This document shows, piece by piece, positions 1 through 32,471 of a DNA stretch of 32,471 bases. This DNA is from a virus, in the IMG/VR virus record IMGVR_UViG_3300037635_001997, positions 1 to 32,471 of that record; one strand, given 5' to 3'. How positions within the stretch are numbered: the stretch's first letter is position 1; every line of letters starts with the position of its first letter. Position numbers and translations under genes: made by a program. The notes under the pieces are model-generated. The model had not been told where the DNA came from and did no database searches. It saw only the letters and a program-made list of their open reading frames with translations.

Positions 1-139
1 AATCATCACCGTCCACGTGCGCGACGTGCATTCGCGCCCATACGGGGCCGGTCTTGAATTGGTAGGTTAGTATCTGGTGCTTGTCTTGCCATGCGCGTCG
101 AGGCGAAAGGCTTTGTTCTGTTTGTATCAGTTCGTTCAT
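1..139 (-). CDS. Hypothetical protein, cut by the left window edge
   Basis: Starts at ATG 139 with the leader TAACCAACGAACAAA and stays open for 46 codons to the window edge: MNELIQTEQSLSPRRAWQDK, then QILTYQFKTGPVWARMHVAH. The leader resembles those of the scaffold gene and the 155-aa head gene, which supports this start. No function can be assigned from the fragment. Confidence 0.55.
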   Translation of the reverse strand, partial: MNELIQTEQSLSPRRAWQDKHQILTYQFKTGPVWARMHVAHVDGDD

Positions 140-151
140 TTTGTTCGTTGG

Positions 152-238
152 TTAGAATTTCTTAAGGATGAAAATAAGTCCGGCGATCAGCATGGTGGTT
201 GATGTCAGGACTGCGGGGTGGAATGCGATATCATGCAT
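152..238 (-). CDS. Tiny membrane peptide ORF
   Basis: 28 codons from ATG at 238: MHDIAFHPAVLTSTTMLIAG then LIFILKKF. It has one hydrophobic segment with a positively charged end, the look of a small membrane peptide. It overlaps the preceding gene by 8 bases and ends 12 bases before the next start, so it fills the gap exactly. Translation is plausible by coupling, but its length makes chance possible. Confidence 0.35.
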   Translation of the reverse strand: MHDIAFHPAVLTSTTMLIAGLIFILKKF

Positions 239-458
239 AGGGGCTGGTGGTTGAGGTTGCCATGTTGTGATCCTCGTCGAGCCTGACTGCTGCGTTGAAC
301 TCAGAAAGCGCGTTGTAGAGCATGCGTGATTTGTATTCATGAGCATCCTCGCACTCTGGCTCCAGATGGAGACCGTTGTCGATAAGCTCCTCCTCACAGT
401 CGAGCAGATCCTGCGCGGCCTGAGCGAGCTCTTTGATGATTTCTTGGTCGATAATCAT
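231..458 (-). CDS. Hypothetical acidic protein
   Basis: 75 residues, strongly acidic and mainly helical (IIKELAQAAQDLLDCEEELI, YKSRMLYNALSEFNAAVRL). No family is recognised. Its tail (MATSTTSPYA) is disordered. It lies 4 bases after the ribbon-helix-helix-like gene and overlaps the next small ORF by 8 bases. Acidic small phage proteins are sometimes DNA mimics or inhibitors, but nothing here shows it. Confidence 0.5.
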   Translation of the reverse strand: MIIDQEIIKELAQAAQDLLDCEEELIDNGLHLEPECEDAHEYKSRMLYNALSEFNAAVRLDEDHNMATSTTSPYA

Positions 459-462
459 GGGT

Positions 463-657
463 CTATTCTGTGATGGAGATTTCCTTCTTCGATAGCTGAA
501 GCGTGCCAGACTCGAATCGTGGCAACACCCAATCTAGAATGGCAGCAGTCGCGCCCTTCAGGGTTGTCTCTGAGTCTGACGCAAGCATGGTCAGACGGTC
601 CTTGATCACAGGTGAAACCTCGATCACTGTCTTTGTTGGTTTTGGTTTGTCGTTCAT
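463..657 (-). CDS. Ribbon-helix-helix-like small protein
   Basis: 64 residues. A short strand (KTVIEVSPVI) is followed by a helix (KDRLTMLASDSE), a turn and a second helix (LKGATAAILDWVLPRF), the layout of an Arc/MetJ ribbon-helix-helix DNA-binding domain. The tail is charged. It may regulate transcription or act as an antitoxin-like protein. No partner toxin is evident next to it. Assignment is from predicted secondary structure only. It lies 4 bases before the next gene, so the two are probably an operon. Confidence 0.5.
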   Translation of the reverse strand: MNDKPKPTKTVIEVSPVIKDRLTMLASDSETTLKGATAAILDWVLPRFESGTLQLSKKEISITE

Positions 658-671
658 GACGCCGACAAACT

Positions 672-719
672 ACGGGGGAGTTTCCCCGTTGGCAACTAAA
701 AGTTTCCTAAAAAGAAACT
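672..719 (-). terminator. Pair of hairpins after the 61-aa gene, weak terminator candidate
   Basis: Two 6-bp stems in the 67-base gap. AGTTTC/GAAACT lies at 701-706 and 714-719, and is followed on the minus strand by TTT. ACGGGG/CCCCGT lies at 672-677 and 684-689, without a T run. On the plus strand the first is followed by TTTTTT. They could end or attenuate the lysis transcript, but stems are short. Confidence 0.35.
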
Positions 720-724
720 ATTTT

Positions 725-910
725 TTAATGGTGTGACTCTGAGTGAGTTACGGGCGGCGAGACTTGCTCATCTTTGTGGTCGTGACTGACCGCAGCAAAG
801 ATTGATAGCAGTAAAGCCACCACTGCGATCATTAATGTGATCGAGATGATGGCGACGGAGAATGCTGAGAAGTAGATGGATCGCGAAAGCTCTTGGATTT
901 CCTTTGTCAT
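725..910 (-). CDS. Small single-pass membrane protein
   Basis: 61 residues: a polar start (MTKEIQELSRS), a hydrophobic stretch about 13-40 (FSVAIISITLMIAVVALLLS) and a His/Asp-rich tail (HDHKDEQVSPPVTHSESHH). No family is recognised. It lies just after the lysis cassette but is separated from it by the repeat-bearing gap, so it may have its own promoter. It could be a second holin/antiholin or another membrane effector. The His-rich tail might bind metal. Its function is not shown by the sequence. Confidence 0.55.
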   Translation of the reverse strand: MTKEIQELSRSIYFSAFSVAIISITLMIAVVALLLSIFAAVSHDHKDEQVSPPVTHSESHH

Positions 911-933
911 TTGAATGACAAATTTAACCCCGG

Positions 934-981
934 TTGCGCATTTATACCAGCTATATCTTTCCGATTGCGCTTTTATACCAG
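934..981. repeat. Two direct 17-bp repeats upstream of the 61-aa gene
   Basis: Plus-strand 934-950 and 965-981 read TTGCGC(A/T)TTTATACCAG with one mismatch, spaced exactly 31 bp apart, about three helical turns. On the transcribed strand they read CTGGTATAAA(A/T)GCGCAA. They fill most of the 75-bp gap between the coiled-coil gene and the 61-aa membrane-protein gene. No other copy was noticed in the window. They could be operator half-sites, tandem phage promoters (each has a TATAAA core) or an origin-type iteron; the sequence does not decide. Confidence 0.7.
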
Positions 982-985
982 TTGA

Positions 986-1297
986 CTAATCCTGGCTAGT
1001 TGCTAGGCGAGCGGCGAGGGCAGTGATGCCATCGGAGATCGTGTCTAACTTTGGTGAGACTTCCTCGGCCAGTGAGACGCGCCCCTTCAACTCTCCCATC
1101 TCATCAGTCAGGCTGATCAGTTGAGCGTTGTTGGTCTCTAGTTTAACCTCCAGCTTGTCGCCGCGCTCCTTGGTCTCGCGATGATTAGAGTGGATAATTT
1201 TCCAGAAGAGACCAATGATTCCAGCCAGCACGGTCAGTGCCGAGATGAGGAGGGTGGTTTGGCTTTCGATTGTTGCGATAATGATAGGTGTGATCAT
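986..1297 (-). CDS. Membrane-anchored coiled-coil protein, possible inner-membrane spanin
   Basis: 103 residues: a hydrophobic N-terminal segment about 15-33 (LLISALTVLAGIIGLFWKII) and then a long charged coiled coil (about 38-100; KLEVKLETNNAQLISLTDEM, GRVSLAEEVSPKLDTISDGI). A single membrane anchor plus a coiled coil in a lysis cassette fits an Rz-type i-spanin, though holin-accessory proteins look similar. It starts in an ATGA overlap with the endolysin. If correct, the lipoprotein two genes upstream would be its partner, which is a separated rather than nested spanin pair. Confidence 0.6.
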   Translation of the reverse strand: MITPIIIATIESQTTLLISALTVLAGIIGLFWKIIHSNHRETKERGDKLEVKLETNNAQLISLTDEMGELKGRVSLAEEVSPKLDTISDGITALAARLATSQD

Positions 1298-1905
1298 TTG
1301 ATGTATCGTTGAGATGTGATGAGGTTACCCTTGCGTCGCTCAGTCTCGTCGAGGAGAATGTAGTCGAACGAGCGAACACGTTGACCCCAGTCGTTGAGAC
1401 TCATGGGGTTGTCGTATTCGTCGAGCAAGGAATAGAGGGATGATTTGAATCGCTTCCAGGTTGACTTGGGGATTGTCTGGCAACCAAGGGAGGATGTGGA
1501 GTTGTATCCGCCAGAGTGCAGGTTGATAGCATGGAAGCCACAGTCCAGCTTGCTGTCCCCGTCACGGTGAACTGTGAACGGCTCGCATTGACGGAACGCC
1601 TGAGCGCCTTTGTGTGTCCCCTTGCCGAAGCGGTGGATGCCCGTTTTGAGCATAGCCATCCCCTTTCGCTTGCTAGTCTTGTTGCGCCAGCCATTCGGAT
1701 CAGTGTTAGCCTGATAACGCTCGACCCCATCAGGGTGGACGATGAAGATAGCATCATCATACAAGCGTCGATCATTCTTTCCCGGAGTCCCCATGGAGTC
1801 GAGATAGTATCCTCTTATCGCGACCAACGAGACGACCGTGGAATCCACGCCATTGACAGCGATAATCTCACGCAGCTCGTCCTCGTTAAGTCGCGGGGTT
1901 CTCAT
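1294..1905 (-). CDS. Endolysin candidate with YkuD (L,D-transpeptidase)-like core
   Basis: 203 residues in the lysis cassette. The core AINLHSGGYNSTSSLGCQTI, with His130 and Cys142, follows the H..G...S.GC order of YkuD-type L,D-transpeptidases. Other features are FIVHPDGVERYQANTDPNG and GIHRFGKGTHKGAQAF upstream, and TWKRFKSSLYSLLDEY downstream. No lysozyme, amidase or CHAP signature is present. No signal peptide is seen, so export would depend on the holin. It probably cleaves or edits cell-wall cross-links. The fold call rests on a short motif, so the enzymatic class is moderately sure; the lysis role is supported by position. Overlaps both neighbours. Confidence 0.65.
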   Translation of the reverse strand: MRTPRLNEDELREIIAVNGVDSTVVSLVAIRGYYLDSMGTPGKNDRRLYDDAIFIVHPDGVERYQANTDPNGWRNKTSKRKGMAMLKTGIHRFGKGTHKGAQAFRQCEPFTVHRDGDSKLDCGFHAINLHSGGYNSTSSLGCQTIPKSTWKRFKSSLYSLLDEYDNPMSLNDWGQRVRSFDYILLDETERRKGNLITSQRYIK

Positions 1906-2045
1906 TATTTCTCAATAGTGATAGGGATGCTACCTCCACCGAACTGATCCGGCAGCGGCACGTTGAAAGTAGCAGAGAAGCCCTCGACCGATCCGCATGA
2001 CGCGAGACCGAACGAGAGGATGCTGAGTGCGATCAGTCTCTTCAT
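1905..2045 (-). CDS. Small lipoprotein, possible outer-membrane spanin
   Basis: A 46-residue ORF read directly from the sequence. It begins MKRLIALSILSFGLASCGS, a clear lipoprotein signal with a lipobox of the form LASC, cleaved before Cys17, leaving a mature part of only 30 residues (GSVEGFSATF, then NVPLPDQFGGGSIPITIEK). Its ATG overlaps the holin TAA, and its TAA overlaps the endolysin ATG (TAATG on both sides), so it must be coupled to both. In Gram-negative phages a small lipoprotein in the lysis cassette is usually an Rz1-type o-spanin, although this one has few prolines. The class is strong; the o-spanin role is inferred. Confidence 0.75.
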   Translation of the reverse strand: MKRLIALSILSFGLASCGSVEGFSATFNVPLPDQFGGGSIPITIEK

Positions 2046-2224
2046 TAGCTCTGGGATCTTCCAGCTCCTGCATCTGCAACGCCCTGGCCAATGATGTATG
2101 CGGCAATGACAGTGTTGATAGCAGTGAGCTGATCAGGGGTTAAACCAAGGTGATCACCAATGGTTGTGATAACGGCGGCGAGCACAGCGGCCCATAGTTT
2201 TCTGGATTTCAGTTTTTCAATCAT
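2045..2224 (-). CDS. Holin
   Basis: A 59-residue membrane protein, starting MIEKLKSRKLW at 2224. A longer reading from 2278 would overlap the fibre gene and adds no membrane sequence. It has a basic N terminus, a first hydrophobic segment (AAVLAAVITTIG), a short polar loop (LTPDQL) and a second segment (INTVIAAYIIGQGVADA), ending in a polar tail. This SRK-W...AAYI..QG.AD pattern is common among small phage holins. It is the first gene of the lysis cassette and overlaps the next gene by one base (TAATG). Confidence 0.8.
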   Translation of the reverse strand: MIEKLKSRKLWAAVLAAVITTIGDHLGLTPDQLTAINTVIAAYIIGQGVADAGAGRSQS

Positions 2225-2229
2225 GATTT

Positions 2230-5004
2230 CTAAAAAGTCTCCCGAAGGTTGGTGATGATAGCCTTGGATACGATCCATCCCCCCGCGCCGGTATTAACGC
2301 CGTCATTCTCAGCCCATACCGACAAGGCGTGACGGTTGTCAAGAAGGACATTCTTCGGGCCATGAGTGGTTGCCCCTGTGACACCGTTGATATACCACTC
2401 AACCGAGTTAGCCCCCCGCGAGCGAAGACGCAGCGTGTTAATATCTGTCGATGAAACATTTACGCCCGTATTAGTCTCGACAAGGGTGGAGCCATCGTGC
2501 GCGACAACAAAGACGCTGCTGTTCACGACTTTGAATCCGAATCCAGAGGTGACAAGATCTGTGGGGCTTTGATGGCTGCTGTTGAAGTTTCCTAGCTGAG
2601 ATTGGAATATCGTGTTTGCGTTGTTGGTGACGATCTTAAACTTGTATGCAAGCTCGATGTCGTTGTCCCAGCGCATATTCTCGTTGTCGAACTCCGCATA
2701 TGGAGCCGCATTGTTATTCTGTAGATTCTTGCAGAAGACCCATGAAGTTGCGCTTGATCCCGTGGTCAGATACAACCCGGCCTGCTTGGACTCGGTGGTG
2801 TTAGCTGACCCTCCGCTATTAGTGAACACTGCCCAGTCTCCCGCTACCGTGCTGAGATCGCTGGAGTTGAGACGGATACGCATAAGATCCTCGTAGGTAA
2901 GTGGGCGCTCCTCCTTGATGAATGAGACATTATCACGGTGACTAATGAGCCATTGGTCTGCGCTCGAGGGATTGGCTGGGAGCGTAGTGTATGAGTTGTA
3001 ATTCGGGATGCAGGACATCCAAACCTTCCACTTCAGATCGCCTTGACTGTCGTAAGTCGGCAGGAATGCGGAGCGATAGAATCCATAGCCATCTCCGTTG
3101 CCGGTCGGCTTCACCGCTGCCTTGGAGTGATCCGCAAACCAGCTCGTACCGTTGTCACTATAGGCATAGTAGCAAGGAACCCCCCCCACTCCGAAATCAC
3201 CGCTGCGAGGCTGATCGTCGAAGAGCAATGCATGGTATCGACCCGCGACTTTCTTTACATTCGCATGCCAAATTTTAAAGTCAGCATGATCGTAGTTGTT
3301 AAAGGTCACCCGATCCTGCCACGTGAATGAGGTTCCATCGGCTGATGTCCAACGATCCAACCCGTCCCCTCGGCTGTCAGTGCCGAACATGGTGTAGGTT
3401 CCATCCTCCTCCTGAATGATTGAGGGTGAGCCGTTACCTGTGCGGGGAACGTCAACGGATGTGGTCACTGGTGTGGTGGCAACCTTACTCTTCTTGGTCC
3501 CCTCGGTGGTGATCTCCACCATGAAATTGCCTGCGTATCCTGTTCCACCAGTAGACTGAGCGATGATGAAATAGCACGCGAGGTTCCCATTGGGGAGCAT
3601 GGTAAGGTGGGTATCCGCAGCCCATCCTCCAACCGTAGCGCCGAGCGTGGTCGAGGTGACTTCGGCATAGGATACCAAGGGGTCAGCAAGATCAGGATAG
3701 TCGGGATGCTTCACCCAATCGTATCCGTTCTGCGAGAATGCAATCTCGGGATTCTCCCGTGGGGCATTCGGGAATGGAGTGTATGCCATCACATACTTAT
3801 AACCCAGGAAGCCATTGGGTGGCTCGATGACATCAGGGTGTGTGACGGAGGGATTATCGTCGAAAGTTGGCAGCTCGATCAGGGGGGTGTAACCACCGAA
3901 CCTGCCAGAGTTAATGGTTGATTTTTGTGCAAAAGGCAAATCTTCAGGCGGTGCTAGATCCGCGCCAGCCTTGACCTCCAAAGGAAGGGGGACTGTGAAT
4001 TCGGTTTGATCTGATCCGTAGTAGGTGAGATCCGCGAGGCCAGTGACAGTCTCCCCCTCGGAAGTGGCGAGCTTTGCGCTCCAAGCGGGAATGGGTGTGG
4101 GGTTGCTCACGTTGGTGTAACCTAGTGACAACCCGTGATCCTCATCCGTCTCCGCATCTGTTACGTCGCCGTTGATGATGTCGATAATGCTCCCGATGTA
4201 ATAGCTTATATCCTGACCCGAGCCATTGGCATTGATGGCGTTGGGTTCACTGTATGGTCTCTCTGAGTGCTTTAGAGTGAGCGACCCCCCGCCGGGGAAG
4301 TTGATTGTCACATCTGATGTGATGTCGGGTTCTCCAGACTTCTTGCCAATCCGCACCACTGGGAAGGACCGAGTAGACAGATCCAGCAATGTGGCGCTGG
4401 AGAGGGCTTGTGCTGCAACGGCTGCATCCTCGCTGGCTGCTGCGTTGGTCTCGCTGATCCCTGCTGCGGTCTCGCTAGCTGCCGCCGCTACTGCCGATGC
4501 TGCCGCCTCGGTAGCTGCCTCACCCACGCCAAGGTGATCAAGCTCCTCCTCAGCGGTTCGGCTAACTAGATCCCCATTCTCATCCTGACCAACCGTGGAA
4601 TTGGTGGAGCTTGGAAGAGTTAAACCCGCGCTGCCTGGTGGTAGCTGGACCGTGCGGCCCAGTTCCTCCTTTAGCTGTTGGGCCTGCATGACCCCGTAAT
4701 CAAAGGCACTCTCCAAGCTTTCCTCGCGCAGTCTACCGCCCTCCACCAGATCAGTTTCCTGTGAGAAGGGGACCTCGCGGCGCAGCGTCACGGTCTGCTG
4801 GTCACTATATCCCACGCTGGTGGTGACCGATGCTCCAAACTCCTCCCCAACGTCAGTCACCGTGATGGCATCATTCGACAGCTCCCCGTCAATATACAGC
4901 TTGACATGTGAAGCTGATAACACCTTGAATGGGAAGGGGTAAGCAGTCACGGTGCTGCCATTCCCTTGATAGGAGGCGATTGGTGTAACGTCTGGAAGTG
5001 ACAT
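2230..5004 (-). CDS. Tail fibre: T7-type attachment domain, beta-propeller and concanavalin-like C terminus
   Basis: 924 residues. About 1-140 is the T7 fibre attachment domain (YQGNGSTVTAYPFPFKVL, then VTLRREVPFSQETDLVEGG). About 160-205 is an Ala-rich coiled coil. About 365-700 looks like a five-bladed beta-propeller of the glycosidase/sialidase-like kind: YVMAYTPFPNAPRENPEIAF, HLTMLPNGNLACYFII, GSPSIIQEEDGTYTMFGTD, IWHANVKKVAGRYHALLFDD and CYYAYSDNGTSWF. About 705-924 reads as a concanavalin-like sandwich (DIELAYKFKIV, NTLRLRSRGANSVEWYING). It probably binds, and perhaps trims, a host surface glycan. It is followed by the holin gene after 5 bases. Confidence 0.88.
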   Translation of the reverse strand: MSLPDVTPIASYQGNGSTVTAYPFPFKVLSASHVKLYIDGELSNDAITVTDVGEEFGASVTTSVGYSDQQTVTLRREVPFSQETDLVEGGRLREESLESAFDYGVMQAQQLKEELGRTVQLPPGSAGLTLPSSTNSTVGQDENGDLVSRTAEEELDHLGVGEAATEAAASAVAAAASETAAGISETNAAASEDAAVAAQALSSATLLDLSTRSFPVVRIGKKSGEPDITSDVTINFPGGGSLTLKHSERPYSEPNAINANGSGQDISYYIGSIIDIINGDVTDAETDEDHGLSLGYTNVSNPTPIPAWSAKLATSEGETVTGLADLTYYGSDQTEFTVPLPLEVKAGADLAPPEDLPFAQKSTINSGRFGGYTPLIELPTFDDNPSVTHPDVIEPPNGFLGYKYVMAYTPFPNAPRENPEIAFSQNGYDWVKHPDYPDLADPLVSYAEVTSTTLGATVGGWAADTHLTMLPNGNLACYFIIAQSTGGTGYAGNFMVEITTEGTKKSKVATTPVTTSVDVPRTGNGSPSIIQEEDGTYTMFGTDSRGDGLDRWTSADGTSFTWQDRVTFNNYDHADFKIWHANVKKVAGRYHALLFDDQPRSGDFGVGGVPCYYAYSDNGTSWFADHSKAAVKPTGNGDGYGFYRSAFLPTYDSQGDLKWKVWMSCIPNYNSYTTLPANPSSADQWLISHRDNVSFIKEERPLTYEDLMRIRLNSSDLSTVAGDWAVFTNSGGSANTTESKQAGLYLTTGSSATSWVFCKNLQNNNAAPYAEFDNENMRWDNDIELAYKFKIVTNNANTIFQSQLGNFNSSHQSPTDLVTSGFGFKVVNSSVFVVAHDGSTLVETNTGVNVSSTDINTLRLRSRGANSVEWYINGVTGATTHGPKNVLLDNRHALSVWAENDGVNTGAGGWIVSKAIITNLRETF

Positions 5005-5062
5005 AGAATCTTTGGTATCTGGTTTTTAGTTGTAAGTGAAGGACAGAGGATTGCGACACCGA

Positions 5063-8000
5063 TCAATTCATGAGTCTCTTGTATTCATCTGTAATGATGT
5101 CGTAGAAGGTGAATGCGCCGGGAGTCAGCTTGCCGATACCCCTGATTATGTTGTCCGCTGCTTTCTCAAAGTCTCCACCTCTCGATAGTTCCATCACCCC
5201 ACCGAGTATCGGAATCTCCTTAGCCCATACCTTAGCCCCGGAGATGGCGCTAATCATTATATCAATCGCATCACCCGCAATGAACAAGCCATTCAGTGGC
5301 CCGAGGAGCATTGCTCTCAGGTAATTCTCTCCAGAGAAAGCATCCTCATCATCTGGACGTAGACCCATGCGCGTGACATCACTGACGAATTGGAAGGCGA
5401 GCGGGAGGAGCATGTGAGCAATGAAAGCCCTTCTCGCAAACTGAGTTTTCCCCTTCTTCTTTCCCGCGAGCATGTCCAAGCCGGACTCATACACGTTGGC
5501 GTAGTATTGACGGGGAGAGGTTTTATACATCGTGAAGAGTTTGAAGACCGACCCATCACCCTGGAAGGAGGATAGGTCTTTCAGCCCACCAGCCTGCTGT
5601 GAGCGATCCGACACCATCTCGGAGACGATCTCAGCTTTGCGCTTGGCATCTGCATCTGTCATGCCGTCACGCTTCGCTTGATCATACGCGTGCTCGCGAG
5701 CTATCCACCCCCCGATCATCACGGGAGCGATGTCACCTAGTTTGCCGGAGAGCATGCCAACCTGTAGAGCTTTCTTGAATTTATTCGCGCCAGCCTTGGA
5801 TCTTAATCCATCGATCACATCACGCTCGTAACCCTTCTTGAATCGCGTCTGAACGTAATCAGTGTTCCACATGTCCAGCATGTTCTTGACTGGATGCTTC
5901 ATGAACCGGGCGCTATACTTGGCGAAGTTCCCAATTCCCATATCAAACGCGTATGCTGGTAGAGAGGTCAACTGTTTCACCATGATAGACCACTTGAAGG
6001 ATAGGGAGTTGTAGGTGTGCGCCGCTCTCAACTTATCCATCCACGCGATGTGTGTCGCCTTTCGGTTGCCTCCATCGGCGAACCACTGAATTCGCTCCTC
6101 AATGGTCTTGATTGCATCTGAACCCACATACCCTTTGATATTATCCCGTAGCGTTTGATCCGAGAAGACGGAGCGAAGTGTCTTCACTGTGTCCGCCCAA
6201 GATGTGTAGTGATTTGTCTGGAGGGTGTGAGATACGTAGATGCTGAGTGCTCCTGCCTCCTGATCCATCGGAGCTTTATTCGCTGTTCGAGTGATCGTGA
6301 AGTTTGGATCGACCGACATCGCCTGCCTACCCTCACTGTCGATGCTCATCTCCTTCGCTTCCTTCTGAGCGATACGCACAGCAGGTGAGTAAAAGTCCGT
6401 CTTCGGTAGGCTGTATCCATTCTGTACGCGGAATACCTCGTTAATCTTGTGGTAGTTCTCCTCGTATTTGATCGTGAGCCACTCGCGGAGCCTCTTTGAT
6501 TCTGGCGAGAGGAATTCTTCCATGTCCTTCATGGTCTGCTCCGAGTATCCCTCATGCTCCATCGAACCCTTGAGACCCTCCTGCCTCCAGAGCATTGTCA
6601 GGTTGAGCGCCTGAGATTGCGATAGCGCCATGTTCTGCGCCTTACCCTGGTGCTGAGACTCATACTCCACCCGCGTGTTCGACTTGATCTTCTTGCCACT
6701 CTCTTGGATCTCAGCATATCGCGCCTGTATCGCTGCCCAGTCCGCTTCACTTATGCCGAGCGCCTCAATGGTGGCTTCCCCATTCAGGATGGACTGCACC
6801 TTGGAAGCTGGGAGTCTCTTGGTTGATGAACGACCATCCTTGCCATACTCCATCTTGGAGATATTGGTCTCATCGATCCGCTCCAGTTCAGCCATCACAT
6901 CCTCAATGCCTGTCCCGATACTAAGTTGACCACCAACCTTAACGCCGAAAATCTCACCGATCATCTCACGATACTCCTCCTGAGTCTCCATGTTGGCGCG
7001 ATCCTCCCGAGTTGTCGAGAGATGAACCATGGTTGAGAGCCGCTCATGCGTCTTACTCTTCATCGTCTCAGCATCCTTATTGCCGCGAGAGATATTATTC
7101 ATCAACCACTCGAACGAGATGTTCTTCCGCTGGAAGTCGCTCATGCCCTCAAGCTCAATATGTTCCGCGCCCAGATACTTGAGGTTGATCTTCCTCTTAC
7201 GGCGAGCATCCTTCAGCAGCTTAGCATCGGATTGATTGAGATCCCCTCGCCCACCAGTGACATCGTTATTAACAATCGAGATCGTCTCCTCAAGGAACTG
7301 ATTGAACTGCTCATCTGACATGGCCTTCAGTAGCTTGCCCTGCCTGTGGATCGTGTTGAGGTTCTGGTAGAAGTCACCCAAGGCATTCGCCTTCATGCCG
7401 TCGATGTTGCCAAATACGGCCAGGTTATCCCGCTTCTCTGTGAGCTTCTGAATCTCAGCCTCATCCGTCTCGGTCTCAAGCTTGCCGTCAATCTTCAGGA
7501 TCTTAGCCTCGACCTCCTCCCGCGTAAGCTTCGAGAGCTTCTCGATCTTCATTACGAGATCCGCGAACTTGAAATTTGAGTCCACCTTGGCTTGACCGCT
7601 TGACTTCTTCTTCGGGCGATTGGCTTTGAAGATCTTCTCGATCTGCTTGCGGTGCTTCCCTGAGATCCACTTGTCCACCTCGACATCCAGTTGCTCCAGC
7701 TTCTTCTCGAGGAATTCGAGTCGCTTCTGATCGCTGTTCAGTTTCCCGATCTGGACGAACCCGCCCATCTTCCCGCGCAATTCAGGCGGCAGGGTTTTAA
7801 GGACTGCATCATACATCACCAGCGAGCGACGAATGCGAGCTACTGGGTTGTAGTGCTTCTTCTGCTTGGCGACCTCCGCCTCCAGCCATTCATTAGCCTC
7901 GGTGCGAGCTTGCTTCGCGGTGTTGCGGATATTGCTCTTCGCCTCCTTATTCCTCTGGCGATTCTCCTGCACCTGCTGCCACTCTTGAGCGAGAGCATCA

Positions 8001-11000
8001 TACAGTTCCGAGACAGTCCCTTCTTGCAGTATGACTTGCCCATCCTGCTGAAGCCCGGCGAGCGCCTGCGCTGCTACGTCTGGCATCGTGTCCCCGCCAA
8101 ATACTGAGGGATGTAAACCCCCGGCATCATCGAAGTCTCCGTCCGTCTCCTGCATGCGACCTTCCGTGAGCGCCTTCTTTTTAGTTGTGAGCTTGTAACC
8201 TCCATCGATGAGAGCGGAGTGAACAGGCATATCTTTCACTGATACCGCGAGATCCGCGCCGAGAGTTCTCATCTCCGAATCCAGTTCCATCTCCAGCTCA
8301 TCGTGTCGAGCAGCCTGTCTGAATGCCGCCTCCTTCTTGAGGGACTTCATCGAGCGAGCATCAGGGAGAGCTTCCTGCTCCACCGTGCCACCGAAGATCA
8401 TCTTGGAGACATCACGCTTCAATGCGTCGATACGATCAACCAGTTGCTCGAAGACAACCGCCCGAGCCTCTGGAGCCCGAACCCTACGCATGACATTCTC
8501 AGAGAGATCCGAAAGCATACGAGCATCTCCGGGGGAGAAGGAGGGGCTTGAGGGGAAATACCCCTGCTCCTGCATGGAGTCGCCGGGCCACGTTACCTCC
8601 TTTGCCATGACAACCTTGCTAATGATCTTTGATTCTTGGGGATTTCCGCTGGAATCTACACCAAGGAATTCAGAATTATTCATCTCATCAGCTGCCGCCT
8701 TGGAGATGGTAACCCAGTCACCCGCATTGATCTGATCGGCAGACGCTGGAACCACTCGATAGATTGTTACCTTCGCCTCGGGATTGCCTCTCACTTTCTT
8801 GAAGATATTAAGCACCTCACTTTCGCCAGTCATTCCTGCTCCGTAATACTGAGCCGCATTCGGGCCGTAAATGTCTTCACCGAACATCTCCGTGAGATCG
8901 TTCAGGGTGGCATCATCGGGGGATGGTTGGTGCTGAATTCTGTAGGAGGTATCAGCTGGCGTGATGGAGAAGGATGGGCTGGCAGTGTCAACGACCTGCC
9001 CGTTTTCCTCGGTAATTGTGATGTCGGCATCGTTAAAGATGACGTAGTTGGATGTGCCTTCGCCGTTTGATCTACTGTCGCCGTCGAGGTAGCGGATGCC
9101 TTTGATGCCTGCTGCTGCTAGGGCTTCGGAGGCTTGCTTGTCCCCGCCTCTGAGAAGGAAGTCGCGGTAATACTCTGCCCCGTCCTTCCCTGAGAACTCG
9201 GCTGCTGCATCAATCGTCTCATACATCTTTTCCTCTTCCCTCTTCCATCTCTCGGAATTAAACCAACCCTCCTCCTTCGCCTTCCTGATTAGAGCAACCT
9301 CCGCATCGGGATTTCGCTCCACATAACCGACCACCTTTCTGACCAACTCACTCTGCTCACCCATCGGCTTGTCCCAGTCAAGAAGCTCGTCCTGCTCGAC
9401 GTTGAGGTCTACGGTGTAGAGGGAGCCTTGATCGAAGGTGATGTCGCTCTCGCTCTGGATTGATTCGATAGTTTTGGCGAGTCTCTCATAATACGGAAGC
9501 CCTCCCTGCTCCTCTGTGTAAGGCTCGCCATTCCGCGCATCCTTCAATAAAACCTCGGAAAGCTTCCTTGCGCTCTCGATGCCGTTATGGAAAACGTGAG
9601 CTATCGCGTGACGCTCTGGACTGGTAAAGTCATCACTGGCATATTGCTCACCTTGGAAGGAGTAAACCCCCGCAGAATTCCAGTCAGTCAATCGGTTCTT
9701 ATAATCACGCGCCACATCCTCGCTCTCTGCAAAGTAAAGCCCCCAGCCATACGCCTGTGCGCCCTCGCCTGTGCCAATGTTCTTCGTGCTGAACTTATCC
9801 ACCTTGTGCGGTGTCCCGTGGTGTGCTGTGATAGAGAAGCTAGCAGGGCCAACGACTCCACCGTCCTTAGTGGGATATGTCTTGGTCTCAGCGTTAGGTG
9901 TTACTGTTGTGTTGCCAAGTGATAAGAGACCAGCCTTCCCTGTTGAGAATGGAGTATCTACCTGCTGATCCTCCACGGCTTGACGAGCTTCCTCCAACTT
10001 CTTGAGCTCTCCCTCGGAAAGAGATTTTTGTTCTGATTGCGCGACCCCAACCTCCAGCCTCTCGAGGAGAGTCTCAGCTTGTGCAGTTTTGCCCTCGCGC
10101 AATACCCTCTTGATTTGGTCGTGGGTGTAATAAACCCACCCCTTACTCGCATGCTCCAGCGCCTCTTGGAATTTAGCGTCACCCTCTTGCGTCACCTGCT
10201 GACCGTCCACCATCTGCGTAGGTATCGCCTCGCGCTCCTGCTCGAACACCTCCTGTGAGTTTGTCCCCACAAGCATATCAGTGAGTTGATCCACCTGTGC
10301 CTGATCGAGATTGCCGTCACGCACTGCCTTCCTGATAATGGTGGCGCGTCTAAGCTGCAGACCGAAGAAGTCACGCATGGAACCAAGGAACGACTTGAGT
10401 TGCGCCGCACCGGGAACCCGAGCCTGCACCATTGCTGACAGGCTGCGCTGAATGAGTCCACCCATCTTGGAGTTCTTGCCCTTGCGTGAAGTAAGCGCCA
10501 GAGACTCAGAGAGTTCCGCGACCGCTTCATCGAGAGCGACCTCCTGATCGTAATCACTCAACCCCTCGAAATTCTCCGGCAGGAACTTCTCGCCAACCTT
10601 GGCAATGAGATTGTCCAACTCCCGCATCGAAGAGATCTGGTCAGCCCGTGTCCAAGCGCCGGACTCCATGAGCTTGCGGCGTTTAGCGTGACCTCGTTCA
10701 TGAATGAGCGTGAGGACGCTTGACCCATTGTGTATCTGCGTGACTGCTTCCTTTCGACCCATGTGACCTGCCGGGACATATACCCCCGCAATGTGCCCAG
10801 ATTGCCCCTCTGACATCACTTCCTGTGCAACCGCGCCAGTTCCACCATCGCGCTGCTCAAGAAGCTCACGCTCCGTCTGGAGGCGCCTATCAGAGCCTGG
10901 CATTGCTGCCTCTGCATCCGCATCTGTAAATGTTCCTGTGCCCACCTCTACAGCCTCACCTGACTGCTCCACATCCAAAGATGCCGCCTCGAATGACGCG

Positions 11001-13069
11001 AGAAGCTGCTGGAAATACTGGCGATTCTCCTCCTCTTTCATCTGAAGCTGTTCGAATACCTCCTCGGTTGCCTCGTGTGCTGTATCCACCTCGGCGAGTG
11101 TGTCACCAGTCAACCTATCAAACACCTCGAAGGTGGGCTTATCAGGAGTCCGGCGAACGGATGGTGAGACACCGAAGGTCTCCGCGTCCTCATTGGTCTG
11201 AGTGCGCATCTTTTGCATCTCCTCCAACTCCATAACGCTCGCTTGCGCGGTCTCAGACCAGGGAGCCCGTGTCTTGACGGCATTCTGGAAAGCCTCCACC
11301 ATCTCACGCGGATTCTTAGCCTCATCGAGCTTGGCGCTCGCCTCCTCTGTGATGCCGAAAGCTTTACGCTCCAATGGTGATGCGGTCTTCATCGCCTCAG
11401 CCCTGCTCTCCATCGACATGCCTCGACCAGCAACAATGGCACCCAACGGAGCCACTGCCACAAAGGTCGTGAGAGCCTTGTTGAAGTAGCCATCGAAGTG
11501 ACCATCCTCGCCATTCTTCCACTCGATATCGGGAACAATAGGATTGAATTCCTTCAAGGAATTAGTGATATCCTGCACGAGATCGGTAGTCGCGTGCTGA
11601 GTAAGCTCCACCGTAGTCTCCGCAGCCCCAGCGACAAACATCTTCGTCCCGAAGCGGCCCAACTTATTCGCAAAGATATTATCGATCTTGCCGAAAACCT
11701 TCCCCATCCCAGGTATCCTACCAGTCAATCCATATGACTGGAACTTCTCCAGAAGCATATTGGGAACAGCAGACACCATCGACATACCGCCAGCGAGATG
11801 ATACGCATCCTCCCGTGATCCGCCATTGGCTAGAATCTCACGTCGATACTTCTCACGATCAAATTCCTTCATCGTGCCGAATGACAGTGGCATACCCACA
11901 TACGGAATGAATGCTATCGCACTCGTAGTCAAGGCTCCGGGCATCGCGTAGACCCCCTCCTCAATAGCTCGCAATGTTGTATCCTTTGCTGCGAGTCCAC
12001 GCACTGGGTCCCAGTCCTGCTCATACGTATTCTGAAGTTCAAGCTGCCAATCGACCCCATCTCGCCAATCCCGGACCTCCTGCTCGTTTTCCTTGCGCTT
12101 CTCAATCGACCACTTCCTCGATCCCCAAGTGGCCCAGGGGGAATTTTCCGCCCATGGACCCACGAAGACATTGTGTGGAGCCACCTGCAGAACGTTTCTA
12201 AAATACTCCTCCGTTGCAAACGCTGTCCTGTCAAGAGCACCCATCACACCGCGCTTCGCGCTCGTCCCAAAGTTTGCGAGAAAGGAATTGCCTGCCTCAC
12301 TAGGATATTCCGTCGCGAGATCACGCAAGCTTGCGATGAAGAGATCCTTCTCCTCATCCGAGTAGTCCTTTGTTCTCCTCCATGCAAGAGCGAGCCATTG
12401 ATCCTCAGTGCCCATGTCATTGAAGGTTGTCCTGAGATCGTGAAGCATATCCACCCCGAACTTCTCCCGGATCGCATCCTGATTCTTCTGCCACCGATCG
12501 TTGATCTCCAGTCTATTAGCCTTTGTGAATTCGGCGTTCTCGTCACTCCACGCCCATTCCTTGAAATCCTTAAGGGCTTGTCCGCCTCCCGACATAGCTG
12601 AGAGTGTAGCTCTGCGGTCTAGATCATCCCAGAACGCTTGTTCCTTATCCTCACGCGCAAAATCACCCCTCATAGCCTCAAGGAATGCTGCATCATCCCC
12701 CGCGCCTGCACCATTGAATTTATGGTTCGCGATAGAATCCCTCAGTATGTCATGATCATTGGATGGTCGCTCGTGCTCCGGGAAGATCGAATCGATGTAT
12801 CCAGACACCAGCACGCGATTCCGCACCTCTGTCGTCTGCTCAGGCTCGAATTTATCGAAGTCCAGAGTGTGCTTCTTAATGGTCTTGTAGTTATCATGAC
12901 GGATCTTCAACCCCTCCTCCTGATACTTCTTCTCTGCCTCGATAGAGGGACGGAGGAGATCCTGCTCGAACGACTGCTCCTCAGCATAAGCCTCGGGAGT
13001 GAATGATGGAATCTGATCTGGTGGAGTGCTGCTGCTGAACCCTTCGTTGGAGGTAATTGTGGTTGCCAT
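5063..13069 (-). CDS. Giant internal virion protein (gp16 position) with zincin and ADP-ribosyltransferase domains
   Basis: 2668 residues, a quarter of the window. Layout: about 1-700 helical, with hydrophobic segments near 390 and 540; a zincin motif LIHERGHAKRR (His790, Glu791, His794) with a possible third ligand Glu848 in LDEAVAEL; a PARP-like ART domain about 1080-1345, with HGTPHKVDKF (His1084), YGWGLYFAE (Tyr1112) and a closing NYVIF (Asn1341); a second possible ART-like domain about 1376-1505 (YRIQHQPSPDD, VTIYRVVP, GDWVTIS); a coiled, Lys/Glu-rich 1650-2000; and a C-terminal part with hydrophobic segments around 2555-2615. Position after gp14- and gp15-like genes implies an ejected virion protein. 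The domains resemble those called polyvalent in mobile-element proteins, which act on the newly infected host. No lytic transglycosylase motif was recognised. Confidence 0.85.
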   Translation of the reverse strand: MATTITSNEGFSSSTPPDQIPSFTPEAYAEEQSFEQDLLRPSIEAEKKYQEEGLKIRHDNYKTIKKHTLDFDKFEPEQTTEVRNRVLVSGYIDSIFPEHERPSNDHDILRDSIANHKFNGAGAGDDAAFLEAMRGDFAREDKEQAFWDDLDRRATLSAMSGGGQALKDFKEWAWSDENAEFTKANRLEINDRWQKNQDAIREKFGVDMLHDLRTTFNDMGTEDQWLALAWRRTKDYSDEEKDLFIASLRDLATEYPSEAGNSFLANFGTSAKRGVMGALDRTAFATEEYFRNVLQVAPHNVFVGPWAENSPWATWGSRKWSIEKRKENEQEVRDWRDGVDWQLELQNTYEQDWDPVRGLAAKDTTLRAIEEGVYAMPGALTTSAIAFIPYVGMPLSFGTMKEFDREKYRREILANGGSREDAYHLAGGMSMVSAVPNMLLEKFQSYGLTGRIPGMGKVFGKIDNIFANKLGRFGTKMFVAGAAETTVELTQHATTDLVQDITNSLKEFNPIVPDIEWKNGEDGHFDGYFNKALTTFVAVAPLGAIVAGRGMSMESRAEAMKTASPLERKAFGITEEASAKLDEAKNPREMVEAFQNAVKTRAPWSETAQASVMELEEMQKMRTQTNEDAETFGVSPSVRRTPDKPTFEVFDRLTGDTLAEVDTAHEATEEVFEQLQMKEEENRQYFQQLLASFEAASLDVEQSGEAVEVGTGTFTDADAEAAMPGSDRRLQTERELLEQRDGGTGAVAQEVMSEGQSGHIAGVYVPAGHMGRKEAVTQIHNGSSVLTLIHERGHAKRRKLMESGAWTRADQISSMRELDNLIAKVGEKFLPENFEGLSDYDQEVALDEAVAELSESLALTSRKGKNSKMGGLIQRSLSAMVQARVPGAAQLKSFLGSMRDFFGLQLRRATIIRKAVRDGNLDQAQVDQLTDMLVGTNSQEVFEQEREAIPTQMVDGQQVTQEGDAKFQEALEHASKGWVYYTHDQIKRVLREGKTAQAETLLERLEVGVAQSEQKSLSEGELKKLEEARQAVEDQQVDTPFSTGKAGLLSLGNTTVTPNAETKTYPTKDGGVVGPASFSITAHHGTPHKVDKFSTKNIGTGEGAQAYGWGLYFAESEDVARDYKNRLTDWNSAGVYSFQGEQYASDDFTSPERHAIAHVFHNGIESARKLSEVLLKDARNGEPYTEEQGGLPYYERLAKTIESIQSESDITFDQGSLYTVDLNVEQDELLDWDKPMGEQSELVRKVVGYVERNPDAEVALIRKAKEEGWFNSERWKREEEKMYETIDAAAEFSGKDGAEYYRDFLLRGGDKQASEALAAAGIKGIRYLDGDSRSNGEGTSNYVIFNDADITITEENGQVVDTASPSFSITPADTSYRIQHQPSPDDATLNDLTEMFGEDIYGPNAAQYYGAGMTGESEVLNIFKKVRGNPEAKVTIYRVVPASADQINAGDWVTISKAAADEMNNSEFLGVDSSGNPQESKIISKVVMAKEVTWPGDSMQEQGYFPSSPSFSPGDARMLSDLSENVMRRVRAPEARAVVFEQLVDRIDALKRDVSKMIFGGTVEQEALPDARSMKSLKKEAAFRQAARHDELEMELDSEMRTLGADLAVSVKDMPVHSALIDGGYKLTTKKKALTEGRMQETDGDFDDAGGLHPSVFGGDTMPDVAAQALAGLQQDGQVILQEGTVSELYDALAQEWQQVQENRQRNKEAKSNIRNTAKQARTEANEWLEAEVAKQKKHYNPVARIRRSLVMYDAVLKTLPPELRGKMGGFVQIGKLNSDQKRLEFLEKKLEQLDVEVDKWISGKHRKQIEKIFKANRPKKKSSGQAKVDSNFKFADLVMKIEKLSKLTREEVEAKILKIDGKLETETDEAEIQKLTEKRDNLAVFGNIDGMKANALGDFYQNLNTIHRQGKLLKAMSDEQFNQFLEETISIVNNDVTGGRGDLNQSDAKLLKDARRKRKINLKYLGAEHIELEGMSDFQRKNISFEWLMNNISRGNKDAETMKSKTHERLSTMVHLSTTREDRANMETQEEYREMIGEIFGVKVGGQLSIGTGIEDVMAELERIDETNISKMEYGKDGRSSTKRLPASKVQSILNGEATIEALGISEADWAAIQARYAEIQESGKKIKSNTRVEYESQHQGKAQNMALSQSQALNLTMLWRQEGLKGSMEHEGYSEQTMKDMEEFLSPESKRLREWLTIKYEENYHKINEVFRVQNGYSLPKTDFYSPAVRIAQKEAKEMSIDSEGRQAMSVDPNFTITRTANKAPMDQEAGALSIYVSHTLQTNHYTSWADTVKTLRSVFSDQTLRDNIKGYVGSDAIKTIEERIQWFADGGNRKATHIAWMDKLRAAHTYNSLSFKWSIMVKQLTSLPAYAFDMGIGNFAKYSARFMKHPVKNMLDMWNTDYVQTRFKKGYERDVIDGLRSKAGANKFKKALQVGMLSGKLGDIAPVMIGGWIAREHAYDQAKRDGMTDADAKRKAEIVSEMVSDRSQQAGGLKDLSSFQGDGSVFKLFTMYKTSPRQYYANVYESGLDMLAGKKKGKTQFARRAFIAHMLLPLAFQFVSDVTRMGLRPDDEDAFSGENYLRAMLLGPLNGLFIAGDAIDIMISAISGAKVWAKEIPILGGVMELSRGGDFEKAADNIIRGIGKLTPGAFTFYDIITDEYKRLMN

Positions 13070-13072
13070 AGT

Positions 13073-15175
13073 TTATGCGTTAAGTTCTTTGAGTCTACGG
13101 ACCCCGAGGAGTCTGTTTGCTGGGTACGAGCTAACCTGCACCCTGTTGCCTTGATTGCCACCGAGGACGCGCATTCTGCCATTTTTATCGTATCCCTGAA
13201 AAAATCCCACGTGACCCTGCCAAGATTTTTGTGACCCCCACCGAAACACCACAACGTCTCCCGGTTGCGCGGATCGCGGATGCACGGATCTACCGACATC
13301 CAGCCAGGACTGAGCATTCAGTCTGCCAGTGTGCTCTAGCCCAGCCTCCTCCGCCACACCATTAACGAAGGCGGAACACCATGCTGTTGAGTCTGAGTGA
13401 TTATTCTTGTCGATCTGGTTGATCCATTTGCTGATCTGGGGATTGTTGCCAGATCCTGGAATCTCCTGAATACCAAGATAGCTCTGAGCGACACGTAGCG
13501 CGTCACCAGTTCCCACTGATGCTGTGGTCCGATCTCCCTGCTTCTGAAGCATCTTCGACTTGATGCTCTCCGTGGTAAATTCAACACCTAAGCTGTGAGC
13601 TTTCTGCTGGATCTCTTCAGGCGTTGCATCTGGATTACGATCAAGAAACTTCATGAACTTCTGACGAAGCTGACCTTTGATGCGCGTGTTCTCAACCTGC
13701 CGCTCACGCTCGGCACGCGCCGCCCTCCCTGCTGCCGTCGGATCAACCACCGTGGAAGATAGTGGTTTCTCGTGACGAATAGCGTCGAGCACTGCACGCT
13801 TACCTGCCGGGTAGTCATCATCCTGCTTCCACCCGGCACTCCAGTGTCGCTTCACCAACTCGCGAGGATCTTTCCCCTTTTTACTCCCCTCACCAAACCA
13901 CTTCTTCGAAGCTGCCACGATCTCTTCCGCGTGATCCTCTTGGAATCCTGCGCGTAGCAGGTTTTCTGGATCGGATAGGAAGTCATCGTATAGATGGGCG
14001 CTGAGTGACATCTCAACCTGTGGAGCCGCCTCCGGTATAAGGGCGCTACTGCCCCCGAGTGATTCCTCGAATATTTTCATGGAGACATCCCTCTTCTCCT
14101 TAGACGCAGCCCATTGCCCTGATCGCTTCGCTTTGAGAACCCTGGTATATTCCGCCTTCTGATCGGGGTCCTTTATCTGCCTGATCATCCCCGAAATCTT
14201 CACGAAGTCATTATCCGTCTCGTCCGCATCCTCCGCAGAATACGACGCGATGAGATCCCCTACCTGTCCAAGCAGTGTTGGTTGGTAGACGCTACTGGTG
14301 CGGATACCCTCCGCGAGATACTCCTGACGCTTGATGTGCTCATCCCGCAGCGACTCCCGTGCTTTAGGACGCAAGTGGGGGGTCATCGCCTCTAGCTGGT
14401 CGATGCTCATCTCGTCACTGTAAATCAAATCAAGGACATTATCGGTCTCCTCGTATCCCTTATTTCGCCGAACCGTCTTAGCATGACTCTGAAGAGCGAG
14501 CCAATCGCCAGCCATGTCACCCTCCCAAGGCTCCTTATTCCTCTCAGCCCAGCCCATGGGATCTCCTGCAATCTCATTCATCGCATCCTCCTTCACCTGC
14601 TTCTTGGCCTGATCAACCTGACGCATGCCAACCTCCTCCAGTTGCACCTCGATCATCTCCTTAGTGAGGTAAACGCCCTCGGAGTCACGGATGAGTTGAG
14701 ATGCACCGGCGAAGTCGTTGTCAGCTAAGCGGTTCTTAATCCGCTCGTTGTTGATCTGGCGACCATTGCGGACCTGCTGGAGGGAGGCATTAGTGGTGAT
14801 CTTGTTGAGTCGAGTGGCTCCGGCATGATTGAGCCTCTCGGTGAGTTCGTTGCGGAACTTACCCGTGTAAGCATCATTACTAAGGATCTTGGCTTTCGCC
14901 TCCTCGAAGTGCTGCTTGGCAATCCCCGCATGCAACCTGGGATCTGGTGTCCGGGCTAGCTTGGCCTGCAATGCCCCCTCAGCCTCCGAGAATTGAAGCT
15001 CGGCTTGACCGGTCCACTGGCGCTTCTGCTCATCGTGCATCTGCTCCGCGAGCTTGCCAGTCTGAGCGATAGCCCCACCGAGATTACTGACAGCACGAGT
15101 CTGCGCTGAGTTGTCCTGCGCTCTCTGCTGTGGGATGCCCCCGCCAGCTTGTCCTTTTCCGATTGGTTGTGCCAT
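13073..15175 (-). CDS. Internal virion protein C (gp15-like) with C-terminal CHAP/NlpC-type hydrolase
   Basis: A 700-residue ejection-type protein. About 1-560 is helical and charged, beginning with a Gln-rich stretch (GGGIPQQRAQDNSAQTRAV). About 565-700 is a cysteine peptidase/amidase domain of the CHAP/NlpC-P60 type: YLGIQEIPGSGNNPQISKW, then STAWCSAFVNGVAEEAG with catalytic Cys600, GDVVVFRWG, and GHVGFF with His655. This domain probably cuts cell-wall peptide bonds during entry. In T7 the virion peptidoglycan activity is a transglycosylase in gp16, so the activity appears to have moved to a different fold and subunit here. Next to the giant gp16-position gene, with 3 bases between them. 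Confidence 0.85.
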   Translation of the reverse strand: MAQPIGKGQAGGGIPQQRAQDNSAQTRAVSNLGGAIAQTGKLAEQMHDEQKRQWTGQAELQFSEAEGALQAKLARTPDPRLHAGIAKQHFEEAKAKILSNDAYTGKFRNELTERLNHAGATRLNKITTNASLQQVRNGRQINNERIKNRLADNDFAGASQLIRDSEGVYLTKEMIEVQLEEVGMRQVDQAKKQVKEDAMNEIAGDPMGWAERNKEPWEGDMAGDWLALQSHAKTVRRNKGYEETDNVLDLIYSDEMSIDQLEAMTPHLRPKARESLRDEHIKRQEYLAEGIRTSSVYQPTLLGQVGDLIASYSAEDADETDNDFVKISGMIRQIKDPDQKAEYTRVLKAKRSGQWAASKEKRDVSMKIFEESLGGSSALIPEAAPQVEMSLSAHLYDDFLSDPENLLRAGFQEDHAEEIVAASKKWFGEGSKKGKDPRELVKRHWSAGWKQDDDYPAGKRAVLDAIRHEKPLSSTVVDPTAAGRAARAERERQVENTRIKGQLRQKFMKFLDRNPDATPEEIQQKAHSLGVEFTTESIKSKMLQKQGDRTTASVGTGDALRVAQSYLGIQEIPGSGNNPQISKWINQIDKNNHSDSTAWCSAFVNGVAEEAGLEHTGRLNAQSWLDVGRSVHPRSAQPGDVVVFRWGSQKSWQGHVGFFQGYDKNGRMRVLGGNQGNRVQVSSYPANRLLGVRRLKELNA

Positions 15176-15187
15176 GTTCTTGAGTTG

Positions 15188-15712
15188 TTAATATCCTACG
15201 ACCTCCGCCTTACTTGCGTTCGATGCATCCGCGCCACCAAAGCCATAAGCTTTACCGTAAGTGTTCGCGACTGAATTGAATCCACTAAGCGCCGCCGCTG
15301 CTGTGTTAATTCCACGGGAACTCTTCGCTTGATCCGCTTGGAAGTCGTAAGAGAATGCCTGGTTCTGGTATCCCGCCTGCGCTCTCTGAGACCGGATCGA
15401 GTCATCCATGATGCGAAGCTCTAGATTCCCGACCTCCTCATTAAGGAAGTTTTCATCGCCACCCTCGATCAACCCATTCCCCTTCTCGAGTAGTTGCGCC
15501 CGACGCGCTCCGAGATACTTGCGATTCTGCTCCTGCTTGCGTAGGGCATTCTCCCGATCATCCAGTGACTTGATCTTCGCCGCCTTGCGGGTCTGTTCAG
15601 CATTGAACTCCGCCGCAGCCTGAGCGTCCTTGCTTTGCTGGTGAGCTGAGTATACTTGAACACCAGCCCCGACAACGGAGCCGATCACAGAGATTAAGGG
15701 AAGTGCTGCCAT
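15188..15712 (-). CDS. Internal virion protein B (T7 gp14-like)
   Basis: 174 residues with a hydrophobic N terminus (PLISVIGSVVGAGVQVYSA), then a long Gln/Ala/Arg-rich coiled coil (KDAQAAAEFNAEQTRKAAK onward) and a Gly/Ala-rich tail. This is the layout of gp14-type ejection proteins, which enter the outer membrane to start the DNA channel. Gene order (nozzle, gp13 position, this gene, then gp15- and gp16-like genes) supports it. The gap to the next gene is 12 bases; no SD is seen. Confidence 0.8.
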   Translation of the reverse strand: MAALPLISVIGSVVGAGVQVYSAHQQSKDAQAAAEFNAEQTRKAAKIKSLDDRENALRKQEQNRKYLGARRAQLLEKGNGLIEGGDENFLNEEVGNLELRIMDDSIRSQRAQAGYQNQAFSYDFQADQAKSSRGINTAAAALSGFNSVANTYGKAYGFGGADASNASKAEVVGY

Positions 15713-15715
15713 ATC

Positions 15716-16123
15716 TTAAAGTGTTTTATAGATTGAAATGTTTGGTGTCATATCCACCTGAAACCCCAGCTTCTGGGACAGTGAAGCAACTCCGATGTGC
15801 GGGGTCATTCCGTATATGAGACTGTATCCGTGCTCCCTGAGTCGCTCACATAGGAACTCCTCCGCTAGCTTCGCGGCCTTGTATCGCTTCATTGCCCCGA
15901 TCTCCGGGTTAGTCATGAGGTAGTCGATATACGCCCGGGGGATGTTGTTGCTCATGTCCGCGCAAACGAAACATAGGTATTCATCATCCTCTTTGACCAG
16001 CACTCCAAGCTTGGGAAGCAGTTCAGGATCAGGGAAGCGACCCTCGAACCAACTCTCGATCATAAGATACAGAGAGTGCGACTCATCTGTATCCTCGTAG
16101 GTGTATGTCTCGACTTCCATCAT
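15716..16123 (-). CDS. GNAT-like protein in the T7 gp13 position
   Basis: 135 residues. The C-terminal half has the shape of a GNAT N-acetyltransferase: a helix (RYKAAKLAEEFLCERLREHG), a strand (YSLIYGMTP) and then GVASLSQKLGFQVD, which matches the usual final helix and strand before a KLGF-type motif. The acetyl-CoA loop (Q/RxxGxG/A) is not obvious, so it may be inactive or structural. It starts in an ATGA overlap with the nozzle gene and ends 3 bases before the gp14-like gene, a place where several podoviruses carry an acetyltransferase-like internal or tail-associated protein. Substrate unknown. Confidence 0.6.
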   Translation of the reverse strand: MMEVETYTYEDTDESHSLYLMIESWFEGRFPDPELLPKLGVLVKEDDEYLCFVCADMSNNIPRAYIDYLMTNPEIGAMKRYKAAKLAEEFLCERLREHGYSLIYGMTPHIGVASLSQKLGFQVDMTPNISIYKTL

Positions 16124-18564
16124 TTGCCTGCCATCTGGTATTCAAGGGTGATTGCTTGAACATTGAGGGGGAGGGGTGATCTCCCCTGTAGTTCGATAGA
16201 AGTATTTCTACTCCAGTCACCATTTACCGTGACTTTTGCGGAGTCTCCAGTCTGCAGGAGGGGAGCTTGGCTTGATTGAAAATTGGGGAAGGACAGCGTG
16301 CTCCAATCACCTTCATTGATGCGCATCTTGCAAGTCCCTGATTTCCAGAGTCTTACTATTGCGTTGGTGATCTTCTTTGTTGCGCCCATCGTTCCTTGGG
16401 ATTCTAAGAACATGGGGATGACTGTATACTCATATGGCCTCCCAATGATAGCAATATCGGTGGGGTAGTCGAGAGACACAGAACCACCTGATACGGTCCT
16501 CTCGCCTATCTTAGCTCCATCACATAGGATCGCGACGCTCTCGCCTTCCAAGTGCTCGAGACCGCTCACGCTGGTCATGCCCGATCCCTCCACGCGTATA
16601 CCATCATCGACGAACCACATCTCGGAGGTGTCATCGTTCTGAAGTCCACGATACTGACCCAGCTTGACATACTCGATATTGCGAACCGTAGAGCCATTGA
16701 CGGATCTCTTGACGATGTAGCACACCTGATCCTCCTCGTCTGCTCGCGGATTGACTGAGATGGACTCGATCTCCCCGTCGGTCTTTCGACGATACCACGC
16801 AAAGATATTCTGATTCTTCTCGTAAAGCATGCTCGCAAGCTCACCGTCAGCCCGTACACCGTGCCATGTTGGGTAGCGTTGGCGCTGGTAAGCCGTCTGA
16901 GTGACCCCACCCTCTAGGATGTGATCGGCTAACATGGTCTCCGAGTTCGATGAGTAGTAATCTTCGATGCCCGTGATCTCCTGATTCCTCAGAGTTCTGC
17001 CCTCTGGTTGGAGGTATAGCACCGTACCATTGATGGCCTCTGCCCTCAACTTGCCTGATCCGTGGTTGGTGTCCCACCTTAGGTCATAGTTGTTGTATCC
17101 GAACGCCTCAGTCGTATTCTCCTGCACGATCACGCCTTCCGCTAGGTTTGTTCCCACTCGAAGCTCTCGAAGGCTCTCAAGCCATTGCACGTGCGGCGCT
17201 CCATTGCGATTCACACCAACCATGAAGCCGGAGTCAGCATCATTGCGCTCGCGATAGTTGAAGTAGTTACCCGGCTGAGACAGGAGGACATCATCACCAC
17301 CCAAGCATCGCCGCTCCTTGTGGAAGCAGATTGCCCGTGGATAGCCTCGGCGCTTGCTGAAATATTGCTCGCGCCACTCAATCGTCGCCTCCCCGGTAAG
17401 GAAGGGTTCAATCACCTCAGCGGTCACCTCGGTCTCGCTAGTATAGCCCGTGATCTTGAGGAGACCCTTCACCGTGGGATCTGAAACCTCAATCGTCAAT
17501 CTTGGCTGATTTGCCCCTAAGCTTGTCCCGGTGCTCTTATCCTCGAATCGCGAACGCAAGAAGATAGGCTCAGAGAGAGATAGTGTTACGCGTTCATTCC
17601 TTGATGCACCCTCGATCTCAAACTTCCTCCGAGTCTTCCAGGAGCTAGAATCACCAGGAGTCTTGGTCTCCTCCAGATAGACTGTCCAATTCGCAATACC
17701 ACCAGTCTCGAATACCACATCCCCGAAGGCGTAGAAGGCAGCGCTGTGACCTGTAACATCGTTAGACTTAGCCATGTAAGCCTGTAGAACCTCCTCCCGA
17801 TCATGGGAGATACTAATGATTTGATCAATACTGTTTGCGCTGAATAGGTCCGTGGAAGAAGTCAGTGTTGGGGTGTCACCAATCTGCAAGCCTCCCGCGT
17901 CCTCCCATTTCTCATCATCCAAATCCGTCTCGAACACCCCAGAAGTATGAGCAACAGCGCATCGATACGACTTACCATCCTCAAATGCGTAGTCATCCAC
18001 CGCGTATGATGTCGAGGTAGCCCAAGGGTCCGCGTAGTCTGTCAACGTTAATGTGGTGTCCGTGGTGTTCACGGGAGCCAGCGCCGGGAAGTTAGGGGAT
18101 ACCGAGTAATCAATCGTCTGAAGCTCCCAGTCATCGTTAGCCGTCCTCACCAACATCCTCTCCTCGTAGTCAGGGTGGACGATCATCACGATGTCGTTGA
18201 TCTGCTCAAATTGTAACTCGAAGAGATCCTCCTCCTGATATGGTGATGCCTCCTCATACGGGGTCGGCCCATCCATGACCGGAGCCTGGTTGAGGAAGAA
18301 GCGGAAGTATTCATGACCCACCTCGATCTCCATGAGGTCCTGATCCTTTGAGAAGCTGAAGGGGACTAGGCGGGATTTCCTGTCGGAATACTTAGTAGTG
18401 GTGATGTGCTCTGTGCCTGGCGCACTCAGGATCGTTCCGAATGGCATCGGCTGGAAGTTCTCCAGCTTCTGACAACCCTTGGAATACTTGGCGGTGTCAA
18501 CGCGAGGGTCCATGAACTCAGTGAGTTCTCCACCGTTGAATGTGATTTGTGATGCTTTGGGCAT
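16120..18564 (-). CDS. Tail tubular protein B / tail nozzle (T7 gp12-like)
   Basis: An 814-residue nozzle protein. The N terminus ITFNGGELTEFMDPRVDTAK with KLENFQPMPFGTILSAPG is diagnostic of the family, and LVPFSFSKDQDLMEIEVG follows as expected. The middle has KRRGYPRAICFHKERRCLGG and FNYRERNDADSGFM, also conserved in nozzle proteins. The C terminus is beta-rich. Six copies would cap the gp11 adaptor ring and close the tail tube before ejection. The stop overlaps the next ATG as ATGA. Length is close to T7 gp12. Confidence 0.92.
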   Translation of the reverse strand: MPKASQITFNGGELTEFMDPRVDTAKYSKGCQKLENFQPMPFGTILSAPGTEHITTTKYSDRKSRLVPFSFSKDQDLMEIEVGHEYFRFFLNQAPVMDGPTPYEEASPYQEEDLFELQFEQINDIVMIVHPDYEERMLVRTANDDWELQTIDYSVSPNFPALAPVNTTDTTLTLTDYADPWATSTSYAVDDYAFEDGKSYRCAVAHTSGVFETDLDDEKWEDAGGLQIGDTPTLTSSTDLFSANSIDQIISISHDREEVLQAYMAKSNDVTGHSAAFYAFGDVVFETGGIANWTVYLEETKTPGDSSSWKTRRKFEIEGASRNERVTLSLSEPIFLRSRFEDKSTGTSLGANQPRLTIEVSDPTVKGLLKITGYTSETEVTAEVIEPFLTGEATIEWREQYFSKRRGYPRAICFHKERRCLGGDDVLLSQPGNYFNYRERNDADSGFMVGVNRNGAPHVQWLESLRELRVGTNLAEGVIVQENTTEAFGYNNYDLRWDTNHGSGKLRAEAINGTVLYLQPEGRTLRNQEITGIEDYYSSNSETMLADHILEGGVTQTAYQRQRYPTWHGVRADGELASMLYEKNQNIFAWYRRKTDGEIESISVNPRADEEDQVCYIVKRSVNGSTVRNIEYVKLGQYRGLQNDDTSEMWFVDDGIRVEGSGMTSVSGLEHLEGESVAILCDGAKIGERTVSGGSVSLDYPTDIAIIGRPYEYTVIPMFLESQGTMGATKKITNAIVRLWKSGTCKMRINEGDWSTLSFPNFQSSQAPLLQTGDSAKVTVNGDWSRNTSIELQGRSPLPLNVQAITLEYQMAGK

Positions 18565-18570
18565 GAGTGT

Positions 18571-19392
18571 TTAGGAGATGATCCAGTTCGTTCCGTCTGA
18601 GTATACCGGTATGAAGTTAGCGCCACCACCAGCCACAGTAGACCCTCTTGTGGTGGCGTTAGCGTCACTGACGAAACAGGTCATCCCAGCCTCTCCGGTT
18701 GGAAGTGTTGCAACGGTGAAGACCCCCTTCTTCACCGTGCCTGATGCGTCGAGGTCTGTCACCTCGATCGACCCAGAGCCAGCATTCACCGAGACAACCC
18801 CAGCAGATGATCTCCCGAGATATGTGTCAGCATTTGATGAGACAACTCCCGATGACCAACCGAAAGTTCCGCTGTTTTGCGTGTTAAACTTAGTGTTCGC
18901 GATGCGAAATCTCTCGACGCCAGCGGGTTTAATAGGCATGACTCCAGTCTGGGAGGCAAAGGAATCAGCCGTCACCGTGCCTGATGCTGAGACATCAACA
19001 GCGTAGACATCCGTTGCGATGGTGTCAGTTGTGGTGAGCGTGGCGAACGTGGGGGAATCTGTGGTATTGAGATCCTGATCGAAGCTGCTACCTCCACCTG
19101 CTGCATCGATTGCCGCTTGCTGTGCTGTGGAGACCGGCTTGTTGATGTCGCTCGTGTTGTCCACGTTATCCAGCCCGACATCATCCTTGGTCAATGCGTC
19201 GAGTGCTGCCTGCTGTGCTGTCGACACAGGCTTATCCTCGTCGCTTGTGTTGTCTACGTTACTGAGACCCACCTGAGCGGGAGCAGAGGGCTCATACAGG
19301 GAGTCCCATGCTTTGCCGTTGTATTTCCAGATGATGGAGCCAACCGTGTGGATGTCCCCTGTGTTAGGTGCTGATGGGAAGTTAAGTGCCAT
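18571..19392 (-). CDS. Second fibre-type tail protein with tandem NTSD repeats
   Basis: 273 residues. The N terminus MALNFPSAPNTGDIHTVGSI, then WKYNGKAWDSL, is a common phage tail/baseplate attachment module. Residues 41-66 and 72-97 hold two tandem copies of VGLxNVDNTSDxxKPVSTAQ with QAALDA. The remainder is beta-rich (FGWSSGVVSSNADTYLGRSS) and ends in MTCFVSDANATTRGSTVAGG then NFIPVYSDGTNWIIS, the type of C-terminal segment seen in short fibres. It lies between the large adhesin and the nozzle gene and shares its repeat with the adhesin. Probably a fibre or adaptor bound to the gp11/gp12 tail; function is inferred from modules. Confidence 0.75.
   Translation of the reverse strand: MALNFPSAPNTGDIHTVGSIIWKYNGKAWDSLYEPSAPAQVGLSNVDNTSDEDKPVSTAQQAALDALTKDDVGLDNVDNTSDINKPVSTAQQAAIDAAGGGSSFDQDLNTTDSPTFATLTTTDTIATDVYAVDVSASGTVTADSFASQTGVMPIKPAGVERFRIANTKFNTQNSGTFGWSSGVVSSNADTYLGRSSAGVVSVNAGSGSIEVTDLDASGTVKKGVFTVATLPTGEAGMTCFVSDANATTRGSTVAGGGANFIPVYSDGTNWIIS
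19102..19272 (-). repeat. Tandem 26-residue NTSD repeats in the short fibre
   Basis: Two adjacent coding repeats, residues 41-66 (19272-19195) and 72-97 (19179-19102), separated by five residues. Both carry VGL(S/D)NVDNTSD(E/I)(D/N)KP and VSTAQQAA(L/I)DA. They are near-identical in protein and similar in DNA, consistent with a tandem duplication. Confidence 0.85.
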
Positions 19393-19405
19393 GATTCGTA
19401 GTGGT

Positions 19406-22135
19406 TTAAGGTGTGTCAGTTACCAAGTCAGAGGAGGAGAAGTTATACCCAACGAAGTGAGCATTCCCGATGAGATCCTGCACCGTAGTGACGCTAGACT
19501 CAATCTCGTAGTAGTGATCGGGTGCAGTGGTGAGCAAGGAGAGATCCTGAGTGCTTCCACTGTTGTAGATCGTGGAGATGTTGGCGCTCTGATCGGAGCC
19601 CCAGACGGCGATCTGGTTGATCTTGGCATCCTTCATGTAGTTACCTGAAGCAAATCTACCGACTCGATAGTTATCAGCATCTATTCCACTGGAGTATCCG
19701 TAGTTACTATGCGTGTTCGATGTGGTCTGGACCACCCCGTCTATATAGATGTTGAACCTAGAGTAGTAATTGGATAGACTGCCAGAGCTTGCTCCAGTAG
19801 TTCCCCCGTCATACGTTACCATTATGTGATGCCATGTAGTCGGGTCAATAGATCCGTCTGGCGTTGTCATTTGTAAGTGGTTAGCGTTAGAGCCATACCT
19901 GAGCCTAAGTCGCTTCTGTCCATTGAGGTTAGTCTGCCGAAACTCGATATGCCCACCGTTTGCCGTGTCATTATCCCCAAAATAGAAAATGGTTTGGCCG
20001 GAGCTGGATGTCGCCCCCTTATACCACAAGCTGACCGACCAAGCGTCACCACCGCCAGCGCCGTTTGACGCTCGACCTAAGATGCCGTCCAGTAACGCAG
20101 CGTTAGCGCCAAGATAGGAGCTATCACCATCCTCGAATAAAAGTGATTTCGTATTAGTGTAGGTCAACTCCTGCACGTTGAGCGTCACTTGGAAAGTCAC
20201 CACACCTCCGAGGGCGTTGGCTGCTTTGCAGTTAATCAGGATGGTGTCTGCTGCTGAGTCAGTCCAAGCGGGAGCAGTTCCAGAGAGGACCCCGGTGCTC
20301 TGATTCAACGATACCCAGCTAGGCGCGTCAACCTCACCCCACTGATTCACGATGTAGTCAGTGGATACAATTTGAGCGTTAAGGGACTCGCCCTCTGTGA
20401 CATCGAAGGATTGATTGCTCACATTGGGAGCTAGAAGCTGCGATCCGTTGACCATGTTGGTAGCGTCAATCGTTACAGTGGATGAGTCGCTCATGGTTAG
20501 CTCTAGGTCACTGCCTGATAGAGATCCGCTTTGCACGAACTTGTTCTCGTCCACACCCAGAGATGTGACATCCACGACATAAGACGTTGAGTCTTGAAGC
20601 GTGAGCGTGAGGTTGTTTCCAGCGAGGGCAAATCCCGTGACAGGATTACCCTGAGACGAGAAGCTGTATCCATTGGTGAAGAGGTTATTTAACTCAGTAA
20701 CCGCTTGGTTCAATACCGAGTTGACAGGGTTGCCGTCAATCGTCGCCCCCGTTACCGGCAGATTCTCCACAAGGATCTTCTGTCCATCTTTCAGCTTGAT
20801 CTTGATTTTGTCACCATTGGCAACAGCCTCGATGGTATTGATGCCATAAGCGACCAGAGCACTCTCCGATCCTAGCGAGAGATCGCGCAGGAATACCGAG
20901 GAACCAGTGGTGTCAACTCCGAAGTCCATCGCCTGATACTTCTGATAAGGGCTAATTAGTTCGAGATCCTTATCCTCGAATAGTCTATTGTGGACGATTG
21001 CCTGATATCGAGGGATTCCCGTGGTGGGATCATTGGTATCACCAACGCGAACCTGGAACACGCCCATGTCAGAGTCATCAGTCCGGCTCACCTTGCGGAT
21101 CTCCGCGAAGATGGTGGTTCCAGCATGAATCTCAACAGGGTGATCGAAATACCATTCAACGGTGCTGTCTGCTGCAAGTAGGCCAGTCTGAGGGAGTGTC
21201 TGCTTGTAGACTGGGCGACCACCGACAAAGAGGCGATACTCCAACTTAACGTTATCGAGGTTGATCTCCTCGGCCGCCACCGTAGTAATTCCGAGACCAG
21301 CGATGGAGACACCGAAGTAATTGTCCCCACTGTAACCGATGGATGATGCTGGGACTGGATTACCGCCCAGCGTAGTGCTGAACATGTCAGTGTAGACACG
21401 ACCACTGGGGGGAATGTAGCCATCCACACCCTGGTTCTCTGTGAGGCTCTGATCCTTCAGGCCGCCCCACATTGGGTAGAAGTTCGTGTTGTTGCCAAGG
21501 TTGGTAAAGAAGATATTCTCAGCACCCGATGACATCTTGTGCTGCTCACCCAAGAATAAGGAGTTCAGGGTTGTCTCGATGGCGCGATCAGCGATCAACT
21601 TCTCGTTTACAGCATCATAGGACAGGTGAGATAATACCTCAGCCTGATCCGTTGTGAGTGTTGAGTTGAACGCGCTGCTATTGACGCTCACCCATTGACC
21701 GGAGTCTCCATCAGTGTAGTAGGCATAAAGCTGACCGATGACGGTATCGAACCACATATCACCCTCATCCGGGGATACAGGAGCAACCTCAGCCACAGTG
21801 ATCGGTTCCGCCTTGGTATCTAGAGCGGCCTGTGTATCGTCCGAGATTGGCTTGTCGAGGTCGCTAGTGTTGTTTACGTGTCCGAGGCCAATATCAGTCT
21901 TGGTCTCAACGTGAGGGCTCTGAGCGTGATCATAGGCGAACTTACCACGATCACCCCGGTAGGCAGTGTCACCTTCCTCTCCGAGCGTCAGACCGTAGTC
22001 TACACCACTGGAGACCTTGGTTGCAACACCTTCGTTGGAGACGATGTAGAGATCAGCACCTGTGCCGTTCTTTACGAAATAGATAGCATCCTCCTCAAGT
22101 GAAGGGGGAAGGGCGAGAACTTTGTGAATCTTCAT
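19406..22135 (-). CDS. Large tail adhesin with Ig-like and LamG-like domains
   Basis: A 909-residue fibre-type protein, starting at the ATG one base after the preceding TAA; an upstream ATG at 22177 would overlap that gene. Residues 50-75 read TLGEEGDTAYRGDRGKFAYD, a common collar module in phage fibres, followed at 82-107 by a repeat of the NTSDxxKP type. About 565-655 forms a putative Ig-like domain (SFDVTEGESLNAQIV, PSWVSLNQSTGVLSGTAP). About 657-909 is a LamG/concanavalin-type lectin domain (WSVSLWYKG, TTWHHIMVTYDGG, FNIYIDGVVQT, INQIAVWGSDQS). It probably binds a surface glycan. Its place between gp11- and gp12-like genes is unlike T7. Confidence 0.8.
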   Translation of the reverse strand: MKIHKVLALPPSLEEDAIYFVKNGTGADLYIVSNEGVATKVSSGVDYGLTLGEEGDTAYRGDRGKFAYDHAQSPHVETKTDIGLGHVNNTSDLDKPISDDTQAALDTKAEPITVAEVAPVSPDEGDMWFDTVIGQLYAYYTDGDSGQWVSVNSSAFNSTLTTDQAEVLSHLSYDAVNEKLIADRAIETTLNSLFLGEQHKMSSGAENIFFTNLGNNTNFYPMWGGLKDQSLTENQGVDGYIPPSGRVYTDMFSTTLGGNPVPASSIGYSGDNYFGVSIAGLGITTVAAEEINLDNVKLEYRLFVGGRPVYKQTLPQTGLLAADSTVEWYFDHPVEIHAGTTIFAEIRKVSRTDDSDMGVFQVRVGDTNDPTTGIPRYQAIVHNRLFEDKDLELISPYQKYQAMDFGVDTTGSSVFLRDLSLGSESALVAYGINTIEAVANGDKIKIKLKDGQKILVENLPVTGATIDGNPVNSVLNQAVTELNNLFTNGYSFSSQGNPVTGFALAGNNLTLTLQDSTSYVVDVTSLGVDENKFVQSGSLSGSDLELTMSDSSTVTIDATNMVNGSQLLAPNVSNQSFDVTEGESLNAQIVSTDYIVNQWGEVDAPSWVSLNQSTGVLSGTAPAWTDSAADTILINCKAANALGGVVTFQVTLNVQELTYTNTKSLLFEDGDSSYLGANAALLDGILGRASNGAGGGDAWSVSLWYKGATSSSGQTIFYFGDNDTANGGHIEFRQTNLNGQKRLRLRYGSNANHLQMTTPDGSIDPTTWHHIMVTYDGGTTGASSGSLSNYYSRFNIYIDGVVQTTSNTHSNYGYSSGIDADNYRVGRFASGNYMKDAKINQIAVWGSDQSANISTIYNSGSTQDLSLLTTAPDHYYEIESSVTTVQDLIGNAHFVGYNFSSSDLVTDTP
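21815..21892 (-). repeat. Tail-module protein repeat, copy in the large adhesin
   Basis: Encodes residues 82-107 of the adhesin, reading IGLGHVNNTSDLDKPISDD then TQAALDT. The same roughly 26-residue unit, with V(D/N)NTSDxxKPxS as its core, occurs twice in the following gene, so the two neighbours share a module. In phage fibres this unit usually links an attachment region to a distal domain. Confidence 0.75.
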
Positions 22136-22136
22136 A

Positions 22137-22847
22137 TTACCATTCGTCAGAGCCTTGAGACCATCCCTCGAGACCATCGTCTGGAGCAGGGATAGAGGTG
22201 CAGGTATTCAGGCTAAGATACTGTCCTCTTCTAAATTGAGTTGATTGACCTACCTTGGTGATAGGTGATCTGGCGAGCAGGCGCTCCATAGGGCTGTTCT
22301 CACCACTGCCCACCTCCATAGCGTCAACAGTGCGAGCATCCTCTAAGCGTCTGCGGTAGAGTCTCTCCAGGTCCTCAGCTGAGATACCATCTGTGGTGAT
22401 CTGCCGGGCCACCTTCATGGCGATCTTAACTGATACAACGTCTGCAAGCAGGGTATCCCACTGCGATACGTCATCCTCCCACTTTACGTAGCGGAGGTAG
22501 ATCTCGCCGAGATCCGAAAGTAATTGGCGACCATTCAGGTCAAAGAACTCAGCCTTCTCTGACCACGGCTCACCGTTGATGTCGAGGATGCGAAGGCAGT
22601 CTGATGGGAGCTGGAAGGCTCCACTGTAACCGAAGTTACCATTCTGGAGCGGGTCACCAGCGAGCTTGCTGAGTTGAGCGCGTCCAATGCAGCAGGACCA
22701 TCGGTGTGTCCGAATAACCTCTCGCGCTGCCTGATCGAAGATCCCCTTGATTGCGCGTGCCTTGGTGTCGTCATCGTTTAAGTTGACGATGGAGCCAGCC
22801 GACAGGTAAGAGAGGGCGTTGTTTGCGATTTGTGTTCTGGTCTGCAT
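22137..22847 (-). CDS. Tail tubular protein A (T7 gp11-like adaptor)
   Basis: A 236-residue podovirus tail adaptor. The N terminus RTQIANNALSYLSAGSI, then DDDTKARAIKGIFDQAAREV and the HRWSCCIGRAQLSKLA stretch are hallmarks of the gp11/gp4-type adaptor that binds below the portal. LPSDCLRILDINGEPW and EIYLRYVKWEDDVSQWD follow in the usual order. Its position between the capsid genes and the other tail genes fits. It begins just past the terminator and is followed by the next gene with one base between stop and ATG. Confidence 0.9.
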   Translation of the reverse strand: MQTRTQIANNALSYLSAGSIVNLNDDDTKARAIKGIFDQAAREVIRTHRWSCCIGRAQLSKLAGDPLQNGNFGYSGAFQLPSDCLRILDINGEPWSEKAEFFDLNGRQLLSDLGEIYLRYVKWEDDVSQWDTLLADVVSVKIAMKVARQITTDGISAEDLERLYRRRLEDARTVDAMEVGSGENSPMERLLARSPITKVGQSTQFRRGQYLSLNTCTSIPAPDDGLEGWSQGSDEW

Positions 22848-22859
22848 ATCTTTTATTAG

Positions 22860-22895
22860 AAAAAAGGGGGACGGAAGCCTAGACTACCGTCCCCC
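22860..22895 (-). terminator. Rho-independent terminator after the capsid/decoration genes
   Basis: On the transcribed minus strand a perfect 9-bp GC-rich stem (GGGGGACGG/CCGTCCCCC, plus-strand 22887-22895 and 22866-22874) with a 12-base loop is followed at once by six T residues (22865-22860). This is a textbook intrinsic terminator. It sits between the decoration-like gene and the gp11-like tail gene, the place where T7 has its terminator downstream of gene 10. It probably lowers expression of tail and ejection genes relative to the capsid. Confidence 0.9.
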
Positions 22896-22920
22896 CTGGT
22901 TATCCCAACGAGGAATGATT

Positions 22921-23343
22921 CTATCGAACGTAGTAGGCGATGCTCACGCGCTGAGTTCCAGCGGAGGGCGATCCACCAGCAACGGTGACCTTGAGGTCAG
23001 CTTCAGCAGCAACCTTGACGAGCTCATGGCCGTCAGTGTCGAAGAAGCGTGTTCCGGCGGAGGCGATGCTCACACCGTTTCCGTATGCGCTCTCGTCAGC
23101 AGTAGTCCCGATTTCAAGAGTGACACCAGACTGAGCGTCTCCAATGACCGAGCTTTTGGCAGGGTCTACGAGAGCACCAGCAGGGAGGTTGCTGAGGAGG
23201 GTGACAACATCGCCAGAAGACTCGTCACCAACAAAGGTGATGGAGTCATTCAGGAAACGGATGCGGCCAGCAGCTTCGATGCCGTCAGCGGGATTCCCGT
23301 GATTGGCATAGTCAGCTTCGAGTTTTGATTGTGTAACAGGCAT
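22921..23343 (-). CDS. Putative head decoration/fibre-type protein
   Basis: A 140-residue protein predicted to be almost all beta, with the phrases LLSNLPAGALVDPAKS, SGVTLEIGTTADE and ADLKVTVAGGSPSAGTQRVSIAYYV. This alternation resembles phage capsid-associated decoration or head-fibre proteins found just after the major capsid gene. It lies 37 bases after the capsid gene and is followed by a strong terminator, so it probably shares the capsid transcript and is made in high amounts. It may stabilise the capsid or carry surface binding. Family assignment is tentative. Confidence 0.6.
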   Translation of the reverse strand: MPVTQSKLEADYANHGNPADGIEAAGRIRFLNDSITFVGDESSGDVVTLLSNLPAGALVDPAKSSVIGDAQSGVTLEIGTTADESAYGNGVSIASAGTRFFDTDGHELVKVAAEADLKVTVAGGSPSAGTQRVSIAYYVR

Positions 23344-23380
23344 TGTAGTATTTCTATATTAGTTGTTAGCAATTTGAGGA

Positions 23381-24343
23381 TTATCCGATGCAAGGCACTT
23401 TCCAAACACCCTTGTCCCAGATGCGGCTGAAGCCCCAGTCCCAGTAGAATACAGACTGAACGCTGTGATTCTTGGTGGGAAGACGGTCCAACTCGTGAAC
23501 AGGCATTTCATTGTAACCGAACTTAACGGAACCTTTGTGGAAGGCAACGCAGGTCTTAACACCGGCAGCTTCAGGAAGGTTGGTGTCATCGACAGACATG
23601 GTGAAGCCCATACAATCAGTCAGGATACCGGAGGCAACCTGCTCGAGTTGAGCGGAAGCTTGGTCGCGATTGCGGATCTTCTCGTCCTGAAGGAGTTGGA
23701 GAACCTGGTCGGAGCTGAGGATCAATCCAAACGGAGAAGGATTGTTGGTGCTTCCATCCTGTGACATGACATCAAGCTTGGAGAGCTCAGTGCGGAGCTT
23801 CATGAGCTTGTCGTAGGACATGCCCTTGTCAGCACCAGCGGCTCCAGAGGCGAAGTCGTAGTTTACAGGGATTGTGTAGGTGGAGTCGAAAGCGGGGTAG
23901 CTCACAACGCCATTAGCAGCGACTTCGATAGCGTTACCGAGGAGACCGCCATTCTTACCAGCCTCACCGACAATGATCTTGTCCATGTGGCGAGCAGCTT
24001 CAGCCTTCTGGTTAGCAATAGAGACGGGGATCTGACTCTCACCAGTGCCGAACTTCTTCTCAGTAACCCGGTCAAAGATGAGGGGTGACTTGTAGGGAGA
24101 AGTGGTCACGCGGCGCTTCCCGAAGGTAGCAACGTCTGGAGAGGTCTCACCGTAGAGATCGGTGATTGCGCTGATGGAATCAGTCTTGTTAGCGAGTGGG
24201 AATTCACGATACTCACCATTGACGGCGACTTGATCGCAAAGTCCAATCGAACGACTGCGGACTTGTTGGAATTCGACATCGTAGCGATCTTCGAATTCTG
24301 GACGGTAGGACTCCACTGCTGGGAGTGACAGGTTATTAGCCAT
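23381..24343 (-). CDS. Major capsid protein
   Basis: A 320-residue shell protein. The N terminus MANNLSLPAVESYRPEFE, followed by LCDQVAVNGEYREFPLANK and TTSPYKSPLIFDRVTEKKFG, matches podovirus capsid proteins with the HK97-type fold; the C terminus (YWDWGFSRIWDKGVWKVPCIG) is also typical. The frame continues open upstream to a GTG at 24556, but those 71 codons look like translated leader, so I start at the ATG at 24343. It follows the scaffold gene and a long leader and precedes a decoration-like gene, the order expected for a head module. No SD is present; the leader is A/C-rich. Confidence 0.92.
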   Translation of the reverse strand: MANNLSLPAVESYRPEFEDRYDVEFQQVRSRSIGLCDQVAVNGEYREFPLANKTDSISAITDLYGETSPDVATFGKRRVTTSPYKSPLIFDRVTEKKFGTGESQIPVSIANQKAEAARHMDKIIVGEAGKNGGLLGNAIEVAANGVVSYPAFDSTYTIPVNYDFASGAAGADKGMSYDKLMKLRTELSKLDVMSQDGSTNNPSPFGLILSSDQVLQLLQDEKIRNRDQASAQLEQVASGILTDCMGFTMSVDDTNLPEAAGVKTCVAFHKGSVKFGYNEMPVHELDRLPTKNHSVQSVFYWDWGFSRIWDKGVWKVPCIG

Positions 24344-24621
24344 TGTATTTGTTTTCTGTTTTGTTTGTTTGATAGAGCGAAAGACGCTCGTCTTGGAGTT
24401 GAGGATCTGTCTCCTCTGTCTTTCGGGGCTCTTCTCAAGAAGGTGGCAGGAAACTGGGCTTCTATGCGAACAGGTGGCCGATGGGATTACTATTAAAGCA
24501 GAGATCACAATCTGCCCACCATTTACGTCATCCACACCGACAACAGACCCCCGCACCTGTTAAGATGCGAGGGCCTGCGCTATGAACAGGGAGGTGAACG
24601 ACTCCTCCCAACCAACAAAAT
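24344..24621 (-). promoter_or_regulatory. 278-bp untranslated leader of the capsid gene with hairpins
   Basis: The largest non-coding gap in the window. I see three structured elements on the transcribed strand. One is an 8-bp stem with a G-U pair (24548-24555 with 24566-24573), followed by only a broken U tract. The others are two mutually exclusive 5-bp hairpins near the start codon: 24375-24379 with 24385-24389, and 24381-24385 with 24390-24394. The last 30 bases before the ATG are almost all A and C with no SD. I found no convincing sigma70 -35/-10 pair. The long leader would suit a capsid-specific promoter or an mRNA-stability element, as major capsid genes are usually expressed most strongly. 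Confidence 0.45.
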
Positions 24622-25578
24622 CTATTGACCGTATGCTTTAAGCTGATCAGCGATTGACTTGTACTCCTGGTGATCGGCATCACTCTGCCATCCACCGGAG
24701 CTGGACATGATGAGTTCACGCTTGCGTTCTTGCAGCCCCTTCACATCGGTAGGCATTGCTCGACCATTGGGAAGAGAGGCAGGCATTGTGCGCTCCATGG
24801 ATTGCTTCATGACTCGCAGGAAGGCAGGATCATTCATCATGGCGGCGTGTAGAGGATTCTCAGTCACGATCTCACCAGTCTCAGACTTAGCGTAGTCGAA
24901 TCCAGCAGCCTTACCCTTGTCCGACAGCAGGAACTCGCCCAACTGATCATCGAACTTGGACTTGAGTTCCTCTCCGCCTAACTCAGCAGTGAGCAGCTTG
25001 TGAGTCTCCTCGCGAGTCTTATTGAAGTCAGCCGTAGCAGTCTCCTGGTGCGATGTGACCATGCCTTCCATTAGCTGAGTGTGTGCAGCGAATAGCTCCT
25101 GCATAGCCTCAGGCGTGTTCACGGGGTGCTTGGTTGCCCATTCTGATACCATAGAGGCCAAATTATCGTCGATCTCAGCGCCCTCAGGCAGATCAGCCGG
25201 GATCAGAGCTTTCTTGTAAGCCTCCGCGGACGGTAGAGCGCCCAATCCCTCACGGTATGCAGCGAGATCCTCTGGTGTTGCGCCCTCGCCAGGCTTGACC
25301 ACAGCATTATCTACAGACTCCTGACGTTGTGAGAGACCAGCACGGGCCTCCTTGCCGTTCTTGAGCGCATCGAAGAACGATTGGTCGTTACGTGTAGCGA
25401 ATCCACTGAGATCCTCATGGCCGAGCTCCTTGAATGACTCACCCGCATTGCTGCGCAGTGTGCCATCTGGATGGTAGACCTTGGCGATTGGTGAATCTGC
25501 CCAGCTTTCGGATGATGCTCCACCCTCGGGAGCCTGACTTTCTGCGACTGGTGCAGCCGCTTGTGTTTCTTCTGACAT
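24622..25578 (-). CDS. Capsid assembly scaffolding protein (T7 gp9-like position)
   Basis: 318 residues, acidic and highly helical, lying immediately upstream of the capsid gene as scaffold genes do. The N terminus is disordered and Ala/Glu/Ser-rich. The middle has SFFDALKNGKEARAGLS and LGALPSAEAYKKALIP, a pattern seen in podovirus scaffold proteins. The C-terminal region is basic to mixed (KGLQERKRELIMSS, QEYKSIADQLKAYGQ), fitting the capsid-binding helix of scaffolds. It would template procapsid assembly and then leave. Its leader (AACAAATAACCAACGAATAA) contains no SD. Assignment rests on composition, order and partial resemblance. Confidence 0.8.
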   Translation of the reverse strand: MSEETQAAAPVAESQAPEGGASSESWADSPIAKVYHPDGTLRSNAGESFKELGHEDLSGFATRNDQSFFDALKNGKEARAGLSQRQESVDNAVVKPGEGATPEDLAAYREGLGALPSAEAYKKALIPADLPEGAEIDDNLASMVSEWATKHPVNTPEAMQELFAAHTQLMEGMVTSHQETATADFNKTREETHKLLTAELGGEELKSKFDDQLGEFLLSDKGKAAGFDYAKSETGEIVTENPLHAAMMNDPAFLRVMKQSMERTMPASLPNGRAMPTDVKGLQERKRELIMSSSGGWQSDADHQEYKSIADQLKAYGQ

Positions 25579-25589
25579 TTATTCGTTGG

Positions 25590-26057
25590 TTATTTGTTGA
25601 GCTTCCAGAGTCTGGCGAGTTCGGGATGGTTATCGATGAGATACTCCTTGCGACCTGGTGTTTGATTACCAAGCATGGGATCAGCAGCAGGAACAACGTC
25701 CCAGTCTACTGCAGCCATGAGTTCCTTCTCGGGATTCGGGATCAGATGAGCCACCTGAGTGCCTGTTGCGAGCTTCTCGACAGCGCCCTTGAGACGGTCA
25801 ACCTGCTCAAGTAAGCCTCGATTCTCCTCTTTAAGGTGCTCCACTTGCAACAGAGCAGCGTCCAGTGGACTCTCCTCCTGCTGTGGGGCCTCCTCGACAG
25901 GTGCAACGTAGTCTTCACCGGCTGCTGCTGCCTTGAGTTCCTCGATGTTCTTGTAATAGACAGGAGCGGTAGGGATAACCTTACCGTCCTCGATGTTCGC
26001 GACGAGCTTGCCGTCCTTCACGCGGATGATCTCCGCGCCTTCTTTTCTGTATTCCAT
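25590..26057 (-). CDS. Hypothetical protein with central coiled coil (head region)
   Basis: 155 residues. The N-terminal 40 residues form a beta-type segment (AEIIRVKDGKLVANIEDGKVI), followed by an Ala/Glu/Pro-rich linker (EEAPQQEESP) and a heptad-like coiled coil (LQVEHLKEENRGLLEQVDRL). The tail ends in NHPELARLWKLNK. The leader upstream of its ATG is A/C-rich (AACAAATAAACCAACAAAAC) with no SD, like the scaffold gene that follows. An assembly or scaffold-accessory role is plausible from the coiled coil and position, but unproven. Confidence 0.7.
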   Translation of the reverse strand: MEYRKEGAEIIRVKDGKLVANIEDGKVIPTAPVYYKNIEELKAAAAGEDYVAPVEEAPQQEESPLDAALLQVEHLKEENRGLLEQVDRLKGAVEKLATGTQVAHLIPNPEKELMAAVDWDVVPAADPMLGNQTPGRKEYLIDNHPELARLWKLNK

Positions 26058-26069
26058 GGTTTTGTTGGT

Positions 26070-26294
26070 TTATTTGTTGGGAGTTTCAATCCCGGTATCA
26101 TTGCGGATAGACCGCATGAGAGCTAGTATACGTCCTGCACCTGCCCGTTCCTCTGGCGGCAGGTCTGGATTGGTGATGATGTCATCGATGATTGAATCGA
26201 TAAGGATCTCACCGCCCTCGGACAGTAAGATCTGTTGAATCTTGGATCGCTTGGTAGCATCAAGACGGTAGGTGATTGCGTTCGGACTGATCAT
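26070..26294 (-). CDS. Hypothetical 74-aa protein after portal
   Basis: 74 residues, mostly helical, with no recognised family. The N terminus (MISPNAITYRLDATKRSKIQQILLSEGGEI) is followed by an acidic helix and then LPPEERAGAGRILALMRSIRND. Its ATG overlaps the portal TAA by one base (TAATG), which strongly suggests translation by re-initiation. Position between portal and scaffold suggests a minor head or assembly factor, but nothing in the sequence shows a function. Confidence 0.65.
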   Translation of the reverse strand: MISPNAITYRLDATKRSKIQQILLSEGGEILIDSIIDDIITNPDLPPEERAGAGRILALMRSIRNDTGIETPNK

Positions 26295-27937
26295 TATGAG
26301 AGTGCGCCTAGCATAGCCTCAGGGTCTTGGACGGAAGAGAGATCCTTGGCCACACCGCCTGCGGTCTGAGCCATCTCTGCCATCTGAGCCTGTTGAGCTG
26401 CTTGCTGTTGAGCTTCCTGCTGTTCCTGATACTCGTCCTCGCTGAGGAGATCGTCCTCGTCCTGACCGAGATCACGCCAGATACGTGTCTGGATCTTCTT
26501 AATGTCGTGGACATTGGCACGGCCATCAGCAGCAGCCAGGTTGACGATTGCATCCATCATGCCCATGGCCTCGACGGCTTTGGAGCGCTTGTGGTTGCTT
26601 GTGAAGGTGTTGTCGAAAGCAAACTGCGGCATGCGTGGCTTCCCTGTGACCTCATTGTAGGCTTCATCTGGTAGCTCAATCACTCCACGCTCGACGAGGG
26701 AGTTGAATGCCCAGCCAACGATTGGCTTGGTGTGATCCTGCTCGAGTGCTGTGAGTGTGGGATTCGCCTGAGCATTAAGCTCTTCCCGCCTCATGTTGGC
26801 CTCGGTAGCAGTCATCTCACCCTGGTTGCGGTTGAACATGTTGAACAGATGCCCGTGGTAAGCCTCATCGATGGAGTCTTGCAGCTTGCTCCAGATATCC
26901 ATGCCTACCTGATAGTTGCCACCACCAGAGAGCTCATAGACTGGATTCTTACCAGCGGCAGAGGTTTCGGCGTAGTAATTGACCTCAGCAGCACCAAGAC
27001 CAACACCCTCCTCCTTCATGTAGCTAGGAGCCATGACCGGTGGGACAGCAGCACGCTCACCCATCACCATCATGAATTTCCCGGCGTAGTTGGCCTTGTA
27101 TGCATCTGGGAGGATCTCATGGGCGGGACAGTAGCCCCAAGGACTTCCATCGACCTCGTAGCGACTGGATACAATCTCGAAGTGATCATTGCCGGAGTCG
27201 AGCACGACATGCTTGCTGTCACGCTCAACGACCTTCACGGAGTATGCCATGCCCTTGTTGCCAGCATCGGCCTTCATCTTCCACTTAGGCTGCTTCTCGA
27301 TGACAACGAGGAAATCGTGTGTGGTGCTACGACGCTGAGGGTCTGCTGCCTCTTGCTGTAGCTTCGTAGAAAGGTTCTCACGCCCCCACATCTCAGCAGC
27401 ACGGTAGGCAGGCCATTTGTAGCAGGCTCCGAAGGTATCGACCTTCTCAGAATGATCGTGGTCGATGACGTAGTTGAGGGGATCGAAGCGACAGAAGTTC
27501 ATGACTTCCTCGCCATTGTCATCCTGCTCCCACTTCATTCGCATCGTCCCGGTTCCCAGCTGAGACCGATCAAAGATGGCGCGGTGATTGACTGTGTGGA
27601 AGTTGGAAGAGCGTAGGTAATGCATGACAGCCTCTCCTGCTTCACGGTAGACCTTCTCGAGACTGAGGTTCTTGCGATCCTCCCATGCTGGACGCATCAC
27701 AAGCCAGTCACGGTCGCGAGGATACAGCATCGAAGTGATGCCGTTGGCCTGCATGCGGGACTTAGTTCTCAGTGTCGTATCGTAAATCTCATTGTGTGGC
27801 ACGTATCCACCAACATTCCCACGGCCATTGTAGTTGCGGGAGTTCATGAGCCAAGCAGTCTCCTGCCATAGATACTCATGAGGGAGGCGTAGTGCCTCCA
27901 ACTGCGTGAATCGCTCGACCGTATCCTTGCCTGTCAT
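26294..27937 (-). CDS. Portal (head-tail connector) protein, T7 gp8-like
   Basis: A 547-residue portal of the podovirus head-to-tail connecting family. The N-terminal part is characteristic: LPHEYLWQETAWLMNSRNY, TTLRTKSRMQANGITSMLYP and WLVMRPAW, followed by a GTGTMRMKWEQ segment. The middle holds the RNQGEMTATEANMRREE stretch typical of the portal stem and wing region. The C terminus is Gln/Ala-rich and probably forms the crown or barrel helices. Twelve copies would form the packaging vertex through which the terminase drives DNA and to which the tail tube attaches. It lies directly after the 56-aa protein and ends in a TAATG overlap with the next gene. Confidence 0.93.
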   Translation of the reverse strand: MTGKDTVERFTQLEALRLPHEYLWQETAWLMNSRNYNGRGNVGGYVPHNEIYDTTLRTKSRMQANGITSMLYPRDRDWLVMRPAWEDRKNLSLEKVYREAGEAVMHYLRSSNFHTVNHRAIFDRSQLGTGTMRMKWEQDDNGEEVMNFCRFDPLNYVIDHDHSEKVDTFGACYKWPAYRAAEMWGRENLSTKLQQEAADPQRRSTTHDFLVVIEKQPKWKMKADAGNKGMAYSVKVVERDSKHVVLDSGNDHFEIVSSRYEVDGSPWGYCPAHEILPDAYKANYAGKFMMVMGERAAVPPVMAPSYMKEEGVGLGAAEVNYYAETSAAGKNPVYELSGGGNYQVGMDIWSKLQDSIDEAYHGHLFNMFNRNQGEMTATEANMRREELNAQANPTLTALEQDHTKPIVGWAFNSLVERGVIELPDEAYNEVTGKPRMPQFAFDNTFTSNHKRSKAVEAMGMMDAIVNLAAADGRANVHDIKKIQTRIWRDLGQDEDDLLSEDEYQEQQEAQQQAAQQAQMAEMAQTAGGVAKDLSSVQDPEAMLGALS

Positions 27938-27938
27938 G

Positions 27939-28109
27939 CTAACCTAAAGTGGTATTGGTGGCTGCTGCTCCGGCTTGGATGGTGTCCTGATAACCGAAGC
28001 GGCCACGCATCCTCTTCTTCTGATCCTCTTGCTCCCGCTTGATCGAGAGCGAGGACTGTTGTGCTGGTGCAGCTACCGGTGCAGCTTTTGGAGTCTTTGG
28101 CATTCCCAT
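27939..28109 (-). CDS. 56-aa head-region protein between terminase and portal
   Basis: A short ORF read directly from the sequence: ATG at 28109, TAG at 27939-27941. It starts MGMPKTPKAAPVAAPAQQ, a low-complexity Pro/Ala stretch, then a charged helix (IKREQEDQKKRMRGRFG) and a polar tail ending in NTTLG. Many podoviruses carry a small protein of this form, Pro/Ala-rich then K/R-rich with RGR, directly upstream of the portal; their role is not settled. Its stop is one base from the portal ATG (TAGcATG), so it is very likely translated and coupled to the portal gene. Met3 is an alternative start. Confidence 0.7.
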   Translation of the reverse strand: MGMPKTPKAAPVAAPAQQSSLSIKREQEDQKKRMRGRFGYQDTIQAGAAATNTTLG

Positions 28110-28147
28110 GTCTTTGCTAATAATGGATGATTGATAATCTCACAACG

Positions 28148-29455
28148 CTATAGGTTGCCGACACCGATAGTCCTCTGTTTACCCGGCCCAGTGGACTCGA
28201 ACGTCCTTAGCTCGGGCAGCATCTTGTTCTGGATTGCCTCAGAGATATATCCGAATGCATCAGCCGGGTGTGACGACCAGTCATGAGCTATTTTGTTCTC
28301 GATGTAGCCTCCTAGACGGCTCTCCTTGCGATGGTATGCACTAAGAGCTTCGATTAAACCACCCTCACCGGCTAAAGACTCATGAAACCAGAGCTGATTG
28401 AACATATCTGTCATCATGCGGATGCGCTTCTCGTCTGCACCATGAGGGCCGCGTGGTAGAGTCTTCACGTTCATGAGCCCTGATTCCAACAGCTTGTCGG
28501 CAAAGGACATATTGTCCGCATGCTTGTTGTCTCCATCATGTGGAAGGAAGTGATACCCGTAGTTGTAGCCCTTGGCTATCATATGAGCTACGCGCTCGCC
28601 GGTCTTGAGATCCAGACCAGAGTCGCAGTCGATTATACGATAAGTCAGACCCACACGCTGGAAGTAGATGACGCAAGTATTTGCAGGAGCTCCCAAGTCC
28701 CAGGTTGTATGGACCAGTGCAGACTCATCGATGGGGAATGGTCCGATGCGCCCCTCGTTCTCAGCCCTAGCCATGTCGGCAGCGTAGATTGCGCCAGGTC
28801 TACCAATGGAGAAGTCGCACTCGTATTCCTGTCTGAAGTCAGAATCGGACACGGTATAGTCATCCTGGATGCTTTTAAGCTCCTCAGCAGGCAATATTCC
28901 ACTCTCGCTTGCACGGATGACCGCGCTGTGCCAATCCTCAGCAGCCTCAGCCTGCAAATGGCGCTTGTAGAAAGCATTCTTCCCCTTGGGTGTGCCGATA
29001 AACCATGCGAACCCCTGATAATCGGAGAGACACGGACGGATTACCTGCGACCACGCAGCGGGAACGATGTCGGCTGGCTCATCCATGATCACACCGTCGA
29101 GGTAGATTCCCCGCATCCGATCATAGTTATCACCAGAGTAGAGCCTGATGGTTGCGCGATTTGGCAGAGTGACAGTCAAGTCGGACTCGTTGATCTTCAC
29201 CTGAGGGACTTTACCTAGGAAATCTTTGAGGTATGCCCATGCGATGTCCTTGGCTTGATCCCTTGTGGGTGCAACGTACGCGAAACGAGGGGGAGGGCCG
29301 GGTCTCTTGAGTTCGAATGCTACCTTGATGAGCTTCTGAAGGACCGCGAACGTCTTACCGGCACGACGATGAGCGACGATGCAAGCCCATCTCTTGTTAC
29401 TGTGGAGGAATGGTTTGAATGCCGCCCTCGGATTTAGCTCTAGAGTGACGTTCAT
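28148..29455 (-). CDS. terL: Terminase large subunit (packaging ATPase/nuclease)
   Basis: A 435-residue packaging motor. The ATPase half has a Walker A variant AHRRAGKT (residues 28-35), a Walker B VIMDEP (Asp125, Glu126) and a coupling-type segment WFIGTPKGKN near 151-160. The nuclease half starts with the RNase H-like strand HTTWDLGAP (Asp253), followed by HDGDNKHADN near 306-315, and ends with HPADAFGYISEAI, whose Asp is the usual third metal ligand. Length and motif order fit a complete protein. It is coupled to the small subunit by an ATGA overlap. In T7 the terminase genes close the genome; here they open the structural block. Confidence 0.95.
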   Translation of the reverse strand: MNVTLELNPRAAFKPFLHSNKRWACIVAHRRAGKTFAVLQKLIKVAFELKRPGPPPRFAYVAPTRDQAKDIAWAYLKDFLGKVPQVKINESDLTVTLPNRATIRLYSGDNYDRMRGIYLDGVIMDEPADIVPAAWSQVIRPCLSDYQGFAWFIGTPKGKNAFYKRHLQAEAAEDWHSAVIRASESGILPAEELKSIQDDYTVSDSDFRQEYECDFSIGRPGAIYAADMARAENEGRIGPFPIDESALVHTTWDLGAPANTCVIYFQRVGLTYRIIDCDSGLDLKTGERVAHMIAKGYNYGYHFLPHDGDNKHADNMSFADKLLESGLMNVKTLPRGPHGADEKRIRMMTDMFNQLWFHESLAGEGGLIEALSAYHRKESRLGGYIENKIAHDWSSHPADAFGYISEAIQNKMLPELRTFESTGPGKQRTIGVGNL

Positions 29456-29811
29456 TCCCCGATCTTAATCGTGATATCGGCTTCCACCTCGATCTTCTCA
29501 GCAGCGTGATCACCTGTCATCCTGTTCTCCTCTGCAATGGCAGCTAGGGCGACTCTGGGATCATCCAGCTTGGTGTTCTGGTAGATCTCATAGATGCCTT
29601 CCAGCTTGCTCTCACGGGTGAATTTGGACGCTGCCTTGACCTCTCCGCGCAATTCCTCGATATATTCGGCAACCTTGGGGTTTCTTATCAACTTAGAAGC
29701 GCCAGCTTCGGCTGAGTTCCCCGTGGAAGTGTAGCCAGCTTCCTGGTAGGCGCGGCTGGCTGGGCGACCTTGGACTACGAGCTCGGCGAATTTGCGTTGA
29801 CGGTCATTCAT
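29452..29811 (-). CDS. terS: Terminase small subunit
   Basis: A 119-residue protein recognised by its N terminus MNDRQRKFAELVVQG, followed by SRAYQEAGYT and a second helix segment (ASKLIRNPKVAEYIEEL). This is the helix-turn-helix pattern of the Terminase_2 type small subunits that bind the packaging site and regulate the large subunit. The frame is open upstream to 29970, but that extension has no family likeness and would overlap the preceding gene by about 150 bases, so I chose the internal ATG at 29811. The C terminus is acidic and beta-like (EKIEVEADITIKIGE), suited to contacting the large subunit. The stop overlaps the large terminase ATG as ATGA. Confidence 0.85.
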   Translation of the reverse strand: MNDRQRKFAELVVQGRPASRAYQEAGYTSTGNSAEAGASKLIRNPKVAEYIEELRGEVKAASKFTRESKLEGIYEIYQNTKLDDPRVALAAIAEENRMTGDHAAEKIEVEADITIKIGE

Positions 29812-29816
29812 GATGC

Positions 29817-30116
29817 TTAAGAGATGGATTCTTCCGCCACTATCTCCTTGAATTTCTTGCTCAACAAGAATTTTCGGGCCGCACGTCGAGCGAGTCTGGC
29901 TGTTCGAGCCTTGGACATAATGTGATTGGTGGGCAGTGGTCCTCCCCGTTCCTCGATCATCTCTTTCCAATCCTCAACTGCTTGAGCGATTGTATTGCGG
30001 AAAGGGCCATGGATGTCCTTGCCCTGTCGTTCTGTTGTCACCTTGCGAAAGATCTTCGCAAAGTAAAACCCGTCTTGTTCGTAAATGCCCTCTGGGAGGC
30101 CTCGGTTATTGGTCAT
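29817..30116 (-). CDS. Hypothetical small basic protein upstream of terminase
   Basis: 99 residues, not assigned to a family. The first 60 residues hold an aromatic, mixed beta-type segment (GIYEQDGFYFAKIFRKV) followed by a helix (TIAQAVEDWKEMIEERG), an arrangement reminiscent of small AP2-like phage DNA-binding domains. The C-terminal third is strongly basic and helical (SKARTARLARRAARKFL), consistent with nucleic-acid contact. It overlaps the metallopeptidase-like gene by 11 bases and ends 5 bases before the small terminase start, so it is part of the packaging operon. A role in DNA binding or packaging is inference from charge and position only. Confidence 0.6.
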   Translation of the reverse strand: MTNNRGLPEGIYEQDGFYFAKIFRKVTTERQGKDIHGPFRNTIAQAVEDWKEMIEERGGPLPTNHIMSKARTARLARRAARKFLLSKKFKEIVAEESIS

Positions 30117-30411
30117 TGGTTCTGTTCTTTAGTCGTTTTAGGATTCGTTCATATGCTGGGAAAAAGATCTCGTCGATGCAGCGGACGCATGATTCCTCCT
30201 GAAATGAGTCGAGGAAGGAGATCCCAGACAGGTGGAAGGCTGCGTGGAGCATCTCATGCCGTAGGGTGGGCAAGTATTCCTGCTCTGGGAGATTCTCAGC
30301 GAGTTGAATGGTTCGTTTGTCATGTGAATACTGCCCGTAGCAGTCATCGAGTTCTGTTCGTTGTATTTTAATTCTATGGCCAGCGATCATGACTGAGTTG
30401 ATTGCTGTCAT
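30106..30411 (-). CDS. Small zinc metallopeptidase-like protein (HExxH)
   Basis: A 101-residue protein with a zincin signature RHEMLHAAFH (His52, Glu53, His56) inside a predicted helix, preceded by a beta-hairpin-like N-terminal half. The size and motif match the small phage ImmA/SprT-like minimal metallopeptidases that often sit beside terminase genes. A third zinc ligand could be an acidic residue in the CIDEIF segment, but this is not certain. An internal Met8 is an alternative start; neither has an SD. It overlaps the next gene by 11 bases, which implies translational coupling. It is the first gene after the hairpin that follows the methyltransferase. The role in the phage cycle is unknown. 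Confidence 0.65.
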   Translation of the reverse strand: MTAINSVMIAGHRIKIQRTELDDCYGQYSHDKRTIQLAENLPEQEYLPTLRHEMLHAAFHLSGISFLDSFQEESCVRCIDEIFFPAYERILKRLKNRTNDQ

Positions 30412-30450
30412 GCTGTTAAGCTAGCATTATTATCACCCCCTCACAACAGT

Positions 30451-30484
30451 AAACCCGACCAAGTTAATCAACTCAGTCGGGTTT
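30451..30484 (-). terminator. Strong hairpin after the methyltransferase gene, probable terminator
   Basis: A 9-bp perfect stem (30451-30459 AAACCCGAC with 30476-30484 GTCGGGTTT), extended by an inner 4-bp stem (AGTT/AACT at 30462-30465 and 30470-30473) across a 2-base internal loop. It begins 16 bases past the methyltransferase stop. On the minus strand the stem ends in TTT then ACTG, a short U tract; on the plus strand it ends in a TTTTT run, so it is bidirectional in form. It separates the methyltransferase region from the packaging and structural block and probably ends or attenuates the upstream transcript. Confidence 0.65.
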
Positions 30485-30499
30485 TTATTCACTATCATC

Positions 30500-31378
30500 T
30501 TACTGACTCAGCAATCTCCATGCGAGTTCGGCCACTTGTGGAACCTGGCCGTTTCCAATGGATTTAAGTCTGTCCACCCTATGGGCCACCCCATGAGCCA
30601 CTCGACCCACGTTGGGTTCAGTGTGCCAATAGCCCATTCCTCCTTGGTCTTGCCCCTCACTTCCTCGCAGTTGCCCAGCATCCGCTGCATCTTGCCGCTT
30701 GGTGTTCCTGCTGCATCCTCGTTCGCGGATGGAGTTGGCCACATATGCCGCGCCTTCACCTGCTGGCTTAGTCCAATCTGCGCCATCCGGCCTGTCTCCT
30801 TGTCGTAGTGGCGGCAGTTGCTCCCCACGGCCTCCCCCGTCTTGGTTTCCAGCCTTTCGATACTGATGCCGGGTTCCTGTGCTGCGGGAGTTCGCCACAA
30901 TCCAGATCCTGTCCCGCTTGTGAGGGGCGGCAACGTCATGCGCTCCCAACACACCCCATTTTGCATCATACCCCATTTTGGCAAGATCACCGAGGACTCG
31001 GGCAAGTCCTCGTCCCACAAGCATTGGTGAGTTCTCCACGAAGACATGTTTCGGTCGAACTTCACCGATGATTCTCGCCATGTGTCCCCACATACTGGAT
31101 CTCTCTCCATCGATTCCTGCACCTTTTCCTGCGCAAGAGATGTCCTGACAGGGAAAGCCTCCAGAAATGACGTCAACACGGCCTCGCCAAGGTTTTCCGT
31201 CAAAGGTTTGAACGTCATCCCAGATCGGGAAAGCTGGGAGGGTTCCTTCGTTTTGACGGGCAACCAAGACTGAGGCTGGGTAGGGTTCCCATTCGACAGC
31301 GCACACTGTGCGCCATCCAAGGAGATGCCCTCCGAGTATTCCTCCACCAGCGCCTGCGAATAAAGCCAACTCATTCAT
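30500..31378 (-). CDS. dcm: DNA cytosine-5 methyltransferase (Dcm-like)
   Basis: A 292-residue C5-cytosine methyltransferase that transfers methyl from S-adenosylmethionine to cytosine, probably protecting phage DNA from host restriction. Motifs in order: motif I LFAGAGGGILGG at the N terminus (SAM binding), motif IV GGFPCQDIS with catalytic Cys77, motif VI as ENS (Glu115), motif VIII RDRIWIVA, and motif X as SIGNGQVP near the C terminus. The stretch between motifs VIII and X, about 165-260, is the target recognition region and is short, so specificity cannot be read. No Shine-Dalgarno precedes the ATG. A second 288-codon ORF in the +1 frame covers almost the whole gene (see separate entry). 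A strong hairpin lies just past the stop. Enzyme class is secure; a phage-borne orphan methyltransferase without a cognate nuclease in view is typical. Confidence 0.93.
   Translation of the reverse strand: MNELALFAGAGGGILGGHLLGWRTVCAVEWEPYPASVLVARQNEGTLPAFPIWDDVQTFDGKPWRGRVDVISGGFPCQDISCAGKGAGIDGERSSMWGHMARIIGEVRPKHVFVENSPMLVGRGLARVLGDLAKMGYDAKWGVLGAHDVAAPHKRDRIWIVANSRSTGTRHQYRKAGNQDGGGRGEQLPPLRQGDRPDGADWTKPAGEGAAYVANSIRERGCSRNTKRQDAADAGQLRGSEGQDQGGMGYWHTEPNVGRVAHGVAHRVDRLKSIGNGQVPQVAELAWRLLSQ
30508..31374 (-). CDS. Nested +1-frame ORF inside the methyltransferase gene (possible overlapping gene)
   Basis: A 288-codon ORF starting ATG 4 bases after the methyltransferase ATG (ATGAATGAG carries both starts) and stopping 8 bases before the methyltransferase ends. 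It has protein-like composition, rich in Trp, Pro and Ser, with stretches such as SSWRTHQCL, LPKWGMMQNG, MWPTPSANEDAAG and WVEWLMGWPIGWTDL. From memory, sequences of this type occur as predicted phage proteins near or in place of Dcm genes. Part of that resemblance must follow mechanically from the conserved methyltransferase frame: GRVAHGVAHRVDRL read one base later gives WVEWLMGWPIGWTD. What remains unexplained is the lack of stops over 867 bases. It could be a genuine overprinted gene, or an open frame kept by codon composition. I cannot tell whether it is translated. Confidence 0.3.
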   Translation of the reverse strand: MSWLYSQALVEEYSEGISLDGAQCALSNGNPTQPQSWLPVKTKEPSQLSRSGMTFKPLTENLGEAVLTSFLEAFPVRTSLAQEKVQESMERDPVCGDTWRESSVKFDRNMSSWRTHQCLWDEDLPESSVILPKWGMMQNGVCWERMTLPPLTSGTGSGLWRTPAAQEPGISIERLETKTGEAVGSNCRHYDKETGRMAQIGLSQQVKARHMWPTPSANEDAAGTPSGKMQRMLGNCEEVRGKTKEEWAIGTLNPTWVEWLMGWPIGWTDLNPLETARFHKWPNSHGDC

Positions 31379-31383
31379 CTATT

Positions 31384-32471
31384 CTATGCGTGTTCGTAGA
31401 ATCGGCTGACGAGTCCCTTGGTTGCGTGATACTCGTAGCCGGTAGCTGCGCGGATGGATCCCAGGTATCCCTTCTCAGCATGCCATGCGTCAGTAGAGCA
31501 GAGCGCCGGTAGGTATTCTACGAGCAGTCCACGTTGCTCTTCCCAGCCATTAGCGGTCTGAGTGATCACTCTGGTGGGCGTGTTCTTCTTCTTGTGATGC
31601 ACATGGCCCATCTTCAGGTGACGATGCTTGGTTACACCCCACTGTGGAGCGAACTCAGCGGCGATGACAGATTGCCACTGGTTGGCGGCCACACCATCGC
31701 CATGGCTCCAGACCAAGAGATTGTCCCCATGAACGAGGTGTTTCCTATCGCTAGCCTGCATCACGACATTGACGTTTGGGCAGTTGAAATAGAATGCTTT
31801 CAGGACTCTGGCGAGCCACACGCAGGAATGCCAATCGTGATTTCCCTCCACGATGACGATATCCACTTGCTTTGATACTGTGCAGGCGACTTGCACAACC
31901 TCGGTGCAGGCGGCGACAGCGGAGTCGATCACTCTGGAGTAGCGGCTATCAACATCGAGGACGTTGCCCGACTTCTCTGTTTGATTACTGCGATTGTCCG
32001 AATGCAGGATGTCCCCGCCAAAGGTCACAACCATGCGTCCCGGCTTTCGGAAGCGATCTGCGAGCCTCTCGGCCGTGGCCACCATGCGCTCAGTGATAAT
32101 CTTGGTATTGGAGTCGGCCACATTGGTCTCCTCCTTGGTGGCATACATCCCCACATGGGCATCATAGATCGCGATCTCCCCAAGCAGCAGATCGTTATCG
32201 GTCTTGGTGGCCTTCTTCTTCTTGACACGGGCCTTGCCTTGGACGCGCTCACAGAGGGAGTCAACGAATGCTTCCATGTCGGATGCTTGCGGGATCAAGC
32301 GTCTCCATTCCTGAATGGGCTCTCCCTCGGCATTGTATTGCACCGTGGTTTTGTGCAAACTCATCGTAGGGCTGATGGCTGCTGGCGTAAGCCATGGTGT
32401 GTTGCCAGCCTCCTCGGCCTGCTTAATGTGATTAAACACTGTGCGAACGTCCACGCCCAGAGCTTTGGCAA
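31384..32471 (-). CDS. Metallophosphoesterase with N-terminal helix-turn-helix-like segment (5' end outside window)
   Basis: Calcineurin-like metallophosphoesterase, probably a phosphodiesterase or nuclease acting on nucleic acid. The metal-binding motifs appear in family order: D-x-H in YDAHVGM, GGDILHSDN, GNHDWHS, a His in WSHGDG, and GHVHH near the C terminus. The frame stays open to the right edge. A GTG at 32454 could start a 356-residue protein, but the codons before it (AKALG) continue into AKALGVDVRTVFNHIK, which reads like the recognition part of a helix-turn-helix, so the true start is probably upstream and outside the window. Similar phage proteins sit with replication or recombination genes. 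It ends 5 bases before the methyltransferase start, so the two are likely co-transcribed. The phosphoesterase fold is well supported; the substrate is unknown. Confidence 0.85.
   Translation of the reverse strand, partial: AKALGVDVRTVFNHIKQAEEAGNTPWLTPAAISPTMSLHKTTVQYNAEGEPIQEWRRLIPQASDMEAFVDSLCERVQGKARVKKKKATKTDNDLLLGEIAIYDAHVGMYATKEETNVADSNTKIITERMVATAERLADRFRKPGRMVVTFGGDILHSDNRSNQTEKSGNVLDVDSRYSRVIDSAVAACTEVVQVACTVSKQVDIVIVEGNHDWHSCVWLARVLKAFYFNCPNVNVVMQASDRKHLVHGDNLLVWSHGDGVAANQWQSVIAAEFAPQWGVTKHRHLKMGHVHHKKKNTPTRVITQTANGWEEQRGLLVEYLPALCSTDAWHAEKGYLGSIRAATGYEYHATKGLVSRFYEHA

Follow-up and report, generated by a model that had tools for sequence, protein, structure and literature searches.

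A giant protein at the T7 gp16-like position of a short-tailed phage, with a PARP-like ART domain in an exchangeable slot

The gene and its neighbours

The window, by which we mean the whole 32,471-nucleotide stretch of IMG/VR virus record IMGVR_UViG_3300037635_001997, is the late region of a terminase/portal podovirus, with genes in the order terminase large subunit, portal, scaffold, capsid, tail A, tail B, acetyltransferase-like, gp14-like, gp15-like, P0001 and fibre. The large terminase (28148-29455) was assigned from its own sequence and the head-tail connector/portal (26294..27937, minus strand) from its match to PF12236 (E 4e-50); the scaffold and capsid genes were assigned by position. 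Tail A corresponds to phrog_394, and tail B, a tail protein in the T7 gp12-like position (16120..18564, minus strand), matches phrog_376 (E 2e-134). Downstream of these lie a gp14-like internal virion protein (15188..15712, minus strand; phrog_418, E 5e-15; PF24072 T7_gp14, E 4e-4) and a gp15-like protein (13073..15175, minus strand), assigned by domain match and synteny. The latter ends in a C-terminal TIGR02594/CHAP hydrolase domain, which places the wall-degrading function in the gp15-like protein and not in the protein at the gp16 position.

P0001 is a single open frame, ATG to stop, at 5063-13069 on the minus strand and encodes 2668 amino acids, exactly the coordinates and length given by the first-pass annotation, which left the strand unstated. 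Its placement at a T7 gp16-like gene position also stands: gp14-like and gp15-like genes precede it, and of 15 relatives whose sequence reaches far enough upstream, 12 show this synteny too (gp15-like gene in 12, gp14-like in 13, tail B in 13). The distant phage vir555 carries a 1974-residue protein, also with an ART domain, at the same gene position, and its gene order is the same from tail B to this gene.

Searches of P0001 against Pfam and PHROGs returned no gp16 family and no transglycosylase match, and neither P0001 nor alignment A10, used as a profile against PDB sequences, retrieved anything relevant. Two PHROG labels, ‘ParB C-terminal domain’ and ‘endolysin’, were judged to be carry-over from multidomain profiles because the matches cover only parts near the profile ends.

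Three further genes in the window were recorded in passing. The small acetyltransferase-like gene between tail B and the gp14-like gene (15716-16123) is kept in 11 of the 15 relatives, and a similar gene has likewise been noted for phiGT1 and other podoviruses. A small open reading frame at 30106-30411 contains the motif LRHEMLHAAFH and is a candidate SprT-like or other zinc protease, and one at 31384-32454 resembles a metallophosphoesterase (GDILHSD and GNHD motifs).

Scaffold and cargo slot

Scans that used clade alignments of the C domain yielded 71 full-length family members including P0001, all metagenomic contigs save a few contigs from bacterial genomes, and 68 of them could be sliced into front, slot and back. 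The front (918±44 aa) and back (921±47 aa) are nearly constant in length, while the slot between them measures 823±296 aa and ranges from 243 to 1491 aa. In P0001 the constant scaffold includes the conserved front region N (residues 110-590; 11300..12742, minus strand), whose profile was found in 69 of 71 members, and the back region with its M2 and C domains (residues 1724-2668; 5066..7900, minus strand), with profiles in 71 of 71; the variable cargo slot occupies residues 946-1723 (7901..10234, minus strand). The C domain recurs in Gundel_1 and vir555, and a search of the back domain against Pfam gave nothing convincing (two weak single-member matches).

Whole blocks of the slot, or single domains, pass from phage to phage at a much higher rate than the scaffold diverges. 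In the 27 pairs in which front and back identity both reach 75% or more, median slot identity is 24% and 21 pairs fall below 40%; in one such pair (L020 and L107) front and back are each 96% identical and the slots 8%. The reverse case is also found, with front and back both 23% identical around slots that are 75% identical (L012 and L143), and back regions are exchanged as well (14 pairs). The closest relative of P0001, L002 (86-93% identical; back about 86%), lacks the ART domain, keeps the following domain, d3, at 93% DNA identity and carries another domain after it, while a segment of the P0001 ART (9075..9430, minus strand) matches L009 at 89.9% DNA identity, with scaffold proteins that are about 22% identical in the two phages. 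In L213 (contig G001) the cargo order is reversed, d3 then ART, and the back region is a separate frame of 662 aa. Some of these swaps are possibly assembly chimeras, yet the same pattern appears in dozens of contigs.

The cargo is diverse: segments between the separator motifs described below form about 45 clusters, and the slots of relatives contain, above Pfam cut-offs, PBECR5, LPD37, LPD13, LPD23, DUF7178 and ART-PolyVal. In P0001 itself the only such polyvalent domain is ART-PolyVal, below cut-off, and of the 58 members that the back domain retrieved, 22 have an ART. The most unusual property of P0001, the location of its ART in a slot with rapid exchange, was missed by the first-pass annotation.

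Domains and separator peptide

The ART domain spans residues 1078-1362 (8984..9838, minus strand). PF18760 (ART-PolyVal, of the PARP-like Tox-ART-HYD2 type) matches residues 1083-1125 weakly (E 6.7e-4; 20.9 bits against a curated cut-off of 31.2), and L020, which has the same ART type, scores 32.4 bits, above the cut-off. AF2 modelling of residues 700-1366 with 46 sequences (mean pLDDT 80) recovered the ART fold for which structure prediction had been proposed. Foldseek of the model against viral proteins gave a best E of 7e-15, with named ART-PolyVal proteins among the matches, and structural alignment matched chain 9k3a_B of the cyanophage A4 pre-ejectosome (Z 9.6; 150 residues, 4.8 A), tankyrase-2 (Z 8.3) and the catalytic domain of diphtheria toxin (Z 6.3). 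His1084 in strand 1 and Tyr1112 in strand 2, both located where they had been claimed, are conserved, respectively, in all 106 and in 107 of 108 unique ARTs in the alignment. The third triad residue, in strand 5, is Asp in 82 of 105 relatives, Asn in 9, Ser in 8 and Glu in 4; in P0001 it is Asn1346, adjoined by Asp1347, and not the usual Asp, so that ART activity may be reduced or absent.

Could P0001 be an ordinary ejection protein of the T7 gp16 type, its ART and zincin resemblances incidental? Its gene position and the absence of any full-length database match would fit, but we consider this highly improbable because the structural alignment and the viral Foldseek matches already contradict it, as do the ART fold with its triad, the transfer of cassettes, the curated polyvalent domains in the slots of relatives and the lack of a gp16 or transglycosylase family match.

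Two further observations concern the distribution of this ART type. Within the domain, an insert (window 9490-9700, about residues 1124-1194) resembles that of L010, a phage outside the family, whereas the flanking halves resemble L009, a pattern that reads as mosaicism within a single domain. In Sulfitobacter phage phiGT1, gene 5 (L003:4918-6081) encodes the same ART type as a separate small protein between the portal and scaffold genes, likely a free-standing relative of the cargo.

The third domain, d3 (residues 1374-1507; 8549..8950, minus strand), matches phrog_2579 (E 1e-21) and is found again in many phages; in an alignment of 36 sequences one Arg and one Glu are invariant, and there is a strand of the GDW type. 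AF2 modelling gave a confident structure (pLDDT 84), yet the structural matches are weak: CNFy 576-684 (Z 4.3), Tse6 (Z 3.1) and Vis (Z 2.9), all of them ART-superfamily or ART-like folds. Residues 1370-1510, earlier singled out for structure prediction, thus hold a real, separately transferred domain with a confident model, and the weakness of its fold matches leads us to call it probably ART-like. The isolated d3, and a domain specific to L002 (d4), had no family match in Pfam. The latter, L002:13640-14143, is present in this closest relative and absent here, and its HST and VFD motifs hint at a further ART-like domain.

At the end of the front region lies a zincin-like core with a conserved helical tail (residues 735-945; 10235..10867, minus strand; profiles in 68 of 71 members). 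The HERGH motif was found as claimed at residues 790-794 (10688..10702, minus strand), and with Glu848, the predicted third zinc ligand (10526..10528, minus strand), it gives an HExxH with a downstream Glu (H790, E791, H794, E848). Seventeen members carry HExxH, and their alignment, selected on that motif, has just six invariant columns among about 300: H790, E791, H794, G804, E848 and G919. E848 was outside the selection criterion, and in A10 Glu stands at this position in 17 of 17 HExxH rows and 17 of 17 other rows. This conservation goes beyond chance. The module also has a weak profile match (E 0.008) to the HEIGH module of vir555. The modelled region, in turn, is almost all helix, where a zincin would show a three-stranded sheet together with helices, and the fold searches with the two-domain model (Foldseek/VIA) listed no zincin among hits filled by helical bundles and ART, a result that does not imply absence of the fold. 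Of the 68 members, 51 have lost HExxH, and nine of these carry HExxE. The zincin assignment thus stands for its ligands, which are conserved, and not for its fold, which was not recovered; we call the P0001 module a zincin-type one that is possibly active here and is not general in the family.

An alternative interpretation is that the domains in the slot are mere passengers, structural or in decay, which are ejected but enzymatically dead and contribute only bulk or spacing. The Asn in place of Asp in the triad of P0001, the frequent loss of HExxH and the six-fold variation in slot length around a retained scaffold agree with this, but we consider it improbable because ART His and Tyr are essentially invariant over 105 aligned sequences, with Asp kept in 82, and because bulk alone fails to explain the many unrelated enzyme-like slot domains known from other polyvalent proteins.

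The domains in the slot are set apart by a short peptide, [FY]S[ILV]. In P0001, FSI stands directly before the ART (1078-1080; 9830..9838, minus strand) and again between ART and d3 (1367-1369; 8963..8971, minus strand), and variants are found as FST at 1041-1043 (9941..9949, minus strand) and as FSP after d3 at 1511-1513 (8531..8539, minus strand). Across slots the motif was observed 274 times against 43 expected from shuffled slots, its density elsewhere in the protein is 14 times lower, and 26 of 26 full ARTs scored begin 1-2 residues past a motif. Since the motif was first spotted by eye in a few members, it was then tested on members found later; in these hold-out slots YSI, NYS and FSI were the top three over-represented tripeptides, and 175 distinct motif contexts were found against 27 expected, an enrichment of more than six-fold. 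The FSI that precedes the ART opens the first ART strand of the AF2 model (residues 1076-1086), so the motif at that site may be structural too. The idea that the peptide is a general feature of polyvalent ARTs was rejected, as it is missing from most ARTs beyond the family and its closest kin.

Because the motif lies at cassette boundaries, it might instead be a DNA recombination site that drives cassette exchange and has no role in the protein. Codon usage disfavours this: at the motif, Phe and Ile are encoded as in the background, and serine is split between AGC and TCC, which argues for selection on the peptide and not on the DNA, and linkers of one gene differ from one another at synonymous positions. 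We regard a DNA-level site as very unlikely, and short-flank homology could nevertheless assist cassette exchange.

It has also been proposed for zincins of polyvalent proteins that they act in autoprocessing (Iyer 2017, PMC5512222, section 8), and the zincin of the front region could cut P0001 at its [FY]SI linkers before packaging or after injection. The location of the motif at domain boundaries and the invariance of the zinc ligands wherever HExxH is present are consistent with such cutting. However, motif density in the slot per 100 aa is about the same in members with HExxH (0.45), with HExxE (0.54) and with neither (0.50), so processing by the protein’s own zincin cannot be general, a point that leaves aside a protease acting in trans. 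As the linker persists in the 51 of 68 members without HExxH, the own zincin is not the required processor; we rejected it as obligatory linker cutter for the family as a rule, and we judge autoprocessing unlikely as an account of the peptide. Most likely the linker is a spacer that is recognised as such and allows the addition, and perhaps the release, of domains.

Proposed role and known systems

The ART fold, the conserved zincin ligand set and d3 are joined in one polypeptide among late virion genes, which bears out the polyvalent character first suggested for P0001; of that earlier interpretation the gp16-like position and the PARP-like ART fold hold as well, together with the zincin ligands but not the zincin fold. 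We consider it probable that P0001 takes the place of T7 gp16 as an ejection protein inside the capsid of a short-tailed phage and also serves as a carrier of effector domains, which would make it a polyvalent protein. The constant front, with its zincin-like module, and the constant back would serve packaging and passage through the envelope; the slot holds one PARP-like ART and one probable ART-like domain here and other polyvalent domains in relatives. This cargo would enter the host together with the phage DNA, and the ART domains would modify host or defence targets with NAD+ before phage gene expression. Packaging is suggested by gene position and by the precedent of Anabaena phage A-4L. 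The annotation of Gundel_1 QQV91510 as a structural protein was set aside as virion evidence, the main text of its paper giving no proteomics for QQV91510.

The A-4L precedent rests on chain 9k3a_B, whose sequence is identical to A-4L ORF27, a gene that adjoins an internal-protein gene in the internal-protein block. ORF27 contains the ART motif YHGT...GSGTYF and aligns with the P0001 ART by sequence at motif level only (E 0.02). An ART-fold region thus sits in a solved podovirus pre-ejectosome. ORF27 parallels P0001 in its gene block and in a structurally similar ART-fold region (Z 9.6), and it differs in that no linker-delimited slot was recognised in it.

The polyvalent class and the proposal of its injection are already known: Iyer 2017 (PMC5512222) described polyvalent proteins that combine zincin and ART domains and for which injection along with the phage DNA was predicted. 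P0001 resembles them in its large size, in its several unrelated enzyme domains (zincin MPTase, H/Y ART), in its place among late virion genes of a portal-terminase phage and in having relatives that carry PBECR and LPD domains. It differs in the Asn at the third ART position, in the frequent loss of HExxH within its family and in that this family can be divided into a scaffold that stays fixed and a slot whose content is exchanged, with a peptide as separator. Neither ‘linker’ nor ‘interdomain’ is used in the main text of Iyer 2017 (PMC5512222), and in the open-access literature we found no description of a fixed scaffold with an exchangeable, peptide-delimited slot.

Other ejected proteins offer partial parallels. 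T4 Alt, an ADP-ribosyltransferase packaged in the head, injected and acting at the start of infection (PMC9503650, PMC5512222), is a tested precedent for an injected ART, although it is an R-S-E ART and a separate protein of a contractile-tailed phage, unlike the H-Y ART inside the giant putative ejection protein P0001. The virion RNA polymerase of N4 and other schitoviruses is a giant internal protein that is ejected as infection starts; its C1 domain has an HExxH motif (PMC12633501), and some of its relatives carry an ART (Iyer 2017, PMC5512222). P0001 differs in matching no RNA polymerase family and in its gene context. With T7 gp16 it shares the position after gp14-like and gp15-like proteins, and it differs in lacking a sequence match and a transglycosylase, the wall-degrading domain being in the gp15-like neighbour. 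P0001 is also twice as long as T7 gp16.

In genome collections, contigs more than 45% identical carried only the labels Verrucomicrobia, Akkermansiaceae, Verrucomicrobiaceae bacterium E54 and one Acidobacteriia bin. By these labels, hosts of the family as a whole are probably often Verrucomicrobiota. One member (L208) lies on a phage-sized contig of 34.5 kb, JAKZES010000056.1, in the Verrucomicrobiaceae bacterium E54 assembly, and it may lead to a host that can be cultured.

A broader reading, which we offer tentatively and hold to be possible but short of probable, is that the protein at the gp16 position is a general delivery vehicle, such that any domain placed between [FY]SI peptides would be packaged, ejected and delivered, with the peptide as a specific signal for processing, unfolding or release that some factor of the phage or the host, and not the protein’s own zincin, would read.

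If the proposed role is correct, the ejection machinery of short-tailed phages bears an interchangeable cargo of enzymes that act early against the host or its defences, and this cargo would evolve like the toxin tips of polymorphic toxin systems. Pairs of phages that are near-identical save for the slot make the function of injected polyvalent domains, a long-standing question, directly testable. The separator peptide would give a handle on how folded enzymes pass through the narrow podovirus tail, and could guide the use of phages for protein delivery.

Follow-up and report, generated by a model that had tools for sequence, protein, structure and literature searches.

Two almost completely overlapping frames of a tailed-phage locus that most probably encode the two subunits of one cytosine-5 DNA methyltransferase

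The locus and its double start

The window is the whole 32,471-nucleotide stretch that was analysed, IMG/VR virus record IMGVR_UViG_3300037635_001997, and its genes, among them terminase, head-tail adaptor and tail genes, make it part of a tailed-phage genome. Close to its end lies a methyltransferase (Dcm) frame, which we name alpha, and nested in the +1 frame of alpha is a second open reading frame, which we name beta (Table 1). It had been noticed before that a 288-codon ORF occupies the +1 frame of the methyltransferase gene, with starts 4 nt and stops 8 nt apart, and the coordinates confirm this; that the longest other same-strand overlapping ORF has 136 aa (12907..13317) agrees with the ORF list of the window. 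ORF length alone is weak proof, because antisense ORFs of 232 aa (28520..29218, + strand) and 209 aa (26732..27361, + strand) are also present, opposite the terminase and head-tail adaptor genes; these are probably due to chance. Elsewhere in the window, a 101-aa protein (30106..30411, - strand) contains the string HEMLH, which we take to be a HExxH-like metallopeptidase motif, and gives a weak match to the peptidase family phrog_13742.

Table 1. Features of the alpha-beta locus, in window coordinates
Feature	Coordinates	Strand	Basis
Alpha, C5-methyltransferase large subunit	30500..31378	-	292 aa, ATG; PF00145 1.4e-31, phrog_363 1e-68, AlphaFold M.HhaI-like fold
Beta, nested +1-frame gene	30508..31374	-	288 aa, ATG 4 nt after alpha ATG; open and under purifying selection in relatives; phrog_1008 1.3e-20
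Alpha residues 1-168, catalytic part, motifs I-VIII	30875..31378	-	one-chain profile positions 19-238, 132 bits (identical protein L007); well-predicted domain
Alpha residues 270-292, motif X (RLKSIGNGQVPQVAELAWRLLSQ)	30503..30571	-	one-chain profile positions 329-352, 8 bits; pLDDT ~90 at residues 281-292
Variable segment lying between motifs VIII and IX, DNA of beta residues 165-249 (proposed for target recognition)	30628..30882	-	boundaries approximate; in relatives beta constrained, alpha nearly neutral
Beta residues 250-271, motif IX (GTLNPTWVEWLMGWPIGWTDLN)	30562..30627	-	12-bit match to one-chain profile 304-325, in a stretch that aligns with M.HhaI 270-308
Double start ATGAATGAG: alpha ATG, beta ATG 4 nt on	31370..31378	-	beta ATG position kept in 74/76 distinct relatives; alpha start exactly 4 nt upstream in 190/226 classed loci
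Exonuclease-like gene upstream of alpha	31384..32454	-	phrog_704 7.9e-68; stop 5 nt before alpha ATG

The arrangement of starts was classed in 226 nested loci with a recognisable beta start, leaving 21 of 247 unclassed, and the start codon of alpha was taken as ATG, GTG or TTG. Of the 190 loci with the 4-nt spacing, 142 have a core Shine-Dalgarno tetramer ahead of both starts. Of the 36 other loci, 34 have an alpha start at a greater distance upstream, up to 75 nt, and 26 have the tetramer before the beta ATG. No core Shine-Dalgarno tetramer was found upstream of the window starts. Since these starts have no tetramer and the exonuclease-like gene ends just before the alpha ATG, we propose from the sequence that re-initiation at alpha is likely and that translation of the two genes may be coupled.

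Conservation of the +1 frame

The openness of the +1 frame was counted in an unbiased set of 80 IMG/VR loci (L007-L086, 76 of them distinct) that were found with the alpha (Dcm) protein query only; L007 encodes the same protein as the window alpha. The loci L087-L166 and L168-L326 were found with the beta query or a beta profile, so an open beta was selected there. A frame was counted as open when no stop occurred between the ATG and a point 15 codons short of the end of alpha. By this definition the +1 frame is open in 73 of the 76 distinct relatives, versus an expectation of 0.11 under synonymous permutation or 0.17 under pooled codon usage, and the +2 frame is open in none of them. The mean number of +1 stops per gene is 0.05, versus ~5.6 expected, and 17.5 in the +2 frame; the three exceptions are L018 and L085, with one stop each, and L039, with two. 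When only the window gene (L007) is considered, 1.5% of 200 synonymous-codon permutations leave the +1 frame open, and 0 of 200 do so under pooled usage.

Third positions and site classes give a further view of this conservation. Identity at the fourfold third positions of alpha is 66%, versus 32% under the null (comparisons among 71 sequences, <90% nucleotide identity). For pairwise identity the +2 frame is no clean control, because third-position conservation raises both frames, and a site-class test was used in its place. By this OLGenie-like count (every third pair, 829 pairs), dN/dS of beta is 0.31 (NN/NS) and 0.47 (SN/SS), and that of the +2 control 1.12 and 0.70. Beta is a conserved gene under purifying selection and no accident of codon usage. 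The earlier note had proposed to check whether the +1 frame stays open more often than codon usage predicts and whether the synonymous sites of the Dcm frame are depleted of change, and both were found; it had named frequent +1 stops and normal synonymous variation as evidence to the contrary, and here stops are rare and synonymous sites constrained.

Gene layouts, motifs and the frame under selection

Gene layouts were surveyed in 80 loci with an EWMMG[LF]P-like string, among the matches listed. By manual reading, the matches listed comprise 27 nested, 22 one-frame and 24 split loci, with 7 unclear (no alpha found); automatic labels for the same 80 loci gave 29, 37 and 14. At the split loci alpha is cut short by a stop and is followed by beta as an ORF of its own, which is in the +1 frame of alpha in 21 of 24 and not in the other 3, with a stop-to-stop overlap of 203-371 nt in the four loci resolved by hand (L335, L347, L380, L339). 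All three layouts share one order of segments on the DNA, and the +1 relation is mostly common to the nested and split types.

Some loci depart from these layouts. L393 (10249-11196) has motifs I-VIII and IX in one frame and motif X in another, and could be a frame-swap intermediate or a damaged gene. The one-frame methyltransferases L340, L343 and L390 have a beta-like +1 ORF of 268-289 aa that scores 28-45 bits, either a relic or chance. A longer, split-like variant is seen in L090 and L093 (both from 2001), where beta is 404 and 364 codons long and extends past the alpha stop by 715 and 595 nt. Six loci have one in-frame alpha stop where beta is open, in the catalytic part (L189, L210, L230, L241) or in the linker (L177, L225); these are probably decaying prophage genes, or possibly cases where beta is kept without alpha.

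The methyltransferase motifs were located with a one-chain profile made of 14 of the 22 one-frame enzymes, which were found with a motif-IX-like DNA pattern, so the profile leans to that string. It matches M.HhaI over the catalytic part, and its stretch 'rlsprfvEWmmGlPegwv ... lGNgvvp' aligns to M.HhaI 270-308, weakly when taken by itself (6.2 bits for that domain); we take this region to be motifs IX and X. The profile was scanned over 247 nested loci, which are distinct by alpha sequence and not phylogenetically independent, and beta is in the +1 frame of alpha in all 247. The catalytic motifs I-VIII are found in 243 alphas and 0 betas, motif IX in 18 alphas and 236 betas, and motif X in 232 alphas and 2 betas. 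The window alpha, as L007, has motifs I-VIII and X only, and the C-terminal region of beta carries a stretch like GxLNPTWVEWLMGWPxGWTDL. In the 18 alphas whose match spans motif IX, the printed C-termini have no EWMMG-like string. In 127 of the 247 betas the profile match extends through motif IX from a start no later than position 300, and in 28 from one no later than 275.

The motif IX of beta is not forced by alpha, because at a threshold of >=5 bits 230 of 247 +1 frames read off alpha contain it, versus 14 of 741 permuted +1 frames and 0 of 247 +2 frames; a similarity forced by alpha is thus rejected for motif IX by the permutation and +2 controls. An ordinary single-chain Dcm-type C5-methyltransferase (PF00145) was also rejected, since alpha is without motif IX and its PF00145 match is partial, covering only 4-166 of 324. 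The window beta matches phrog_1008 from position 37 to 285 of 329, short only of the end. This family is matched by 19 of 19 split betas, and these carry motif X at their end, where the match of the window beta stops. A profile-profile comparison of nested beta with split betas gave 99.2% over beta 100-172. With the one-frame enzymes, the same comparison produced nothing beyond an artefact of gap columns at motif X and was replaced by the profile scan with its controls. A search of 40 betas for known Pfam domains gave nothing convincing, and a PDB sequence search with the beta profile gave no match up to E 10. Alpha and beta look like complementary halves of one enzyme, with the chemistry in alpha and the DNA recognition in beta.

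Selection was followed along the gene in close pairs from 179 of the 247 loci, 68 loci without a successful start or landmark search being left out. Between motifs VIII and IX, dN/dS is 0.02-0.04 for beta and 0.86-1.76 for alpha (22 independent pairs with equal linker length), and 557 differences fall on beta wobble positions versus 173 and 126 on the other two. In the catalytic part of the same 22 pairs it is the alpha wobble positions that take most differences, 582 versus 299 and 129. At motif IX, dN/dS is 0.03-0.05 for beta and 0.22-0.30 for alpha (59 overlapping pairs). At motif X, alpha is constrained by NN/SN (0.11) and beta little, doubly synonymous sites being too few for other measures in these 59 overlapping pairs. 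The diverged set shows that beta is constrained opposite alpha 21-60 (0.19, 0.28), that opposite alpha 61-165 the constraint is barely above the +2 control, and that the beta tail after motif IX is under no constraint (1.0-1.3). The selected frame switches along the gene: alpha is selected across the catalytic part and at motif X, beta across the variable segment and at motif IX. The variable segment is where C5-methyltransferases read their target. Because beta is constrained there and alpha is nearly neutral, this segment was assigned to beta; judging from selection, beta appears to be responsible for target recognition, with the part of alpha encoded there looking like a passenger.

The structure model of alpha agrees with this passenger reading. 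AlphaFold gives a well-predicted large domain and a motif X helix, with residues 177-275 at pLDDT <50 and without a small domain, and the best matches of the model are M.HhaI chains (2uyc_A, Z 15.9, rmsd 2.7, 179 aligned). Beta alone is poorly predicted (pLDDT 51), too poorly for a structure search.

Interpretation, spread and known systems

The nested pair is common in phages and prophages. With up to six candidates scored in each genome, a beta match is found in at least 23 of 398 Pseudomonadota genomes (drawn evenly), and at 30 of 30 Pseudomonadota loci inspected alpha overlaps in the same +1 relation. By record titles, the genome contigs with beta matches come from Proteobacteria, Verrucomicrobiales, Planctomycetota and others. 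Among complete E. coli genomes, 4 of 5426 match a Citrobacter nested locus, and three plasmid records have beta. Salmonella phage S9-5 (MW722521) also carries a related locus. The annotation of the pair varies: only alpha is annotated in the Acinetobacter phage ABMM1 record, only beta in that of Pseudomonas phage phPA-G, and only the methyltransferase frame is named in the Mycobacterium phage and E. coli records examined, while Paenibacillus phage Diva has both frames annotated, the second as 'g49 internal gene'.

Based on these results, it is very probable that the two almost completely overlapping frames encode a two-subunit C5-methyltransferase that is like M.EcoHK31I in its working. One cytosine-5 DNA methyltransferase would be made as two polypeptides from two frames of the same DNA. 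Alpha, in frame 0, would provide the large domain, with motifs I-VIII, a disordered passenger stretch and motif X. Beta, in the +1 frame and starting from its own ATG 4 nt downstream, would provide the small domain, with an N-terminal extension from the catalytic-part DNA, the target-recognition segment and motif IX. Both would be translated, and alpha and beta may then assemble into an M.HhaI-like active enzyme, as in the two-polypeptide M.EcoHK31I. With this enzyme the phage probably methylates its own DNA, either against host restriction or for regulation.

Another explanation is programmed frameshifting, where translation starts in alpha, shifts to beta after motif VIII and returns before motif X, making one canonical chain (I-VIII, TRD, IX, X). 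The segment order on the DNA, which equals that of the one-frame relatives (22 of the 80 matches listed), fits such a chain, but two shifts per chain would be required, the separate ATG of beta is retained in 74 of 76 relatives and is often preceded by a Shine-Dalgarno tetramer, and the beta region opposite alpha 21-60 is constrained; we consider frameshifting improbable. Slightly less probable again is that beta is truly overprinted and that its product acts outside the methyltransferase, for example in regulation or anti-restriction. Its long N-terminal extension has no known homologues beyond this group, and in some prophages beta is open though alpha is stopped; yet the selected parts of beta are motif IX and the recognition segment, exactly those that alpha lacks, and in the split relatives motif X is attached to this same module. 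A de novo overprinted gene unrelated to methyltransferases was rejected on the motif IX of beta and its homology to the split betas, and only the N-terminal part of beta may still be overprinted. The earlier idea of an overprinted gene therefore survives as a conserved and selected +1-frame gene and falls as an unrelated new protein, since motif IX and, by selection, the recognition segment are in beta. A chance open frame from codon usage that databases keep as a shadow family has next to no probability: in the window gene by itself (L007) 1.5% of permutations keep the +1 frame open, but 73 of 76 open frames versus 0.11-0.17 expected, the synonymous constraint and a dN/dS that reveals purifying selection in the +1 frame only speak against it, unless codon usage changes along the gene in some manner missed by both nulls. 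The earlier note was right that databases hold such a family (phrog_1008, and one Pseudomonas phage record that annotates only beta), but it is no mere shadow of Dcm.

For the two-subunit enzyme, the origin that we favour, by a small margin over even odds, is a frame-swapped domain, with two compensating frameshifts around the small-domain segment of an ancestral single-chain gene, so that the nested and split types are stages of one process. A first frameshift after motif VIII would give the AquI-like split type, and a second, compensating one before motif X the nested EcoHK31I-like pair. The small-domain segment would have kept its place on the DNA, moved to the +1 frame and been rescued by a +1 start, and alpha would read through the moved segment as a disordered spacer to motif X. 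We call this account the simplest because the segment order is the same across the layouts and the +1 relation mostly the same.

These findings bear on annotation, which often retains one frame of the pair, so that half an enzyme is missing. If alpha were cloned by itself, the protein would probably be inactive and the enzyme wrongly judged 'inactive'. As a case from nature in which one stretch of DNA encodes two domains of an enzyme and the frame under selection changes along the gene, the pair is a strong one, and it may explain the origin of split methyltransferases. It also offers naturally split enzymes in which the recognition half could be exchanged. If the frame swap is true, the sharing of DNA by two domains of one enzyme would be a process common in phages.

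Among the known systems, the small-subunit gene of M.EcoHK31I is said to be nested in another frame of the large-subunit gene, a layout which the nested loci resemble with beta in +1 in 247 of 247; M.EaeI is similar to M.EcoHK31I. In PMC3404938, M.EcoHK31I (YGGCCR) is described with motifs I-VIII and X and a predicted TRD in the large polypeptide and motif IX in the small one, and M.AquI (CYCGRG) with motifs I-VIII and part of the variable region in one polypeptide and the remaining variable region and motifs IX-X in the other. By that description, the nested loci share the motif distribution of M.EcoHK31I, with I-VIII and X in the large polypeptide and IX in the small. They differ in that the TRD of M.EcoHK31I is predicted in its large subunit, according to PMC3404938, whereas the variable segment here is selected in beta, and in that beta is almost co-terminal with alpha (288 versus 292 aa) and widespread in phages. 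The likeness to M.AquI is that I-VIII stand apart from part of the recognition region and IX, a layout shared by the split-gene relatives (24 of the 80 matches listed). The motif X of M.AquI is in its small subunit, whereas in the window it is in alpha (232 of 247 alphas versus 2 of 247 betas), and an M.AquI type was rejected for the nested pair on this ground, as motif X is not with IX in beta.

Two phage systems can also be compared. The family phrog_1008, named 'DNA methyltransferase', is that of the split betas and is matched by the window beta as well, which differs in being without the motif-X end. Paenibacillus phage Diva gp49/gp50 is a nested pair of the same kind, where the beta profile scores 88 bits in the +1 frame; it is distant in sequence and its record states no function. 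Searches of the open-access PMC literature listed no description of the phage nested arrangement. By analogy, the pair would work like M.EcoHK31I, short of proven membership; the two-polypeptide architecture is already known, while the nested layout, its spread and the recognition in beta appear to be new.
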